This document shows positions 1 through 64,000 of a stretch of DNA of 64,000 nt, piece by piece (positions within the stretch are counted from its first letter, which is position 1; each line of letters starts with the position of its first letter). The stretch is taken from the NCBI GenBank assembly GCA_018241225.1, contig JAFEEG010000005.1, positions 40,024 through 104,023 on the forward strand. Direction: 5' to 3'. A program made the translations under genes and the position numbers. The notes under the pieces are model-generated. The model was not told where the DNA came from and ran no database searches. It saw only the letters and a list, made by a program, of their open reading frames with translations. The stretch is from Pseudomonadota bacterium. GTDB taxonomy: Bacteria > Pseudomonadota > Gammaproteobacteria > Burkholderiales > Burkholderiaceae_C.

Positions 1-444
1 AAGGCCGCCTACACGGACATCCTGCCCGAAGACCAGCTGGCCCTGCTCGTGCCCGCCTCGCGCGAAGCCAAGTGGCGCGAAGCCATCGAGTACGCCGAGC
101 CGCAGATCCACGTGGCTGAAGTCGACGGCGCCGTGGTGGGTTTCGTGGGCTTCGACCGCTCGCGCGACCCCAAGACGCCCGCCACCGCCGGCGAGATCTG
201 GGCCCTGCACATCAAGCCCGAGCACTGGGGCAAGGGCATCGGCGTGGCCCTGTGGGACGCCGCCCGCGAAGGCCTGGAAGAAGAAGGCTGCACCACCGTC
301 ACCATCTGGGTGGCGCTGCGCAACCAGCGCGCCATCCGCTTCATCGAGCTGGCTGGCTTCAAGCGCGAGATGAAAACCGCCAAGACCACGGCCGTGGGCG
401 CCGTGCGCATCGAAGAGATTCGTTTGAAACGAGACGTGGCCTGA
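1..444 (+). CDS. GNAT family N-acetyltransferase, 5' end outside window
   Basis: The reading frame is open from the first base, so the true start lies upstream; 147 codons are visible. The protein should transfer an acetyl group from acetyl-CoA to an amine, substrate unknown. The central stretch IWALHIKPEHWGKGIG matches GNAT motif A, with the Q/RxxGxG/A acetyl-CoA pyrophosphate loop present as H-W-G-K-G-I-G. It is followed by the helix ALWDAAREGLEEEG and the late strand ITIWVALRNQRAIRFIELAGF, whose 'N-x-x-A-x-x-F/F-x-x-x-G-F' pattern is typical. It precedes the thiC riboswitch in the same direction, but the leader between them implies separate transcription. Confidence 0.8.
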   Translation, partial: KAAYTDILPEDQLALLVPASREAKWREAIEYAEPQIHVAEVDGAVVGFVGFDRSRDPKTPATAGEIWALHIKPEHWGKGIGVALWDAAREGLEEEGCTTVTIWVALRNQRAIRFIELAGFKREMKTAKTTAVGAVRIEEIRLKRDVA

Positions 445-493
445 CAACGGTTCGGGTTGACCGCCGGCGCGATTCGCCCTGACAATCGCGCCT

Positions 494-2627
<2,134 letters not shown>

Positions 2628-2635
2628 AAGTGAAA

Positions 2636-2668
2636 CAGCCCAAGGCGCCTTTCGGCTGCCTTGGGCTG
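2636..2668. terminator. Hairpin between convergent genes, probable bidirectional terminator
   Basis: The inverted repeat CAGCCCAAGGC (2636-2646) pairs perfectly with GCCTTGGGCTG (2658-2668) across an 11-base loop, just after the thiC stop codon and before the stop of the convergent downstream gene. There is no long T-run, so factor-independent termination is likely but not certain. Confidence 0.6.
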
Positions 2669-2690
2669 CTGGATCAAATGAAAGCCGCTG

Positions 2691-3221
2691 TCAGTACGGT
2701 GGTGCAACCACCATGTACTGGCCGTTCTGCGGCACGTACCAGGTGGCGCCGCACTGCTGGTAGACCATGCCGCCGTAGTTGATCGGCACGCAGCCCGCGG
2801 GCACCGTGCGCGTCATGGAGCCGATCACCGCCGAGGTGACGGCCACCGTGGCGGTCACGGCTGCGGCCGTGGCCACTGGGTGGTAGTCGTTGTCCCAGCC
2901 GCAGCAGCCGCCGTGGTTGTTGTCCACGTTCACGTTGACGTTGCGGTTGGAGTTGACGTTGACGTTGCGGTTGGCGTTGACGTTGTTGACGCTGGTGTTG
3001 CGCACGTCCCGCGAGCGCGAATCAGCCCTGGTGTTGTTGACCTGGGGACGCGCCGCGGCGCCGCCGCCCGCATGGCCGCCACCACCGCCCCCGCGTGCCG
3101 CGGCATGGCCACCGCCGCCGCCACCCGCGTGCCGTTGGGCTTCGGCGGGTGCCATGGAACTGGCCAGCAGGATCGCAACCGAGATGGCCGCGAGCGATCG
3201 TGCGAAATTGCTTTTTGTCAT
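2691..3221 (-). CDS. Secreted Gly/His- and Asn/Val-repeat protein of unknown function
   Basis: The 176-residue product begins with a typical Sec signal peptide (MTKSNFARSLAAISVAILLASSMAPAEA). A Gly-His-Ala-rich segment (about residues 30-58) follows, then an Asn-Val-Arg repeat region (about 78-102, units such as NRNVNVNS). After these come HGGCCGW, a hydrophobic Ala/Val/Thr stretch (about 118-138) that could insert in a membrane, and a C-terminal GCVPINYGGMVYQQCGATWYV motif with two cysteines. That tail resembles small surface proteins whose Cys pair frames a YYxC-like fold. It lies 15 bases after the lipoprotein gene at 3237 and is probably cotranscribed. I cannot assign a function. Confidence 0.8.
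   Translation of the reverse strand: MTKSNFARSLAAISVAILLASSMAPAEAQRHAGGGGGGHAAARGGGGGGHAGGGAAARPQVNNTRADSRSRDVRNTSVNNVNANRNVNVNSNRNVNVNVDNNHGGCCGWDNDYHPVATAAAVTATVAVTSAVIGSMTRTVPAGCVPINYGGMVYQQCGATWYVPQNGQYMVVAPPY
2929..2985. repeat. 24-base in-frame tandem repeat coding for Asn-Val-Arg units
   Basis: Two near-identical 24-base units (2929-2952 and 2953-2976) plus a partial third are built from ttgacg, ttgacg, ttgcgg and ttggag/cg hexamers. On the minus strand each unit codes for an eight-residue block of the NRNVNVNS type inside the secreted protein at 2691-3221. Because the unit is a multiple of three, changes in repeat number would preserve the frame. Confidence 0.8.
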
Positions 3222-3236
3222 GGCGTGCGTGCTCCC

Positions 3237-4070
3237 TTATTGCTTCTTGGCCGGAACCATGTTGATGGCCTTGGCGCCGGCTGGCGGCACGAAGGTGAAG
3301 GAGGAATCCTTGAACGAGGGCTTGAGGTTCCAGCGGAAATCGGTAACGGACTGCGGACGCGCATCGTCCTGCAGGCTGGTGACGACCAGCTTCATGGGCA
3401 ACGGATTGGCCCCGGCGCTCAGCCAGATCTGCCAGTCGATGCCGGCCTGGCGGAAGGCGTACTGGTCGCACAGCGTGCCGTTCACGATGGCCTGGCCGGC
3501 ATTCATGGCCGACTGGATGTTGTCGTAGGGCGCGGCGGGCGTGCCCCAGACGAACAGGTCGGCCGCGGGCAGCTCGACGTTGAAGTCGGCGCGCAGCTTC
3601 TGCACCAGGTCGGCCACCGTGCCGGAGTAGTCGACGGAAGAGTAGTAGTTGGTGTCGGGGAACAGCAGCGTGACCTTCTTGCCGTCGAAGTTGAGCACGC
3701 GCCGCGAGGTTGCCGTGGCGGTGGACGCCTTGATGCGGTTGGGTTGTGCCACGTCGATGTCGGCCGAGGCGGAGTGCATCAGCTTCTGCCCGTCCTTGAG
3801 CACGCGCTCGCCGGTGAGGTCGAGCGTGACCTGGTAGCGCTGCAGCGTGCGCAGGTAGGCCCCCATGTTCTTCAGCGCCTGCACGGCCGACGGGTCCACC
3901 AGGTTCTGCGACTGTGCGGCAGGAGCCGGTGCGGCAGCGGCGCTGGAAGCGGGCGCGGAAGAAGCCGCGGGAGCGGCAGACGCTGAAGAAGATGGAGGCG
4001 GGCTGCTGGTGCTGCACGCCGCCAGAAAGGCAGCGGCGCAAAGAGCGGTGCTGAGCTTTGTGAATTTCAT
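3237..4070 (-). CDS. DUF2092-type lipoprotein
   Basis: The 277-residue product starts [23 protein letters not shown], a signal peptide with lipobox L-A-A-C, so it should be an envelope lipoprotein with the acyl group on Cys19. A Ser/Ala/Pro-rich linker (about 20-55) precedes a beta-rich domain with [29 protein letters not shown] and [26 protein letters not shown]. These agree with the DUF2092/LolA-like fold of predicted periplasmic proteins. The open frame extends far upstream, but the lipoprotein signal fixes the start at 4070. It is followed directly by the secreted repeat protein at 2691 in the same direction, which suggests a two-gene envelope operon. The exact role is unknown. Confidence 0.83.
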
Positions 4071-4188
4071 TGACTGGACTCCCGAGATGCCGAAACCGGC
4101 GGAAGTTGGCGAACTTAACCGGCATGTCCGGGCCTGTCCAGACCCGCCGGTAGGATGCTTACCTTGGTTCAACTCCATTTCAACATCC

Positions 4189-5112
4189 ATGGCCTCCAGC
4201 CTGCTGCTGCTGCTTGACGATATTGCGACAGTTCTAGACGACGTTTCCGTCCTGGCCAAGGTCGCAGCCAAGAAGACGGCCGGCGTGCTGGGCGACGACC
4301 TGGCGCTCAACGCGCAGCAGGTCAGCGGCGTCAAGGCCGACCGCGAACTGCCGGTGGTGTGGGCCGTGGCCAAGGGCTCGTTCGTGAACAAGGCCATCCT
4401 GGTGCCGGCGGCGCTGCTCATCGGCACCTTCGCGCCGTGGGCGGTCATTCCGCTGCTGATGATCGGCGGTGCCTTCCTGTGCTTCGAGGGCGTGGAGAAG
4501 CTGGCCCACAAGTTCCTGCACAAGGAGGAGGCGCAGGCCGAGCGCGCCGAACTGGAGCAGGCCCTGGCCGATCAGTCGGTCGACCTGCGCGCGGTGGAGA
4601 AGGACAAGATCAAGGGCGCCATCCGCACCGACTTCATTCTTTCTGCAGAGATCATCGTCATCACCCTGGGCACCGTGGCGGGCCAGTCATTTACCACGCA
4701 GCTGACGGTGCTGGTGGGCATTGCCATTGCCATGACCATCGGCGTGTACGGGCTGGTCGCCGGCATCGTGAAGCTGGACGACGCGGGCCTGTACCTGAGC
4801 CAGCGCGCCAACGGCGCGGCCCAGGCGCTGGGCCGCGGCCTGTTGCGCCTGGCGCCTTGGCTGATGAAGGTGCTTTCGGTCCTGGGCACGGCCGCCATGT
4901 TCCTTGTGGGGGGCGGTATCCTGGTGCACGGCGTGCCGGCGCTGGGGCATGCCATCGAAGCGTGGCTGGGCCAATGGGGTTCGGTGGCCTCCGTGCTGGG
5001 GTCGATGCTGGCCAACCTGGCGGTGGGCGTTGTCGCCGGCGCCGTCGTGCTGCTGGCGGTGGAAGTGGGCAAGAAGCTGCTGGGCAAGAAGGCCGCGCCC
5101 GGCCACGGCTAG
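4189..5112 (+). CDS. DUF808 family inner-membrane protein (YedI-like)
   Basis: The 307-residue protein opens with [42 protein letters not shown], the signature N-terminus of the DUF808/YedI family. Hydrophobic segments follow at about residues 67-95, 150-200, 225-250 and 265-295. A conserved charged segment [25 protein letters not shown] sits between the first membrane pair and [17 protein letters not shown]. The family is widespread in Proteobacteria and of unknown function; transport has been suggested only by topology. The frame is open further upstream, but the family start fixes the ATG at 4189. It ends by overlapping the convergent cupin gene by four bases. Confidence 0.87.
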
Positions 5113-5495
5113 GCCAGGTAAGGCCGCACCTTGTCCTGCTCGGCCGGGTCATTGCGCGCCACCACCGCGCGCGCCGCTTCGGTGCTGCTCAGGTTGATGG
5201 CCACGTGCGGCACGCCCGGCGGAATGAAGAGGAAGTCGCCCGCCTCGCTGACCACCGATTGCGCCAGGCCATCGCCGTAGATCGTTTCCACGCGCCCGTG
5301 CAGCACGTAGATGGCCGTCTCGTGGCCCTCATGGAAATGCGCCTCCGAGCGTGCACCGGGCGGGATGACCACCAGGTGCATCGACAGCCCCTGCGCCGCG
5401 CAGCTCTGGCCCGAGATGCCGATGAAGTAGGGCAGGCGCTGGCTGGTGTCGATGCCGGCCGTGGGGCGGATGGCGGTGACTGTGCGACTGGACAT
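5109..5495 (-). CDS. Small single-domain cupin protein
   Basis: The 128-residue product carries one cupin_2 barrel. Motif 1 reads [26 protein letters not shown], with metal-type His residues spaced H-x-H-x3-E/H. Motif 2 reads [18 protein letters not shown]. Such small cupins act as sugar or aromatic isomerases, dioxygenases or sensors, and the substrate here is not evident. It stands alone on the minus strand with its own upstream gap (5496-5574). Its stop overlaps the convergent DUF808 gene. Confidence 0.85.
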
Positions 5496-5574
5496 CGGGG
5501 CACCTGCGGATGGTCGTTACGACACGCAACGTTAGTGCAGGACGGGCGGACGCGTCAAAAAAACGCGTTGGCCG

Positions 5575-6291
5575 TCAACCCACCACGTCGGGCGGCAGGT
5601 AGATCCTGGCCAGGCCCTTGGCAATCGCCTCCACGATCTGCTCCTTGCGCAGGCCGATATGCGACTTCAGCGCCTCCTGCGCCGCGGCCTCGTCGCGCGC
5701 CTGCAGGGCCTTGAGGATCTGCAGGTGCTCCTTCTGCGTGGCGCTGCGGCCCACGTTCTCCATGTCGATCCAGCGGATGAAGCGGATGCGCTCGTTGAGC
5801 ACGCCCAGCATGCGGCGCAGCTCCTGGTTGCGCGCCATGTCCGCCACGCGCAGGTGAAAGCCCTCGTCCAGCTCCACCAACTGCTCCACCGGCGTGTCCG
5901 GCGCAGCCTTCTGGCTGGCCGCCAGGTAGGCCTTGGCCTGGGCGATCTCCTCGTCGGTGGCGCGCGCAATGGCCAGCGACAGGCAGGCGCTTTCGATGGC
6001 AACGCGGGCCTCGTACAGGTCGAGCGTCTCCTGCACGTCCAGCGGGCGGCGCACGAAGCCGCGCGTGGCCGGCAGCAAGAAGCCGTCGTTCACCAGGCGG
6101 GTGAGGGCCTCGCGCACCGGCGTGCGGCTCACGCCCAGGCGCTGGGCCAGCTCGATCTCGCTCAGGCGCTCGCCCGGCTTGAGCTGGTAGGAGATCGCCA
6201 TGTCGCGCAGCGCCTCGAAAACGCCCGAGCCGCGCTCGCGGCGCGTCTTGGAAATGGGCGCGGGCACGTCCCGCCTGCTTGTGCTCTGCAT
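5575..6291 (-). CDS. GntR/FadR-family transcriptional regulator
   Basis: The 238-residue protein has an N-terminal winged helix (about residues 22-90: VFEALRDMAISYQLKPGERLSEIELAQRLGVSRTPVREALTRLVNDGFL), the classic GntR DNA-binding pattern. The C-terminal FCD all-helical ligand domain (about 98-225) contains EARVAIESACLSLAIARAT, LDEGFHLRVADMARN and KEHLQILKALQARD, with the D/H residues that usually hold a metal. It is divergent from the TPP-enzyme operon that starts 54 bases away, so it probably represses that operon and itself. The ligand is likely an organic acid related to the operon substrate (inference). Confidence 0.93.
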   Translation of the reverse strand: MQSTSRRDVPAPISKTRRERGSGVFEALRDMAISYQLKPGERLSEIELAQRLGVSRTPVREALTRLVNDGFLLPATRGFVRRPLDVQETLDLYEARVAIESACLSLAIARATDEEIAQAKAYLAASQKAAPDTPVEQLVELDEGFHLRVADMARNQELRRMLGVLNERIRFIRWIDMENVGRSATQKEHLQILKALQARDEAAAQEALKSHIGLRKEQIVEAIAKGLARIYLPPDVVG

Positions 6292-6298
6292 GCTTTTA

Positions 6299-6306
6299 AG
6301 TATACT
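6299..6306. promoter_or_regulatory. Candidate GntR operator in divergent promoter
   Basis: The palindrome AGTATACT lies between the GntR start (6291) and the TPP-enzyme start (6345), flanked by AT-rich sequence unlike the surrounding coding DNA. FadR-subfamily regulators often bind short palindromes centred on GTATAC, so this is the natural operator. It would cover both divergent promoters. Confidence 0.5.
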
Positions 6307-6344
6307 GAAGTGAGTTCTTAACCGATTTCGCTGGAGCTTATCGA

Positions 6345-8039
6345 ATGTCTTCCATGAACGGCGCCGACGCCCTGGTGCGCATGCTGCAACTCAACGGCGT
6401 CAAGCACATCTTCGGATTGTGCGGCGACACCAGCCTGCCTTTCTACGACGCGCTGGCGCGCCTGGACCACGGCATGGACCACGTGCTCACCCGCGACGAG
6501 CGCAGCGCCGCCTACATGGCCGATGCCTATGCTCGCGTCACCGGCAAGCCCGGCGTGTGCGAAGGCCCCAGCGGCGGCGGCGCCACCTACCTGCTGCCCG
6601 GCCTGGTGGAGGCCAACGAGTCGGCCATTCCGGTGCTGGGCATCACGTCCGACGTGTCGGTGGGCGCGCGCGGCAAGTTCCCCCTGACCGAGCTGGACCA
6701 GCAGGCGCTCTACCAGCCGCTGACCAAGTGGAACACCACCATCGATCGCGTGGACCAGATCCCGCACGCGGTGCGCAGTGCCTTCCGCGCCATGGTCACC
6801 GGCCGGCCCGGCGCCACGCACATCTGCCTGCCCTACGACGTGCAAAAGCACGCCATCGACCCGGGCGACGTGTGGGCGCAGCCCGGGCACGACCACTACC
6901 CGGCCTATCGCTTCGCCCCCGACCCGGCCGAGGTGGAGCGAGCGGCCGCCATGCTGGCCGCGGCGCGCTGCCCGGTCATCGTGTGCGGCGGCGGCGTGGT
7001 CATCTCCGGCGCCCACGCCGAACTGGAGGCGCTGGCCACGCAGCTGAATGCTCCCGTGTGCCTGACCATCAGCGGCAGCGGCAGCCTGCCCAGCGGCCAC
7101 CCGCTCAATGCCGGCGTGATCGGCACCAACGGCGGCGTGGAGGCCACGCGCGACGTCATCGCCCAGGCCGACCTGGTGCTGTTCATCGGCGCACGTGCCG
7201 GCTCCACCACCACCGAGCACTGGAAGATGCCGGCGCGCGAGGTCGCCATCCTGCACCTGGACATCGACCCCGGCACCATCGCCACCAACTACCGCACCGA
7301 CGTGGCCCTCGTGGGCGATGCGCGCCTGGGCCTGGCGGCGCTGGCCACTGCGGTGCACGAACGCATTGCACACCGCCCGGCCGATGCCGCCGACGGCCGT
7401 GCCATCGTGGCGCGCAGCCGCGCACGGAAGCAGGCCTTCTTCGCCGGCCTGGCGCAATCCACCGACCGGCCCATCAAGCCCGAGCGCGTGGTGGATGCGC
7501 TCAACCGCCTGCTGCCGGCCAACGCCGTGGTGGTGGCCGACCCCGGCACGCCATGCCCGTATTTCGCCGCGTACTTCGATGCGCCGCAGGCCGGGCGCCA
7601 CTTCATCACCAACCGTGCCCACGGCGCGCTGGGCTTCTCGATGGCCGCCGGCGTGGGCGCTGCCTTCGGCCGGCCCGACGCCACCGTGGTCTCTGTCATG
7701 GGCGACGGCAGCTTCGGCTTTACCTGCGGCGAGATGGAGACCATCGTGCGTCGGGGCGTGCCGCTGAAGATGATCGTGTTCTCCAACTCGGTGTTCGGCT
7801 GGATCAAGGCCAGCCAGAAGACGGGCTACGACGAGCGCTACTACTCGGTGGACTTCAACCGCACCAACCACGCACGCGTGGCCGAAGCCTTCGGCGTGAA
7901 GGCCTGGCGGGTCGAGGACCCGAGCGAGCTGGAAGCCGCGCTCAAGGCGGCGCTGGCACACGACGGCCCGGCCCTGGTGGACGTGGTGTCGCAGCAATTG
8001 CAGGACACTGCGGTGCCGGTCAGCCAGTGGATGGGCTGA
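6345..8039 (+). CDS. Thiamin-pyrophosphate enzyme of the acetolactate synthase superfamily
   Basis: The 564-residue protein has the three-domain TPP-enzyme order. The N-terminal pyrimidine-binding domain carries the activating Glu in LTRDERSAAYMADAYAR and GVCEGPSGGGATYLL. The central Rossmann-like domain spans about residues 195-325. The C-terminal pyrophosphate-binding domain has GDGSFGFTCGEMETIVRRGVPLKMIVFSNSVFGW, the GDG-x(~26)-N magnesium/TPP motif. It lacks a regulatory-subunit neighbour, so a catabolic decarboxylase or carboligase is more likely than isoleucine/valine synthesis. It heads an operon with a Bug receptor and a VOC protein and is probably controlled by the divergent GntR protein. 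The substrate is unknown. Confidence 0.9.
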   Translation: MSSMNGADALVRMLQLNGVKHIFGLCGDTSLPFYDALARLDHGMDHVLTRDERSAAYMADAYARVTGKPGVCEGPSGGGATYLLPGLVEANESAIPVLGITSDVSVGARGKFPLTELDQQALYQPLTKWNTTIDRVDQIPHAVRSAFRAMVTGRPGATHICLPYDVQKHAIDPGDVWAQPGHDHYPAYRFAPDPAEVERAAAMLAAARCPVIVCGGGVVISGAHAELEALATQLNAPVCLTISGSGSLPSGHPLNAGVIGTNGGVEATRDVIAQADLVLFIGARAGSTTTEHWKMPAREVAILHLDIDPGTIATNYRTDVALVGDARLGLAALATAVHERIAHRPADAADGRAIVARSRARKQAFFAGLAQSTDRPIKPERVVDALNRLLPANAVVVADPGTPCPYFAAYFDAPQAGRHFITNRAHGALGFSMAAGVGAAFGRPDATVVSVMGDGSFGFTCGEMETIVRRGVPLKMIVFSNSVFGWIKASQKTGYDERYYSVDFNRTNHARVAEAFGVKAWRVEDPSELEAALKAALAHDGPALVDVVSQQLQDTAVPVSQWMG

Positions 8040-8103
8040 GCACAGGCGATAAACGTTCAATATCCGGTTTTCACGAGCAGCAGCATTGAAAGGCCAACAG
8101 AAG

Positions 8104-9087
8104 ATGCAGATCGAATTCGACCGACTCAACAGGCGCCAGGCCCTCGTGGCGACGGCCGCGCTGGGCCTTGCCGGCGGCGCGGCGGCGCAGTCCTCCGACG
8201 GGCCGCTGCACATGGTCGTCACCTTCCCGCCCGGGGGCAGCACCGACATCGTCTCGCGCATCATGCAGCCCGAACTGGAAAAGCGCCTGGGCCGCCCGGT
8301 GGTGGTCGAGAACAAGCCCGGCGCCGCCAGCCAACTGGCCACCAACTACGTGGCCAAGTCGGCACCCAACGGCAGCACGGTGCTGGTGAGCTTCGACACG
8401 CACGCCATCAACCCCATCGCCAAGGCGAAGCTGCCCTACGACACCTTCAAGGACTTTGCCGGCATCACGCTGGCGGTGCGTTTCCCGCTGGTGATCGGCG
8501 CCTCGGCTTCGGTGCCCGCCAAGGACCTGCGTGGCTTCATCGCCGCGGCGCGCAAGGAGCCGGCACGCTACAGCTATGCGTCCACCGGCGTGGGCTCCAT
8601 GAACCACCTGGTGATGGAGGACATCAAGCGCCGTGCCGGCGTGTATGTGCTGCACGTGCCCTACGGCGGCGGCGGACCGGCCGTGCAAGCCGTGGTGGGC
8701 GATGTATCGCAGCTCACGCTGCTGAGCTATGCAGCGCTCAAGGGTCAGATCGCCGCCGGCAAGATCAAGGCACTGGCGGTGACCGGTGCGAGTCGCCTGC
8801 CCGAGCTGCCCGACGTGCCCACGGTGGCCGAGTCCGGCTTCCCGGGCTTCGAGGCCTATTCGTGGATCGGCATCTTCGCGCCCGCGGCCACGCCGGCCGA
8901 CAAGCTGGCCACGCTGACCGAGGGCTTCCGCGCAGCGCTGAAGACACCCGAGGTGAGCAAGCTGCTCACCCAGCAGGGCTTCGAGGTCATGGCCACCGAC
9001 GGCGCCAGCGTCGACAAGTACGCCCGTGCCGAGTACGAGCGCTGGAACGCCTTCGTTCGCGAAACGCATCTCAAGCTCGAGGAGTGA
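8104..9087 (+). CDS. Bug-family periplasmic solute receptor
   Basis: The 327-residue protein belongs to the tripartite tricarboxylate transporter receptor (Bug) family, periplasmic proteins that bind carboxylates. The N-terminus (MQIEFDRLNRRQALVATAALGLAGGAAAQ) has an R-R-Q-A-L pattern that could be a Tat signal, ending in A-x-A-Q. Family signatures follow: VVTFPPGGSTDIVSRIMQPELEKRLGRPVVVENKPGAASQLATNYVAKSAPNG and YSYASTGVGSMNHLVMEDIKRRAG. The ATG at 8104 is preferred over an upstream TTG at 8086. It follows the TPP enzyme by 64 bases and precedes the VOC gene by 4, so it probably delivers the operon's substrate. No membrane TctA/TctB partner is in the window. Confidence 0.92.
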   Translation: MQIEFDRLNRRQALVATAALGLAGGAAAQSSDGPLHMVVTFPPGGSTDIVSRIMQPELEKRLGRPVVVENKPGAASQLATNYVAKSAPNGSTVLVSFDTHAINPIAKAKLPYDTFKDFAGITLAVRFPLVIGASASVPAKDLRGFIAAARKEPARYSYASTGVGSMNHLVMEDIKRRAGVYVLHVPYGGGGPAVQAVVGDVSQLTLLSYAALKGQIAAGKIKALAVTGASRLPELPDVPTVAESGFPGFEAYSWIGIFAPAATPADKLATLTEGFRAALKTPEVSKLLTQQGFEVMATDGASVDKYARAEYERWNAFVRETHLKLEE

Positions 9088-9091
9088 CGGC

Positions 9092-9817
9092 ATGACCATG
9101 GCGCTGGACCACGTGGTGATCGCGGTGGCCTCGCTGGAGCAGGCCGTGGCCGACTACCAGCGCGCGGGCTTTACCGTCATTGCAGGCGGCAGGCACCCGG
9201 GCCGCAACACCGCCAATGCGCTGGTCGTGTTCGAGGACGGCAGCTACCTGGAGCTGATTGCCTACTCCGCGCCTTCGCCCGAGGAGCGCTGGTGGCGCGT
9301 GCTCGATGCGGCCGGCGAGGGCTTTGTCGACTTCGCGCTTCTACCCACGGACATCGACGCCGCCGTGGCCCAGGCGCGCCAGCGCGGCCTGAGCGAACTC
9401 ACGGCCGTTCCCGGTGCGCGCAACCGGCCCGACGGCGTGCGCATTGCATGGAGCTCCGCGCGCCAGCAGCGGCACGACCTGCCGTTTCTGTGCGCGGACA
9501 TCACGCCCAGGGCGCTGCGCGTGCCCGAAGGCGATGTGCGGCGCCATGCCAACGGCGCGCTCGGCATTTCCCGGGTGCAGGTTGCCGTGCACGACGTGGC
9601 CGCCAGCCTTGCGCGCTATCGCATGCTGCTGGGCGACAGCGTCGTGGTCGATGGACGTGTGCGCTTGCACGGCTTCGGGGTCGAGCTGCTCGCAGAGCCG
9701 GGCAGGGCGCGCGGCGAAGGGCCCTGCGCCATCACGCTGGCGGTCGATGCGCAGCACCAGGGGCCGCAGCACATCGACCCTGCGCTCACGCACGGGGCTG
9801 CAATCCAGCTTCGATAG
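9092..9817 (+). CDS. VOC/glyoxalase-like domain protein
   Basis: The 241-residue protein begins MTMALDHVVIAVASLEQAVADYQRAGFTVIAGGRHPGRNTANALVVFEDGSYLELIAYSAP. This is the glyoxalase-like (PF13468-type) start with the metal-ligand His in LDHVVIAV and Glu in YLELIA. A second half repeats the fold (GISRVQVAVHDVAASLARYRMLLGD). Members include dioxygenases, epimerases and lyases acting on metal-chelated substrates. It follows the Bug gene by 4 bases in the GntR-linked operon, so it likely acts on the same compound as the TPP enzyme. The specific reaction is unknown. Confidence 0.87.
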   Translation: MTMALDHVVIAVASLEQAVADYQRAGFTVIAGGRHPGRNTANALVVFEDGSYLELIAYSAPSPEERWWRVLDAAGEGFVDFALLPTDIDAAVAQARQRGLSELTAVPGARNRPDGVRIAWSSARQQRHDLPFLCADITPRALRVPEGDVRRHANGALGISRVQVAVHDVAASLARYRMLLGDSVVVDGRVRLHGFGVELLAEPGRARGEGPCAITLAVDAQHQGPQHIDPALTHGAAIQLR

Positions 9818-9827
9818 ATGCCTGGCG

Positions 9828-11009
9828 TCAGGCGGCGGCGCGCCGCAGCGCCACCATGGTGATGTCGTCGGCCGCCGCTTCGTGGCGGCTGTAGGCGTCC
9901 AGCGCGGCTTCCACATGCTGCAGCAGCAGCTCGCCCGACGGGGCCGCCGCGGCACCCACGGCCTGCATCAGGCGCGTCTCGCCGAAGGCGCCCTGCGCGC
10001 CGGCGGCCTCGACCACGCCGTCGGTGTAGCCCAGCAGCACTTCACCGGGTGCCAGCTGTGCGCGCCCTACGTCGAAGCGCTGGTCCGCCAGCAGGCCCAG
10101 CGCCGGCCCGGTGGCGCCCAGGCGCTGGCGAACCTCGCCGCCGGCACCGGCGACAAGCGGTGCGTCGTGGCCCGCGTTGATGTAGCTCAGCGTGCCGGTT
10201 TGCGGGTCGAACAGGCCCATGAAGGCCGTCGCGAACATGCTCGCGCGGCCATGCACGCGGGCGATGTAGTCGTTGGTGAGTGCGGCAGTGGCCAGCAGGA
10301 TGTCGGCATGGGCAGTGCCTGGCGCAAAGGCCTGGCTCGCGGTGGCGCGGATCAGGCTGCGGAACAGCGCCATGTACAGCGCCGCGCCCACGCCCTTGTC
10401 GCACACGTCGGCCACCACCACGAACACGCCGCCGTTGCCGTGCACCGGGAACAGGTCGTAGAAGTCGCCCGCCACCTGCCGCGCGGGCCGAAAGCGCACC
10501 GCAATGTCCCAGCCCGGCAGCAGCGGCAGCGAGTCGGGCAGAAAGCCGGCCTGGATGGCGCGGCCGATTTCCAGCTCGCGCTCCATGCTCTGCAGGTGGC
10601 GCATCTCGCCGTCGTGCACGCGCTTCTTCAAGAGGCAGGCATCGACGCGCGCCTGCAGGATGAGCGGGTTGAAGGGCTTGGTCAGGTAGTCGTCCGCCCC
10701 CAGGGCCAGGCACTTGACCACGCTGTCGGTCTCGCCCAGGGCCGAGATCATGATGACCGGGATATGGCGCAGCGCGGGGTCGTCCTTTAGGCGCGCCAGC
10801 ACCTCGTAGCCGTCGATGCCCGGCATCATCACGTCCAGCAGGATCACGTCGAAGTTCTGCGCCTTCAGGCGCTCGAGCGCGCGGTGGCCGTCTTCCACCG
10901 CTTCCACGGCATGGCCGCTGCGCTGCAGGCGCCGGCTGAGGACGTCGCGGTTCATGGGGTTGTCGTCCACCACCAGCGCCCGCGCGGGCATGGCCACCGA
11001 TGCGTTCAT
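9828..11009 (-). CDS. Response regulator fused to PP2C (RsbU/SpoIIE-type) phosphatase
   Basis: The 393-residue protein has an N-terminal receiver (about residues 8-125) with VVDDNPMNRD, phosphoacceptor Asp in VILLDVMMPGIDGYE and YLTKPFNP. A linker helix (LLKKRVHDGEMRHLQSMERELEIGRAIQAGFLPD) leads to a PP2C-like serine phosphatase with metal sites GDFYD and VADVCDKGVGAALYMA, GYTDGVVEA, and terminal DDITMVALRR. Such proteins dephosphorylate STAS anti-anti-sigma factors when their receiver is phosphorylated, here probably the STAS protein at 11979-12323. It is the last gene of the seven-gene operon. The ATG at 11009 overlaps the stop of a 29-codon frame. Confidence 0.93.
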   Translation of the reverse strand: MNASVAMPARALVVDDNPMNRDVLSRRLQRSGHAVEAVEDGHRALERLKAQNFDVILLDVMMPGIDGYEVLARLKDDPALRHIPVIMISALGETDSVVKCLALGADDYLTKPFNPLILQARVDACLLKKRVHDGEMRHLQSMERELEIGRAIQAGFLPDSLPLLPGWDIAVRFRPARQVAGDFYDLFPVHGNGGVFVVVADVCDKGVGAALYMALFRSLIRATASQAFAPGTAHADILLATAALTNDYIARVHGRASMFATAFMGLFDPQTGTLSYINAGHDAPLVAGAGGEVRQRLGATGPALGLLADQRFDVGRAQLAPGEVLLGYTDGVVEAAGAQGAFGETRLMQAVGAAAAPSGELLLQHVEAALDAYSRHEAAADDITMVALRRAAA

Positions 11010-11095
11010 GCCGCCCGCTCCGTGGCCGGCATCATGTGCTGGCCGTGCATGCCCGCTTGCAGCAGGCGGCGCAGGCCCGGATGCCCCTGCATCAT
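11006..11095 (-). CDS. Possible 29-residue leader/linking ORF
   Basis: A short frame begins at an ATG (11095-11093) that overlaps the patatin stop codon as ATGA. It ends in a TGA (11008-11006) that overlaps the ATG of the receiver-phosphatase gene, again as ATGA. The predicted peptide starts MMQGHPGLRRLLQAG and ends MMPATERAA. It has no recognisable domain. The double overlap would allow ribosomes to pass from patatin to phosphatase without release. It may be a translational-coupling peptide rather than a functional protein. Confidence 0.4.
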   Translation of the reverse strand: MMQGHPGLRRLLQAGMHGQHMMPATERAA

Positions 11096-11982
11096 GCGCG
11101 CAGGGCCTGCGGCTCGCCGGCCTGGCTGAGCAGCTCGCGCAGGTACGGCATCTGTTCTTGCGCGGCGCGTTCACCGCATTCGATGATGTAGGGGATCTTG
11201 TCCGTGTCAAACAGGCGCACCCGCTCCTCGAAGCGAGGAATCATCGGAATGATCTCGCTGTGGTGCGCCAGGCTGTGGAAGGCGTAGTTCGACTTGAACA
11301 GGTTGTTGGACATGATCGCGCTGAGCTGGAAGGCAAAGCGCCCGGCCGAGTGGATGGTGGGCTGGTAGGGGCTCTCGAAGCCGGCCGCCACGATCACGTT
11401 GGCACCCTGGCGGATGGCCACGCCGATGGGCAGCGGGTCGGAAAGAAAGCCGTCGATCAGCAGCTCCTCGCCGATGCGCCAGGGCGAGAAGGCAAAGGGC
11501 AGGGCGATGCTGGCGCGCACCGCATCGACCACGCTGCCTTGCGACAGCACCACCTGCTCGCCGTTGGCGAAATCGGTGGCCGCGATGTGCAGCGGGATCT
11601 TCATGTCCTCGATGCGCGCATCGCCGAAGGCCTGGTTCAGGCGCGCCATGATGAGCTTGTCGCTGCGCAGGCCGAAGGTGGTCTTGTCGAAGCCCAGCAG
11701 CCTGGGCGCCAGCACCTGCAGCATGGCGCGCGTGTTGCGCTGCGCGGCCGCTTCCTTGGTCCACAGCCTGCGCGTCATCTCGGCCGCCACTTCGGCGCGG
11801 TGGCCAGCCGCCATGGTGGCGGCGTAGATCGCGCCGGCGCTGCAGCCCACCACCATGTCCAGCTCGATGCCCTCGCGCAGCAGCACGCTCTGAATGCCGA
11901 TGGCGGCCGCGCACTTCACGCTGCCCGAGCCGATGACCAGCGCGATGCGCTTGCGCTGCGCCGACGACGCTTGAACCGTCAT
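11092..11982 (-). CDS. Patatin-like phospholipase
   Basis: The 296-residue protein has the patatin Ser-Asp dyad. The oxyanion-hole segment is IALVIGSGSVKCAAAIGIQSVLLREGIELDMV. The nucleophile elbow G-C-S-A-G lies in VVGCSAGAIYAATMAAGHR, and the catalytic Asp is in LLIDGFLSDPLPIGVA (D-G). The expected activity is lipid acyl hydrolysis, cytoplasmic or at the inner membrane face since no signal peptide is seen. The oxyanion loop reads GSGSVKC rather than the usual GGGxxG. It is sandwiched between STAS and PP2C genes with four-base overlaps, which suggests its activity is an output of the partner switch. It resembles RssA-type patatins that sit in regulatory operons. Confidence 0.9.
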   Translation of the reverse strand: MTVQASSAQRKRIALVIGSGSVKCAAAIGIQSVLLREGIELDMVVGCSAGAIYAATMAAGHRAEVAAEMTRRLWTKEAAAQRNTRAMLQVLAPRLLGFDKTTFGLRSDKLIMARLNQAFGDARIEDMKIPLHIAATDFANGEQVVLSQGSVVDAVRASIALPFAFSPWRIGEELLIDGFLSDPLPIGVAIRQGANVIVAAGFESPYQPTIHSAGRFAFQLSAIMSNNLFKSNYAFHSLAHHSEIIPMIPRFEERVRLFDTDKIPYIIECGERAAQEQMPYLRELLSQAGEPQALRA

Positions 11983-12323
11983 TGCAGTTCGGCGTGGAAG
12001 CTCGCCACCGCCTCGTTCACGTCGCCGTAGAGCTTGAGGATGCTGGTAAAGCCCGACAGCTCCAGCACGCGCAGCACCGGTGGCTGAACGCCCGCCAGGC
12101 GGAAGTCGCCGCCCTGGCGGCGCGCGTCCTTGAGCGTGGCCAGCAGCGCACGCAGGCCGGCACTGCTGGTGTAGGCGACCTGGCTGAAGTCGGCCACCAG
12201 GCGGATGTGCTGTTCGCGCACCGTGCTGCCCAGGGTCTGCATCAGCTGTTCGGCCGTGAGGCTGTCGACGCTGCCGCTGATGGCGGCCACTGTCACTTCG
12301 CCGTGGGTGATCTCGATCTGCAT
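11979..12323 (-). CDS. STAS-domain anti-anti-sigma factor (RsbV/SpoIIAA-like)
   Basis: The 114-residue protein is a single STAS domain: MQIEITHGEVTVAAISGSVDSLTAEQLMQTL, then LVADFSQVAYTSSAGLRALLATLKDARRQGG. The phosphorylatable Ser is in the T-S-S-A-G-L-R motif. In the known partner switch the RsbW-like kinase phosphorylates this Ser and a PP2C enzyme removes the phosphate; both partners are encoded in this operon. The frame is open upstream, but the start at 12323 begins the STAS fold and leaves 31 bases after the kinase gene. Its end overlaps the patatin start by four bases. Confidence 0.93.
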   Translation of the reverse strand: MQIEITHGEVTVAAISGSVDSLTAEQLMQTLGSTVREQHIRLVADFSQVAYTSSAGLRALLATLKDARRQGGDFRLAGVQPPVLRVLELSGFTSILKLYGDVNEAVASFHAELQ

Positions 12324-12354
12324 GGCAAGGCTCTCCAGAAGATGAGGATGTGGA

Positions 12355-12777
12355 TCAGGAATGAATCTGCTTGACCAGCGTGAGGTGGTTGCCGCGCTCG
12401 GGCGCAGGCCGGTAGCGCACCTCGTCGACCATCTGGCGCACCAGGTGCCAGCCCAGGCCACCGATGGGGCGCTCGTCCCAGCCGGTGTCCAGCGAAGGGG
12501 GCAGCACGGTGGCGGGGTCGAACACGCGCGCGCGATCGATGATGTCGATGGTCAACAGCGGCGCCCGCGCCCAGTCCAGCGCCAGGGTGATGGGGCCGGG
12601 CGACTCGTTCGCGTAGCCGTGGGTCATCACGTTGACGCTGACCTCTTCCACCGCCAGGCGAACGGCATGGCGTTCGTCCTCGTTGGCGCCGGCGTAAAGA
12701 CATGCCTGCTCGGCCGCGTCGAGCAGCGCGGGCAGGTTCTCCAGCGTGGCCGTGCGGGTGATGCTCAGCTGCTTCAT
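12355..12777 (-). CDS. RsbW/SpoIIAB-like anti-sigma serine kinase (HATPase_c)
   Basis: The 140-residue protein is a stand-alone GHKL ATPase. Its N-box is HAVRLAVEEVSVNVMTHGYAN (E-x3-N). Its G1-like segment IIDRARVFDPATVLPP corresponds to the D-x-G-x-P-F-D-P motif of RsbW, and its G2 segment is RPIGGLGWHLVRQMVDEVRYRPAPERGNHLTLVK. It should phosphorylate the STAS protein encoded next and bind a partner when STAS is phosphorylated. No sigma factor gene lies in the operon, so that partner is unknown. The start ATG overlaps the stop of the receiver gene by four bases. Confidence 0.93.
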   Translation of the reverse strand: MKQLSITRTATLENLPALLDAAEQACLYAGANEDERHAVRLAVEEVSVNVMTHGYANESPGPITLALDWARAPLLTIDIIDRARVFDPATVLPPSLDTGWDERPIGGLGWHLVRQMVDEVRYRPAPERGNHLTLVKQIHS

Positions 12778-13173
12778 GATGGCGTTGGCCCATTCGCGGG
12801 GGACACCGGCGCGGCCAGCGCCTGCGCGATCTTGGCCAGCAGGCGCTGCAGGTCGACCGGCTTGGTGTCGAAGTCGTCGCAGCCCGCGTCCAGGGCCCGC
12901 TCGCGATCGCCGGACATGGCGTGCGCCGTCAGTGCGATTACCGGCACGGCGCGCGTGGCGGCATCGGCCTTGAGCCGGCGCGTGGCTTCCCAGCCGTCCA
13001 TTAGCGGCAGGCTCATGTCCATCAGCACCACGTCGGGCGCATCGCTTTTAACGCAGGCAATGGCGCGCGCGCCGTCGCCTGCGGTGCGGATCTCGAAGCC
13101 GTGCCGCATGAGCCGGCGCGTGAGCATGTCGCGGTTCATCTCGTTGTCTTCGACCAGCAGGATGCGTGTGGGC

Positions 13174-13181
<8 letters not shown>
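12774..13181 (-). CDS. Single-domain response regulator
   Basis: The 135-residue protein is a receiver with no output domain. It has acidic pocket ILLVEDNEMNRD, phosphoacceptor Asp in VVLMDMSLPLMDGWEATRRLK, Thr in IALTAHAM and Lys in FDTKPVDLQ. It is CheY-like and most similar to receivers that act in phosphorelays with hybrid kinases. It overlaps the upstream kinase gene by eight bases and the RsbW-like gene by four. It probably receives phosphate from one or both MASE2 kinases and may pass the signal on or act as a phosphate sink. Confidence 0.94.
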
Positions 13182-14579
<1,398 letters not shown>

Positions 14580-14583
<4 letters not shown>

Positions 14584-16007
14584 GCCTGGACCACTTCGCC
14601 GGCGGCGGCAAACTGCTCTTGCAGCACGCCATGCGCCGGCAGCACCACGGTAAAGCGCGAGCCCTTGCCGGCTTCGCTGGCCACCAGGATGTCTCCGCCC
14701 ATCAGGCCGCACAAACGCCTGCTGATGGCCAGCCCCAGGCCCGTGCCGCCGTAGCGCCGCGTGGTGGTGGGATCGGCCTGGGTGAAGGGCGTGAACAGGC
14801 GCTCCAGCTGGGCCGGGGTCATGCCGATGCCCGAGTCGGTCACGTCGAACTCCAGCCAGCGGCTGCCGTCGCGCAGCTCGTCGCGAACGTCCAGGCTCAG
14901 CACGCCGTCCTGCGTGAACTTGCCCGCATTCGACAGCAGGTTCAGCAGCACCTGCCGCAGCTTCATGCCGTCGGCGCGTATGGCGCCGATGCCCGGGTCG
15001 ATCTGCACTTCCAGCACGTTGGCATTGCGCGCGATGAGCGGCTGCGCGGTGCCCAGCACATCGTCGATGAGGGTGGGAAGGTGCACGTCCTCCAGCTGCA
15101 GTTCCAGCTTGCCGGCCTCGATCTTCGAGAGGTCCAGCACGTTGTTGATCAGCTCCAGCAGGTGGTGCCCGGCCCCGCGGATCTTGTGCAGGTCGGGCTG
15201 CAACTGCGGCTGGCCCAGCTCGGCCACCTCTTCGTCGAGCAGCTCGCTGTAGCCGATGATGGCGTTCAGCGGCGTGCGCAACTCGTGGCTCATGTTGGCC
15301 AGGAAGGTGCTCTTGGCGCGGCTGGCGGCCTCGGCCTGCTCGCGTGCGTGCTCGGCGGCGGCGCGCTCGGCCTCGGCCTGCGCACGGGCCTGCCCGATCT
15401 GCCGGTTCTGCTCGGCAATGCGCTGGTTCTGCTCCTGCAGGCCCAGCTTGTGATGCACCGCACGGCGCGTCTGCACGTTGGAGTGCAGGCCGAAGATGGT
15501 GGTGAACAGCGCCATCGAGAACACCGCCAGCAGCGCGGTGGCCAGGCTGGCCTCGGGCTGGAAGTGAAAGCCCCCCAGCGCGCCGCCAAGCAGGCCGCCC
15601 GCCACGAAGGCCAGCAGGCCCCTGGCTGCAAAGCGCACACCGCCCACGCTCAGGTTGGCCGCGTTCAGCGCGGTGAACACCGCGGCCGCCGGCCACAGGC
15701 TGAAGCCGCACAGGCCCACCATGACCGAGGAGAAAAAGGCATCGCCCAGCAGGTTGTTCAGCTCGGCCTGCTTGGAGTTGCTGGCCCAGCTGGCGTGCAG
15801 GTAGGCCACCTGCGGCCAGGCCACCCCATGAAAGACCGCCAGCGCCCAGAACCAGCCGTTGGCGTTGCGGTTGTCCAGCATGGTGGCCCACATCACCAGC
15901 ACGAGCAGGCACACCGGCATCCGCACCCGATAGTCGAGATCGACTGTCGGGTGCTTCTTGCGTTCGCCGGTCCTCGCACCCTCGCCGGTTTGGCCCTTGG
16001 GTTCCAT
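14580..16007 (-). CDS. MASE2-type membrane sensor histidine kinase (first of a pair)
   Basis: The 475-residue protein is a paralogue of the next gene with the same order. Its MASE2-like membrane region (about residues 22-170) starts [24 protein letters not shown] long Gln/Glu/Ala-rich coiled coil (about 185-235) leads to HisKA ([21 protein letters not shown]) and HATPase_c ([50 protein letters not shown]). It is the first gene of the seven-gene signalling operon and lies 153 bases from the divergent AraC gene. Two tandem kinases of the same class suggest two related inputs or a heterodimer (inference). Confidence 0.93.
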
Positions 16008-16160
16008 CCGAAGGTAATACTTGTGTTTTGTTGCGACCGGAGATTAAGCTTTGTGCCCGGGAGGAAAACTGTCCGAAGACGCCAATCCACTTGCCGATCG
16101 CGCCAAGCGATTGACGGCTGCGCAGGGCGCCGGATCTCCTGCTGTGGAAAGGTGAACGCC

Positions 16161-17174
16161 GTGGCGTTCCGCGCCCCCTTGCCGCTGAACATGCTGGACG
16201 CCATGCGCAAGTCGGGCATCGACCTGGCCGCCCTCGCAACGCGCGCCGGCCTGGCGGCCGAGCAGTTGCGCCAGCCGCTCACGCCGGAGCAATCGGACCG
16301 CTTCTTCGTCGTCGCCTACGAACAGGTGGGCAACCCCGCGGTGGGCCTGGCGCTGGGCATGCGCATGGAGCCCGAGCTGTTCAGCGTGGTGGGCTTTGCG
16401 GCCATGAGCAGCCCCACATTCGGCGTGGCCCTGAGCCGCATCGCGCGCTACAACGCGCTGGTGTCGGCGTGCGAGCTGGAGCTGGCGGTGTCCGGGTCGC
16501 AGACCGAGGTGCGCATGCGCTTCGATGGGCCTGCGCGTAGCTACGACCGCTGCCGGCTCGACATCCAGACCGGCTCGCTGCTGTGCTTCGGCCGGCGATT
16601 TACCGAGCGGCAGATCGTGCCGGTGCGCGTCACCCTGCGCGGCGAGCCGCCGGGCTACGCGCCGCTGTATGCGCAGACCTTCGGCTGCCAGGTGCTGTTC
16701 GGCCAAGCGCACGACGCCATCGTGTTCGGCAACGACGACCTGGCGCTGCCGCTGGTCAGTGCCAACCCCAGCATGGCGTCGATATTCATCGAGGCCGCCG
16801 AGCGCGGCCTGGCCGACCATGCGCGCGGCGGGCCCGGCATTGCGCAAGGCGTGCGCGAGGCATTGCTCAAGCTGCTGGGGGGCGAGCTGCCCACCATCGC
16901 GCAAGTGGCCGGCGAGCTGTGCATCAGCGAGCGCACGTTGCAGCGCAGGCTGTCGCAAGAGGGCGTGAAGTTCAGCACCTTGCTCGACGAGGCGCGGCTG
17001 CAGCTGGCCAGCCGCTACCTCGATGCGGGCCGTGCCAGCCTCACGGAAATCGCCTACATGCTGGGCTTTGCCGACCCCAACTCCTTCTTCCGTTCCTTCA
17101 AGCGATGGACGGGCGTGACGCCGGATGTCTACCGGCACGGCAAGCGCGGTGGGGCGGCGGCAACGCCGCCCTGA
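16161..17174 (+). CDS. AraC-family transcriptional regulator (OruR/PF12625 type)
   Basis: The 337-residue protein has the N-terminal 'arabinose-binding' domain of the OruR/ArgR-like AraC group (RAPLPLNMLDAMRKSGIDLAALATRAGLAAEQL...FFVVAYEQVGNPAVGLALGMRM). It ends with two helix-turn-helix motifs, TIAQVAGELCISERTLQRRLSQEG and LTEIAYMLGFADPNSFFRSFKRWTGVTP. A GTG at 16161, eight bases after ggaaagg, is chosen; GTG 16152 and ATG 16191 are alternatives. It is divergent from the kinase operon and convergent with the DyP-patatin gene, so its target may be the kinase operon or lie elsewhere. Confidence 0.9.
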   Translation: MAFRAPLPLNMLDAMRKSGIDLAALATRAGLAAEQLRQPLTPEQSDRFFVVAYEQVGNPAVGLALGMRMEPELFSVVGFAAMSSPTFGVALSRIARYNALVSACELELAVSGSQTEVRMRFDGPARSYDRCRLDIQTGSLLCFGRRFTERQIVPVRVTLRGEPPGYAPLYAQTFGCQVLFGQAHDAIVFGNDDLALPLVSANPSMASIFIEAAERGLADHARGGPGIAQGVREALLKLLGGELPTIAQVAGELCISERTLQRRLSQEGVKFSTLLDEARLQLASRYLDAGRASLTEIAYMLGFADPNSFFRSFKRWTGVTPDVYRHGKRGGAAATPP

Positions 17175-17185
17175 ACGCGCGCGCC

Positions 17186-20100
17186 TCAGGTGGGATGTCG
17201 GATGCGCATGCTGGACTGCGGCATGGCGCGGTAGGGCTCGAAATCCCCGCTGTCGGCAAACACGCCCTCCAATGCGCACAGGGCTTCCAGCTGCGCCTTC
17301 AGCTCCCGGGCCTGTTCGGGCCTGAGCGCCGTTTCCGATGGCCAGATCCTGGTGCGGCGCGGCGGCTTGCGCAGCGGCGGCTCGACCAGCGACTGCGCGA
17401 TCTGCTGCGTCAGCGGCATGGCGTGGCGGTCCAGCTCGCTCGCGCCGGAGATGCCCTCGATGCGCTCGCGCAGCGAAAGCAGCATGCAGTTCAAGCGCAC
17501 CCAGCGGTGTTCCTCCCAGCCCTTGCTGTCGGGCTGCGCGAACTTGCGGATGAACTCGGCCGCCGCCGTCTTGCCATAGCACTCGCCCAGCCGACGGATC
17601 TTCGGGGCCTTCATGCGGATGTTGACGCCGCCCTCGTCCTTCTCGAGGTAGACGCGCACCACCCGGTCGCGCACGCCGGGCATCCGCATCATGGTGCTGT
17701 CGTTCCAGCGCCAGGTGGTCTTCCAGAGGCTGAACAGGAACTTGAAGAACTTGCCAAGGGTCGACTTCTCCTCGCTGGGCCCCAGGTCCCAGCATTCGCC
17801 GCGTCCGCTGGTGTGGTATTCGGGCAGCGAGACAGGCTCGGGCTGCCCGATGCGCCGCGCCTGCAGCGAAATGCCGAAGGTCGGCCAGCGGGGAACGAAG
17901 CTGTCGAACAGGTGGATCGGGAAGTTCGAGCACAGGCCGCCATCCGACATCCAGCACTGCGCCATGCTCCGGCGCTCGTGATCGATGGCGTACAGCGGCA
18001 CGGCCGAGATCAGCAGCGGGAAGCTCATGGCCAGCCGCACCGCGACCACGATGGGCAGCTTGCCCACCGGCAGCTCCAGGTAGTCGCTGTCGATCGAGTC
18101 GGCGGGCGGGTCCGCGGCGCTCCTGGCCTTGTAGGTCTTGGCGTAGGCCTGCATGTGCCGCACCACGCGCTTGGGGAAGTAGTACTCGAGCTCTTCGGCG
18201 CGAAAGAACAGGCGCCCCATGTCTTCGGCTTCGTCCAGGGGAAATCGGTAGGGCCTGCTGTGGGCGAGGTTGCTGGAATAGACCTCCAGGTTGATCGAGC
18301 GCGCGGCGGCGGGCGTGAAGGGCGTGAAGTCCAGCGCCTGCGCGGCCGAGCCGGGCGCGTTCCACAGGTCCTCGAAGGTCAGCGGATCGTCCTTGGGGTG
18401 TCGCCCGGCAACGTGCTGGATGGAGGCGTGCAGGAAGCCGGCGAGGTCGATCGTGGCGGGGTTCTCCTCTGCGCGCCAGCCCCGGCACAGGCCGAAGCCG
18501 TTGGGCACAACGCCATGCGCAACGTCCAGGAGGATGCAGGTCAGCAGGGCGCCGAAGACCCCGAGCACCAGCGCCAGCACCGCCGCCGTTCCCCATGAGA
18601 TGAAGCCCAGGAAGCACGAGGCCACGTTCAGGGCCAGGAGGCAGTTGGCCAGGTTCAGGCCCGGCCCCGCCAGGGTCAGCGCGAGCAGGACCAGGGTGGT
18701 CCAGCCCACGGGCTTGCGGTACTGGCGCAGCGCGCAGACAAAGCCGTGCCACGCCAGCGACGCCAGGTTCTCCCGGTCCAGCGAGGCCAGGAAGATCTTG
18801 AACAGCCGGCGCGTCTTCTTCTGCGGAATGAAAAGTCGCTCGAGCAGCGTGCGGCCGTCCACCTCCTCGGCCAGTTGTTTCGGCAGTTGCTCCAGCTGCG
18901 TGAATCCTTCGCCCGATCCCTTGCGGCGCCAGTATTCGGCCGCGGCGCTCAGGGCCGCGGCAAAGGCGCCGATCGAGCTGCCGCCGATGCTGCGGAACCG
19001 GTAGTTCCTGCCCAGCTCCACGGCGGCCGATGCGTAGATGACGCCGCTGGTGATGCCGCCTTCCATCACCACGTCGCAGAAGCGGTCGGTGGGCACATCC
19101 ATGAAGTCGGGCTTGGGGGCTTCTTCCTTTTCCTGCCCTGCATCGGCTTGCTGTTGCTTCGGCTCGGCGTGCGCCGATTGCGCCGGCGGTGCGGCCTGTG
19201 CCGCCAGCGCGGCGACCGGCGCCGCAGGCGGCGCAACGGGGGCTGCCTGTGCCGCTGGCTGCGATGCCTCGACGTCGATGTCGTCGCCGCGCCATGCAGT
19301 CATGGCCTTCAATGCCTGGAGGCTCGGGAACAGCGCATACACCGTGCCCCGCGTGCGCACGAACGGGGAGAAGTCGGTCAGCGCGATCGCAGCCCCGCTG
19401 CGCTGCGGAATGAGGAAGTCGGCGGCCGGGTCGTCGTGGTTGCCCACCAGCGGGTCCTTGGATCGACCGGGGTTGGGCGGACCCATGGGCTTCTTCTCGA
19501 GCCACTCGGACACCAGGCGCTCGAAATGGTCCTCGATGCGGGCGCAGAAGAAGACTCCGAGCAGCCCTGCCTCGTCGTGCTCGCCCTTCGGGTAGGGCAC
19601 GCCGCGCCTGAACAGGGTGTGGATCTTCAGGTCCAGCGGCACGATCGGGTCGTCGTGCGGATTGGCGCGCCGGATGTGGGCGCCGAAGGGGCAGCCCAGT
19701 CCATTGCGGTCGGCTTCGAAGTCGTGGATGACCAGGTCCTCGCCCTTGCCGGGTGGCTTGGGCTCCACCCACTCGCCAGGCTTGACCAGCGCGCCGTTGG
19801 GCCAGCGGCCGCACATCTTTGCCTTGAGGTACTTGGCCGTCACCCGTGGGTAGGCCCCGCGCAACCGGGCGGCTTGCGCCTGCAGGTAGTCTTCGAGCTG
19901 GGTCTCGAACTGCTCGATCTTGCGCAGGATGCCGAAGCTGCCGTGGCGCAGGAAATCGGCAATGTCGGGCGGCGTGGTCATCGTGTCGGTCCACAGGTCC
20001 ACGTCGTCGATGTTCTTGAAGCCCAGCAGCAGTTCGCCGGCCGGCGCGCTTCCGCCTTCGCCGATGTGCGGGCGGGTGATGCTGTCGCGAAAGCCGAACG

Positions 20101-20662
20101 GAACGACGCGAACCTGCTTTTCCGTGCCGATGTCCTTGAAGATGTGCTGGCCCGACAGGCCCGGCGCGGCATCCCAGCCGGTCAGGCCCCAGGACGAGTT
20201 CAGGGCTCGAAGCCCGTCAACTTCGGCGTCGATGTCGAGCGCGGTGGGGCCGTGTATGGAGATCCACACATGCGGCTCCTGCGGAAAGAAGGCGCCTTCC
20301 CATTGGTCGGGTGCATTCCTGCCGCCGTCGCCCAGGTAGCGCCCGGCACGGCGGATGGCGCCATCGCCGAAGGCCGGCGAGCGCTCCTTGAGCAGCGCCA
20401 GGATGTGCTTGGGCGCGCCCAGGGTGTACAAGCCTTCGCAACTGAAGCCGATGTTGATCGGGCAGCGCCCGTTCCTGTCGAGCAGTTCCTTGTCGCCGAA
20501 GGCGAGCAGGCGGCGCGCGACCAGTTCGCCGATGAACTGGCGCGCCATGCCTGCGTCCTTGACGCGCAGCAGAAGGTGCCGCACGCACGCGTCCTTGAAG
20601 CCCGTCAGGACCAGGCTCTGCACTTCGAGCTGGAACGCGTTGGGGTAGGTCCTGGCGTTCAT
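17186..20662 (-). CDS. DyP-type heme peroxidase fused to patatin-like phospholipase
   Basis: The 1158-residue fusion starts at an ATG overlapping the P450 stop (ATGA). Residues 1-430 are DyP-like. They include PINIGFSCEGLYTLG and FGFRDSITRP, where the catalytic Asp193 is kept but the GxxDG glycine is Ser. They also include CPFGAHIRRANP, with His329 the likely heme ligand, and LFRRGVPY. A Pro/Ala/Gln linker spans about 465-518. The patatin half has the oxyanion segment VVMEGGITSGVIYASAAVEL, G-S-S-I-G with nucleophile Ser563, and the D-G-G motif at Asp907. Two or three membrane segments (about 652-715) are inserted between these catalytic parts. No signal peptide is seen. I infer a membrane-anchored lipase that feeds or guards a peroxidase; it is the last gene of a three-gene operon. 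I know of no named family with this architecture. Confidence 0.88.
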   Translation of the reverse strand: MNARTYPNAFQLEVQSLVLTGFKDACVRHLLLRVKDAGMARQFIGELVARRLLAFGDKELLDRNGRCPINIGFSCEGLYTLGAPKHILALLKERSPAFGDGAIRRAGRYLGDGGRNAPDQWEGAFFPQEPHVWISIHGPTALDIDAEVDGLRALNSSWGLTGWDAAPGLSGQHIFKDIGTEKQVRVVPFGFRDSITRPHIGEGGSAPAGELLLGFKNIDDVDLWTDTMTTPPDIADFLRHGSFGILRKIEQFETQLEDYLQAQAARLRGAYPRVTAKYLKAKMCGRWPNGALVKPGEWVEPKPPGKGEDLVIHDFEADRNGLGCPFGAHIRRANPHDDPIVPLDLKIHTLFRRGVPYPKGEHDEAGLLGVFFCARIEDHFERLVSEWLEKKPMGPPNPGRSKDPLVGNHDDPAADFLIPQRSGAAIALTDFSPFVRTRGTVYALFPSLQALKAMTAWRGDDIDVEASQPAAQAAPVAPPAAPVAALAAQAAPPAQSAHAEPKQQQADAGQEKEEAPKPDFMDVPTDRFCDVVMEGGITSGVIYASAAVELGRNYRFRSIGGSSIGAFAAALSAAAEYWRRKGSGEGFTQLEQLPKQLAEEVDGRTLLERLFIPQKKTRRLFKIFLASLDRENLASLAWHGFVCALRQYRKPVGWTTLVLLALTLAGPGLNLANCLLALNVASCFLGFISWGTAAVLALVLGVFGALLTCILLDVAHGVVPNGFGLCRGWRAEENPATIDLAGFLHASIQHVAGRHPKDDPLTFEDLWNAPGSAAQALDFTPFTPAAARSINLEVYSSNLAHSRPYRFPLDEAEDMGRLFFRAEELEYYFPKRVVRHMQAYAKTYKARSAADPPADSIDSDYLELPVGKLPIVVAVRLAMSFPLLISAVPLYAIDHERRSMAQCWMSDGGLCSNFPIHLFDSFVPRWPTFGISLQARRIGQPEPVSLPEYHTSGRGECWDLGPSEEKSTLGKFFKFLFSLWKTTWRWNDSTMMRMPGVRDRVVRVYLEKDEGGVNIRMKAPKIRRLGECYGKTAAAEFIRKFAQPDSKGWEEHRWVRLNCMLLSLRERIEGISGASELDRHAMPLTQQIAQSLVEPPLRKPPRRTRIWPSETALRPEQARELKAQLEALCALEGVFADSGDFEPYRAMPQSSMRIRHPT

Positions 20663-22416
20663 CTCGGCCCCAGCCCCAGGTTCTGGATGTCCGCCACGCA
20701 CGCCGTCGGGTAGGCACTGTAGAAGTAGTCGACCAGTGCCGTGCGGTTGTGGTCCTTGATGGTCTGCACGAACTCCTTGGGATACAGCTGGATGGGGGTG
20801 GGAGGCGCATCGACCAGGTACTTGAACTGCTCGTCGAACAGCGGCACCCGCAGGGCGAAGTGCTCGACGTAGGCATCGAAGTCGCCGTCATACACGGTGA
20901 AGAAGGCCAGGTGCGTGCAGTTCTCCACCAGGAGGAACCACGCGAAGTGCACGTTGTGCGCCTCTTCCAGCGCGCGCTCGACAACGGCCGCGCCGGCCTT
21001 GGTGAGCAGCATCAGCTTGCGGGCGTTCTCGGCCACCGGCTCCTTGATCTTCAGCACGAACAGCAGGGGCTGCTGGTTCAGCCGCCTGTCGCGCTGGTAT
21101 TGCAGCGGAAACTCGTCGCAGATGGCGCCCCAGCTCTTGGCCAGCGGCATCGGCAGGTTGTTGGCCGGATCGATGCGCTGGCTCAGGCCAGGCAGCAGCA
21201 GCACCGAGCGCACGGTCTCCTCGATGATCGGCCAGGCCAGGTGCCGGCCCACGCAACTGTGCACGTAGCTTCCATCGTTCAGCGCGCCGCCGAACATCAG
21301 CTCCGGGTCGATGGGAAGGTCCGCCCCCATGGCGAGCACCAGCTCGTCGCCGGCGCGCACCTGCACCCGGTCTTTCCCGCTGCCCAGCAGCATGTCGTGC
21401 TTGGCGGTGCGCGTCAGGAAGGGCGCCGGCGGCCGGTAGCGCATGGCGTGCTCGATCATGCCCCTGAGCGCCTCGCCGTTGTTCGCCCTGGCGTACAGGA
21501 CGGCCATGTCGATCAGCCGCACCCCGTGCGAGCGTTCGCAGAAGAAGTAGTCGATGGTGTTGGCGATGGCCGACGTGACGTTGCCCACCGTGCCGACCAT
21601 CAGGCCACTGATCACGATGCGAAGCATCTCGTCGTCCTGCGGGTAGTCCGCGGCAAGGCGCAGGCTGGCGTTCCGGTGCGTCAGCAGGTTCTCGTCCCAC
21701 CACTCCTTGCGCAAGGTGTCGTGGGCCGCGCCCAGGATGTCGGCGTACAGGTCGTCGCGAATCTTGACCGCGTTCTTCGAGTCGCTTGGCGCCAGGCCAT
21801 CGTCGGGCAGGAAGTGGCGCCCGATGATCTGGAAGGTCAGGCGCGTATAGCCCGCGCGCATGCCCAGCTGCAGGTACACGTGCGCCTTGGCGGTCAGGCC
21901 GAACAGCAGCGCGATGTAGCGCAGGGCGGCCTGCTCCGCGACGTCGGCCACCAGGTCGAAGTGATACGTCTTGGTCGGCAGGACCATGGCCCGCCTGACC
22001 GCTTCGCGCGCACAGTTCAAACGTTCCGCCTCGTCGAACTTCAGGGCGCAGAGGGCGTGGTTCCTCTGCACCCTGTGCGGGCACAGCTCGCCCTGGCTCA
22101 GCTCGTCCTGGCCCAGCATGAAGCTGCCGCCGCTTTCCAGCTGCGCATAGGGCTTGACGCTGCCTTGCCTGAGCACCTTCGAGACGTCCTGTGCCGAGGT
22201 GACCAGCCAGGCCCGCACGTCGGGCCATGCCTTGTCGGCGTCCTTGCCGCCGCGGCGCATCACGCTCGTGAACGGCAGTGGAGGGAATCCACTTTGCTTC
22301 AGCTGCGCGTACAGCGTGCTGCGGCCGGCGTCGTCGCGCAGGGCCTCGAACAGAAGGCGGTTGCGCAGCAGCGCGTTCGATTCGCCTTGGATGGCGTTGA
22401 GCGTTGGCGTGGGCAT
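20659..22416 (-). CDS. Cytochrome P450-like protein with DyP-associated C-terminal domain
   Basis: The 585-residue protein carries a P450 fold over about residues 1-430. The heme-thiolate motif is Y-V-H-S-C-V-G-R-H-L-A with Cys388. The I-helix reads VISGLMVGTVGNVTSAIAN (about 269-285), so the acid-alcohol pair of monooxygenases is missing. The K-helix ExxR reads H323-A-M-R326 with a Glu one position early. These changes resemble P450s that rearrange or use peroxides rather than activate oxygen (inference). Residues about 445-585 (FAWFLLVENCTHLAFFTVYDGDFDAYVEHFALRV) resemble the domain often found before DyP-like peroxidases. No ferredoxin or reductase gene is nearby. It overlaps the DyP-patatin gene by four bases and follows the cyclase gene by 43. 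Confidence 0.82.
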   Translation of the reverse strand: MPTPTLNAIQGESNALLRNRLLFEALRDDAGRSTLYAQLKQSGFPPLPFTSVMRRGGKDADKAWPDVRAWLVTSAQDVSKVLRQGSVKPYAQLESGGSFMLGQDELSQGELCPHRVQRNHALCALKFDEAERLNCAREAVRRAMVLPTKTYHFDLVADVAEQAALRYIALLFGLTAKAHVYLQLGMRAGYTRLTFQIIGRHFLPDDGLAPSDSKNAVKIRDDLYADILGAAHDTLRKEWWDENLLTHRNASLRLAADYPQDDEMLRIVISGLMVGTVGNVTSAIANTIDYFFCERSHGVRLIDMAVLYARANNGEALRGMIEHAMRYRPPAPFLTRTAKHDMLLGSGKDRVQVRAGDELVLAMGADLPIDPELMFGGALNDGSYVHSCVGRHLAWPIIEETVRSVLLLPGLSQRIDPANNLPMPLAKSWGAICDEFPLQYQRDRRLNQQPLLFVLKIKEPVAENARKLMLLTKAGAAVVERALEEAHNVHFAWFLLVENCTHLAFFTVYDGDFDAYVEHFALRVPLFDEQFKYLVDAPPTPIQLYPKEFVQTIKDHNRTALVDYFYSAYPTACVADIQNLGLGPR

Positions 22417-22459
22417 CTTTCCCTCCGGTGCAGGCGTGACACGCGCTTCTCCGATCGCC

Positions 22460-25400
22460 TCAGTGCATGCGCCGCAGGCTCTGCAGCCTGGCTTGCGCGT
22501 TGATCAGGTCGCGTGTTCCCTTGCCCCCCTGGATCGATCGACAGGCGCACTCGATCAGCTCGATGGCCTCGTCCTTGTTCTGCCCTTGCGATTCCCAGAG
22601 CTCGGCCAGGCTGGTGGCCGCCCTGAGATAGAGGGACGCCAGCTCCCGCGAGCGGGCGCATTGCAGGGCCTGCTGGTACCACGCCTGGGCTTCGGCGGCG
22701 CGGTCCAGCCCGCCGGCAACGGCGCTTTGAAGCGTGAGCTGGCCGATGAGCCGCCGGATCTCGGCCTCGTAGTAGCGTTCGCCGGTGCGCGTCACGATGG
22801 CCAGCGCCTGCTCCAGCAAGACCAGTCCGTCCTCCGGGCGCCGGCACAGGGCCTGTCCTTCGGCGCGCATGGTCAGGTAGAAGGGCGAGGTCACCACGGC
22901 GCCCGACTCGGCCCACAGCTCGTAGCCCTGGCGCATCTCCTCCACGCCGGATTCGGTTTCGCCCAACTCGGCCAGCGCGCGGCCGCGCATGACGCGCGCA
23001 TGCGCCAGCCAGACGGTGAAGCCGCCGTCCTCGCAGATCTCGACTGCCCGGTTGGCCGAGGCCAGGGCCGGCTCGTTCTCGCCCCGAAAGTGCTGCACCG
23101 CCGCGCGGAAGCCGAAGGCCTCGCCCATGCTGAACTTGTGCTGGATGTGCTCCGCGTGCGCGGTCACGGTCATGACCCTGGAAAGCGCCTCGTCCGGAAA
23201 TCCCAGCTCCCACAGCGACCACGCCGAGTAGCACAGGCACATCACGCCCGGGTCCTGCACGGCCTGCGGGTGATGCTCCAGCTGCATGTACTCGGCGCGG
23301 CACGCATCCATCTCACGCACCGCCTGGGCCATCTCGCCCTGGTGCATGCGGATGTTGGCCAGGGCCCACTGGGTCTGGATCTTCTGGATGCTGCTGTTCG
23401 CGCTGCCGGCGCGCTGCGCCGCGTCCAGCGCATGGACGCGCGCCTTGTCGAAGTCGGCACGCATGAAGTGATAGCTCTCCAGGCCCAGCAGCACGCGCAT
23501 CACGGCGCCTTCGTCGCCTAGCAGGCGCGCCAGCTCCATCGCCCGGACATAGGCGCGCTCGACGCGGGTCGCGCCATAGCCCCGCGTGGCGATGAGGCGC
23601 GCGGCCAGCAGCAGCTGCAGCCGCAGCTCGGCGCGCGAGCGCTCTTCGCTGGTCGGTGACCTGGCGAGCACCGCGAGCGTGCTTGCGATGTGGGCAATGG
23701 CCTCCGCGTGCGCCGAGCGCGACGCGGCGTGCCGCACCGCCGCATCCCAGTGGCGCAGCGCGTCGGCGTACATGCCCGCTTCGGTGTAGTGGGACGCGAG
23801 CAGCTCAGGATGCCTTTCGCAGACATCGGGAAAGCTCTCGCTGATGACGGTCGCGATGACCTGGTGCAGGCAGCGGCGATCGCGCTCGAGCAGCGAGTGA
23901 TAGGCCGCGTCGCGCATCAAGGCGTGCCTGAACCCGAAGCGAAGACCCTGGCCGTCCTTGGGAACGATCATGCCGGCGCGCACCAGCTCGGCCAGCGGCC
24001 GGTCCAGCTCGCGCATGTCGATGGGCGACTCGGGGTGCTTCATCACGGCCTGGAGCAACTGCAGCGGAAACTCGCGCCCGATCGTGCCGCCGATCTGCGC
24101 GACCAGCCGCGCGGCGCCCAGCCGGTCCAGCCGCGTGGTCAGCAGGTCCAGCACGGTGGTCGGCACCGGCAGCGCGCTGGCATCGACCTCGTCCTTGTCG
24201 GCACCCAGCTCCACCATCATTCGCGCGGATTCCTCGATGAACAGCGGCACTCCGTCGGCGCGGGAGGCAATCGACTGGATCACTTCGGCTGGTAGCCGGC
24301 GGCCGCCGCAGGCGCTGACCACCATGGCCCGCGACTGGTCCAGCGACAGGCCGCGCAACTCGGCCTCGTGGACTGCCAGCTTGGGTTGCCAGCGCAGTTC
24401 GGCGTCCGACCGCACGGTCACGACGATCAGCAGCGGCAACTCGCGCGTTGCCATGGCCAGCCGGTCGAGGAACTCGGCGGTGGAAGGGTCGAGCCAGTGC
24501 ACGTCCTCGATGATCCAGCAGCCGGGTGCCCGCCTTGCGCGCTGCTGGGCCAGGGCCACGAGCAGGTCCACCGTCAGTTGCCGCCGCCGCTCGGCGCTTT
24601 GCTCCAGCACCGGATGGCGCAGCGGAACGGGCAGCGCCAGCAGGTCGGCCAGCAGTGCGGTACCGGCTTCGTCGATCTCGTTGGAGCGCGAGGCCATGGC
24701 GTTGAGCCGCTGCAGGATGGCCTCCTGCTTTTCCTCGGTGCCCAGTTGCAGTTCGTTGCGAAGCGATTCGATCAGCGGATGGAACGCGCTGTTGGCGTGC
24801 TCCTGCGAGCAGCGGCTTTCGAGTACCTCATGGCCTGCATCGAGCAGCATCTGCTTGAACTCGCGCAGCAGGCGCGACTTGCCGATGCCCGCCTCGCCAA
24901 GAATGCGCACCAGGCGCTGCGATCCGGCCTGCACCGCTTGCCAGTGCTCCTGGAGTATCTGCAGCTCCTCGAGCCGGCCGATCAGTGGCGTCATGGCCGG
25001 TCCCTCGGTGCCGGAGGCAGCGGCCGATGCCGGGCCGAGCAGGCGGTAGCAGACCTGCTGCCTGTCGAATCCTTTCAGCGGCCCCAGTTGCTCCAGCGCC
25101 TGGAAGTCGAACCGGTCCTTCACGATCCGACGCGTCGACTCGCCCACCACCACCGTGCCGGGTGCCGCCACCGCCTGCAGGCGCGCCGCCAGGTGGATGG
25201 CCGAGCCGATGGGCTGGCCGTCCCGCACGACCACCTCGCCGGTGCTGACGCCGACCCGTATGCCCAGGCCCAGTGCCTGCACCGCGTCGACCAGCTGCAA
25301 GCCGGCCCGAAGCGCTTGCGCTGCGGCGTCCTCGCGCGCCACGGGCATGCCGAAGTAGCACATCGCGCCGTCGTCACCCTGGAAGTCGTCGGGCACGCCA

Positions 25401-26602
25401 CCGAAGGAGCGCAGGATGTCCGTGCAGCGCTGGTGATATTGCGTGAGCAGCTCGCTGTACTTCTCGGCGCCCAGCACGGCCAGCAGCCGGGTGGATTCCA
25501 CCAGGTCGATCGACATGATCGTGACCTGTCGCAGGTTGTCGTCCGCGGGCGTGCGCCTTTCCTTCAGCACGGCCGCCGCGTCGCCGTAGAGTTCGGGGCG
25601 CAGCGCCGACAGCGCGGCCACGCCGGCGTCCGAGATCAGCTTGCCGCGCGCCACTCGCGTTGCCTCGGCAAGCGATGCGCCGCGCAGCAGGGCGGCAAAG
25701 AACTCGAGCATGAAGGCCCGGCCATGGCCCTCGTCGGCCGGCTCGCAGCAAAGCACGTTCAGGCCCAGGTTGCATGCGCTGCGAGCCAGGCCCCGGTTGG
25801 CATCAAGCCCTGTCCGGTCGGGGCCGGCGTCGTTCTGCGAGATCAGCAGCAGCGGAGGCGAGGGCAGGGCGGCAATGCTGCCCAGGTCGAGCGGTTCGGC
25901 CTCGCGCCACCAGACGGCCACTGCGCTGCTTGGCGCGCGTCCGTTCACCGGCCCGATGTAGTGGATCACGTCGTTGCCGCCGATCAGGCGCAGCAGTTCG
26001 TCGCGTGGCAGGTTGCCCGCATGCACGGCGCTGACGGTCAGCCCCGCCATGCTGCGCAACCGTGCGCCCAGCCAGGAGGCAGACGGGCCGTCCAGGCCCG
26101 CACTGGCGCCGCCGCCGGTGATGGTCAGTATCCGCAGGGCGCCGTGCTGGGGGGCGCGGCGCCGACCGGGGCCGACGGCGTCTGCCGCCGCGACGATGCG
26201 CCGGCACAGGCGGAATTTCTCTCCGACGAAACGCTCGCCGTCCCAGGCAAGTTCCCACGGCACCCACAGCAGTGACGCATCGAGCTGGATCGTGAGCAGG
26301 CCGGGCCGGGCGTCGTGCAGGTAGCGCACGATGCCCGCAGGCAGCAGCTGGCGCAGGATCTGCCGGCCCACGTCGCGGAACTGGTCGTCTGCGAGCGGCG
26401 ACGCGTCGGCGACTTCGTGCTTGCGCCCGGCGGCCTCGCGCAGCTGGCGGCATTGGCGCTCCAGCTCGGCCATGGCCTCCCTGGACGTCTCGATGCCTTC
26501 CATGCGGGCCAGCACATTGAGGTCCGTCAGCGACGCTATCAAGCCGTTGCTGCTCGGCAGCACGGCCAGGTATAGCGACGCGGCTTCGGAACTCGCGGAC
26601 AT
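22460..26602 (-). CDS. CHAT-like / class III cyclase / AAA ATPase / TPR signalling protein
   Basis: The 1380-residue protein has four parts. Residues about 75-350 resemble a CHAT domain (LLWVPWELAWDGERF, NDVIHYIGP). The His is kept, but the expected catalytic Cys position reads L-L-L-I-S-Q-N-D-A-G, so it is probably not a protease. Residues about 365-530 are a class III cyclase with both metal Asps (IMSIDLVEST and FQGDDGAMCYFG) and IHLAARLQA. There the base-selecting Lys is Asp, and the transition-state Asn is His. Residues about 555-830 are a STAND-like ATPase with Walker A GEAGIGKS and Walker B CWIIEDVHWLD. TPR-like helices fill the rest. The ATG at 26602 follows ggaaaggg. It is the first gene of the operon and the likely sensor/regulator for the P450 and DyP-patatin. 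Confidence 0.88.
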   Translation of the reverse strand: MSASSEAASLYLAVLPSSNGLIASLTDLNVLARMEGIETSREAMAELERQCRQLREAAGRKHEVADASPLADDQFRDVGRQILRQLLPAGIVRYLHDARPGLLTIQLDASLLWVPWELAWDGERFVGEKFRLCRRIVAAADAVGPGRRRAPQHGALRILTITGGGASAGLDGPSASWLGARLRSMAGLTVSAVHAGNLPRDELLRLIGGNDVIHYIGPVNGRAPSSAVAVWWREAEPLDLGSIAALPSPPLLLISQNDAGPDRTGLDANRGLARSACNLGLNVLCCEPADEGHGRAFMLEFFAALLRGASLAEATRVARGKLISDAGVAALSALRPELYGDAAAVLKERRTPADDNLRQVTIMSIDLVESTRLLAVLGAEKYSELLTQYHQRCTDILRSFGGVPDDFQGDDGAMCYFGMPVAREDAAAQALRAGLQLVDAVQALGLGIRVGVSTGEVVVRDGQPIGSAIHLAARLQAVAAPGTVVVGESTRRIVKDRFDFQALEQLGPLKGFDRQQVCYRLLGPASAAASGTEGPAMTPLIGRLEELQILQEHWQAVQAGSQRLVRILGEAGIGKSRLLREFKQMLLDAGHEVLESRCSQEHANSAFHPLIESLRNELQLGTEEKQEAILQRLNAMASRSNEIDEAGTALLADLLALPVPLRHPVLEQSAERRRQLTVDLLVALAQQRARRAPGCWIIEDVHWLDPSTAEFLDRLAMATRELPLLIVVTVRSDAELRWQPKLAVHEAELRGLSLDQSRAMVVSACGGRRLPAEVIQSIASRADGVPLFIEESARMMVELGADKDEVDASALPVPTTVLDLLTTRLDRLGAARLVAQIGGTIGREFPLQLLQAVMKHPESPIDMRELDRPLAELVRAGMIVPKDGQGLRFGFRHALMRDAAYHSLLERDRRCLHQVIATVISESFPDVCERHPELLASHYTEAGMYADALRHWDAAVRHAASRSAHAEAIAHIASTLAVLARSPTSEERSRAELRLQLLLAARLIATRGYGATRVERAYVRAMELARLLGDEGAVMRVLLGLESYHFMRADFDKARVHALDAAQRAGSANSSIQKIQTQWALANIRMHQGEMAQAVREMDACRAEYMQLEHHPQAVQDPGVMCLCYSAWSLWELGFPDEALSRVMTVTAHAEHIQHKFSMGEAFGFRAAVQHFRGENEPALASANRAVEICEDGGFTVWLAHARVMRGRALAELGETESGVEEMRQGYELWAESGAVVTSPFYLTMRAEGQALCRRPEDGLVLLEQALAIVTRTGERYYEAEIRRLIGQLTLQSAVAGGLDRAAEAQAWYQQALQCARSRELASLYLRAATSLAELWESQGQNKDEAIELIECACRSIQGGKGTRDLINAQARLQSLRRMH

Positions 26603-26851
26603 GGCGCCCTTTCCACACCTTGGTGCGGTGTGCATGAATCAGCCAGCCTGCGCATGGTTGACGTGGCGAGGAGTGCTGTCAACGTACAAAAGGAGGAGCA
26701 CCTTCGGCCTTTCGGCCGAGCCATCGCGCCAGAGTGTCTCGGGCTTGAGACGGTCGCGGCGCGGCATGCGCCTTTGCGGACAAGAGCCGTCGTCCGACGT
26801 GCCCGGCAAGCGGCACATGGCATGCTGGCCTTTGTTCAAGGAGCCATTGCC
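26603..26851. other. Divergent intergenic region
   Basis: This 249-base gap separates the start of the CHAT-cyclase operon (minus) from a small secreted-protein gene (plus) and must hold both promoters. A short hairpin, cggcc-ttt-cggccg near 26707-26720, and a purine-rich aaaaggagga tract near 26687-26696 are visible. No convincing operator palindrome or extra gene was seen. The upstream codons in the plus frame have no family support. Confidence 0.5.
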
Positions 26852-27274
26852 ATGCGCAAACCTTCCTCGATTTCCAGTGCCGCCATCGTCCTGGCCCTTG
26901 CGGCCGCGGGCCTCGCCGCGCTGCCTGCGCAGGCGCAGACGCCCGCGCCCGCCGCGGCGGCTGCGGCCAAGTGCGACGGCGTTCAGCAGGACAAGGCAGC
27001 CTGCCAGCGAGAGGCCGGGGCGGCACGCCAGGAAGCCGCGCAAGGGGGCCTGACTGGTGGCAGCCTGTCGGGCAACCAGGCCAATGCACTGGCACGCTGC
27101 CAGCAACTGCCTGCTGCCGACAAGGCCGATTGCGAAGCGCGAATTCGCGGCGAGCCCGGCAGCACGTCCAGCGGCAGCGTGATGGGCGGCGGCGTGGTTC
27201 GCGAGACGGTGACGCCGGTGCCGGCACCGGCTGCTCCAGTGCCACCACCTGGCGCACCGGCACCGCTCAAGTAG
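26852..27274 (+). CDS. Small secreted Ala/Pro-rich protein with four cysteines
   Basis: The 140-residue product has a clear Sec signal peptide (MRKPSSISSAAIVLALAAAGLAALPAQA, then QTPAP). The mature part is Ala/Gln-rich and contains KCDGVQQDKAACQREAG and ARCQQLPAADKADCEARIRGEPG, two C-x(8-9)-C pairs likely to form disulfides. It ends with a Pro-rich tail (TPVPAPAAPVPPPGAPAPLK). This pattern is common in Burkholderiales proteins of unknown role. An aaggag ribosome-binding site lies 8 bases before the ATG. Its stop overlaps the convergent small gene at 27267 by eight bases. Confidence 0.8.
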   Translation: MRKPSSISSAAIVLALAAAGLAALPAQAQTPAPAAAAAAKCDGVQQDKAACQREAGAARQEAAQGGLTGGSLSGNQANALARCQQLPAADKADCEARIRGEPGSTSSGSVMGGGVVRETVTPVPAPAAPVPPPGAPAPLK

Positions 27275-27527
27275 CGGCCAGCAGCTCCAGCGCGTCTTCG
27301 CGCCACCATTGCAGCGCGGCGTAGTAGCCCTCCCACACGCAGCCATTGCAGCCGCGGCCGCAGCAGCCGGTGGGCTCGGGTGGCGGCGCGCGAAACACCT
27401 CGCCACCGGGTGCGATGCCATTGGCGTGCAGCCGCGCACCGAGCACCGCAATCAGCGCGCGCGCCGAAGCGGCATCGACCACCTGGGGCAGCACCTGCGT
27501 GTCCTTCTGCATGTCCTTCACGCGCAT
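27267..27527 (-). CDS. Small oxidoreductase-like Cys-motif protein (PF09791 type)
   Basis: The 86-residue protein ends with PPPEPTGCCGRGCNGCVWEGYYAALQWWREDALELL. This is the C-C-G-x-G-C-x2-C-V-W-x2-Y signature of the 'oxidoreductase-like' N-terminal domain family, a small Cys cluster that probably binds metal or undergoes thiol chemistry. Its function is not established. The start at 27527 lies six bases after the EamA transporter stop, so the two are likely cotranscribed. An internal ATG at 27512 is an alternative. Confidence 0.82.
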   Translation of the reverse strand: MRVKDMQKDTQVLPQVVDAASARALIAVLGARLHANGIAPGGEVFRAPPPEPTGCCGRGCNGCVWEGYYAALQWWREDALELLAAT

Positions 27528-27532
27528 CTTCG

Positions 27533-28453
27533 TCAGGCGCGCCCGGCTGTCGTGGGTTGCGGCGTGCGCAGCGAGGCGCGAGCCGGCCACAGCACCGAGG
27601 CAATGGCCACCACCATCAGCGCGACGGCGGCGCAGTCCTGCCAGTGCACCGTCTCGCCCAGCCAGATCGCGCCGCTGAACACGCCGATGACCGGGATCAG
27701 CATCACGCTGAGCGTGGAGGCCACCGGCGGCAGCCCGCGCGCCAGGTAGAACCAGGCCGCATGCGCAAAGCCGAAGATGAGCACCGCGTTGTAGAGGATC
27801 GCGCCCCAGGTGGCGGTGCCGGGGGCGGCTTGCCATTGCCCGCGCTCGAACGTCCAGGCCAGCAGCGTCATCACCACGGCGGTCAGGGCGGTCATCCAGA
27901 AGGAAATGGTGAGCGTGGGCACCGTCAAGGTGGTGCGGCGCAGCAGCTGCGTGCCCAGCGCCCAGGTGCAGGCGGCCACCAGCGCCAGCGCCACATAGCC
28001 CGGCCGGCCGGCCAGCGTGCTGAACTCGTGCCACAGCAGCAGCGCCACGCCCAGCGCCGCCGCGCTCACGCCCAGCCAGCCGCGCTTGCCCAGTGCCGTC
28101 TTGAACAGCAAGGCGCCAATCAGCGCGGAGAAGATGGGCATGCTGTAGCCCAGGATGGCCGAGCGCCCGCTCGACAGGTGCTTGACGGCCACGATGATGC
28201 ACGCGTGCCAGACGAACATGTTGGTGGCCGCCAGCCACAGCAGCTGCGGCCAGTCCTTGCGCGCCACCTTGAAGGGCACCTTCATGCACACCAGGGCCAG
28301 GCCCAGCACGGGCAAGCCCAGCCAGATCGACAGGCTGCGGAACGTGAGGGGAGGGAAGTCGGCAATGCCCAGCTTCATCACCGGCCAGTTCAGGCCCCAG
28401 ACCAGGGTGAGCGGAACGAGAAGGGCCAGCTGGAGTCGGGTGAGGGAAGGCAT
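27533..28453 (-). CDS. EamA/DMT-superfamily transporter
   Basis: The 306-residue protein is almost entirely hydrophobic, with about ten membrane helices in two EamA repeats. The first starts LQLALLVPLTLVWGLNWPVMKLGIADFPPLTFRSL, the second about TWALGTQLLRRTTLTVPTLTISFWMTAL. The W-G-x-N-W/F-x-x-x-K-x-G motif at the N-terminus is typical of drug/metabolite exporters. Members export amino acids, metabolites or drugs by proton exchange; the substrate here is unknown. It precedes the small Cys-motif gene. Confidence 0.93.
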   Translation of the reverse strand: MPSLTRLQLALLVPLTLVWGLNWPVMKLGIADFPPLTFRSLSIWLGLPVLGLALVCMKVPFKVARKDWPQLLWLAATNMFVWHACIIVAVKHLSSGRSAILGYSMPIFSALIGALLFKTALGKRGWLGVSAAALGVALLLWHEFSTLAGRPGYVALALVAACTWALGTQLLRRTTLTVPTLTISFWMTALTAVVMTLLAWTFERGQWQAAPGTATWGAILYNAVLIFGFAHAAWFYLARGLPPVASTLSVMLIPVIGVFSGAIWLGETVHWQDCAAVALMVVAIASVLWPARASLRTPQPTTAGRA

Positions 28454-28525
28454 CGGCGGCTATTGTTGCAGTTGGCCGCAACCGGCGTGCGCGCCCGGAA
28501 ATTCGCGCAGGCCGCCTCCTCAACG

Positions 28526-28558
28526 AAAAAAAGGGCCGCGCCCGAAAGCACGGCCCTT
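28526..28558 (-). terminator. Rho-independent terminator
   Basis: On the minus strand AAGGGCCG pairs with CGGCCCTT (28551-28558 with 28531-28538) around a 12-base loop, followed by a run of seven T (28532-28526). It ends the transcript of the two small Cys-rich genes at 28594-29055. Confidence 0.85.
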
Positions 28559-28593
28559 AGATCAGTCACAGAGTGGGACTGATTGATTGCCGC

Positions 28594-28731
28594 CTAGTTG
28601 AAGCAGCACGCCAGCATCTGCAGGCAGCAGTCCAGGTCCATGCAGCAATCGCTGCCGGCCGCCAGGGCCAGGGCAGAGGCGCCCAGCAACGATGCGGCGA
28701 CGCTCAGTTTGACGATCCATTTGGATTTCAT
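28594..28731 (-). CDS. 45-residue secreted Cys-rich mini-protein
   Basis: A short gene encodes a 45-residue peptide with a perfect signal peptide (MKSKWIVKLSVAASLLGASALALAAG). Its tiny mature part of about 20 residues contains SDCCMDLDCCLQMLACCFN, that is three C-C pairs. An aggag ribosome-binding site is 10 bases before the ATG and a strong terminator follows the stop. Six cysteines in so short a mature chain suggest metal binding or a disulfide knot. No family is recognised. It is downstream of another small Cys-rich secreted protein in the same transcript. Confidence 0.72.
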   Translation of the reverse strand: MKSKWIVKLSVAASLLGASALALAAGSDCCMDLDCCLQMLACCFN

Positions 28732-28785
28732 GTTTGGAAATCTCCTGTTGAGTGATTGATGAAAGTCGGTCTTGAAGGCGCGACT

Positions 28786-29055
28786 TCACCAAGGAGGTTT
28801 CCAGATCTCGAAGCTGATGCGGCCGGCACGTGCCAGCAGGTCGGGAGAGGGCGGCTGCGAAGGTGCAAGGCGGGGCAGGGCCAAGCCTTGCATGTCGGGC
28901 ACCTGGCCGATGCAGGCGGGGCAACTGGTCGACGCGCATGCCGTGATGCTCATGTCATGGCAACCCTCGCAGCAGGGGCCGGGCTCGCGCGCCATCGAAA
29001 CCGCGCCCTGCAGGGCGAGGAAAACGGCAAAGAGAAAGACGACCAGCTTGCGCAT
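28786..29055 (-). CDS. 89-residue secreted Cys-rich protein
   Basis: The protein begins with a signal peptide or membrane anchor (MRKLVVFLFAVFLALQGAVSMA). It continues REPGPCCEGCHDMSITACASTSCPACIGQVP, with CC-x2-C and C-x4-C-x2-C clusters of the type that bind metal or exchange disulfides. The C-terminal half is Pro-rich. The 54-base spacing to the 45-residue Cys-rich gene and the shared terminator indicate an operon. Function is unknown; a periplasmic metal or redox role is a guess. Confidence 0.65.
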   Translation of the reverse strand: MRKLVVFLFAVFLALQGAVSMAREPGPCCEGCHDMSITACASTSCPACIGQVPDMQGLALPRLAPSQPPSPDLLARAGRISFEIWKPPW

Positions 29056-29097
29056 CGAGGCGCCACTTTATCCGACGCGTCGTAGCGGCCCCGCTGC

Positions 29098-30300
29098 TCA
29101 ACGGTCTTGCGCCGGCGCAAGCGAAATGACCTGCAGGGCCACGCGCAGGGCTGTCTCGTAGACCTGTCCGGTTGGCGCGACGCGTGACGGCGAGGGTGCT
29201 TGTGCTGCTGCGGCGGGCTGTGGTCCATCGCCGTGCCAGGCCGACGCGGGCAGCAGCGTGGCCTCGCCCGAGGGCCCTGGCAGGGCCATGCCGGCCAGCC
29301 GGCCCTGGGCATCGAACACCGGCCCACCGAAGGGGCTGGGCGCCAGGTCGATCCCCAACGGCCGGGCATGTCCCTGCAGCGCCGGCGCACCGAAGAAGCC
29401 GGGGCTCAGCCACGGCCATGCGGGCTGGGCGTCTTGCTGGGGCGCGTACTGCGCGGCAAAGCCGGGGCTTCCGGCAAAGGGTTCGCGCGGTGCGGGCTGC
29501 GTGCCCTGGCCGGGGTCCATGGGGGTTTCCAGTTTCACGAGCATCACGCCTTGCGCCTGGAGTGCAGCGTCTGGCTGCACGCTCGCCTGCGTGGTCTGGC
29601 CCAGGCCGTTGCGCAGCCAGAGCCCTTGGCCGCCGGCTTCTCGCACGGCGGCGAGGGGCACGACGGCCAGCGATCCGCTGTTCAGCAGCACGGCGCTGCC
29701 GACGACGCGGGCGGCCGCGGGGACTGCGGCCTGGCCGCCGAGCATCACGGCCTGCGGCGCCATGCGGTGCGGCGTGCGCAGCAAGGGCGCGCTGGCCAGG
29801 GGCATGGGTGCTGCAAACGCCTGGCGTGTCAGGCGCACCACGGCGTCGTCGGGCGAGCGCTGCTCGCTCTGCGCCAGCGTGCGTTCGGCAAAGGCCGCCT
29901 GCCCGCCCGCACGAAGCAGCCAGGCGTACAGCGCGCCCGCCGCCGGCGATTCGCGATGCACGCCGGCGGTGTGCGCGCAGAAGGCCAGGGCGCGCGCGTA
30001 CTGGCCGGCCTGCATGTAGCTGCGCACCAGGCCCATCTCGGTGTCGGCGGCGTGCAGCATCATGGCCGCGCGCTCGAAGGTGTCGCCGGCCTGCACCGCA
30101 TCGCCCCGTGCGAGCTCGGCTTCGGCCCGGGCCAGCAGCTCGGCCCGTGCATCCTTCTGGGCCGGCGTGGTCTGGCGGTGGCGGCTGTCGATCACCATGG
30201 CCGCGTCGTCTGCGTGCGGTCCGTCGTGCGCCGCTGCGCCGCCAAACGCCAGCAGCAGCGACAGCACGAGTGCCGGCTTGCGCTGGCGGCGGTGCGGCAT
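29098..30300 (-). CDS. Exported TPR protein with degenerate trypsin-like domain
   Basis: The 400-residue product has a signal peptide (MPHRRQRKPALVLSLLLAFGGAAAHDG). A helical TPR-like part (about residues 45-150: ARAEAELARGDAVQAGDTFERAAMMLHAADTEMGLVRSYMQAGQYARALAF) follows, then a C-terminal beta-rich half resembling a trypsin/DegP fold (GSAVLLNSGSLAVVPLAAVREAG, SPGFFGAPALQ, APSPFGGPVFDAQGRLAGMALPG). The site equivalent to the nucleophile reads PFGGPVFD where GxSGGPV is expected, so it is probably not an active protease. Its ATG shares one base with the stop of the 5'-nucleotidase gene (TGATG), which makes translational coupling and shared Pho control likely. Confidence 0.72.
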   Translation of the reverse strand: MPHRRQRKPALVLSLLLAFGGAAAHDGPHADDAAMVIDSRHRQTTPAQKDARAELLARAEAELARGDAVQAGDTFERAAMMLHAADTEMGLVRSYMQAGQYARALAFCAHTAGVHRESPAAGALYAWLLRAGGQAAFAERTLAQSEQRSPDDAVVRLTRQAFAAPMPLASAPLLRTPHRMAPQAVMLGGQAAVPAAARVVGSAVLLNSGSLAVVPLAAVREAGGQGLWLRNGLGQTTQASVQPDAALQAQGVMLVKLETPMDPGQGTQPAPREPFAGSPGFAAQYAPQQDAQPAWPWLSPGFFGAPALQGHARPLGIDLAPSPFGGPVFDAQGRLAGMALPGPSGEATLLPASAWHGDGPQPAAAAQAPSPSRVAPTGQVYETALRVALQVISLAPAQDR

Positions 30301-32312
30301 CAAGGCAGCTGCGTGATGCGCGGAATGCCCAGCGCCGGCAGGCTCGGGTCGTAGGCCGCCTTGGGCGCCTTGTAGCCGCTGCTCAGGTACGCGGTGAGCG
30401 CATCGATGTCCTGCGCGCCGCCCAGCACGCTGGTGCCTCCCAGCAGCGTGGTGAAGCCGTCGCCGCCGGTGGCCATGAAGTTGTTCACCGTCACGCGGTA
30501 GGTCTTGCCGGGGTTCTGCACGACGCCGTTGGCCACGATCACGTCCGGCGCGCCGGTGGCCACGGGCGGCACCTGCGACACGTCGGTGGGGGTGAGAACC
30601 ACGCTCTGGATCTTCGAGCAGGCCGCGGCCGAGGCGCTCCACGAATACTTCAGGCCGTTGGACACCTGCATGATGCGCTGCTGCGTCTGCCCCTTGCAGC
30701 CCACGAACTGCTGCTCCAGCAGGTCCTTGAGTTGCTGCGCGGTCAGCGTCATGGTGACCAGGCTGTTGCCGAAGGGCTGTACCGTGAAGGCGTTGCCGTA
30801 GGTCACGTTGTAGGGGTAGGTGGCGCCGCCGAACGCAAAGCCAGGGTTGCGCACGCCGCCCGCGTTCATGAAGGCCATCACCGCGCCGCCCAGCGCTGCG
30901 GGCTGCGTGGCCAGCAGTTGCGCATCGGCGATCAGGCTGCCGGCGGGCATTTCGCCCGCGGCGCTGGCACTGTTGGGCAAGGCCGTGGCAATGGTGCCGA
31001 TCACCTGGTTGGCCAGGGGAGAGACCAGCTGGCTGTAGCCGTCCACCACGTTCTTCACGGTGGGGTCGGCGGCGATCATGGTGTTGATGACCGGGTCGGT
31101 GCGGTCCACCAGGCGGTTGGTGGGCAACACCGACATCACCTTGTGCGAGCGCGGGTGCACCGTCACGTCGACTTCGGTGAGCACGCGGCCGAAGGCGCTG
31201 GCGCTGGTGACCGGCACCAGCCGGCCCTCGATGTTGGGCAGGCCGGTGGGGCGCGGCGTGCTCACGGCGGCGCCGTTGACGCTCTTGACGTCCTGCGTGT
31301 TGGCCGAGCAGTTGTAGGCCGCGTGCGTGTGGCCGCTGATGACCAGGTCCACGCCGTTGCGCAGGCGCGAGACGATCTTTGCGATGTCCGAATCGGTGCC
31401 GTCGGCATTCTTCAGGTTGCCGTCGCAGCCATTGATGTCGCCCACGTTGGGGCTGCTCTGGAAGCCGCCCTGGTGCACCAGCACCACGATCATGTCCGCG
31501 CCTTCCTTCTTCAGGCGCGGGATGAGCGCGTTGACGGTGTCGGCCTCGTCGCGAAACTCCAGCCCGGCCACGCCGGTGGGCGTGACGATGGCCGGCGTGC
31601 CCTTGAGCGTCATGCCGATGAAGGCCACCTTCACGCCCTGGAAGGTCTTGATGCCGTAGGCCGGCAGCAGCGTGCGGCCGGTGGCGGTCTCCACCACGTT
31701 GGCCGACAGCCACTTGAAGCGCGCGCCGTCGAAGCTGCCCAGCGCGTTGGAGCCCACGCCCTTGCAGCTGTTGGGGTCGGGTGCGCCGTTGGTGATCTTG
31801 CAGCCGCCGCCTTGCAGGCGCCGCAGCTCGGCCGCGCCCTTGTCGAACTCGTGGTTGCCCACGGCGTTGAACTCCACGCCGATGCGGTTGAGCGTTTCGA
31901 CCGCGGGCTCGTCGAAGAACAGGGCCGAGATCAGCGGCGATGCGCCGATGAAGTCGCCCGCGCCCACCACCACGCTGTTGGGGTTCTGCGCCTTCATGCG
32001 CTTGACGTAGGCCGCCAGGAATTCGGCGCCGCCCACGGCCGGGCGCTGGGCCGCCGGCACGAGAGTGTTCACGCCGAAGGTGCCGGGCGTCTGCAGGTTC
32101 CCGTGGTAGTCGTTGAAGCCGATGATCTTGATCTTGATCGGCTCCTTGTTGTTGTGGCCGTGGCCACCTTCGTGGTCGTGATCGTGATCGCGGTCGCGGT
32201 CTTGTTCGTTCTGCGCAGTCAGGCCCTGGGCGGTGGCCAGGTTGGGCGCGAGCCCGCAGGCGGCCAGGGTGGCGGCAAGCGCGCAGGCAAGCGCAAGTCG
32301 GCTGAGCGTCAT
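30300..32312 (-). CDS. Periplasmic/lipoprotein 5'-nucleotidase (bifunctional metallophosphatase)
   Basis: The 670-residue protein starts MTLSRLALACALAATLAACGLAPN, a lipoprotein signal (L-A-A-C), then a His/Asp-rich segment (RDRDHDHDHEGGHGH) that may bind metal. The metallophosphatase domain shows the dinuclear site: IIGFNDYHGN, GAGDFIGASPL, AVGNHEFDKG, VLVHQGG and ISGHTHAAYN. The C-terminal 5'-nucleotidase domain (about 420-650) has GSLIADAQLLAT, FMNAGGVRN, QPFGNSLVTMTL and NNFMATGGDGF. It should hydrolyse extracellular nucleotides to recover phosphate. Three Pho-box repeats upstream support PhoB control. Confidence 0.94.
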   Translation of the reverse strand: MTLSRLALACALAATLAACGLAPNLATAQGLTAQNEQDRDRDHDHDHEGGHGHNNKEPIKIKIIGFNDYHGNLQTPGTFGVNTLVPAAQRPAVGGAEFLAAYVKRMKAQNPNSVVVGAGDFIGASPLISALFFDEPAVETLNRIGVEFNAVGNHEFDKGAAELRRLQGGGCKITNGAPDPNSCKGVGSNALGSFDGARFKWLSANVVETATGRTLLPAYGIKTFQGVKVAFIGMTLKGTPAIVTPTGVAGLEFRDEADTVNALIPRLKKEGADMIVVLVHQGGFQSSPNVGDINGCDGNLKNADGTDSDIAKIVSRLRNGVDLVISGHTHAAYNCSANTQDVKSVNGAAVSTPRPTGLPNIEGRLVPVTSASAFGRVLTEVDVTVHPRSHKVMSVLPTNRLVDRTDPVINTMIAADPTVKNVVDGYSQLVSPLANQVIGTIATALPNSASAAGEMPAGSLIADAQLLATQPAALGGAVMAFMNAGGVRNPGFAFGGATYPYNVTYGNAFTVQPFGNSLVTMTLTAQQLKDLLEQQFVGCKGQTQQRIMQVSNGLKYSWSASAAACSKIQSVVLTPTDVSQVPPVATGAPDVIVANGVVQNPGKTYRVTVNNFMATGGDGFTTLLGGTSVLGGAQDIDALTAYLSSGYKAPKAAYDPSLPALGIPRITQLP

Positions 32313-32379
32313 GGCAATGTCTCTCCTCGTCCGTGTGGGCGCGGCCAAGCGGTGCCGCGGCGCGACTATGGTTGCGAGG

Positions 32380-32410
32380 GGTGACGAAGGCATGACGGGA
32401 GCATGACATG
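32380..32410 (-). promoter_or_regulatory. Triple Pho box and -10 upstream of 5'-nucleotidase
   Basis: Read on the minus strand, three GTCA-centred repeats occur at exact 11-base spacing (ATGTCAT, CCGTCAT and TCGTCAC, separated by four bases). They match the CTGTCAT direct-repeat structure of PhoB sites. A CATAGT hexamer (32370-32365) follows 11-12 bases after, where the -10 element of PhoB-activated promoters usually sits. The transcript would start about 40-50 bases before the 5'-nucleotidase ATG. Confidence 0.82.
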
Positions 32411-32424
32411 CGGCCTGCATGTGC

Positions 32425-33657
32425 CTACAGCGAATTGGCCGTGCGAAAGCCCGCGAAGATGTCCGAGCGGTGCGGCTGGAAGAAGTTGCGATAGCGCGGG
32501 TGGTGCATGCGTGCATGAGCCGCAAAAGAGCCGCCGCGCAACTCGCGGTGGTTGCCGAACCATGGCAGCGAGTAGTCGCGATACGGGCCGGGCGCGAAGC
32601 CTGCGTAGGGGGCGAACGCGTCGGCGGTCCATTCCCACACGCTGTCGCCCCAGTCGAAGTCCTTGGCATGGGTGGCGGCGTATTCCCATTCCAGCGCCTG
32701 CGGCAGGCGGCGACCTGCCCAACTGCAGTAGGCCTGCGCTTCGAAGGCGTTCACGTGGACGACCGGCAGGTGCGGGTTCAGCGGCTCCCAGCGGTCGAAC
32801 CAGCGCGTATGCCACGCACTGCCATCGGGCCGCCAGCGCTCGGGGTGGCTGCGAGCGTTGCGGGCGCGCCAGTCGCCGGCATCGCCGGGCCAGTATTCGG
32901 GCCGGGCGTAGCCGCCGGCTTCGACGAACGCGAGGAAGTCGCCGTTGGTGACGCAACGCGCGTCGATCTCGAAGGCGTGCACTGCCATGGGTTGCTGGCG
33001 CACTTCGTTGTCGAACAGGAAGCCCGGCATGCCTGTGCTGGAAGCCAGCGGCAAATTGCTGCCCTCGAAGCGCAGCGCAGGTGCCGCCGGCTGTTCACGC
33101 AGTGCCCATCCGGGCGGTGCCGCATGGCCGAGCGCCGCGCGCATCCAGGCAAAGGCCTCGCCGTGCATGTCTTCATGGAACAGGCTCAGCCGATGGAAAT
33201 ACAGGGTATCGTCCTCGGTGGTGTCGGGGATGGCCCGGACGCAGTCCTCGAGTTGCTGCTCGAGCATCGAGAACAGTTCGGTGCGCGCCGGAAGCGCCAC
33301 GGTCCAGCGCTGGGCATGGGCCAGTTGCGCGGAGTCGAACACCGTGTCGGGGCCCAGGATGACGGGCGGGCGCTGCGCGCGCACCAGGCCGTGCTCGTCC
33401 AGGCGATGCGGACCGCGGCGCGTCCAGAATTCGGCGAACCAGGCCAGGTGCCCCACCTCCCACGCGACCGGGTTGATGCCGGCCTGGTGCGGCGGCAGCC
33501 ACTGCGCGTCGCTCAGGTCCTGAACGAGGGCGAGGGTGCGCTGCCGACTGTCACGCAACGCGTCTGCGAGCGCCGGTCCGGCAAGGCTGCGGGCGGCAGT
33601 GCCGGTGACTACGCCATGTGGCAAGATGGTCCTTGTGAACGAAGGTCGGGTCCTCAT
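32425..33657 (-). CDS. senA: Selenoneine synthase SenA (EgtB-like)
   Basis: This EgtB-superfamily nonheme iron enzyme joins a selenosugar to hercynine on the way to selenoneine. The 410-residue protein has the DinB-like domain with His70 (WEVGHLAWFAEFW) and the H-x3-H-x-E iron site at H161, H165, E167 (FHEDMHGEAF). The FGE-sulfatase-like domain follows (VVHVNAFEAQAYCSWAGRRLPQALEWEYAA, ending IFAGFRTA). The short form and the divergent SenB neighbour favour SenA over ergothioneine EgtB. The ATG at 33657 would overlap the senB start region by about 32 bases; a TTG at 33624 is an alternative start. Confidence 0.82.
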   Translation of the reverse strand: MRTRPSFTRTILPHGVVTGTAARSLAGPALADALRDSRQRTLALVQDLSDAQWLPPHQAGINPVAWEVGHLAWFAEFWTRRGPHRLDEHGLVRAQRPPVILGPDTVFDSAQLAHAQRWTVALPARTELFSMLEQQLEDCVRAIPDTTEDDTLYFHRLSLFHEDMHGEAFAWMRAALGHAAPPGWALREQPAAPALRFEGSNLPLASSTGMPGFLFDNEVRQQPMAVHAFEIDARCVTNGDFLAFVEAGGYARPEYWPGDAGDWRARNARSHPERWRPDGSAWHTRWFDRWEPLNPHLPVVHVNAFEAQAYCSWAGRRLPQALEWEYAATHAKDFDWGDSVWEWTADAFAPYAGFAPGPYRDYSLPWFGNHRELRGGSFAAHARMHHPRYRNFFQPHRSDIFAGFRTANSL

Positions 33658-34600
33658 TGTCTCGCCTGCAGTTGCTTCGAACAACAACGGCAACTGGCAC
33701 ACCGCGGCCCGCTGGCAGCAGTTCCTGTCGGGCCCGTTCGAGGTCGACCTCGACCAGCGTTGGGACGGAACACCGGCCGCCGCCATGATTGCGTTGCACG
33801 CGCGCAAGTCCGCCGACTCGGTGCAGGCGTTTCGGCGTGCGTTCCCCGACCGACCCATCGCGCTGGTTTTCACCGGCACCGACATCTACGGCGAACAGGC
33901 GGCTGGCGCGCAGGCGAGCGAGTCGTCCCGCGATGCAACGCACCTCGTGGTGTTGCAGGAACTCGCGCTGGACCAGCTCAGCGAGCAGGAGAGATCGAGG
34001 GCACGCGTCATCCTGCAATCGGCGCCCCAACTACCGGCGACCGACCGCGCAGGCGAGGGCGCGCGCGCCTTCGTGGCCGTGGGCCATCTTCGAGACGTGA
34101 AGGACCCGTTGACCCTCATGAGCGCGGCGCGCTTGCTGCGCGACTCGTCGCCGGGCATCCGGCTGGTCCATGTCGGTGATGCGCTCGATGCCGCGCTGGC
34201 CGCGTCGGCAGTCCAGACCGCGGCCGAATGCCCCAATTACCAATGGCTGGGCAGCCTGGCGCACGAGGCCGCGCGCAGCCAGATCGCCAACGCCCGGGCG
34301 CTCGTGCACATGAGCCGCGCCGAGGGCGGTGCGAATGTGGTCATCGAGGCGATCCGCTGCGGGGTCCCGGTCCTTGCGAGCCGCATCGACGGCAACGTCG
34401 GGCTGCTGGGCCCCGACTATCAGGGCTACTTTCCGGTGGGCGACTTCGAGGCGCTGGCCATGCTGCTGCGTGCCGTGCACATCGACGATGTGCTTCACGC
34501 CAGGCTGTGCGCCCAGTGCGCGGCCCGCGCGCCGCTGTTCGCGCCCGAGATGGAAAAAGAGGCCGTGCGGTCGCTGGTGCGCGACATGCTCGCCGGTTGA
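33626..34600 (+). CDS. senB: Selenosugar synthase SenB (glycosyltransferase-like)
   Basis: In the known pathway SenB makes a selenosugar from a UDP-sugar and selenophosphate for SenA. The 324-residue protein is GT-B-like. It opens VNEGRVLIVSPAVASNNNGNWHTAARWQQFL and includes LVFTGTDIYGE, VAVGHLRDVKDPLTLMSAARLL and ARALVHMSRAEGGANVVIEAIRCGVPVLASRIDGNVGLLGPDYQGYFPVGD. The last segment is the family-4 glycosyltransferase nucleotide-sugar site with E-G-x4-V-x-E-A. The start may be ATG 33626 or GTG 33635. It is divergent from senA. The third known gene, senC (selenophosphate synthetase), is not in the window. Confidence 0.83.
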   Translation: MVLVNEGRVLIVSPAVASNNNGNWHTAARWQQFLSGPFEVDLDQRWDGTPAAAMIALHARKSADSVQAFRRAFPDRPIALVFTGTDIYGEQAAGAQASESSRDATHLVVLQELALDQLSEQERSRARVILQSAPQLPATDRAGEGARAFVAVGHLRDVKDPLTLMSAARLLRDSSPGIRLVHVGDALDAALAASAVQTAAECPNYQWLGSLAHEAARSQIANARALVHMSRAEGGANVVIEAIRCGVPVLASRIDGNVGLLGPDYQGYFPVGDFEALAMLLRAVHIDDVLHARLCAQCAARAPLFAPEMEKEAVRSLVRDMLAG

Positions 34601-34605
34601 GCGCG

Positions 34606-35100
34606 ATGCGACCGGCTGCAGGCGACCCGCGCGAAGCAGGGATGTCCGGCCAAGGACTTCCCGCTGGCCCCCATGCCGAGTTCGCCATGCTCACCAAGCA
34701 GCAACTCCATGCGATGGCGGACAGGCTTCTTGCGGATGAACCGGAGGTTGTCGACTACTGCATCGAATTCGTGCTGGCCGAAACGGAGGGCCATTGGCAC
34801 GGAAGGGCGAGGGCGATGATGTGCAGGCGCCTGAAGCACTGCAGGCTGGGCCGCACCCATCGAACGAAGCTCCTGGACTGCATCCTGCGGCGGTTGCGCA
34901 CGGGCGAGTTTTCCGAACAGTTCAAGGACCAGCTTCGCCTGGCCCTGCACATTGACGCGAAGAAGACCCAGCTCGTGTGCGAACAAGCGATGTCGAGCGA
35001 GCGCGCCCATGTGCGGCGCTATGCGGCATGGGCCCAGGCGGCATGCCTGAAAATCGCGGCATGCCACACGCCGTCTCCCGCCTGCGCGCCGAACGCCTAG
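34606..35100 (+). CDS. Hypothetical helical protein downstream of senB
   Basis: This 164-residue frame begins six bases after senB. It contains MLTKQQLHAMADRLLADEPEVVDYCIEFVLAETEGHWHGRARAMMCRRLKHCRLGRTHRTKLLDCILRRLRTGEFSEQFKDQLRLALHID, a strongly helical, Arg- and Cys-containing segment with no family I recognise. The most natural start could be the ATG at 34687 (137 residues), because the preceding codons look like linker. It overlaps the DTW gene by 40 bases. A link to selenium metabolism is suggested only by position. Confidence 0.6.
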   Translation: MRPAAGDPREAGMSGQGLPAGPHAEFAMLTKQQLHAMADRLLADEPEVVDYCIEFVLAETEGHWHGRARAMMCRRLKHCRLGRTHRTKLLDCILRRLRTGEFSEQFKDQLRLALHIDAKKTQLVCEQAMSSERAHVRRYAAWAQAACLKIAACHTPSPACAPNA

Positions 35101-35885
35101 AGCGCAGCGCCAAGCCCTTTCTCGCCCGTGGTGGCTTCAAGCGTGAGCGCTGCGCGCAATGCCGGCTGCTCCCCAGCCATTGCATGTGCGCGCTGCGCCC
35201 TTTGCTGACCACCCGCGCCGGGGTATGCCTGATCATGGCCGACATCGAGCCGCTCAAGCCCACCAATACCGGCTGGCTGGTTGCCGACGTGGTGCCCGAT
35301 ACCTTTGCCTTCGGCTGGAAGCGCACCGAGGTCGACCCGGCGCTGCTGGCGCTGCTGGGCGATCCGCAGTGGCAGCCCCATGTGGTGTTTCCGGGTCAGT
35401 ACGTGGCGCCCGAGCGTGTGGTGCACACGGTTCAGTCGCCGCCCCAGGGCGCCGGTGCCGGCCCCGGAAAGCGCCCGCTGTTCGTCCTGCTGGATGCAAC
35501 CTGGACGGAGGCGCGCAAGATGTTCAGGCGAAGCCCCTACCTCGACGCGTTTCCGGTGCTGAGTCTGGAGACCGAGCAGATGTCGCAATACCGGCTTCGC
35601 CGGTCCGGTCGCGACGACCATTTCTGCACCAGCGAGGTGGCGGCCCTGTGCATGGACCTGGCCGGCGAGCACCTGGCCGGGCAGGCGCTGCAGGCCTACC
35701 TGGCGGTGTTCACCCATCACTACCTGCAGGCGAAGAACCAGCAGCCCGTCGATTGGCAAAGCGCAGGCCATCAGCGCCTGCGCGAGGTCTGCGGTGGTGC
35801 CGGTGGTGCCTCGCACCCGGGTAATGCCACCTTGCCAATCGGCCCGATGCATGCATCATCGATTGCCATGGATGGACTCGACTGA
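35061..35885 (+). CDS. DTW-domain tRNA-uridine aminocarboxypropyltransferase
   Basis: The 274-residue protein belongs to the DTW (TapT/YfiP) family, which transfers the 3-amino-3-carboxypropyl group of SAM to a tRNA uridine. The N-terminal zinc-type motif is ERCAQCRLLPSHCMCALRP (C-x2-C-x6-C-x-C). The signature D-A-T-W is in VLLDATWTEARKMFRRSPYL, with QYRLRRSGRDDHFCTSEVAAL after it. A start at 35043 would add six residues. The terminal GGAGGASHPGNATLP tail is unusual. It is in the senB direction and may be cotranscribed. Confidence 0.88.
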   Translation: MPHAVSRLRAERLERSAKPFLARGGFKRERCAQCRLLPSHCMCALRPLLTTRAGVCLIMADIEPLKPTNTGWLVADVVPDTFAFGWKRTEVDPALLALLGDPQWQPHVVFPGQYVAPERVVHTVQSPPQGAGAGPGKRPLFVLLDATWTEARKMFRRSPYLDAFPVLSLETEQMSQYRLRRSGRDDHFCTSEVAALCMDLAGEHLAGQALQAYLAVFTHHYLQAKNQQPVDWQSAGHQRLREVCGGAGGASHPGNATLPIGPMHASSIAMDGLD

Positions 35886-36102
35886 CCCGCGCCCCATGTC
35901 CCTGGAAATGTGCATCGCCCTGGGCTTGATCACCGTTGGTGTCCTGCTCGCAATGACCGGCCAGGAAATCTGCCAAAACCTGTGCTGGGTGGACAAGGCT
36001 GTCGACTTCGTTCTTCCCGATGCGCTCGATTCGTTCTCGGGCGGTATTCCCATCATCGTGGTCGGGTTGGTTCTCCTGGGCAACGCCTGGCGCAACCGCT
36101 AG
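35872..36102 (+). CDS. Small membrane protein, two predicted helices
   Basis: The 76-residue frame (or 68 from ATG 35896) reads MSLEMCIALGLITVGVLLAMTGQEICQNLCWVDKAVDFVLP followed by GGIPIIVVGLVLLGNAWRNR. There are two hydrophobic helices (about residues 10-28 and 55-70 in the longer form) joined by a loop with conserved-looking Cys residues. It begins inside the last codons of the DTW gene. Family and role are unknown. Confidence 0.6.
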   Translation: MDSTDPRPMSLEMCIALGLITVGVLLAMTGQEICQNLCWVDKAVDFVLPDALDSFSGGIPIIVVGLVLLGNAWRNR

Positions 36103-36193
36103 GCGCGGCGCGCGCGGCTCACCGCCATACGGGCTGGCGTCTGACTTGCTGCAAGGGCCTGCGGGGCTAAGCTGAAGGCACTTTGGAGATGCG

Positions 36194-36466
36194 ATGAACA
36201 TCCACCCTTCTCCCACCCAATCCCCGTTGGCGCCTGCCGAGTGGACCATGAACTGTTCGCCTGCCAATGGCGGTGATGGCCTGTGTGCCTACCACTACAT
36301 CTGCACCATCTTTCGCAAGGGCGTGGAGATGTGCCGCCTTTCCATAGCGAACGGCAACGGGGCCAGCAACGAAGCGGTGCAGCTGGAGGCTGCTGAAAAG
36401 GCGCGAGCCTGGATTGCCACCTTCCTGTTGCGTCCTGACGAGGCTCAGGCATTCGGGCGGGAGTGA
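36194..36466 (+). CDS. Hypothetical 90-residue protein
   Basis: A ggag ribosome-binding site lies eight bases before the ATG. The product has an N-terminal Pro/Ser region, a Cys-containing centre (WTMNCSPANGGDGLCAYHYICTIFRKGVEMCRLS) with four cysteines and a helical C-terminus (QLEAAEKARAWIATFLLRPDEAQAF). No signal peptide or membrane helix is seen. It is convergent with the Bug gene at 36477. I do not recognise the family. Confidence 0.65.
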   Translation: MNIHPSPTQSPLAPAEWTMNCSPANGGDGLCAYHYICTIFRKGVEMCRLSIANGNGASNEAVQLEAAEKARAWIATFLLRPDEAQAFGRE

Positions 36467-36476
36467 CGCCGCCTTC

Positions 36477-37445
36477 TCAATCCAGATCGATCTGCACGCC
36501 CTGTTCGACCAGGCCCTGCAGCTTGTCCGACTCCTGCTGCAGGAACTTGCCGAAAGCCTCGGGCGATGAGGTCGAAACGCTGATGCCCGTCTTGGCCACC
36601 TGGGCCATGAGCTGCTCGTCCTGCAGTGCGAGACGGATGTCGGCGTTGATCTTGTCGACCACCGCATCGGGCGTGCCGGCCGGCGCCAGCATGCCGAACC
36701 AGGTGCCGGTGACCAGGTCGACACCCAGTTCCTTGAAGGTCGGGATCTCCGGCGCGGCCGGATGGCGGCGTGGCGCGGCAATGGCCACGGCCGCCACCCG
36801 TCCGGCCTTGACCTGTGCGTACGAGGACATGCCGTCGAACATGCCGTCCACCACGCCCGCTATCAGGTCGGACATCGACGGCCCCTGGCCCTTGTAGGGA
36901 ACGTGCGTGAAGGTGATGCCGGTCTTCCGGGCGAAGAACTCGGCGCCGATGTGCGGGCTGGACGCCAATCCCGACGAGGCGAGCTTGAGGCTGCCCGGCG
37001 TGGCCTTGGCGTCTGCAATGATGGCGCTGAGCGGCTTGCCCTTGAGCCGGTTGGTCACCAGCAGCACGTTGTGGCTGGAGCCCAGCAGCGCCACGGGCTT
37101 GAACGCCGTCTTGCCATAGGGCAGGTTCTTGCGCAGCACCTGGTTGGAGGTGAAGCCGTAGCTGGTGAACAGCAGGGTGTAGCCGTCCGCCGGCGCCTTG
37201 CTCACCAGCTGCGTGCCGATGATGGTGCCGCCGCCGGCGCGGTTGTCCACCACCACCGGCTGGCCCCACATGCGCGAGAGCTTGTTGCCGATCTGGCGTG
37301 CGAAGTAGTCGGTCACGCCCGCGGCGGAATAGGGCACCACGATGGTGACGGTGCGCGCGGGAAAGGCCTCCTGCGCATGCAGCGGCGGTGCCGTGCCCGC
37401 CACGGCCGCGAGGCACAGGGCGGCAAAGGTGTTTGTCTTCGTCAT
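36477..37445 (-). CDS. Bug-family periplasmic solute receptor
   Basis: The 322-residue protein has a Sec signal peptide (MTKTNTFAALCLAAVAGTAPPLHA) and family stretches VTIVVPYSAAGVTDYFARQIGNKLSRMWGQPVVVDNRAGGGTIIGTQLVSKAPADGYTLLF and LKLASSGLASSPHIGAEFFARKTG. The D-Y-F replaces the common T-D-x-x-A/R. It is the last gene of the eight-gene acyl-CoA operon and its start overlaps the stop of the CMD-like gene (ATGA), so it probably binds that pathway's substrate in the periplasm. Confidence 0.92.
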   Translation of the reverse strand: MTKTNTFAALCLAAVAGTAPPLHAQEAFPARTVTIVVPYSAAGVTDYFARQIGNKLSRMWGQPVVVDNRAGGGTIIGTQLVSKAPADGYTLLFTSYGFTSNQVLRKNLPYGKTAFKPVALLGSSHNVLLVTNRLKGKPLSAIIADAKATPGSLKLASSGLASSPHIGAEFFARKTGITFTHVPYKGQGPSMSDLIAGVVDGMFDGMSSYAQVKAGRVAAVAIAAPRRHPAAPEIPTFKELGVDLVTGTWFGMLAPAGTPDAVVDKINADIRLALQDEQLMAQVAKTGISVSTSSPEAFGKFLQQESDKLQGLVEQGVQIDLD

Positions 37446-38182
37446 TGCTTTTCTTCCAGGGACTGCAGGACCTTGGCGCCCAGCGCGCTGCCATGCACCG
37501 CCAGGTGGGCGCCCAGCTGGATGGCCTGCGTCAGCTCGGCCGGCGATAGCCCTTGCGTCAGCGCAGTAGCCACGATCTGGCGAACGGCATCAGGGTTGAA
37601 GGCCGTGAAGCAGGCATGCAGCGCCAGTTGCACCAGGCTGCGCTCGGCCTCGGCAAGGCCCGTTTCGCCGGGCCGGCCTTGCTCGATGAAGTCGAGCAGC
37701 ACCTTTGCATAGCCCGGGTCGAGTTGTGCCAGGGCGCGCAACTGCAGCGCGTGCGCAGCGCCGAGCCGGTCGATGCGCGCCTGCAGCGATGCGTCGATGC
37801 CGGGCGCGTGCAGCGGCCCTGCGAGTTCGGCCACGATCTGCGCGGCCTGCCCGACGCTGGCCACGCCTTGCACCGCCACCAGGTGCAGCACGTCGACGAT
37901 GTCGGCCTGCGTGGCGCCCACCTCCAGCGCCCGCTTCATGTGCGTGTGCAGGCCAGCCTCGAACAGGTGCGAGGACGAGCTGTCCAGCGCCACGTAGATC
38001 AGCTCCACCATGCGCTCGGTCAGCGGCCCGGTGCGTGCCGGGTAGCCGGCATAGCGGGCGTACTGCTCGACGAAGCCGGGGCATGCCTGCAGCATGGTCT
38101 CGGTCCAGGGGCGCCAGTAGCCGCGCTCGGCAATGAACAGCGCCTTGATTCGTGCGCGCTCGGTGTCGGCCGCCGCATTCAT
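37442..38182 (-). CDS. Carboxymuconolactone decarboxylase-family (AhpD-like) protein
   Basis: The 246-residue protein is a tandem of two CMD helices. The first contains ALDSSSSHLFEAGLHTHMKRALEVGATQADIVDVLHLVAV, the second LALHACFTAFNPDAVRQIVATALTQGLSPAELTQAIQLGAHLAVHG. No redox C-x2-C motif is present, so a thiol peroxidase role is unlikely. Decarboxylase or lactone-type chemistry is more likely. It lies within the acyl-CoA operon with four-base overlaps on both sides. The reaction is unassigned. Confidence 0.87.
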   Translation of the reverse strand: MNAAADTERARIKALFIAERGYWRPWTETMLQACPGFVEQYARYAGYPARTGPLTERMVELIYVALDSSSSHLFEAGLHTHMKRALEVGATQADIVDVLHLVAVQGVASVGQAAQIVAELAGPLHAPGIDASLQARIDRLGAAHALQLRALAQLDPGYAKVLLDFIEQGRPGETGLAEAERSLVQLALHACFTAFNPDAVRQIVATALTQGLSPAELTQAIQLGAHLAVHGSALGAKVLQSLEEKQ

Positions 38183-39402
38183 CGCGCTTGCCCTGCACCG
38201 ATGGCGCGGCAGGTCAGGGTCTGGCCCGTCACGTACTGGGCAGTTGGTCCGCACACGTAGCGCAGCAGCGCGTGCATCGATTGCGGCGTGGCTTGCGGCG
38301 GCATCTCCAGGGCATTGATGCGCAGGGCGCGGGCGCCCCATTCGCAGGCCAGGGTCGACACCAGCATGCGCGCGGCGGCGCCGTCGCCCGCATCCTGCCA
38401 GCGGCCGGCGCGTTCTGGCGGCAGCAGCAGCGTCAGGCTTGCCTGCTGCGCATGGCGGTTAGCGAAGCGGATGGCCGCTTCGTGCACCGCCTGCAGGAGG
38501 CTGCCCTCGCAGTGCAGGGGCGAAAGGTCGAGGCAGGCGCCGTAATGCGGGCCGGAAGACTCCAGCTTGGGCGCGACAGCCTGCCAGGGTTCGACTGCGC
38601 CACCGAGCACTTCGAGCTGAAGCGGCATGTCCAGCGGCAGCACCTCCAGTGTCGCGGGCGCGAAGGCCTGGCTGCCGCCGTAGATGGACGAGCCGCCATT
38701 GACCGCCAGGACCTGGCCGCTGAGCGGCGCGGCCCCGGCGCTGGCCAGGAAGAACAGGGCTTGCGCCATCTCGTCCGGCGAGGCCATGCGTCCCAGCGGA
38801 ATCTTGGCGACCGCTCGCTCGGGGTTGATGCGTCCGGCCTCGATCAGGCCGGCGACCAGCTCGGTCTTCACGAAGCCGGGGCACAGCACCGTCACGCACC
38901 ACTCGGGGCGGACCTGCGCCAGTGCGCGGCTTTGCGCAATGAGCCCGGCCTTGCTCGGGCTGTACAAGCCGCGCCACGGAATGGCATGCAGGCCAGCGCC
39001 CGACGACACGTTGACGATGCGCGCGCCGGGCTTGAGCACGGAGCCGCACGCGTCCACCACGGCGGCCGGCGCGCCCAGGTTCAGCGCAAGCAGGCGCGCG
39101 GCCTGCTGCGGGCTTTGCTCGGCCAGAGGCGTGTTGGAGGCGTCGGACATGCCTGCGTTGTTCAGCAGCGCGTCCAACGCCGGCAGGCCTTCGCCCAGCG
39201 ATGCAAGCTGCGCCGCATCCGTCAGGTCGGTGCAGCGAAGCACATGCTCGGCCGATGCAGGGCGAGGCAGGCTTTGCCCCAACTGCTGCAGGGCCTGCGC
39301 GTTGTAGTCCACCAGCACGCATTGCCAGCCTGCTTGCGCAAACAGCCGCGCCGTGTCGCGCCCGATGCCCGATGCGGCGCCGGTGATCAGGACCGTGGGC
39401 AT
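38179..39402 (-). CDS. SDR oxidoreductase with a degenerate second SDR-like half
   Basis: The 407-residue protein begins with a complete short-chain dehydrogenase (1-245). It shows T-G-A-A-S-G-I-G, NNAGMSD, Ser in IVNVSSGAG, the Y-x3-K pair in LYSPSKAG, and CPGFVKTEL. The extra 160 residues (after GGSSIYGGSQAF) look like the second part of another SDR (HYGACLDLSPLHCEGSLLQAV, MLVSTLACEWGARALRINALEMPPQ, YVTGQTLTCRAIGAG). This half has no cofactor or Y-x3-K motif, so it is probably structural or interface. SDRs are usually about 250 residues. It belongs to the acyl-CoA operon and should oxidise a hydroxyacyl intermediate. Confidence 0.86.
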   Translation of the reverse strand: MPTVLITGAASGIGRDTARLFAQAGWQCVLVDYNAQALQQLGQSLPRPASAEHVLRCTDLTDAAQLASLGEGLPALDALLNNAGMSDASNTPLAEQSPQQAARLLALNLGAPAAVVDACGSVLKPGARIVNVSSGAGLHAIPWRGLYSPSKAGLIAQSRALAQVRPEWCVTVLCPGFVKTELVAGLIEAGRINPERAVAKIPLGRMASPDEMAQALFFLASAGAAPLSGQVLAVNGGSSIYGGSQAFAPATLEVLPLDMPLQLEVLGGAVEPWQAVAPKLESSGPHYGACLDLSPLHCEGSLLQAVHEAAIRFANRHAQQASLTLLLPPERAGRWQDAGDGAAARMLVSTLACEWGARALRINALEMPPQATPQSMHALLRYVCGPTAQYVTGQTLTCRAIGAGQAR

Positions 39403-39407
39403 CGCCT

Positions 39408-40169
39408 TCAGATGTTGGTCAACGTGATGCCGCCATCCACCGCCAGCGCCTGCGCCGTGATGAAACCGGCTTCGTCGCTGGCCAGAAAGCAGATGCTGCG
39501 GGCAATGTCTTCCACCGTGCCCAGGCGGCCCAGCGGCGTACGGGCAATGCGGTTGGCATCGCGCTCTGCATTGCGGTTGCGCTGCGTGCCCTCGGTGGGC
39601 ACCGCAGACGGGCACACCGCGTTGACGCGGATGTTGCGCGCACCCAGCTCGGCCGCCGCGGCACGGGTGATGCCCAGGATGCCCGACTTGATGCCCGAAT
39701 ACACCACCGAGCTGGCGGCCGAGCGCAGGGCCGCCACCGATGCCACGTTGACGATGGCGCCGCCGCGCTCGGGGTCCATCACGGCCACGGCTTCCTGCAG
39801 GCTCCAGATCACCGACTTGAAGCCCACGTCGAGCATGCGGTCCACCGTTTCGGGCGCGATCTCGGGAATGGCCTGGTAGCGCACCCAGGCCGCGTTGTTG
39901 ACCAGGATGTCGAAGCGCTTGCCGCCCAGGTCGAACGAGCGCTGGATGGCCTCGCGAATGCCTTCGCGGCTGGCGACGTTCTGCACGACGGCAAAGGCCT
40001 GGCCGCCGCGCGACTTGATCTCGTCCACCACGGCCGCGACCAGTTCTTCCTTGAGGTCGTTCACGCACACGATGGCGCCGCGCTGCGCCATCTGCAGGGC
40101 GGTCTCGCGGCCGATGCCGGCGCCTGCGCCGGTGATGAGGGCCACGCGGCCCAGCAGATCCTGGTTCAT
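39408..40169 (-). CDS. SDR-family NAD(P)-dependent oxidoreductase
   Basis: The 253-residue protein has T-G-A-G-A-G-I-G, an Asp after the second strand (VCVNDLKEE) favouring NAD, NNAAWVRYQ, Y-x3-K in VVYSGIKSGILG and the tail FLASDEAGFITAQALAVDGGITLTN. It is of the 3-hydroxyacyl/3-oxoacyl reductase type. The ATG at 40169 has an aagga ribosome-binding site seven bases before it and is preferred to 40187. It is flanked by acyl-CoA dehydrogenase and second SDR genes, and so should act in the same CoA-dependent degradation. Confidence 0.92.
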   Translation of the reverse strand: MNQDLLGRVALITGAGAGIGRETALQMAQRGAIVCVNDLKEELVAAVVDEIKSRGGQAFAVVQNVASREGIREAIQRSFDLGGKRFDILVNNAAWVRYQAIPEIAPETVDRMLDVGFKSVIWSLQEAVAVMDPERGGAIVNVASVAALRSAASSVVYSGIKSGILGITRAAAAELGARNIRVNAVCPSAVPTEGTQRNRNAERDANRIARTPLGRLGTVEDIARSICFLASDEAGFITAQALAVDGGITLTNI

Positions 40170-40183
40170 TTCTGTTCCTTCTT

Positions 40184-41149
40184 TCACACGGACTGGATGA
40201 AGTCGCGGCCCACTTGGCGTGCCAGCGCGCCCGAGCCGAATGCGGCGTCGAACTTGCGAACCTCGCGCAGGGCGTAGTGCAGCGGCACTTCCCAGGTGAA
40301 GCCCATGCCGCCGTGCAGGTGGATGGATTTCTCAAGCACGAAGGCCGCGTTGCCCAGCGCGTTGGCCAGCACCGGCGCGGTGGCGCGCATGCCACCGAAC
40401 TCGTCGTCGGCCAGCAGGCGCTGGATGCCTGCGTTGGATGCTTCCTGCAACAGGCGCATCCTGGCCAGCAGGTGGCGCACCGCCTGCTTGGCCGACAGCG
40501 GGCGGCCGAACTGCACGCGGGTGGCCATGTACTCGGCCGTGGTGTTCAGTGCACCCTCGGCCGCGCCGTTGACCAGCCCCGCGATCAGGATGTGGCTGTC
40601 GCGCTGCAATGCCCCGAACGCAACCGCGTCCAGCGTGGCCAGCACCTTGGCGTTGTCCAGCACCAGCCAGGCTTGCGGGTACTCGGCATCGAGTGCCGCG
40701 TCTTCCTGGATCTCCACCGAGGCCAGGTCGACAAGCGCCGCGCCGCCCTGGCCGTCGGCCACCAGCGCGCAGTCGCTTTGCTTCGCATGGCGAGCCTGGC
40801 CCGCGAACTTGTCCTGCAGGCTGCCTTGCAGCGCCCAGGTGGCCACGCGCTCGCCGCTGGCGAGTTCAGCCGCCAGGGGCGAATCGCCCAGCGCCTTGGC
40901 CACCAGAATGGTTTCGAGCAGCGGCCACTGCAGGCGCAGCTTGCCGGCCTCGGCCACGATGGGCAGCGCAAAGTCGGTGCCCAGGCCCAGGCCGCCCGCT
41001 TCTTCGGAAGCGCACACGCCGCACAGGCCCGCATTGGCCAGCACCTGGCCCGCTTCGCGAAAGCCGCGCGCTTGCGCATCGTTGATGGCTGCCGCGGCAG
41101 CCTGGCCGAATTCCTCAGGCTTCAGATCGCTATCGTTGTCGCTACTCAT
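40184..41149 (-). CDS. Acyl-CoA dehydrogenase, short subunit
   Basis: The 321-residue protein is shorter than usual acyl-CoA dehydrogenases (about 380). It keeps the helical C-terminal domain with QFGRPLSAKQAVRHLLARMRLLQEASNAGIQ and LHGGMGFTWEVPLHYALREVRKFDAAFGSG. The N-terminal half is divergent. It starts at an ATG sharing one base with the stop of the full-length dehydrogenase gene upstream (TGATG). Coupled unequal pairs of this kind form heteromeric dehydrogenases in steroid side-chain degradation, which is the likely arrangement here. Confidence 0.88.
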   Translation of the reverse strand: MSSDNDSDLKPEEFGQAAAAAINDAQARGFREAGQVLANAGLCGVCASEEAGGLGLGTDFALPIVAEAGKLRLQWPLLETILVAKALGDSPLAAELASGERVATWALQGSLQDKFAGQARHAKQSDCALVADGQGGAALVDLASVEIQEDAALDAEYPQAWLVLDNAKVLATLDAVAFGALQRDSHILIAGLVNGAAEGALNTTAEYMATRVQFGRPLSAKQAVRHLLARMRLLQEASNAGIQRLLADDEFGGMRATAPVLANALGNAAFVLEKSIHLHGGMGFTWEVPLHYALREVRKFDAAFGSGALARQVGRDFIQSV

Positions 41150-42351
41150 CACAGGTCCTTCGGCAAGTTCATGATGCGCTGGGCGATGATGTCCAGCTGC
41201 ACTTCGGTGGTGCCGGCGTAGATGGTTTCGGCGCGGGCATACAGGTAGGCAGTGGTGAAGTGCTTGCGCGCACGCTGCGCCAGCGCGCTGGAGCGCGGCG
41301 TCACGTGCGACACCACCGACAGCGCCAGCCCCATGAAGGCCTGGTGGCACTCCGACCAGAACAGCTTGGTGAGCGAGCCGCGCGCACCGATCCTGTCGCC
41401 GGCCATCATCTGGTCCACCGTGCGCTCGACCAGGCCCTTGAGCGCGTCGATCTCGCCCACCACGTCGCCGATGCGGCGCTGCATGTAGCCGTCGTCCAGC
41501 AGCTTCGAGAGTTCGGGGTCGGACTTGCACGCGGCGATCAACTGGCGCAGCTCGCATTCGAAGCGCCAGGCGCGGTACATGCGGTTGGTGGCGCGCTCGA
41601 TGGACAGCACGCGGATGGCCGCATTCCAGCCCTCGTCCGGGGCGCCCAGGCGGGCGCTGTCGGGCACCACCACGTTGTCGAAGAACACTTCGGCAAACGA
41701 GTCCTTGCCGTCGATGGACTTGATGGTCGAGACGCGGATGCCGGGCGTGTTCATCGGCACCGCGAACATCAGCAGGCCGCGGTGCTTGTCGGCCACCGTG
41801 CCGGTGCGCGTGAGCAGCAGGCAGTAGTGCGCCTTGGCCGCGCCGCTGGTCCAGATCTTCTGGCCGTTGATGCGCCAGCTGTCGCCTTCCTGCACGGCCT
41901 TGGTCCGCAGGCGCGCCAGGTCGGAGCCGGCGTCGGGCTCGGAAAAGCCCTGGCACCAGTAGTTGCGCATGGCCAGGATGTTGGGCAGGAAGAGCTGCTT
42001 CTGCTCCTCGGTGCCCACTGTCTGGATGATGGGGCCGGCCAGTTCCTTGCCGATGGAGCTCACGCTCTCGGGCATGGCCAGCGCGCCCACTTCCTTGTTC
42101 ACCACCAGGTGTTCGCGAAGCGTGAGGCCCAGGCCGCCGTAGGCCTTGGGCCAGGTCATGCCGGCCAGGCCTGCGTCGTACATGGCGGCTTCCCAGTCGC
42201 GGCACTCGTCCAGCGTGGGGGTGCGGTATTCGAGGCTGTCCGCGCGCATGTGCTCGGGCAGGTTGGCGCCAAGCCACTGGCGCGCGTATTCGCGGTAGAC
42301 GGCGGGGCCGGCGGCCGCGTCCGGAATGGCCGGGTTCTTTTGCATGTGCAT
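41149..42351 (-). CDS. Acyl-CoA dehydrogenase, full-length subunit
   Basis: The 400-residue FAD enzyme shows the family stretches LGLTLREHLVVNKEVGALAMPESVSSIGKELAGP, YWCQGFSEPDAGSDLARLRTKAVQEGDSWRINGQKIWTSGA and ETIYAGTTEVQLDIIAQRI. It should introduce a 2,3-double bond into an acyl-CoA. The ATG at 42351 is preferred over a TTG at 42369 that overlaps the ligase stop. With the short dehydrogenase it probably forms a heteromer. Confidence 0.94.
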   Translation of the reverse strand: MHMQKNPAIPDAAAGPAVYREYARQWLGANLPEHMRADSLEYRTPTLDECRDWEAAMYDAGLAGMTWPKAYGGLGLTLREHLVVNKEVGALAMPESVSSIGKELAGPIIQTVGTEEQKQLFLPNILAMRNYWCQGFSEPDAGSDLARLRTKAVQEGDSWRINGQKIWTSGAAKAHYCLLLTRTGTVADKHRGLLMFAVPMNTPGIRVSTIKSIDGKDSFAEVFFDNVVVPDSARLGAPDEGWNAAIRVLSIERATNRMYRAWRFECELRQLIAACKSDPELSKLLDDGYMQRRIGDVVGEIDALKGLVERTVDQMMAGDRIGARGSLTKLFWSECHQAFMGLALSVVSHVTPRSSALAQRARKHFTTAYLYARAETIYAGTTEVQLDIIAQRIMNLPKDL

Positions 42352-42365
42352 GGGGAAGAGAGCCT

Positions 42366-44510
42366 TCAATGTGCGGATGCTGCGGCGGGGGAGGTGGGCA
42401 CCATCAGCGCGTCAAGCACCAGTGCGCCTTCGCCCTCGGGCTTGACCAGGATGGGGTTCATGTCGATCTCGGCCACGTCCTGCGCGTGGCGGCAGGCGAA
42501 CTCCGACAGGCGGGCCACCGTGCGCGCCGCCGCGGCCACGTCGGCCTTGGCCTGGCCGCGGGCGCCGTCGAGGATCGGGAACATCTTCAGGCTGCGGATC
42601 ATGCGCAGCGCCTCCTGCTCGGACACAGGCGCCACCTGCACCGAGACGTCTTTCAGCACCTCGGCATAGATGCCGCCGAAGCCCACCATCACCACCGGGC
42701 CGAACACCGCGTCGCGCGAGATGCCGGCAATCAGCTCCACGCCGCCGCGCACCATGGGGGCCACCAGCACGCCGTCCAGGCGCGCAGCCGGCGCATTCTT
42801 CTTCGCGTTGGCCAGGATGCGCTCGTACGCGTCGCGCACGGCTGCGTCGTCCTGCAGGTCGAGCGCCACGCCGCCGATCTCGGTCTTGTGGGCAATGTCT
42901 TCCGACGCGATCTTCAGCACCACCGGGTAGCCAGTGGCCTGGGCGCTGCGCACGGCCTCGTCGGCCGATGCCACCACCTCTTCGCGCGGCACGCTGATGC
43001 CGGCCGCGGCCAATGCCTTCTTGGCGTGGAACTCGTTGCGGAACACGGACGCATCCACCTTGTCGACCGGGCCGCCATAGGCCGGCGCAAGAGGCAGGGT
43101 GGTGAGCTGGCCGAGCTTGACCAGGCCCGCGAGGCCGGTGGCTGCCGCAGGGATGCTCGGGAACACCGGAATGCCCAGCGCGTTGATCTCGGCCACCGCA
43201 TCGGGCGGGCCCTGGCTGATGAGGATCATCAAGCGGTCGGGGTGGCTGGCGCGGATCTTGGCCAGCGCGTCCATGTAGGTGCCGCGCAGGCGCGGGTTGT
43301 ACAGCGACAGGGCCAGCAGCAGCACCAGCGTGCTGCCGCCTTCGTCTTCCTGCAGCGCGGTGAGCATCTTCAAGAGGATGTCCGGCCGCGCCGACATCTG
43401 GGCCGATGCATCGACCGGGTTGTTGGTGCCGGCGGTGGGCACGGCTTCGCGGATGAGGCTCCTGGTGCGCTCGGTGAGTTGCGGCAGCGTCATGCCGGCC
43501 TCGACCATGGCGTCGGCCATCATGATGCCGAAGCCGCCCGATGCCGCCACCAGCGTCACCGCGTCGGTGGCGGGCAGGCGCGCGGTGCCCAGCAACACGG
43601 CCGCATGGCCCACGTTGAGCAGGTCTTCGAAGGAGCGCACGCGCAGCACGCCATAGCGGCGGAACACGGCGTCGAACACCGCGTCGGAGCCGGTGAGCGC
43701 GCCGGTGTGCGAGGCAGCGGCCGCCTGGCCCTGCTCGGTGGCGCCGATCTTGAGCACGATCACCGGCTTGTTCTGCGCACGCGCCAGGTCCAGCGCCTCG
43801 ATCAGCCGCCCGGCATGGCGGCAGGTCTCCATGCAGCACAGGATGATGCGGGTGTCGGCATCGTTGGCCAGTGCCGCGATGCCGTCGGCCACGTCCACGT
43901 CGGCCTCGTTGCCGGTGGCGATGAAGCGGCTCACGCCCATGCCGCGCTCGGCCATGTTGCGCATGGTGAAGCTGCCGATGTTGCCCGACTGCGAGACGAT
44001 GCCCACCTGGCCGGCCGGCGGCATGCTTTGTTCGAGCGCGATGGAAAACGAGCCCACCAGCTTGTCGACCACGTTGACGGTGCCCAGGCAGTTGGGGCCC
44101 AGCAGGCGCATGCCGTGGCTGCGTGCCACGCGCACCATCTCGGCCTGCAGCGCGGCGCCCTCGGGGCCGGCTTCGGCAAAGCCGGACGACAGCACGATCA
44201 CGCCGCGCACGCCCCGGCTGGCGCAGTCGCGCACCGCCTGCAGCGCGGCTTGCGCCGGCACGGCCAGGATGGCCAGGTCGGGCGCGGTGGGCGTGTCCAG
44301 GATCGAGGCATAGGCCTGCAGGCCCTGGATGGTTCCACCCTTGGGGTTGATGGGGTAGATGGCGCCCGCGTAGCCGTACTTGCGCAGCAACTGCACCGGG
44401 CGGCCGCCGATCTTGGTGATGTCGTCGGACGCGCCGACCACCGCCACGCCCTGGGCCTTGAAGAAGGCGTCGAGCCCCGCGCCGGGCGCGGCATGAACTT
44501 GGGTGAGCAT
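42366..44510 (-). CDS. ADP-forming acyl-CoA ligase (acetate-CoA ligase-like)
   Basis: The 714-residue protein has the single-chain order CoA-binding (FFKAQGVAVVGASDDITKIGGRPVQLLRKYGYAGAIYPINPKGG), succinyl-CoA-ligase-like (GPNCLGTVN, VGIVSQSGNIG), the phospho-His loop in AAAASHTGALTGSDAVFDAVFRRYGV and the C-terminal ATP-grasp (EFHAKKALAAAGISVPREEVV, VVLKIASEDIAHKTEIGGVALDL). It activates a carboxylic acid to its CoA thioester with ATP. In this operon it would make the acyl-CoA taken by the dehydrogenases. The true acid is unknown. Confidence 0.94.
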   Translation of the reverse strand: MLTQVHAAPGAGLDAFFKAQGVAVVGASDDITKIGGRPVQLLRKYGYAGAIYPINPKGGTIQGLQAYASILDTPTAPDLAILAVPAQAALQAVRDCASRGVRGVIVLSSGFAEAGPEGAALQAEMVRVARSHGMRLLGPNCLGTVNVVDKLVGSFSIALEQSMPPAGQVGIVSQSGNIGSFTMRNMAERGMGVSRFIATGNEADVDVADGIAALANDADTRIILCCMETCRHAGRLIEALDLARAQNKPVIVLKIGATEQGQAAAASHTGALTGSDAVFDAVFRRYGVLRVRSFEDLLNVGHAAVLLGTARLPATDAVTLVAASGGFGIMMADAMVEAGMTLPQLTERTRSLIREAVPTAGTNNPVDASAQMSARPDILLKMLTALQEDEGGSTLVLLLALSLYNPRLRGTYMDALAKIRASHPDRLMILISQGPPDAVAEINALGIPVFPSIPAAATGLAGLVKLGQLTTLPLAPAYGGPVDKVDASVFRNEFHAKKALAAAGISVPREEVVASADEAVRSAQATGYPVVLKIASEDIAHKTEIGGVALDLQDDAAVRDAYERILANAKKNAPAARLDGVLVAPMVRGGVELIAGISRDAVFGPVVMVGFGGIYAEVLKDVSVQVAPVSEQEALRMIRSLKMFPILDGARGQAKADVAAAARTVARLSEFACRHAQDVAEIDMNPILVKPEGEGALVLDALMVPTSPAAASAH

Positions 44511-44515
44511 GGGTT

Positions 44516-45286
44516 TCAGCGTCCCTTGAACACGGGGGCGCGCTTTTCCAGGAAGGCCATGCGCGCTTCGCGCGCGTCTTCCGTCTTGGACAGCGCCACG
44601 GTGAACTCCTGCTCGAAGCGATAGGCATCGCGCTGGGGCATCAGGTCGACCATGTTGGCAGCGCGCTTGGCGTAGGCAATGGCCAGCGGCGCCTTCGAGG
44701 CGATCTCGCGGGCCAGCTCCATGGTCACGGGCAGCAGGTCTTTCTCGGACACCACGTCTTCGATGACGTTGCGCTTGAGCAGGTCGTGCGCCGTCAGGCG
44801 CTGGCCGGTGAAGAACATGCGGCGCAGCGTGGAGCGGCCGAACAGCGTCTTGAGCATCGAGGCGCCGCCGGCCAGGCCCACGTTGATCTCGGGCATGCCC
44901 ACGGTGACGTTCTCCGAGGCATAGAGGATGTCGCAGGCCGCGGCCAGCCCGAAGCCGGCGCCCAGCGCCACGCCGTTGATGGCGGCGATCACCGGCTTGG
45001 AGCATTCGCGGATGGCGTTGCCGGTTTCGCGGGTGATGCGGTTGTGGTCGAGGAAGTCGCCGGCGATCTCGTTGTTCGGGCGGTCCTTGAGGTCCGCGCC
45101 CGCGCAGAACACGCTGCCGCTGCCGGTGAGCACGGCGCAGCGGATGTCGTCGCGATCGGAAATGGCGTCGAAGGTGGCCACGAGTTCGCGGCGCATCTGA
45201 CGGTTCAGGGCGTTGACCGGCGGACGGTCCATGGTGACCAGACCCACACCGCCTGTGACTTCCAGACGGACCCATTCATTGTTCAT
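44516..45286 (-). CDS. Enoyl-CoA hydratase/isomerase
   Basis: The 256-residue crotonase-fold protein has the CoA-binding GSVFCAGADLKDRPNNE and the oxyanion-hole KPVIAAINGVALGAGFGLAAACDILYASENVTVGMPEINVGLAGGASMLKTLFG. The Glu in MPEINVGL is in the place of a catalytic acid. A gaggtgg ribosome-binding site precedes the ATG. It is the first gene of the eight-gene operon and should hydrate the enoyl-CoA produced by the dehydrogenases. The 368-base region in front holds the likely operator. Confidence 0.94.
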   Translation of the reverse strand: MNNEWVRLEVTGGVGLVTMDRPPVNALNRQMRRELVATFDAISDRDDIRCAVLTGSGSVFCAGADLKDRPNNEIAGDFLDHNRITRETGNAIRECSKPVIAAINGVALGAGFGLAAACDILYASENVTVGMPEINVGLAGGASMLKTLFGRSTLRRMFFTGQRLTAHDLLKRNVIEDVVSEKDLLPVTMELAREIASKAPLAIAYAKRAANMVDLMPQRDAYRFEQEFTVALSKTEDAREARMAFLEKRAPVFKGR

Positions 45287-45654
45287 AAACCACCTCTACG
45301 AGAAGAAGCCGGCTGCGCGGCACGGATCGGAATTGAAATGAAATACCTGGTCGACAAACAGCCCGGGTTTATTGGCTCGGGAAATCTGAATTCGGATCCG
45401 GAGGCGGTGTGCTCCGCAGCTTGTCTCGGTTTTTCAATAGGCTCGAATCGATTGTAGAAATGAACCTCAAAAATGATTTCTGCCCGATCTGGAGGAGTGT
45501 TCTGCGAAAAATGAAGGAGTGGCCCGGAAACAAGGCGGTACGAGGGGGATACCATGAGCCGGCACCTGCCTCCTGCTCGCTCGAATGCGCGCGTCCGGTG
45601 CAATTCAATTGCGAGACAAATTCAAATTCAATTTGAATTAATTCAATTAGAGAC
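45287..45654. other. AT-rich divergent regulatory region, no gene seen
   Basis: This 368-base gap lies between the acyl-CoA operon (minus) and the SMP-30 gene (plus) and is notably AT-richer than the surroundings, especially 45420-45480 and 45600-45655. Frames of 75-106 codons exist but lack family resemblance, ribosome-binding sites and normal codon bias. The main structure is a palindrome at 45619-45639 together with three ATTCAATT direct repeats (about 45603-45610, 45626-45633, 45641-45648). Confidence 0.6.
45619..45639. promoter_or_regulatory. Perfect 21-base palindrome, candidate operator
   Basis: Arms AATTCAAATT and AATTTGAATT flank a single central base, giving a perfect inverted repeat. 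It ends 15 bases before the ATG of the SMP-30 gene. Copies of its ATTCAATT core lie on both sides. It is a good operator candidate for a dimeric regulator of the divergent operons. The local regulator that binds it is not certain; the LysR gene at 46537 is the nearest. Confidence 0.6.
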
Positions 45655-46530
45655 ATGGAAATCCAGCGCCTTGGAGATTTGAAAACCGCATTGGGTGAAT
45701 GCCCTGTCTGGCATGGGGGTCGGCTGTGGCTGCTGGACTGCCGCGCGGGCCTAGTGCTGGCGCTGGATGCCGGCAGCGGCGCCGTGGTGCAGCGCCACGA
45801 GGTGCCGCCGCCGCTGGGCTCCTTCGCCTTCAATGAAGACGGCCGCATCGTGCTGGCGCTCAAGGAGCAGATCTGCGCGCTGGACCCGCGCAACGGCAAG
45901 CTCCAGACACTGGCGCACATCGACGCCAGCCACGAGCACTTACGGCTGAACGACGGCATCTCCATGGCCGACGGCAGCTTCGTGGTGGGCACCATGCATG
46001 TGTTCCGCGAGCCCGGCGAGCCGCCCTTGGGCGGGCTCTACCGGCTGGACACCAAGGCGCAGTTGCACAAGATCGACCAAGGCCTGGGCATTACCAACGG
46101 CCCTTGCGTGAATCCGCTGAATGGGCGCCTGCATGTGGCCGACAGCGCCGAACGCGTCATCTACTCGTACGCCGTTTCGGCAGACGGCGCGCTTTCCGAC
46201 AAGCAGGTGTTCGCTCGCACCGACGCCTACGACTCCGGTCCCGACGGTTGCTGCTTCGACACCGAAGGCGGCCTGTGGACCGCCCTGGTGCGCACCGGTG
46301 CGCTGGTGCGCTTGGACATGCAGGGCCGGCTCACCCGCAAGATCGGCCTGCCGGTGGTCCATCCCAGCGCGCTGTGCTTCGGCGGGCCAGGCATGGCAGA
46401 CCTGTTCGTCACCACCATCAGCGACAGCGGGCGCCTCCACGCATCCGGCCCGCTCGATGGGGCGGTGCTCAAGATCACGGGGCTGGGCTACCAGGGCACG
46501 GCGCGCCCCTTGTGCCGCATGCCCTTGTAG
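45655..46530 (+). CDS. SMP-30/gluconolactonase/LRE-family lactonase
   Basis: The 291-residue protein is a six-blade propeller of the SMP-30 type. It has the N-terminal LGECPVWHGGRLWLLDCRAGLV with the metal Glu in GECPVW, RLNDGISMADGSFVVGTM with Asn-Asp ligands, LGITNGPCVNPLNGRLHVADS and AYDSGPDGCCFDTEGGLWTALV with the last Asp ligand. Members hydrolyse sugar or other lactones. It is divergent from the acyl-CoA operon and shares its candidate operator. It could open a lactone to the acid that the ligase activates (inference). Confidence 0.9.
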   Translation: MEIQRLGDLKTALGECPVWHGGRLWLLDCRAGLVLALDAGSGAVVQRHEVPPPLGSFAFNEDGRIVLALKEQICALDPRNGKLQTLAHIDASHEHLRLNDGISMADGSFVVGTMHVFREPGEPPLGGLYRLDTKAQLHKIDQGLGITNGPCVNPLNGRLHVADSAERVIYSYAVSADGALSDKQVFARTDAYDSGPDGCCFDTEGGLWTALVRTGALVRLDMQGRLTRKIGLPVVHPSALCFGGPGMADLFVTTISDSGRLHASGPLDGAVLKITGLGYQGTARPLCRMPL

Positions 46531-46536
46531 GCCGCG

Positions 46537-47499
46537 CTACGTCTGCACGGGCGTGGCGTCGAGCCCGGCCGGCTTGCCGTGGGCGGAAAAGCGCAACTCC
46601 GGCCCGGCCACGTGCTCGGCCACGAAATCCAGGAAGAGGCGGATCTTGGCGGGAATGATGGGCGTGTCGAGGATGGTGGCGTACATGCCTTCGTCGAAGC
46701 CCTTGTTGCTGATGCGGTACTCGGGCAGCAGGCGCACCAGCCGGCCCTGGCGGATGTCGTTGTGCACGGTGTAGTCGTCCAGCAGCACCAGGCCTTCGCC
46801 CAGGCGCGCGAGTTCGAGCAAGGCGATGCCGTTGTTGCTGGCATGGCGGGGCTTGAAGGCCACTTCGCTGACCTGGTCCTGCTGCTTGAAGAACCAGGTG
46901 TATTCGTCGCCCGGCAGCTGGTAGGCCAGGCAGTCGTGTTCCAGGATGCCTTCGGGCGTGGTCAGGGGTGGCTTGCCTTCGAGGTAGGCGGGCGAGGCCA
47001 CCAGGTGCCGCTCGCTCAGGAAGAGCATGCGGCGCTTGACCCCGGCCTCCACCGGCGGCGAGATGCGAAAGTCGATGTCGAGCTGGTTGCGCCGCAGGTC
47101 CACCGCGGCTTCGGTGAGCGAGAGCTCGATGTGGATCTCGGGGTAGAGCTTGCGGAATGCGGCAATGAGCGGGGGCAGCACGCCCAGCCCGAACATCACG
47201 CGCGAATGCACCCGCAGCGAGCCCTGCGGCGCGGCGCTGATGGCCGTGATGTTGGACTGCAGCTCCTTGATGCGCCACAAGATGCTTTCGAGCTGGCGCG
47301 CGTATTCCTGGCCCGATTCGGTCAGCGCCACCTGGCGCGTGGAGCGCAGCAGCAGCTTGACCTTCAGGTCGTCCTCGATCTCGGTGATCATGCGCGACAC
47401 CCCGGTGGCCGAGATGCCGAAGCGGCGTGCCGTCTCCGAGAAATTGCGGGTCTGCGAGATGGAGAGGAACAGCTCCATTGCGCGCAATCTATCCATCAC
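46537..47499 (-). CDS. LysR-family transcriptional regulator
   Basis: The 320-residue protein has the LysR N-terminal winged helix (MMDRLRAMELFLSISQTRNFSETARRFGISATGVSRMITEIEDDLKVKLLLRSTRQVALTESG) and a substrate-binding domain (LRVHSRVMFGLGVLPPLIAAFRKLYPEIHIELSL). A second ATG follows immediately (47496). It is divergent from the flavin-dependent oxidoreductase gene at 47608; the 108-base gap would hold its site and may contain TTGACA at 47568-47573. Its stop is six bases from that of the SMP-30 gene. Confidence 0.94.
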   Translation of the reverse strand: MMDRLRAMELFLSISQTRNFSETARRFGISATGVSRMITEIEDDLKVKLLLRSTRQVALTESGQEYARQLESILWRIKELQSNITAISAAPQGSLRVHSRVMFGLGVLPPLIAAFRKLYPEIHIELSLTEAAVDLRRNQLDIDFRISPPVEAGVKRRMLFLSERHLVASPAYLEGKPPLTTPEGILEHDCLAYQLPGDEYTWFFKQQDQVSEVAFKPRHASNNGIALLELARLGEGLVLLDDYTVHNDIRQGRLVRLLPEYRISNKGFDEGMYATILDTPIIPAKIRLFLDFVAEHVAGPELRFSAHGKPAGLDATPVQT

Positions 47500-47607
47500 T
47501 TCTCCGGTTCTTGCAGTTCAGACCTGCAGTTTCAGCCATAGTCAAAAAGGGCTGGCTACCTAGAATTTTGACAACCCAGACGGGTGCAATTTTCGCGGAG
47601 ACAGTAC

Positions 47608-48687
47608 ATGGAATTCGGGGTGTTCATTCTGGCCCAGCAGCGGGGCTATCACCAGACATCGCAGCAGGTCATCGGCAATTCGATCGAGCAGACCGTGGTG
47701 GCGGAGCAGGCGGGCTTCAATACCGCCTGGTACGCGGAGCACCACTTCAACAACTATTCCCTCTCGCCTTCGCCGCTGATGATGGTGGCGCACATGGCGG
47801 CCAAGACCAAGCGCATCCGCCTGGGCACGGCCGTGTGCATCCTGCCGCTGTACCAGCCGGCACGCTTCCTGGCCGAGGTGGGTTTTGTCGACACGGTGTC
47901 CAACGGCCGGCTGGACCTGGGCGTGGGCTCGGGCTACCAGGAATTCGAGTTCGAGCGCTTCGGCGTGACGATTGCCGATGCGTCCGCCATCTACAACGAG
48001 TTCCTGGACATCATCCCCAAGGGCCTGACGCAGCGCATCTTCGAATACGAAGGCAAGTTCCTGCGCGTGCCGCCCAGCTCCATTGCCGTGCGCTGCGTGC
48101 AGTCGCCCATGCCGCCGATGTGGATCACCTCGGGCAACCCGGTGGCCCTGGGCCGCGGCGTGCGCGAGGACCACAACCTGTTCGTCACCGCGCTGCTCAA
48201 GGGCAACGACGCCATCGGCGAGCTGCGCCAGCGCCTGGACAAGGTGGCCGCCGACAACGGCAAGGACCTGGACCGCGACGTGAAGTTCGGCTTCCTGCGC
48301 TGCGCCTATGCGTCGGACAACCAGGCCGAGATCGACGCCTACCTGGACTGCGCGCGCTTCCAGCGGCGCATTTCCGAGAGCCTGAAGTTCCGCCGCTCGC
48401 AGTCCGACGACGGCTACATGATCAAGGAAGTGCCCTCCGACACCGACCCCACGATGGAGCAGCTGCGCCAGAACCTGCCGGTGGGCTCGGTCAACCAGGT
48501 CATCGACAAGATGCTGGAGGAAATCAGCATCCTGCACCCCAAGCACATCGCGCTGCAGACGCAGCTGGGCGACTTCGACCAAAAGACCATGCTGCGGCAG
48601 ATCGAGCTGTGGGGTGAAAAAATCATCCCTGCCATCAAGAAGGAACTGAGTCGCAACCAGCCAGCCACTCAAGCCTTGGCCGCCTAG
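47608..48687 (+). CDS. LLM-class flavin-dependent oxidoreductase (first copy)
   Basis: The 359-residue protein is a bacterial-luciferase-like monooxygenase: MEFGVFILAQQRGYHQTSQQ, EQAGFNTAWYAEHHFNNYSLSPSPLMMVAHMAAKTKRIRLGTAVCILPLYQPARFLAEVGFVDTVSNGRLDLGVGSGYQEFEFERFGV. It uses reduced flavin and oxygen on an unknown substrate. The ATG at 47608 is preferred to GTG 47584. A close paralogue lies at 49965 with about the same length and most residues the same. It is divergent from LysR and followed by a Bug receptor after 107 bases. Confidence 0.92.
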   Translation: MEFGVFILAQQRGYHQTSQQVIGNSIEQTVVAEQAGFNTAWYAEHHFNNYSLSPSPLMMVAHMAAKTKRIRLGTAVCILPLYQPARFLAEVGFVDTVSNGRLDLGVGSGYQEFEFERFGVTIADASAIYNEFLDIIPKGLTQRIFEYEGKFLRVPPSSIAVRCVQSPMPPMWITSGNPVALGRGVREDHNLFVTALLKGNDAIGELRQRLDKVAADNGKDLDRDVKFGFLRCAYASDNQAEIDAYLDCARFQRRISESLKFRRSQSDDGYMIKEVPSDTDPTMEQLRQNLPVGSVNQVIDKMLEEISILHPKHIALQTQLGDFDQKTMLRQIELWGEKIIPAIKKELSRNQPATQALAA

Positions 48688-48794
48688 CCCGGCCCCTTCC
48701 CACCCCCGACACGAGTGTTGACCAGGCGCGCAAAGCAGCGACCTGGCAACCGAGGCATTTGCACAGACTGCACGAATCGAAACTGGAGACAAAC

Positions 48795-49790
48795 ATGAGC
48801 GACACACTGATCAACCGACGCACCATGCTGCTGGGCAGCATGTTCATGGGCGCCGGCGTCCAGGCCCTTGCCAGCACGGGCGGCGCCGGAGACTGGCCTT
48901 CGCGCCCCATCCGACTGGTGCTGGCCGGCTCGGCCGGCGCGGGCGGCGACATCTTCGCCCGCCTGATCGCCACGCCGCTGGGCAAGGTGCTCAAGCAGCC
49001 GGTGGTGGTGGACGCCAAGCCCGGCGCCAACGGCCTGATCGCGTGCGACACGGTGGCCAAGTCGGCCGGCGACGGCTACACGCTGCTGTTCGCGCCCTCG
49101 TCGTCGATCCTCATCAACCCGGTCATCCACCCCAAGATGCCCTACAACGCGGAGAAGGACCTGGTTCCCGTCACGCAGGTGGGCGCCGCGGGCATCCTGC
49201 TCATGACCAACCCGAACACGGGCTTCAAGAACCTGGCCGACATGGTGGCCTACGCCAAGAAGAACCCCGGCAAGCTGGCCTACGGCTCGTGGGGCACCGG
49301 TTCGTCGGGCCACCTGGCCATGGAAGGCATCAAGGCGCACTACGGGCTGGACATGCCGCACGTGCCCTACAAGACGCTCATGAGCGAAGTGACCGACCTG
49401 ATCGGCAACAACATCAGCGTGGCCTTTACCGACATCGCCTCGCCCGTCCAGCACATGCGTTCCGGAAAGCTGGTGGCCCTGGGCCAGACCGGCTCGCAGC
49501 GCTGGCCCGCCACGCAGGATGTGCCGACCCTGGCCGAGCAGGGCTACAAGTTCGAGGCCGACGGCTGGTACGGCGTGTTTGCGCCCGCCGGTACGCCGCA
49601 GGAAATCATCGACCGACTCAACACCGAGATCAACCGCATCCAGAAGACCGACGAGGTGCGCGCGCAGATCGAGAGCCAGAACATGGTGGTGCCGCCGGCG
49701 CGCACCGCCAAGCAGTTCGCGGCGTCGATCCAGAAGGACGCGGCCATCTGGCAGGGGCTGGCGAAGGTGACGGACCTGAAGGACAAGTGA
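48795..49790 (+). CDS. Bug-family periplasmic solute receptor
   Basis: The 331-residue protein has an N-terminal R-R-T-M-L-L-G pattern in MSDTLINRRTMLLGSMFMGAGVQALA that may be a Tat signal. Family stretches follow: PIRLVLAGSAGAGGDIFARLIATPLGKVLKQPVVVDAKPGANGLIACDTVAKSAGDGYTLLF and LAYGSWGTGSSGHLAMEGIKAHYG. A ggagac element is six bases before the ATG. It lies between the two LLM genes and probably supplies their substrate. A strong terminator follows. Confidence 0.93.
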   Translation: MSDTLINRRTMLLGSMFMGAGVQALASTGGAGDWPSRPIRLVLAGSAGAGGDIFARLIATPLGKVLKQPVVVDAKPGANGLIACDTVAKSAGDGYTLLFAPSSSILINPVIHPKMPYNAEKDLVPVTQVGAAGILLMTNPNTGFKNLADMVAYAKKNPGKLAYGSWGTGSSGHLAMEGIKAHYGLDMPHVPYKTLMSEVTDLIGNNISVAFTDIASPVQHMRSGKLVALGQTGSQRWPATQDVPTLAEQGYKFEADGWYGVFAPAGTPQEIIDRLNTEINRIQKTDEVRAQIESQNMVVPPARTAKQFAASIQKDAAIWQGLAKVTDLKDK

Positions 49791-49813
49791 GCGTTGCCGC
49801 TCAACTCGAAAAG

Positions 49814-49840
49814 AACGGGGCTTCGGCCCCGTTTTTTTTT
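49814..49840 (+). terminator. Rho-independent terminator
   Basis: AACGGGGC pairs with GCCCCGTT around a TTCG tetraloop, followed by a run of T (49832-49840). It separates the LysR-linked LLM/Bug transcript from the second LLM operon. Confidence 0.93.
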
Positions 49841-49964
49841 GGCCGCGCGCGACCCATCCCTCGATTTTCTGCAGGACTGAACAACGCTCCTTCCATATTC
49901 CGGATCGCGGGCCCGGGCCAGAGAATTTCAGGCATCGAACATCACTTCACGAGCGGGAAGCAAC

Positions 49965-51032
49965 ATGGAATTCGGCGTCTTCATCCTGGCCCAGCAGCGC
50001 GGCTATCACCAGACCTCGCAGCAGGTCATCAGCAACTCGATCGAGCAGACGGTGGTGGCGGAACAGGCGGGCTTCAACACCGCCTGGTACGCGGAGCACC
50101 ACTTCAACAACTACTCGCTGTCGCCTTCGCCGCTGATGATGATCGCGCACATGGCGGCCAAGACCAGCCGCATCCGCCTGGGCTCGGCGGTGTGCATCCT
50201 GCCGCTGTACCACCCTGCGCGCTTCCTGGCCGAGGTGGGCTTTGTCGACACGGTGTCCAACGGCCGGCTGGAACTGGGCATCGGCTCGGGCTACCAGCAG
50301 TTCGAGTTCGAGCGCTTCGGCGTGAAGATCGAGGAGTCGGGCGCCATCTACAACGAGTTCCTCGACATCATCCCCAAGGGCCTGACGCAGAAGATCGTGG
50401 CGTACGACGGCCAGCACCTGAAGCTGCCGCCCAGCTCCATTGCGGTGCGCTGCCTGCAAGACCCGATGCCGCCGCTGTGGATCACCTCGGGCAACCCGGT
50501 CACGCTGGGCCGCGGCGTGCGCGAAGGGCACAACCTGTTCGTCACCGCGCTGCTGGGCGGCACCGATGCAGTCGCAGCGCTGCGCGAGCGCCTGGACAAG
50601 GTGGCGCAGGACAACGGCAAGGACCTCGACGATGACGTGAAGTTCGGCTTTTTGCGCTGCGCCTTCGCTTCGGACAACAAGGCCGAGATCGATGCCTACC
50701 TGGACAACGCGCGCTTCCAGCGCCGCATTTCCGAAAGCCTCAAGTTCCGCCGTGCGCAGTCGGACGACGGCTACATGGTCAAGGAAGTGCCGTCGCCCAC
50801 CGACCCGAGCTTCGAGCAGCTGCGCCAGAACCTGCCGGTAGGCTCGGTCAACCAGGTCATCGACAAGATGCTGGAAGAGATCAGCATCCTGCGCCCCAAG
50901 CACATCGCGCTGCAGACGCAGCTGGGCGACATGGACCAGAAGACCATGCTGCGGCAGATCGAGCTGTGGGGCGAGAAGATCATTCCCGCCATCCGCAAGG
51001 AAGTCGAGTCGATGAACGCCGTGGCGGCCTGA
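49965..51032 (+). CDS. LLM-class flavin-dependent oxidoreductase (second copy)
   Basis: The 355-residue protein is a close paralogue of the one at 47608, the same over most of its length (MEFGVFILAQQRGYHQTSQQVISNSIEQTV, LGIGSGYQQFEFERFGVKIEESGAIYNEFLDIIPKGL). Differences are concentrated in helices such as AYDGQHLKLPPSS and the loop LGGTDAVAALRERLDKVAQ. It starts a four-gene operon with an SDR, a VOC protein and a flavin reductase, which gives it a likely reduced-flavin supplier. The substrate is unknown. Confidence 0.93.
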   Translation: MEFGVFILAQQRGYHQTSQQVISNSIEQTVVAEQAGFNTAWYAEHHFNNYSLSPSPLMMIAHMAAKTSRIRLGSAVCILPLYHPARFLAEVGFVDTVSNGRLELGIGSGYQQFEFERFGVKIEESGAIYNEFLDIIPKGLTQKIVAYDGQHLKLPPSSIAVRCLQDPMPPLWITSGNPVTLGRGVREGHNLFVTALLGGTDAVAALRERLDKVAQDNGKDLDDDVKFGFLRCAFASDNKAEIDAYLDNARFQRRISESLKFRRAQSDDGYMVKEVPSPTDPSFEQLRQNLPVGSVNQVIDKMLEEISILRPKHIALQTQLGDMDQKTMLRQIELWGEKIIPAIRKEVESMNAVAA

Positions 51033-51036
51033 GGTC

Positions 51037-51825
51037 ATGTCCGACACGACTGTCTTCGACAACGCTTCGCTGCGCGGCAAGGTGGCCGTGGTGACGGGTG
51101 CCTCGCGCGGCATCGGCCTGGCCATCTGCGAGCAGCTGTGCGACATGGGCGCGCAGGTGGTGCAGCTGGACATCCTGCTTGCACCAGAACCCGCCGAGGC
51201 CAACGGCATGCTGGCCATGCGCTGCGACGTGGCCGACCCGGCGTCTGTCCTGGCTGTGGCCGAGGTGGTGCGTGCGCGCTTCGGCCGCTGCGACGTGCTG
51301 GTGAACAACGCCGGCATCACCGCGTCGCCGGTGGCGCTGGAGGACTTTTCCATCGACGAGTGGGACCGGGTGCTGCGCGTGAACCTGCGCGGCGCCTTGC
51401 TGTGTGCGCAGGCGCTGGTGCCGATGATGTTCGCGGCGCAGGCCGGCAGCATCGTCAACGTGGCATCGATCTCGGCCCGTTCGCCCACCCGTGCCGGGGC
51501 ATACGGCGCCAGCAAGGCCGGCATGCGTGCCCTGACGCAGCAGATGGCGATCGAGTGGGGCCCGCGCGGCGTGCGCGCCAATACAGTCAGCCCCGGGATG
51601 ATCCGCACGCCCCTGTCGGAAGTGCACTACCAGAAGGAAGGCATGCTGGAGAGCCGCACCGCAAGGATCCCCGCGCGCCGCATCGGCCGGCCCGAGGACA
51701 TCGCCGGCATCGTCTCCTTCCTGGCCAGCGATGCGGCCAGCTACATCAATGGCGAGGACATCGTGGTCGATGGCGGCTTCCTCAAGGCCTCGCTGCACAA
51801 CCTCTACAGCAACAACATTTCCTGA
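51037..51825 (+). CDS. SDR-family oxidoreductase
   Basis: The 262-residue protein has T-G-A-S-R-G-I-G, an Asp at VVQLDILL, NNAGITASPVALEDFSIDEWDRVLRVN, Y-x3-K in AYGASKAGMRALTQQMAIEWGPRGVRANTVSPGMIRTPL, and DAASYINGEDIVVDGGF. It should be an NAD-dependent alcohol dehydrogenase or reductase. The start is four bases after the LLM stop. It acts on the product or substrate of the LLM enzyme (inference). Confidence 0.93.
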   Translation: MSDTTVFDNASLRGKVAVVTGASRGIGLAICEQLCDMGAQVVQLDILLAPEPAEANGMLAMRCDVADPASVLAVAEVVRARFGRCDVLVNNAGITASPVALEDFSIDEWDRVLRVNLRGALLCAQALVPMMFAAQAGSIVNVASISARSPTRAGAYGASKAGMRALTQQMAIEWGPRGVRANTVSPGMIRTPLSEVHYQKEGMLESRTARIPARRIGRPEDIAGIVSFLASDAASYINGEDIVVDGGFLKASLHNLYSNNIS

Positions 51826-51836
51826 GACACCCAGCC

Positions 51837-52205
51837 ATGGAATCGCCCAAGCGCCTGCAGAACGTGTTCGTGGTGGCCCAGCGGCCCGCCGAACTCCATT
51901 CCTTCTACGAGTCCGCACTCGGCCTTCAACTCAAGTTCCGCGACAAGGACCGCTGGATCCAGTACGGCGTGGGCAACACGAGCGTGGCCCTGGCGTGCGC
52001 CGAAGAGGCAGCGCCCGCCGCCTCGGGCCTGGTGATGGTGTTCGAGGTGGATGACTTCTCGGGCGCGCAAGAGCGCATCACCGCCGCCGGCGGCCAGGTG
52101 CTGGGCAAGCGCGACATGGGCTCGCACGGCGCGGTGCTGTCGCTGCGCGACCCCGAAGGCAACATCGTTCAACTCTTCAAGCGCCAAGGGACGCCGACGC
52201 CATGA
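51837..52205 (+). CDS. VOC/glyoxalase-superfamily protein
   Basis: The 122-residue single VOC domain begins LQNVFVVAQRPAELHSFYESALGLQLKFRDKDRWIQYGVGNTSVALACAEE and ends SHGAVLSLRDPEGNIVQLFKRQ. The family motif D-P-E-G-N-x-V-x-L is intact. Members are dioxygenases, isomerases or resistance proteins. The stop overlaps the flavin reductase start by four bases. Confidence 0.9.
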   Translation: MESPKRLQNVFVVAQRPAELHSFYESALGLQLKFRDKDRWIQYGVGNTSVALACAEEAAPAASGLVMVFEVDDFSGAQERITAAGGQVLGKRDMGSHGAVLSLRDPEGNIVQLFKRQGTPTP

Positions 52206-53170
52206 CAACAACGACGCTCGCCGCACCGCAGGTCGAGGTGGATGCCATCGACCCCAAGCTCTTTCGCCAGCTGCTGGGCTGCTTCCCGACCGGGGTGGCC
52301 GTGGTCACCACGAACAATGCCGACGGCAGCCCCGCGGGCCTGACCTGCAATTCGTTCAGCTCGGTGTCGCTGGAGCCGCCGCTGGTGCTGTTCAGCCTGC
52401 GCAAGGCCAGCAGCCTGCTGCCGACCTTCGTGGAGTCGGGCACCTTCGCCATCAACATCCTGTCGCAGAGCCAGGACGCGCTGTCGGGGCGCTTCGCGTC
52501 GAGCAAGATCGCCGACAAGTTCGAGGGCGTGGCCTGGCGCAAGGGCCCGCTGGGCACGCCGCTGGTCGACGATTGCCTGGCCAGCTTCGAGTGCAGCGTG
52601 CATGCGCGGCACGAGGCCGGCGACCACGTCATCTTCATCGGCGAGGTCAAGCACATGTCGCCGGGCTGTTCCGACCATGCGCTGGTGTTCTACAAGGGCG
52701 CCTACATGATGCTGGCCGAGTCGCTGCGCAAGCTGGTCATCGATGGCAAGCTGGGCACGGCGGACATCGACGAGGCCTATCGCGCGTTGTACGGCACGCT
52801 GCTGCGCCTGGCCTGCGACCGGGCCACCGACGCGGAGATCGATGCCATCGAGGCGGCCGTGGACGGCATCGAGCAGAGCCAGGAGCTGCACGCGCTGCCC
52901 CAGCGCATCGACGCCATGGCGAGCTTCTTCTCGTCGATTGCACAGGCCGGCCACAACGAGGCCCTGCGCCTGATGGCCCAGACCATGACAACCGTGCTGC
53001 GCGAGCGGATGACGCACGTGATTCCGGCGCACCCGCGCCCGGATGTGTTTCCGCTGCGCCGCAAGGTGGTGAAATGCCTGCGGGCCAGGGATGCCGACGG
53101 CGCTGCGGGCGCGCTGGACGAGCTGATCTCTACCCTGCGCAAGGGCAGCGGCGCGCCACTGCCCGCCTAG
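52202..53170 (+). CDS. Flavin reductase fused to GntR-type FCD ligand domain
   Basis: The 322-residue protein has two parts. Residues 1-175 are a flavin-reductase domain (LLGCFPTGVAVVTTNNADGSPAGLTCNSFSSVSLEPPLVLFSLRKASS, VNGE-like segment FIGEVKHMSPG). Residues about 185-315 are helical and resemble the FCD ligand domain of GntR regulators (IDEAYRALYGTLLRLACDRATDAEIDAIEAAVDGI, HALPQRIDAMASFFSSIAQAGHNEALRLMAQTMTTVL). No DNA-binding domain is present. I infer a reductase supplying reduced flavin to the LLM enzyme and gated by a small-molecule domain. Confidence 0.85.
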   Translation: MTTTTLAAPQVEVDAIDPKLFRQLLGCFPTGVAVVTTNNADGSPAGLTCNSFSSVSLEPPLVLFSLRKASSLLPTFVESGTFAINILSQSQDALSGRFASSKIADKFEGVAWRKGPLGTPLVDDCLASFECSVHARHEAGDHVIFIGEVKHMSPGCSDHALVFYKGAYMMLAESLRKLVIDGKLGTADIDEAYRALYGTLLRLACDRATDAEIDAIEAAVDGIEQSQELHALPQRIDAMASFFSSIAQAGHNEALRLMAQTMTTVLRERMTHVIPAHPRPDVFPLRRKVVKCLRARDADGAAGALDELISTLRKGSGAPLPA

Positions 53171-53562
53171 CCTGCCGGCCGGGCCGCCCGGGGTGACAGC
53201 GCTGCCCGGGACAGTGCGGGATAGCGCAGCGCCAGCCCCAGCCACATGATGGCCCCGACGTACACGCCGAACAGAACGTGCGTTGCCAGCGGAGAGCCGA
53301 GCCGGTAGTGCGTTGCCACGGCCCCGCCCAGGAAGGCCGTGAGATAGATCGCGCCGAGCACCGATGTGCGCGGAACCGCATGGAGCACGGCGCCGACCAG
53401 CAGCAGCACCCCCAGGGGCAGCACCGCACTTTGCGGCCAGCCCAGCTCCAGCGTTGCGTGCACCACGGGGTCGAGCTGGAACAGCTTGCCCGCCGCATCC
53501 ATGAGAAAGAAGAGCGTCGTGAGGCACGACAGGGCGATGCCGATTCGGCGTGTCCAGTTCAT
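53167..53562 (-). CDS. DoxX-like small membrane protein
   Basis: The 131-residue protein has four predicted helices (about residues 5-25, 40-62, 68-85, 92-112), beginning MNWTRRIGIALSCLTTLFFLMDAAGKLFQLDPVVHATLELGWPQSAVLPLGVLLLVGAVLHAVPRTSVLGAIYLTAFLGGAVATHYRLG. The fold matches the DoxX_2-like family of unknown role. A ggaggtgg ribosome-binding site is well placed. It is divergent from a TetR regulator that probably represses it. Confidence 0.87.
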   Translation of the reverse strand: MNWTRRIGIALSCLTTLFFLMDAAGKLFQLDPVVHATLELGWPQSAVLPLGVLLLVGAVLHAVPRTSVLGAIYLTAFLGGAVATHYRLGSPLATHVLFGVYVGAIMWLGLALRYPALSRAALSPRAARPAG

Positions 53563-53587
53563 GGCTTGCCACCTCCGTCTATTTGGA

Positions 53588-53601
53588 TATAGTTAACTAT
53601 A
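53588..53601. promoter_or_regulatory. 14-base palindrome between DoxX-like and TetR genes
   Basis: TATAGTTAACTATA is a perfect palindrome that also contains a TATAGT -10-like hexamer on each strand. It ends at the base before the GTG start of the TetR gene. It should be the TetR operator and would block both promoters at once. The TetR transcript may be leaderless. Confidence 0.65.
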
Positions 53602-54252
53602 GTGAATGCGACGAGAGCCGGCAAGCGCCCCTATCAATCCGACACACGCACGGAAACCGCCGAGCGCACGCGCTCCAGGATCCTGGAGGCGGGCAAGTTC
53701 CTGTTCGCCCGCAAGGGAATCGACGCCACCACCGTCGCGCAGATAGCCGAGCGTGCCGGCGTTTCGGTGCCGACGGTCTACGCCACTGTCAAGTCGAAGT
53801 CCGGCCTGCTCGACGCACTCATGCGCGAATCGCTGTTCGGCCCGCGCTTCAGGCTCGCGCAGGAAGCGCTCGATGGCGTGCAGGACCCGGTTCGGCGGCT
53901 GGCCATGAGTGCGCAGGTGGCACGGGCCATCTACGAGGGCGAAGCGGCCGAGCTGAGCTTCCTGATCAAGTCGTCCGCGTTCTCGCCCGAGTTGCGCAAG
54001 ACCATCCAGTCCTTTGAAAACCTGCGGCGCAAGATGCAGGCGCAGCGCATCGAAGCGCTGTTTGCCGCAAGGCGCGCCAGGAAGGGGCTCATCCCCGAAA
54101 CCGCCGCCGCCTTGCTGTGGACATACACGAGCCGCGAGGTCTACCAGAAGCTCGTCATCGAGTCGGGCTGGACGCCCGACGCCTACCAGGCCTGGCTCGA
54201 GCAGACCCTGGTGGAGGCGCTCGCGCAGCCGAGCCGGCTCAATCCACCTTGA
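53602..54252 (+). CDS. TetR-family transcriptional regulator
   Basis: The 216-residue protein has the N-terminal TetR helix-turn-helix (ERTRSRILEAGKFLFARKGIDATTVAQIAERAGVSVPTVYATVKSKSGLLDALM) and a helical ligand domain. The GTG start has no ribosome-binding site in front of it, and the promoter palindrome abuts it. It overlaps the convergent Bug gene by 14 bases. The likely target is the divergent DoxX-like gene and itself. Confidence 0.92.
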   Translation: MNATRAGKRPYQSDTRTETAERTRSRILEAGKFLFARKGIDATTVAQIAERAGVSVPTVYATVKSKSGLLDALMRESLFGPRFRLAQEALDGVQDPVRRLAMSAQVARAIYEGEAAELSFLIKSSAFSPELRKTIQSFENLRRKMQAQRIEALFAARRARKGLIPETAAALLWTYTSREVYQKLVIESGWTPDAYQAWLEQTLVEALAQPSRLNPP

Positions 54253-55213
54253 TGCCGGCCGCCTTCACCACCTGCTGCGCCTTGGCCGATTCCTGCGCGA
54301 TGTACTGGTCGAACTGCGCAGAAGGCATGGTGAAGGGCTCGGCACCCAGCTTGTCCAGGCGCTCGCGCAGGTCGGGTGCGTTCATGATCTTGACGACCTC
54401 CGCGTTCAGGCGCTCCACCATTGGCTTGGGCACCTTGGAGGGCGCGAACAGGCCGACCCAGAACAGGTAGGACGAATCGGGCACGCCGGCCTCCACGGTG
54501 GTGGGCAGGTCGGGGAAGATGCTCGAACGCTTGGCGGTGCCCACGGCCAGTGCCTTGAGCTTGCCGTCGCGCACCAGCGGCGCGGCCGACACCATGGGCG
54601 CGAAGAACCAGTCCACGCGTCCGCCCATCACCTCGGTCATGGCCTCGGGCGTGCCGCGGAAGGGCACGTGCTGCGCCTGGATGCCAGCGGCCAGCCGGAA
54701 CACCTCCGCGTTCATGTGCGTGGCCGAGCCGTTGCCCGCCGAGCCGTAGTTCAAGCCGCCCGGCTTGGCCTTGGCCTGCGCGACGAGGTCCTTCACGTCG
54801 GTGAAGCGACCCGGTGGCACCACCAGCATGTTGGGCAGGCTGGCCAGCGGCGTGACGCCGGAAAAGTCCTTCTGCGTGTCATAGCTCAGGTTGGTGTAGA
54901 TGGCCGGGTTCACCAGGTGCCCCGCCGAGTGGATGAGGAAGGTGTAGCCGTCGGGCGCGGCCTTGGCCACCTGGGCTGCGCCCAGCGTGCCGCCCGCGCC
55001 GGGCTTGTTCTCGACCACGACGTTGGTGCCCAGCGCCGGGCCCAGGCGCTCGGCCACCAGGCGCGCGACCACGTCGGTGCCGCTGCCGGCCGTGAAGGGC
55101 ACGATGAAGCGGATCGGCTGGGCGCGCGGCCAGTCGCCCTGGGCCTGTGCGCCGGCGCAGGTGGCAGCCAGCAGGGCAGTGATCAGAAGTTGGCGGCGAT
55201 GGAATTGCTGCAT
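54239..55213 (-). CDS. Bug-family periplasmic solute receptor
   Basis: The 324-residue protein has a signal peptide (MQQFHRRQLLITALLAATCAGAQAQ) and family signatures PIRFIVPFTAGSGTDVVARLVAERLGPALGTNVVVENKPGAGGTLGAAQVAKAAPDGYTFLIH and LNYGSAGNGSATHMNAEVFRLAAG. It is the last gene of the LacI-linked operon; the gap to the cupin is 56 bases. It probably binds the aromatic or other acid fed to that pathway. Confidence 0.93.
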   Translation of the reverse strand: MQQFHRRQLLITALLAATCAGAQAQGDWPRAQPIRFIVPFTAGSGTDVVARLVAERLGPALGTNVVVENKPGAGGTLGAAQVAKAAPDGYTFLIHSAGHLVNPAIYTNLSYDTQKDFSGVTPLASLPNMLVVPPGRFTDVKDLVAQAKAKPGGLNYGSAGNGSATHMNAEVFRLAAGIQAQHVPFRGTPEAMTEVMGGRVDWFFAPMVSAAPLVRDGKLKALAVGTAKRSSIFPDLPTTVEAGVPDSSYLFWVGLFAPSKVPKPMVERLNAEVVKIMNAPDLRERLDKLGAEPFTMPSAQFDQYIAQESAKAQQVVKAAGIKVD

Positions 55214-55269
55214 GTCTTGTCTCCGTTCGTTGTCGTCTTGGCTTCTTGCAGAAAGTGCGGAATGAAAGG

Positions 55270-55629
55270 TCAGGGCGCCGGCGGCGTGGTGGGCATCACC
55301 AGTGCCACCAGCACCGGGCGGTTGCTGCGGTTGACGAGCTGGCGCTTCTCGCCCGGCGCGAAGCGGCACGAGTCGTAGGGGCCCAGCACCTGCTCGCTTC
55401 GCACGCCTTCGAGCTCACTGACCATGTGCAGCTCGCCTTCGAGCACGAGGTAGAGCTTTTCCATGGGCGAGTCGTCCAGGCCGGTGCGGCCGCCGGGCAG
55501 GATCTGGCTCATGCCCATCCACATCTGCACCGAGGGGCCGGCCTCCTTGCCCTGCAGGCGCAGGCAGCGCATGTCGAAGTGGTTGGGCGCCTCGTAGGCG
55601 GGCGCTTCGTTCAATCGGGTCACGTGCAT
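55270..55629 (-). CDS. Small cupin protein
   Basis: The 119-residue single-domain cupin has MSQILPGGRTGLDDSPMEKLYLVLEGELHMVSELEGVRSEQVLGPYDSCRFAPGEKRQLVNRSNRPVLVALVM. Metal-ligand His residues of motif 1 are not evident, so it may be a binding or structural cupin. It is inside the LacI-linked catabolic operon. Confidence 0.85.
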   Translation of the reverse strand: MHVTRLNEAPAYEAPNHFDMRCLRLQGKEAGPSVQMWMGMSQILPGGRTGLDDSPMEKLYLVLEGELHMVSELEGVRSEQVLGPYDSCRFAPGEKRQLVNRSNRPVLVALVMPTTPPAP

Positions 55630-55652
55630 GGCGCTTTGTCCTTCTTCGTTGT

Positions 55653-56660
55653 TCAGGGGCGCAGCACCACGCGGTCGGTGCTGCCCGAGAGCACCAGCCG
55701 GTAGGCCTCGCCGGCCTCGTCCATCGAGAAGGCCCGCGCAATGGGAAAGGGCTTGAGGCTGCCGCGCTCGAAGCCTTCGCGCATGGCGTCGAGCTGGGCG
55801 GTGGCGGCCACGCAGTCCATGGCCAGCGAGTCGATGCCCACGTAGGTGTGCATGCCGCGGTAGAAGGCGAAGATGTCGAAGGGCACCGCGCGGTCGTGCG
55901 TAGCAATGAATATCTGCGTGGCGCCCTTGGCCATGGCCTTGTTGCCCGCCTCGAAGTAGGCGCTGCCCACGGTGTTGTAGACCACGTCGGCGCCGCGCCC
56001 GCCCGTGAGCTCGCGCACCTGGTCGGCGATGTTGCCGGCCGTGGCGTCCACTGCGTCGACAGGCCCGCTGGCAAAGCCATCGAAGGGCCCCGGCCTGCGC
56101 TGCACCGCGATCACGCGGGCGCCGGCCTGCGCTGCCAGTTGCACCGCCGCCTGACCCACCTTGCCGTTGGCACCCAGCACCAGCACGGTCTGCCCGGGTT
56201 GGGGCATGCCGCTGCGCCGAAAGCCTTCGTAGGCGGTGACGAAGGGCACGCCCACGGCGCCGGCCTCGTCCATGCTGATGCGCTGCGGCCGCTCGCGCAG
56301 CGCCTGCACCGGCAGCACGAGGTAGCGCGCATGCGAGCCATCGCGGGTGATGCCGATGTCACCGCCCGAGCCGTACACCTCACGGCCGATCCATTCGCCC
56401 GGGCCGTCCACCACGGTGCCTGCGAAGTCGCGCCCAGGAGAGCGTGGCCACACGGCCTGCGGCATCAGGCCCAGGCTGGCCTTCACGTCGCTGGGGTTGA
56501 CCGCGGCGGCGCCCACGCGCACCACGGCAAAGCCGGGCGATGCCGTGGGTTCGGCCTGTGGCGCCAGCTCGAGCTTCAGCGCATCGAGGTTGGCGGCTGC
56601 GGCGTGAACGCGCAGTGCGCGCGCCCCGGATGAAGCATTCACATTGGGCAATGCGCTCAT
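55653..56660 (-). CDS. Zinc-independent alcohol dehydrogenase/quinone oxidoreductase
   Basis: The 335-residue medium-chain dehydrogenase has the GroES-like N-terminus (FAVVRVGAAAVNPSDVKASLGLMPQAVWPRSPGRDFAGTVVDGPGEWIGREVYG) and the Rossmann domain with VLVLGANGKVGQAAVQLAAQAGARVIAV. No structural zinc Cys cluster is present, so it fits the quinone-oxidoreductase branch. The next gene upstream (BKACE) ends two bases before it. It should reduce an enone or quinone-type intermediate. Confidence 0.9.
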   Translation of the reverse strand: MSALPNVNASSGARALRVHAAAANLDALKLELAPQAEPTASPGFAVVRVGAAAVNPSDVKASLGLMPQAVWPRSPGRDFAGTVVDGPGEWIGREVYGSGGDIGITRDGSHARYLVLPVQALRERPQRISMDEAGAVGVPFVTAYEGFRRSGMPQPGQTVLVLGANGKVGQAAVQLAAQAGARVIAVQRRPGPFDGFASGPVDAVDATAGNIADQVRELTGGRGADVVYNTVGSAYFEAGNKAMAKGATQIFIATHDRAVPFDIFAFYRGMHTYVGIDSLAMDCVAATAQLDAMREGFERGSLKPFPIARAFSMDEAGEAYRLVLSGSTDRVVLRP

Positions 56661-56661
56661 C

Positions 56662-57555
56662 TCAGTGCCCTCCCGCCAGGCCGAGCATCTGCCGCGCGTC
56701 GCGTGCGCTGGCCACGTCGCCGCCCAGGCTGCGGATGATGTCGCGCGCCTTGGCCACGAGCTGTGCGTTGCTGGTGGCCAGCACGCCCTTGTCGAGGTAG
56801 ATGTTGTCTTCCATGCCCACCCGCACGTGGCCACCCATGAGCCAGGCCTGCGCGACGATGGGAAATTCCATGCGGCCGATGCCGAAGGCGCTCCAGAAGG
56901 CACCCGGCGGCAGCATGTTGCGCGCGTACAGAACCGTCTCGGGCGTGGGCATGAAGCCGTACTTCACGCCCAGCACCAGCGTCCACATGCCGGGGCCTTG
57001 CAGCGTGCCGTCGGCAATCAGGTCCAGCGCCATGTGGATGTCGCCGGAGTCGAAGATCTCCAGCTCGGGCTTCACGCCGGCTTCGCGGATGACCTTGGCC
57101 ATGCGCCGCACGTTCTTCGGCGTGTTCATCACCACGTCGGGGCCGGAGTTCATGGTGTTGAGGTCCAGCGAGCACACGTCGGGCTTGATGAGCGCGATGT
57201 GCTCCACGCGCTTTTCCGGCGGCAGCAGGCTGGTGCCGGGCGCATACACCTTGGGGTCGTCCTCGCTGGGAATGAAGCGCCCGCCGGGCCCGGTGGTGAG
57301 GTTGATCACCAGCTCGCGGTTCTCGCGGCGGATGCGCTCGACCACCTCGCGGTACAGCTCCACCTGCATCGAGGGCTTGCCCGTTTCGGGATCGCGCACG
57401 TGGATGTGCACCTGGCCCGCGCCGGCTTCGGCCGCGGCCAGGCATTCGTTGGCGATCTGCTCGGGCGTGATGGGCAGGTGCGGCGTCTGCTCGGGCTTGA
57501 CCAGGTTGCCGGTGACCGCACAGGTGATGAGTGTCTTGCCGTTGGGATGGTTCAC
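56662..57555 (-). CDS. BKACE family (3-keto-5-aminohexanoate cleavage-type) enzyme
   Basis: The 297-residue TIM-barrel protein has ITCAVTGNLVKPEQTPHLPITPEQIANECLAAAEAGAGQVHIHVRDPETGKPS, with the zinc His pair in H-I-H-V-R-D. It also has LNLTTGPGGRF-like VINLTTGPGGRF, and the later metal Glu in VGMEDNIYLDKG. The family condenses a beta-keto acid with acetyl-CoA, giving acetoacetate and a new acyl-CoA. It overlaps the SDR gene by four bases. The keto acid is unknown. Confidence 0.93.
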   Translation of the reverse strand: MNHPNGKTLITCAVTGNLVKPEQTPHLPITPEQIANECLAAAEAGAGQVHIHVRDPETGKPSMQVELYREVVERIRRENRELVINLTTGPGGRFIPSEDDPKVYAPGTSLLPPEKRVEHIALIKPDVCSLDLNTMNSGPDVVMNTPKNVRRMAKVIREAGVKPELEIFDSGDIHMALDLIADGTLQGPGMWTLVLGVKYGFMPTPETVLYARNMLPPGAFWSAFGIGRMEFPIVAQAWLMGGHVRVGMEDNIYLDKGVLATSNAQLVAKARDIIRSLGGDVASARDARQMLGLAGGH

Positions 57556-58319
57556 AGGTGCCTCCCGCCGTCGACCACGATGCGCGTGCCGGTCACGAAG
57601 CGAAGCGTGGTGGCCAGCGCCTCGATGGTGGCCGCCACGTCCTGCGGCGCGCCGATGCGCCCCAGCGGCGTGGTCTGTGCCATCTTGGCCTTGAAGTCCT
57701 CGCCGCGGCCGGGCACGAAGGCCGATTCCACCGCGCCGGGCGAGACCGACACCACGCGCACCGCCGGTGCCAGTGCCTTGGCCAGCGCGTCGCCCACCAC
57801 GTCCAGCCCCGCCTTGGCGGCCACGTAGGCCAGGTTGCTGCCCACCCCGGTGAAGCCGGCAATGGACGAGACGTTGACGATCAACCCGTCGCCGCCTTTC
57901 TTGAGCAGCGGCGTGAAGGCGCGGATGGTGGCGAACACGCCGCGGAAGTTGGCTTGCAGCAGCTCGTCGATCAGCTCGTCGGTCAGCCCCTCGAGGTCGG
58001 CCGCAGCCACCGGCCGCGTGTGGCCGGCGCTGTTCACCAGGATGTCGCAGCGCCCGTACTGCTCGGCCACCTGGGTGGCGGCGCGTTGCAGGCTGGGTGT
58101 GTCCACGATGTCGGCCACCAGCGCGGCGTGGCGCTGGCCCTGGGAAGCGGAAAGGGCGGTTGTGCGCGCGCCCGCATCGGCGGACTTGCCTCGATGCACC
58201 AGAACGCAGCTTGCGCCCAGGGCCGCCAGCCGCTGGGCACTGGCGTACCCGATGGCACCCAGGCCGCCGGTAATGACGGCCACCTTGCCGTCGAGCCGGG
58301 AAACAGGATCAAAACTCAT
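57552..58319 (-). CDS. SDR-family oxidoreductase
   Basis: The 255-residue protein has a T-G-G-L-G-A-I-G cofactor loop, VNSAGHTRPVAAADLEGLTDELIDELLQANFRGVFATIRAF, VSSIAGFTGVGSNLAYVAAKAGLDVVGDALAKALAPAVRVVSVSPGAVESAF, and the tail VTGTRIVVDGGRHL. It sits between the dioxygenase and BKACE genes in the LacI-linked operon and probably oxidises an alcohol intermediate. Confidence 0.92.
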   Translation of the reverse strand: MSFDPVSRLDGKVAVITGGLGAIGYASAQRLAALGASCVLVHRGKSADAGARTTALSASQGQRHAALVADIVDTPSLQRAATQVAEQYGRCDILVNSAGHTRPVAAADLEGLTDELIDELLQANFRGVFATIRAFTPLLKKGGDGLIVNVSSIAGFTGVGSNLAYVAAKAGLDVVGDALAKALAPAVRVVSVSPGAVESAFVPGRGEDFKAKMAQTTPLGRIGAPQDVAATIEALATTLRFVTGTRIVVDGGRHL

Positions 58320-58365
58320 GGAGTTGCTCGCGTTGAATGAAAAGATTGAAAGGAAGAGGGGGTGT

Positions 58366-59232
58366 TCAGGGGATGGGTGGATGCGGAAACTTCATCTCGC
58401 CCGCTTCGAGCACGAAGTCGTGTTCGAGCGAGGCCTCGCCGCCGTTCGCGCCCGGTGCGAAGTTGCCGATGAGCCGGCGCGTGACGCCGAACACCGGATC
58501 GCTTTCCAGGTTCTCGTCGTCGTCGGCAAACACCTGCGTGATGAGCACCTTGTGGCCCGGCTTGCTCACCATGAAGTGGATGTGCGCCGGGCGATTGGGG
58601 TGGCGTTGCTGCGCGCGCAGCAACTCGCCGCAGGGGCCGTCGGTGGGCACCGGATAGCCGGCGGGCCGCACGGTGCGGAAATGAAAGCGTCCCTCGCCAT
58701 CGGTCTGGAATCGGCCGCGCAGGTTCATGTCGCATTGCTGCGGGTCCTGGTTCTCGTACAGGCCCACGGGCGAGGCCTGCCAGGCGTCGACCGTGGCGCC
58801 GGCCAGCGGGCGGCCCTGCGCATCGCGCACCACGCCGCGCACCGACAGCGGCGTGCCGGTGGTGCCTTCGCGCGCGATCGATTCGCCCGTCTCGCAGATC
58901 GGCGCATTGGCGCGCCAGAAGGGCCCCAGCAGCGCGGCGGGCGATTCGCCCTGCGGGTCCTGGTTGTTCAAGAGCGCCACCAGCGTGGACACGCCCAGCA
59001 GGTCGGCGGCCAGCACCACCTCGTTCTTGCGCTCGTTCGTGGCCTGGCCGATCTGCACGATGAACTGCAGGGCGCGCTCGAACTCTTCCTCGGTCAGCGC
59101 CACTTCGCGCACGAAAGCGTGCAGGTGCCGGGTGAGGGCGGCCATCACGGTGCGAAGGCGCTCGTCGGGCGTGCGCGACATGGCTTCGAGCGCAATGCCC
59201 AGGACCGATTCGGGGGTGGTGACGATGTTCAT
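58366..59232 (-). CDS. Intradiol ring-cleavage dioxygenase (hydroxyquinol 1,2-dioxygenase-like)
   Basis: The 288-residue nonheme Fe(III) enzyme has the four expected ligands: Tyr159 (PVGLYENQ), Tyr193 (AGYPVPTDGP), His217 and His219 (RPAHIHF). Their spacing (34, 24, 2) matches catechol-type dioxygenases (36, 24, 2). The helical N-terminal dimer domain and the Q-x-D-x-N-L-R-G-R-F segment are closest to hydroxyquinol dioxygenases. It cleaves an ortho-diol ring between the hydroxyls. It is the first gene of the operon and divergent from LacI. The frame opens upstream, but the ATG at 59232 is the family start. Confidence 0.9.
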   Translation of the reverse strand: MNIVTTPESVLGIALEAMSRTPDERLRTVMAALTRHLHAFVREVALTEEEFERALQFIVQIGQATNERKNEVVLAADLLGVSTLVALLNNQDPQGESPAALLGPFWRANAPICETGESIAREGTTGTPLSVRGVVRDAQGRPLAGATVDAWQASPVGLYENQDPQQCDMNLRGRFQTDGEGRFHFRTVRPAGYPVPTDGPCGELLRAQQRHPNRPAHIHFMVSKPGHKVLITQVFADDDENLESDPVFGVTRRLIGNFAPGANGGEASLEHDFVLEAGEMKFPHPPIP

Positions 59233-59253
59233 GGTGAGGACTCGCGAATTTCG

Positions 59254-59267
59254 TGCAAACGTTTGCA
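59254..59267. promoter_or_regulatory. LacI-family operator
   Basis: TGCAAACGTTTGCA is a perfect palindrome with a central CG, the usual LacI/GalR operator form. It is 22 bases before the dioxygenase start. A second, half-matched site (CGTTTGCA at 59362-59369) lies just before the LacI gene, allowing looping or autoregulation. Confidence 0.85.
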
Positions 59268-59373
59268 TGAATGGTGCGCCAAGTTGAATGACCGATGCAA
59301 TAGGGGATTCGATAATCCATTGGCAAGTGATGGCTATACTTGCCGGGTTGATTTATTCAATCGTTTGCATTAA

Positions 59374-60435
59374 ATGACCGGCCCCACGCCCTCCACCGTC
59401 ACCATCCGCGACGTGGCCCAGGCCGCTGGCGTGCACGTGTCGACCGTCTCGCGTGCGCTCAATCCGGCCAAGCGCGGACTCATCAGCGAAGAGGTGCTGC
59501 AGGTGGTCGAAGCCGCCGCGCAGCGCCTGGGCTACCGGCCCAACCGTGCGGCGTCGGCGCTGCGCACGGGGCGCACCCACACCATCGGCGTGCTGGTGCC
59601 CGACATCACCAACCCCGTGTTCCCGCCCATCCTGCAAGGCATCGAGGCCAGTGCCGCGGCGCGGGGCTACTTCGTGTTCGTGGCCAACGTCGCCGATCCC
59701 GCGCTGGCCCCGCCCATCGTCGAGCGCATGCTGGCCCAGCAGGTCGACGGGCTGGTCAACGCCATTGCGCGGCGCGACGATCCGCTGCTGCCCTACCTGG
59801 CGCGCATGGGCATTCATGCGGTGCTGGTCAATCGAGCGGACGAGAGCGGGCAGCTGCCCGCGGTGGTGAGCGACGACCGCCTGGCCATGAAGCTGGCGGT
59901 GGAGCATCTGCTGTCGCTGGGTCACCGGCGCATCGCGCACCTGGCGGGACCGCAGGGCGTGCCCACCGGCGTGGGGCGCCGCCAGGGTTTCGAGCAGGCG
60001 CTGCGCGACCACGACCTGGCACCTGCCGGCGTGGTCGAATGCGAGAGCTACAGCCGCGAGGCGGGACGCATGGCCATGCGCAAGCTGCTGGCCGCACCGG
60101 GCAGGCGGCCGCAGGCGCTGGTGTGCTGCAACGACCTGGTCGCCCTGGGCGCCTACGACGAGTTGCGCAGCCAGGGCCTGAAGGTGCCGCAGGACATGTC
60201 CGTCACCGGCCACAACGACATGCCGCTGGTCGACATGGTCGAGCCGCCGCTGACCACCATCCGCCTGCCGCACCGCGAGCTGGGCTGGCGCGCGGCCGAG
60301 ATGCTGTTCGACGAGATCGAGGGCCGATCGCTATCGGCCTCCACCGTGGTGCTGCGCCCTGAGCTGGTGGTGCGCGCATCGACGCAGGCTCCTGCTGCGC
60401 CGCCTGCACGGGGGCGTGCGGGCTCAGGCCAGTAG
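59374..60435 (+). CDS. LacI-family transcriptional regulator
   Basis: The 353-residue protein starts TVTIRDVAQAAGVHVSTVSRALNPAKRGLISEEVLQVVEAAAQRLGYRPNRAASALRTGRTHTIGVLVPDITNPVF, the LacI helix-turn-helix, hinge and start of the periplasmic-binding-like domain. The latter is complete (VSDDRLAMKLAVEHLLSLGHRRIAHLAGP, CNDLVALGAYDELRSQGLKVPQDMSVTGHNDMPLVD). It is divergent from the dioxygenase operon and adjoins two operator sites, so it is the likely repressor, induced by an aromatic metabolite. Confidence 0.95.
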   Translation: MTGPTPSTVTIRDVAQAAGVHVSTVSRALNPAKRGLISEEVLQVVEAAAQRLGYRPNRAASALRTGRTHTIGVLVPDITNPVFPPILQGIEASAAARGYFVFVANVADPALAPPIVERMLAQQVDGLVNAIARRDDPLLPYLARMGIHAVLVNRADESGQLPAVVSDDRLAMKLAVEHLLSLGHRRIAHLAGPQGVPTGVGRRQGFEQALRDHDLAPAGVVECESYSREAGRMAMRKLLAAPGRRPQALVCCNDLVALGAYDELRSQGLKVPQDMSVTGHNDMPLVDMVEPPLTTIRLPHRELGWRAAEMLFDEIEGRSLSASTVVLRPELVVRASTQAPAAPPARGRAGSGQ

Positions 60436-60906
60436 CAGGCCCATCACGATCTCGTCCACGTAGTGCGCCTGGTCGGCGCGCTTGTAGAAGTCGCGCAGGC
60501 GGCCTTCTTCCACGAAGCCCAGCTTGCGATAAAAGCGCAGACCGCGTTCGTTGTCGGCCTCGGCCATGAGCTCGATGCGGTGCGTGCCCTCGGCCCTGAT
60601 CTTGTCCAGCGCGTCGCCCACCATGTGCAGGGCCACGCCCTGGCCGTGGCGCCGCGGGTCCACGGCCAGCGTGCCCAGCTGCACCACGTGGCTCACCCGG
60701 CCCGGATAGCGCGTGGCCTTGTAGAAGCCGGCAATTTCGCCATCGACCTCCCACACCCAGAAGCAGCGGCTGTCCAGCAACTGCTGGTAGACGGGCCGGA
60801 AATCTTCGAGCGGCATGGGCTCGTAGGTGAGAAAGGGCACGACCTCGTCGTGCGAATAGATGGCGAAGACGGCTTCGATGTCTTCTGGCGTGGCGAGTCG
60901 GCGCAT
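60424..60906 (-). CDS. GNAT family N-acetyltransferase
   Basis: The 160-residue protein has the GNAT fold: MRRLATPEDIEAVFAIYSHDEVVPFL, then VVQLGTLAVDPRRHGQGVALHMVGDALDKIRAEG with the R-x2-G-x-G/A loop (RRHGQGV), and IELMAEADNERGLRFYRKLGFVEEG. A GTG at 60924 would add six residues. It overlaps the convergent LacI gene by 12 bases. The acceptor substrate is unknown. Confidence 0.9.
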   Translation of the reverse strand: MRRLATPEDIEAVFAIYSHDEVVPFLTYEPMPLEDFRPVYQQLLDSRCFWVWEVDGEIAGFYKATRYPGRVSHVVQLGTLAVDPRRHGQGVALHMVGDALDKIRAEGTHRIELMAEADNERGLRFYRKLGFVEEGRLRDFYKRADQAHYVDEIVMGLLLA

Positions 60907-60926
60907 GCCTGCATTCTTGCGCACGC

Positions 60927-61976
60927 TCAGGGCGCGAAGTTCGAATCGAGATAGTCGATGAGGTCGAGCGTGAGGTTGGCCTTTTGGGTGAGGTTGGTGT
61001 AGCCGAACGCGCCATGGGTCATGCAGGACTTCTTCATCTGCGCGACGAGTGCGGCGAACTCCGAGTGGGTGAAGGTCTTGCCGTCCAAGGCCAGGCGCCC
61101 GCCGGGCTCGACGGCCACGGTGCAGTTGCTGAGGTTCTCGATGCGGGGATCGTGCACCATGCGCAGGACCGAGGCCTCGCCGTCAAAGCCACTGGCCGTA
61201 CCCGGATAGATCTTGGTGGCGATCTTTCCGGCGGCGCCGGCAAAGTCCTTGGCCCAATCCTGGCAACCGACCAGGCCGTTCAAGCTGTCCTTTTCCGCCA
61301 GCCCGATGAAGACGCGGGCCCCGGGTTGCGGAGCACGCGGGCGCAGCACGCAAGAGGGGGTGATGGCCATCGCCAGGGCAAAGCGTCGGCCACCGGGCCC
61401 CTCGCCGAACGACTTGTCGGCCGCCATCAGGGCGATCGTGCCGCCTCGTCCGGCGCCCATGATGGCAATGCGATCGGGTCGATGGCCGGCCTCGACCAGC
61501 GCCCTGCCTGCGGCATAGGCATCCTGCAGTTCATCGAACACCGAGATCGACCCGTTGTCCAGCAGCGTGCTGATCACGCCGCGCGCCTTGTTGCTGTCGA
61601 TGACCAGGACGGCATAGCCCGCCGAACTGAACGAGCGGGCGTAGTGACCTTCGCGTCCGTCTCCCCACCCATTGCCCCCGCTGACAATGACGACTGCGCC
61701 CTTGGCCGCGCTCGCAGGCTTGTACATGACACCGGGTATCTGCAGTTCGCCGACGGCCTCCCCACTCGACCTCACCACGATGGGCGTCCCGCCCTGCGGC
61801 AAGACGAGCGTCGAGGGCCCCCAGGGGTTTGCCAAGGACCAGGCCGGACTGCCCTTGTCGCTGATCGCCTGTGCTGTCCCCTTGCTTGCGTGGAAGGCGG
61901 TCAGAAGAAGCAAAAGTGCCATCGCAAGACTCGACACCACGTTGCATCCAAGCAAGCGGACGGATCGTTTCATCAT
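60927..61976 (-). CDS. Exported alpha/beta-hydrolase-like protein lacking the nucleophile Ser
   Basis: The 349-residue protein has a signal sequence (MMKRSVRLLGCNVVSSLAMALLLLLTAFHASKGTAQA) and a dienelactone-hydrolase-like fold (KGAVVIVSGGNGWGDGREGHYARSFSSAGYAVLVIDSNKARG). The nucleophile elbow in DRIAIMGAGRGGTIALMAADKSFG is G-A-G-R-G, with Gly where Ser or Cys is expected. Candidate Asp (GLAEKD) and His (RMVHDP) positions remain. It is therefore probably a binding or pseudo-enzyme, unless another residue serves. Its start overlaps the cyclase stop by four bases. Confidence 0.75.
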   Translation of the reverse strand: MMKRSVRLLGCNVVSSLAMALLLLLTAFHASKGTAQAISDKGSPAWSLANPWGPSTLVLPQGGTPIVVRSSGEAVGELQIPGVMYKPASAAKGAVVIVSGGNGWGDGREGHYARSFSSAGYAVLVIDSNKARGVISTLLDNGSISVFDELQDAYAAGRALVEAGHRPDRIAIMGAGRGGTIALMAADKSFGEGPGGRRFALAMAITPSCVLRPRAPQPGARVFIGLAEKDSLNGLVGCQDWAKDFAGAAGKIATKIYPGTASGFDGEASVLRMVHDPRIENLSNCTVAVEPGGRLALDGKTFTHSEFAALVAQMKKSCMTHGAFGYTNLTQKANLTLDLIDYLDSNFAP

Positions 61977-63904
61977 CGATTGCCCTCCGGAAGCCCCGCC
62001 TTGCGAAGACCTTCGATCAATCGGGCGCGCTGCGCCAGAAAGCCGGGATCGTTCGACGGGTAGGTCAGCTCGACGTACGCCACGCTGCTCAATGGCAGCA
62101 TCTGGCGCAGGCGGGTCATGTTGGCCTTCGCGGCACTCAGGCGGCCATGAAGTGCGTCGATGGCCGCGAGCATCAGGTAGGGGCGGCCGCTGTTCGGCGA
62201 GGCTGCCGCCCAGTTGCGAAGCACCTCGTACGCCTCATCGTCGCGCTGCTGCGCAAAGGCGAGGTCTGCACGCGCCTGGCTGAGCCACTGCTGGTCTCGT
62301 ACAAGGAAGGGCCGCGACTCGGACACCTGCGCGATGTGCTGCTCGGCCTCGACAAGGCGCCCCTGCCGCACCAGGGCACTGGCCAGTCGCAGGTGCACGC
62401 CCGGGTCGTCCGGATCGGCCTCCAGCGACTTCTTCCACATCCACAGCGACTCGTCCTGCTTTTGTCGCAGCATCAGCACCTCTGCCCATGCGGCGAGCAT
62501 TTGCGCATTGTCCTGGCTCAGATCCAGCCCCCGCTTGAGCACCTGCTCGGCCATGTCCAGCTTTTCGCGCGGCGCCGAGCTGTAGAAGTAGTAGAACTCC
62601 GTGAGATGCGCAACCCCGAGGCCCGCAATGGCGTCCAGCGAGTTCGGGTCTGCGTTGACGGCAAACTCGAACCGGTGCCGCGCGCTCTGCAGGTCGTCCA
62701 GGCCGCCGCGATCAAGGTCGCGCCATGCAAGCACGAGCGCATCCACCGGGTCCTTGTCCCGGCCCGGCTGTCGGGCGTAGGTGGTTTCGATCTCGAAGTA
62801 GCGGGCTTTGAGCGCCGAGGCAACTTGCCGGGCGAATCGGGCCACGCCGGCATCGTCGCTCGGCCGGAGATCGGCCTGGAACAGGCGATACACGGCGCCT
62901 GTCGATATTTCCGTCAGGTTGGTGGCAACGCGCACCGCCTCGCCCGACTGGGTGATACGGCCGTTGAGCACGAACCTGACATGCTGCTCGGCGCCGATGC
63001 GCTCGAACTCGGGCGCGGCCGGATCCTGCGTGCGGGTGGAGCTGCGTTGGATGACGCGCATTCCGTTTCGCTGCAGCTGCACACCGATGGCATCCGCCAG
63101 GTCGTCCCCGAAGGATGCGCCGTCCGAGTTCTGGCGCCTGTCGTTGAACGCAAGGACCGCCAGCGCCCGCCGAGCCATGACTTCTTCGTCGATGTTGACG
63201 GACGGCGCCGAAGGCTGCCACCTCAATGCCGCGCCGACGGCGAAGAGCGCGGCGCCGACGAGAAGCGCGCCCGTGGCCAGCCAGATGCGCCACCGGTGCG
63301 CGGCGTGGGAGTGGCCGGGTTTCGGGTCGGGGGCAGCGGGGCCTTGCGACCGAGGCGCCGCCGAAGCGGCCGCGTCGATGGGCCGCGACAGCCGATACGC
63401 CCTCACGGGCTTGGCAATGTTCTTGACGCGCTGCTCGCCGATGTCCTTGAACTCGAGCTGGGCGTGATGCGAGGCCGTTTCCTCCACCGCGTGCGAAACC
63501 ACGATGGCGCCAGGCTCGGCCAGCGCCTGCAGCCGCGAGGCGATGTTGACGCCGTCGCCATAGACGGTGCCGTCCACCTTCTCGACGATGTCCCCCAGGT
63601 GGATTCCGATGCGAAAGAGCAGCCGCCGATCGCGGGGCAGGCCTTGTGACCGCTCGAGCAATTCGTCCTGGATGAGCAGTGCGGCGCGCGCTGCGCCTGC
63701 GGCGGTGTCGAAGACGGCAAGAACCGAGTCGCCCGAGGTGTCGACGATCCGTCCTTCCTCGGCTTGCACGTGGCGGCGAAATGCGCTGCGCGCGGCCTCG
63801 AGAGCATCGAGGGTGCCGATGTCGTCGACGGACATCAGGCGCGAGTACCCCGCCGCATCCGCGGCCAGTATGGCCAGCAATCGATGACGGATCTTGTCTG
63901 TCAT
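61973..63904 (-). CDS. Membrane class III cyclase with TolB-like and TPR domains
   Basis: The 643-residue protein starts with a cyclase domain (1-165). Both metal Asps are present (AILAADAAGYSRLM and SGDSVLAVF), as is NIASRLQALAEPG with the Asn and Arg pair. The base-selecting Lys is replaced (VDTSGD). One membrane helix (about 208-232) leads to a TolB/CadC-like domain (AVLAFNDRRQNSDGASFGDDLADAIGVQLQRNGMRVIQRS) and TPR helices (about 400-640). This is the common adenylate cyclase/TPR arrangement of Burkholderiales and rhizobia. It is followed by the alpha/beta-hydrolase-like gene with a four-base overlap. Confidence 0.9.
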   Translation of the reverse strand: MTDKIRHRLLAILAADAAGYSRLMSVDDIGTLDALEAARSAFRRHVQAEEGRIVDTSGDSVLAVFDTAAGAARAALLIQDELLERSQGLPRDRRLLFRIGIHLGDIVEKVDGTVYGDGVNIASRLQALAEPGAIVVSHAVEETASHHAQLEFKDIGEQRVKNIAKPVRAYRLSRPIDAAASAAPRSQGPAAPDPKPGHSHAAHRWRIWLATGALLVGAALFAVGAALRWQPSAPSVNIDEEVMARRALAVLAFNDRRQNSDGASFGDDLADAIGVQLQRNGMRVIQRSSTRTQDPAAPEFERIGAEQHVRFVLNGRITQSGEAVRVATNLTEISTGAVYRLFQADLRPSDDAGVARFARQVASALKARYFEIETTYARQPGRDKDPVDALVLAWRDLDRGGLDDLQSARHRFEFAVNADPNSLDAIAGLGVAHLTEFYYFYSSAPREKLDMAEQVLKRGLDLSQDNAQMLAAWAEVLMLRQKQDESLWMWKKSLEADPDDPGVHLRLASALVRQGRLVEAEQHIAQVSESRPFLVRDQQWLSQARADLAFAQQRDDEAYEVLRNWAAASPNSGRPYLMLAAIDALHGRLSAAKANMTRLRQMLPLSSVAYVELTYPSNDPGFLAQRARLIEGLRKAGLPEGNR

Positions 63905-64000
63905 CCTCCTCGTGTCCGGTGCGACACCCTCACATGGACCAACCGTGCGCGGATTGTCTGCCCGAACGTGACCGGGAGCTAGTGTCCTGTCCCAGTAATT

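Follow-up and report, generated by a model that had tools for sequence, protein, structure and literature searches.

The 10S-DOX/diol synthase pathway of Pseudomonas is a bacterial heme-enzyme route of fatty-acid oxidation with a possible signalling role; it employs other enzymes and is not known to include a P450, DyP, patatin or cyclase. Modules comparable to those described here are present in the anti-phage systems Avs, Pycsar and CBASS CapV, patatin or nucleotide-cyclase modules being shared with CBASS CapV and Pycsar. The cyclase-STAND-TPR architecture of one of our genes is also that of TIGR03903 TOMM kinase/cyclase proteins and LuxR/MalT-type STAND regulators. In fungal DOX-CYP fusions (PpoA, linoleate diol synthases, DOX-AOS) a P450 is likewise joined to a domain of heme peroxidase type; according to the excerpted text of PMC13049297, which also mentions a prokaryotic 10S-DOX, this P450 is self-sufficient, its Cys loop contains HxC, and an Asn, Thr or nonpolar residue faces the heme. 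The plant LOX/CYP74 and coral catalase-related AOS-LOX systems likewise pair an oxygenase with a hydroperoxide enzyme of P450 or catalase fold, P450s and catalase-related proteins being the two allene oxide synthase folds of eukaryotes (PMC5617202, excerpted text).

Here we describe three genes, all on the minus strand, in a 64,000-nt stretch of DNA (the window) from a Variovorax-like bacterium. Sequence comparison strongly supports viewing them as one rearranged instance of a widespread, conserved bacterial cassette. It joins a signalling sensor to a heme peroxidase, a non-standard P450 and sometimes a lipase, enzyme types with which plants, fungi and corals produce signal molecules from fatty acids. 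It is apparently new to the literature: among the papers listed by a search limited to open-licence papers, and thus weak evidence of absence, none describes a DyP-P450 or DyP-patatin system, and the terms P450, lipase and fusion are absent from the excerpted text of a DyP review (PMC8197335). Unlike the fungal DOX-CYP fusions, the cassette has a DyP rather than a peroxidase of the peroxidase-cyclooxygenase superfamily, and it adds an FLD domain, a STAND gene and sometimes a patatin; membership of that fungal group was rejected on account of the DyP and because P450 and DyP are encoded as two proteins in the window. In contrast to the plant and coral systems it is bacterial, has its own regulator and has a DyP instead of a lipoxygenase. 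CBASS and Pycsar differ in that the window genes match no CD-NTase model, have no cNMP-binding effector, add heme enzymes and show no defence-island context.

Genomes and loci

FLD-DyP-P450 fusions served as the query of a scan that returned 77 loci. A DyP gene was called in 71, and loci without one (L073, L100, L102, L116, L131 and L132) are left out of the tallies; L063 repeats L034, L067 repeats L068, L077 repeats L055 and L130 repeats L059. Genes in the loci were called with a purpose-written ORF caller. Several loci end at contig ends, where absences are upper bounds. The E-values of the domain HMMs are optimistic, since members of this set also served to train them. P0003 was searched in overlapping sets of 101 genomes (threshold 1e-3), 399 genomes (1e-15) and 101 genomes (1e-6).

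The three-gene locus

Features are given in Table 1. The ORFs and their frames confirmed the tight triplet of the earlier note, with a 43-nt gap between genes 1 and 2 and a 4-nt overlap of genes 2 and 3. Gene 1 has a further in-frame ATG upstream at 26635, where P0001 (1391 aa) begins. Neither the operon (by Pfam) nor the 10 flanking window genes include a ferredoxin or reductase gene, and no CRP gene lies near the triplet in the window (best CRP-profile match 0.0032, at 5575-6291).

Table 1. Genes and domains of the locus, in window coordinates
Feature	Position	Strand	Length or basis
Sensor/regulator gene (gene 1): CHAT-like, class III cyclase, AAA_16/STAND ATPase, TPR	22460..26602	-	1380 aa from ATG at 26602
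CHAT-like domain, marginal	25625..26374	-	PF12770
Class III nucleotide cyclase domain	25043..25534	-	Pfam and residue alignment
AAA_16/STAND ATPase domain	24422..24988	-	Pfam
TPR segment, C-terminal	22538..22708	-	Pfam
P450-FLD gene (gene 2)	20659..22416	-	585 aa
Divergent P450 domain	21112..22416	-	Alignment, profile, fold
FLD domain, ferredoxin-like (beta-alpha-beta-beta-alpha)	20665..21072	-	P450 residues 449-584
DyP-patatin fusion gene (gene 3)	17186..20662	-	1158 aa from ATG at 20662
DyP peroxidase domain	19286..20662	-	Solved-structure matches and residues
Patatin phospholipase domain	17189..19111	-	Pfam and residues
Main TM-like hydrophobic stretch, within patatin domain	18500..18694	-	Hydrophobicity
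Shorter second TM-like stretch, patatin domain	17981-18067	-	Hydrophobicity

DyP-patatin fusion. Solved DyP structures, the Pfam Patatin match (4e-12) and the catalytic residues bear out the peroxidase-phospholipase fusion proposed for gene 3. It is well matched by the solved structures 8re2 ('Peroxidase, putative', 3.5e-21) and 7anv ('ancestral D-type dye decolorizing peroxidase', 9.2e-17), while the DyP library models do not reach their cut-offs (PF21105 DyP_N, 7.2e-5; TIGR01413, 7e-12, 45.3 of 100.5 bits). All the features by which we judged a DyP are present, namely similarity to solved DyPs, the GXXDG Asp (in GFRDS, with Ser for the last Gly), the proximal His (AHIRR) and the distal Arg (RRG). 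Among 88 DyP rows, Asp is kept in 80 (84 if a looser pattern allows Glu), and His and Arg in 83 each. The patatin domain likewise retains the residues by which it was judged, the GxSxG serine (GGSSIG) and the DGG aspartate (SDGG), each found in 22 of 23 rows. No match listed from the other genomes searched with P0003 has DyP and patatin in one chain.

P450-FLD protein. Gene 2 has no Pfam match, and single PDB sequences match it at 0.09 or worse, but it aligns with its relatives as a P450. The relatives' profile has 65 matches in the PDB, of which the best 60 are all P450s (including GymB1, NzeB and TamI, which we take to be such); the best, at 2.2e-4, is the sole one below 0.001. An AF2 model of gene 2 has a mean pLDDT of 64.8, with block means of 71-92 for residues 261-410, uneven values ahead of these and a poor FLD part; it gave 590 Foldseek matches in the PDB at E<=0.001 (best 6.5e-8), and the best 50 are P450s, CalO2 and MycCI presumably among them, with TM by target about 0.5-0.65. 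The P450 fold thus holds, and so do its 'changed core motifs': the heme Cys388 lies in HSCVG, HAMR replaces ExxR, and Gly278-Asn279 occupy the acid-alcohol positions. The heme Cys is aligned in 73/73 P450 rows (HxCxG in 71), while none of the 73 has Asp or Glu at the oxygen-activation acid position, where 62 have Pro and one a gap. CYP152 fatty-acid peroxygenases are marked by an Arg-Pro pair in helix I; in our comparison Arg precedes the acid position in 0/73 rows, and CYP152 is not named among the best 60 of the 65 profile matches. An ordinary O2-activating monooxygenase was rejected in view of the missing acid, the Gly-Asn and HAMR of the window and the lack of a redox-partner gene in the operon; 128 neighbour genes of the relatives contain 145 Pfam families, and the 25 commonest of these also include no ferredoxin or reductase. 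The window has an Asn next to the acid position, as the excerpted text of PMC13049297 gives for plant AOS, PGIS, LDS and EAS. This P450 family is largely invisible to the Pfam model, which detects 2 of 36 members.

The FLD domain, overlooked in the earlier note, is a recurrent marker of the cassette. The first AF2 alignment was without FLD rows, hence the poor FLD half; a second model, with such rows, reached pLDDT 88.9. The domain weakly resembles ABM/dimeric alpha+beta barrel proteins such as TcmI and ActVA-Orf6; the best match has E 4.8e-3 at prob 0.98, and none reaches E<=0.001.

Sensor gene. Of the CHAT/cyclase/STAND/TPR protein read into gene 1, the ATPase, cyclase and TPR parts stand (Pfam AAA_16, 9.5e-18; Guanylate_cyc, 5.5e-8; TPR_12, 4.4e-7), and the CHAT part (9.3e-6) is marginal, at 25.7 bits against a cut-off of 24. 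A comparison with solved structures in the PDB gave no CHAT match, and among 101 genomes of the genus the domain was found only in its own. The hallmark of CHAT proteases, which are caspase/separase-like, is a CHAT fold with a His-Cys dyad; by eye, IHYIGP and LISQND stand where the dyad motifs are expected, and the usual His/Cys pair is not visible. The cyclase keeps both metal Asp and the transition-state Arg, with His for the Asn. Across the aligned cyclases the metal Asp is present in 57/57 rows reaching that position and the GD motif in 64/64; Asn and Arg are both kept in 51 of 64 and incomplete in 13, including the window, while V. soli and four rows of the Xenophilus group have neither. 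Against TIGR03903, gene 1 scores 472.1 bits (family cut-off 705.75) from profile position 284 onwards; the N-terminal part of the profile is unmatched, with the CHAT-like N-terminus in its place. Among PADLOC models it matches five for PycC (best 5.8e-6) and Avs2 at 0.014.

Recurrence of the cassette

The earlier note would have been refuted by a lack of co-occurrence outside this strain, and the loci speak otherwise: a STAND gene lies within 10 kb in 60/71 DyP loci (within 500 bp in 50) and a patatin within 10 kb in 16/71. Chance STAND linkage per locus is about 2.5% (10 kb) and 0.7% (500 bp) at 6 such genes per genome, or 8.3% and 2.3% at 20; binomial figures overstate the linkage, the loci being related to each other. 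Adjacent STAND genes, 0-354 bp away, occur in V. soli, Bradyrhizobium, Sphingopyxis, Hyphomonas, a deltaproteobacterial bin and Polyangium; patatin-linked loci come from V. soli, Bradyrhizobium, Xenophilus, Rubrivivax, Rivibacter, Polyangium and others. The remaining 55/71 loci, some of them cut by contig ends, showed no patatin within 10 kb, so that the lipase cannot be shown to be obligatory. P450 is fused to DyP in 69/71 loci and FLD is present in 65/71, partly by construction given the query. The cassette extends over beta- and alphaproteobacteria and Myxococcota, its parts fused and reshuffled; among all genomes searched, the exact three-gene form occurs only in this one.

A CRP-type receptor gene carrying an HTH adjoins the cyclase-STAND gene on the same strand in 9/60 loci (L067 and L068, one strain, among them), two pairs overlapping by 4 nt, and such a neighbour is also found on a Sphingopyxis plasmid. 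Because the Asn/Arg pair is incomplete in those 13 rows, only three of the nine CRP-linked cyclases (L106, L109, L113) keep both transition-state residues. An OmpR-type HTH-STAND gene takes the place of the cyclase-STAND gene in L039, L049 and L050, the last with a separate cyclase gene besides.

In other, sister DyP cassettes, catalase-fold proteins stand in for the P450. On a DyP tree of 53 of the 88 rows, about half of the P450-fusion rows having been dropped at random, the fewest P450/catalase changes number three, or two without the window and L048 and still two without L052 as well; the window DyP has a very long branch (1.85), which makes its placing unsure. Six FLDx2-DyP cassettes (L033, L040, L042, L053, L054, L057) have a catalase-like protein with Asn at what we take to be the distal His position.

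Candidate function and alternatives

We tentatively favour regulated, oxylipin-like oxidation of acyl lipids as the role of the cassette, a reading that may well be right. The STAND-TPR protein would sense a stimulus and its cyclase domain would make a cyclic nucleotide; in some relatives the adjoining CRP-type regulator would respond to it, thereby inducing or tuning the enzymes, and in others an HTH stands in for the cyclase, or a cyclase that looks inactive may be a regulatory domain. A membrane-type patatin, where present, would release or present fatty acyl chains, which the DyP would oxidize, most simply to or via hydroperoxides, and the P450, or a catalase-fold protein in sister cassettes, would need no redox partner to rearrange or cleave the hydroperoxide. 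The FLD domain may dock the two heme enzymes or handle a hydrophobic intermediate, and the product would be an oxylipin-like molecule serving as signal or stress chemical. We know of no DyP shown to make fatty-acid hydroperoxides. The likeness to eukaryotic oxylipin synthesis suggested in the earlier note gains support from the mostly kept DyP and patatin residues, the P450 acid missing in all 73 rows and the P450/catalase exchange; the chemistry remains putative.

With more doubt, we consider it conceivable that bacteria own a full oxylipin-type signalling cassette independent of the eukaryotic ones, composed of a lipase, a DyP acting as fatty-acid oxygenase and a hydroperoxide isomerase of P450 type in some lineages and catalase fold in others, under a STAND sensor whose output is a cyclase or an HTH, with a cNMP receptor added in some lineages. 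By exchanging P450 and catalase, bacteria would then have taken the two routes that plants and corals took separately. If the favoured reading is right, regulated oxidized-lipid chemistry with eicosanoid/jasmonate logic exists as a compact, widespread bacterial cassette, one branch of DyP peroxidases gains a physiological context, a P450 family mostly missed by the Pfam model is brought to light, and cultured soil bacteria, Variovorax soli for one, allow the origin of peroxidase-P450 partnerships to be tested.

Tailoring of a secondary metabolite or xenobiotic is a somewhat unlikely alternative, in which the patatin would be an esterase, DyP and P450 would oxidize an aromatic or polyketide/terpenoid compound and the STAND-cyclase protein would be a pathway-specific activator. 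The ABM monooxygenase/cyclase likeness of the FLD and the HTH-STAND replacement in three loci suit it, as do the anthraquinones and some alkenes reported as DyP substrates in the excerpted text of PMC8197335; yet PKS, NRPS and terpene-synthase families are absent from the 25 commonest neighbour families, and the lipase carries TM-like stretches. Detoxification of peroxides or lipid hydroperoxides, the heme enzymes removing damaged acyl chains cut out by the patatin, would explain the pairing of a peroxidase with catalase-fold partners, the GMC oxidoreductase upstream in the L040 catalase-type operon and the acyl-CoA dehydrogenases (3/128), enoyl-CoA hydratases (2/128) and one thiolase among the neighbours. 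We regard it as improbable, dedicated STAND control being elaborate for housekeeping and the distal Asn of the six catalase-like proteins being unlike a working catalase.

Improbable too, in our judgement, is the abortive anti-phage system also raised in the earlier note, in which a STAND sensor would detect infection and trigger patatin and lipid peroxidation, wrecking the membrane. The STAND-type sensor, its weak PycC similarity and the patatin do recall Avs, Pycsar and CBASS CapV; P0002 relatives are patchy (10/101 genomes of the genus), one plasmid copy is flanked by Tn3, and a glycosyltransferase encoded in the window scores 20.6 bits against GT4-conflict, short of the cut-off of 26. Against this, genes 2 and 3 have no PADLOC match, and up to 20 loci, mostly Roseateles/Pelomonas-type, have their neighbours in common, a pattern resembling stable synteny on the chromosome. 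Membership of Pycsar or CBASS was rejected on the PycC value, the lack of matches for the other genes and the absence of defence-island neighbours. PADLOC matched the 128 neighbours of 26 loci with 30 families at 1e-10, scattered rather than clustered (the 25 commonest match 1-5 members each), so that a defence island is not supported; the few strong matches are one DpdF-like helicase, one PsyrT and two RtcR-like proteins. The commonest matches are to TIR-type effector models, which most likely match CRP-type cNMP-binding domains, and the CRP neighbour, with its HTH, looks like a transcription factor rather than an effector.

Cassette genes and surroundings

The three minus-strand genes described in the earlier note (Table) are real: their codon scores are good and the spacing read there was confirmed. 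The patatin domain of the third gene contains TM-like hydrophobic stretches. The AraC-type regulator gene is convergent with this dye-decolorizing-type peroxidase (DyP)-patatin gene and ends 11 nt from its 3′ end. A second, ordinary patatin lies nearby, its neighbours being two MASE2 histidine kinases, a response regulator and a SpoIIE phosphatase with a receiver domain.

Table. Coordinates of cassette genes and associated features
Feature	Coordinates	Strand	Remarks
Gene 1, sensor	22460-26602	-	CHAT-like/class III cyclase/AAA_16-STAND/TPR; Pfam domains
Gene 2, P450	20659-22416	-	additional C-terminal domain; P450 part without Pfam match
Gene 3, DyP-patatin	17186-20662	-	start ATG 20662; Ala/Pro/Gln-rich linker between domains
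AraC-type regulator	16152-17174	+	QhpR/GliR-like, scores below those models' cut-offs
Ordinary patatin	11092-11982		inside 9828-16007 region
Further class III cyclase domain gene	61973-63904	-	E 7.8e-21
Second cassette of the genome (L033)	6895-10972		within G000 contig C6, 34000-53999
Stand-alone patatin relative (L036)	9262-11188	+	genus genome G007; across three reading frames

Recurrence of the cassette

With gene 3 as query, patatins and DyPs were found separately in the genomes of the genus and order, and the DyP-patatin fusion was not recovered there. Cassette types were read from 30 neighbourhoods. Patatin accompanies a chain of ferredoxin-like fold domain (FLD), DyP and P450 with a cyclase-STAND gene in L034 (Variovorax soli) and L059; a catalase-like gene, FLD, DyP and an opposed cyclase-STAND gene occur in L038, L045, L046 and L047; two FLDs, DyP and a catalase-like gene in L033, L040, L042, L053, L054 and L057, and also in L048; and FLD-DyP-P450 with an OmpR-HTH-STAND gene in L039, L049 and L050. 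Eight neighbourhoods hold patatin without partners (L035, L036, L037, L043, L044, L051, L058, L061), and others fit no type. The frame-split patatin of L036 is probably a broken gene or an assembly error. L033, the second cassette of the same genome, encodes a double FLD (437 aa), a DyP (500 aa) and a catalase-like protein (419 aa) downstream of a 629-aa gene. At the corresponding position L040 has a 623-aa gene for a GMC oxidoreductase.

A scan of named genomes with six fusions as queries gave 383 relatives, of which the best 80 represent 77 loci, including ones in Variovorax, Roseateles/Pelomonas, Xenophilus, Ramlibacter, Pseudorhodoferax, Bradyrhizobium, Sphingopyxis, Hyphomonas and Polyangium. 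Tallies are based on the 71 of these 77 loci with a called DyP gene. DyP is fused to P450 in 69/71 and to FLD in 65/71, figures partly built into the fusion query. The co-occurrence search suggested by the earlier note thus found the parts recurring outside the strain, with a STAND gene within 10 kb of DyP at 60 of the 71 loci (within 500 bp at 50). Cyclase lies within these distances at 56 and 46 loci, patatin at 16 and 12; a catalase-like gene was found at one. The window's own genome has six matches to the sensor at 1e-10, including the sensor itself and one cyclase-only stretch, from which chance would place a STAND gene within 500 bp at ∼0.7% of loci and within 10 kb at ∼2.5%; binomial linkage figures are not true probabilities, since the loci are related. 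STAND-DyP adjacency recurs across V. soli, Bradyrhizobium, Sphingopyxis, Hyphomonas and Polyangium.

In two Actinomycetota loci DyP and FLD are separate adjoining genes. Upstream of them L138 shows weak STAND-like similarity, and L139 has a patatin-like gene next to DyP; this split arrangement is possibly an older form of the cassette.

Protein domains

P450. A profile of gene 2 relatives gave 65 PDB matches at E ≤ 1, the best 60 of them P450s, although among these 60 only the top one (2.2e-4) falls below 0.001. Structure prediction of the window protein by AF2 (mean pLDDT 64.8; 71-92 across residues 261-410) led to 590 PDB matches at E ≤ 0.001, the best at 6.5e-8 and the best 50 all P450s. 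Among 73 aligned regions (the window, L052 and 71 located after a DyP), the heme Cys is kept in all. The acid of the helix I acid-alcohol pair is Asp or Glu in none, Pro in 62 and a gap in one, and the first position of ExxR is Glu in nine. The window helix motif is G-T-V-G-N-V, whose Asn we take to be the Thr position by P450cam numbering. A heme-facing Asn is known from plant AOS, PGIS, LDS and EAS, according to a review on fungal and mammalian hydroperoxide/endoperoxide P450s (PMC13049297), which adds that tested LDS and EAS do not need it and that other enzymes have Thr or a nonpolar residue there. The motif therefore suggests, but does not prove, peroxide chemistry without O2 activation.

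FLD. Residues 449-584 of the P450-FLD protein form the domain that elsewhere adjoins or is fused to these DyPs. The AF2 prediction for this domain has high confidence (pLDDT 88.9). No structural match reached E ≤ 0.001; the likeness to dimeric alpha+beta barrels of the ABM type is weak (TcmI highest, E 4.8e-3, prob 0.98). Neither the FLD linkage nor the structure search gave any sign of an iron-sulphur ferredoxin.

DyP, patatin and catalase-like partners. The DyP Asp is present in 80/88 rows by a strict pattern and 84/88 by a looser one, and His and Arg in 83/88 each; patatin Ser and Asp are each present in 22/23. In a 53-row DyP tree the window, on a long branch, joins L048 and the catalase- or P450-partnered genus cassettes in a nine-row set (100/99), whereas its P450 has its nearest relatives in the large fusion clade (24-26% identity), so the window cassette looks, by these sequence placements, like a composite drawn from two branches. 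Partners of the two kinds, P450 (38 rows) and catalase (11 rows), are intermingled on the tree. The raw minimum is three partner changes, two when the window and L048 are left out, and again two after L052 is dropped as well.

Catalase-like motif positions were assigned from general motifs of this fold and from the residues given in PMC5617202. A His and an R-x-x-x-Y motif are kept in L038, L045, L046 and L047; the distal His position is Asn in L033, L040, L042, L053, L054 and L057; and L048 has R-x-T-H, as in coral cAOS, and lacks the aligned Tyr.

Possible functions

Patatin release, DyP oxidation and rearrangement by a P450 or catalase fold would correspond to the three stages of oxylipin synthesis in eukaryotes, and from this analogy we infer an oxylipin-like function. 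Against it, no DyP is known to make fatty-acid hydroperoxides, although one review devotes a section to DyP oxidase activity toward beta-carotene and alkenes (PMC8197335). Plants and fungi use a P450 as allene oxide synthase, corals a catalase-related protein fused to lipoxygenase (PMC5617202), and fungal fusions join a heme dioxygenase to a P450 (PMC13049297). The exchange of P450 and catalase folds within one bacterial cassette is the strongest single hint to an oxylipin-like role. Tailoring of secondary metabolites or xenobiotics by the cassette is an unlikely alternative, and detoxification of peroxide or lipid hydroperoxides a distinctly improbable one.

We give slightly less credence still to an abortive anti-phage system. 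Placement in a defence island, raised in the earlier note, was not borne out: PADLOC models matched among 128 neighbours belong to 30 scattered families at 1e-10, with one to five members each among the best 25. TIR/PycTIR models lead these with five members, most likely via cNMP-binding domains, which Pfam finds in six members. Single strong matches to DpdF-like, PsyrT and RtcR-like models speak for defence; the genes around the window cassette are of transporter, phosphatase, two-component, glycosyltransferase and comparable types. The cassette also fails membership of CBASS and Pycsar, and it falls outside the fungal DOX-CYP family, whose peroxidase is cyclooxygenase-type rather than a DyP. 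No DyP-P450 or DyP-patatin cassette appeared in the open-licence literature searched, including parts of PMC13049297, PMC5617202, PMC11719350 and PMC8197335. We rate the assembly as categorically new, its parts not.

Regulation

Nine of the 60 STAND loci have a CRP-family gene directly beside the cyclase-STAND gene and in the same orientation. The two genes are 83-154 nt apart in L066-L070 (Xenophilus group; L067 and L068 are one strain), L106 and L109, and overlap by 4 nt in L113 and L129. The L066 gene matches cNMP_binding (1.8e-21) and HTH_Crp_2 (1.7e-9). The cyclase metal Asp is kept in all 57 rows reaching that position and GD in 64/64; the transition-state Asn and Arg occur together in just 51/64, including three of the nine CRP-linked loci (L106, L109, L113). 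This pair is His-Arg in the window, Gly-His in V. soli and four Xenophilus-type rows, and Asn-His in L129. Both residues are missing from the cyclases of L034 and L066-L070, despite the CRP neighbour in Xenophilus, and no CRP gene was found near the window cassette. The predicted link from cyclase to CRP is therefore graded by group: a few relatives give it good support, the Xenophilus group leaves it in doubt, and for the window it is something we infer.

On plasmid pDB-1 of Sphingopyxis sp. DBS4 (L140), genes for a Crp/Fnr regulator, an AAA ATPase and DyP follow one another in the order of the CRP-linked loci; the DyP gene matches query residues 473-1156 only (58% of the fusion query). This plasmid cassette lies beside a Tn3 transposase and mercury-resistance genes.
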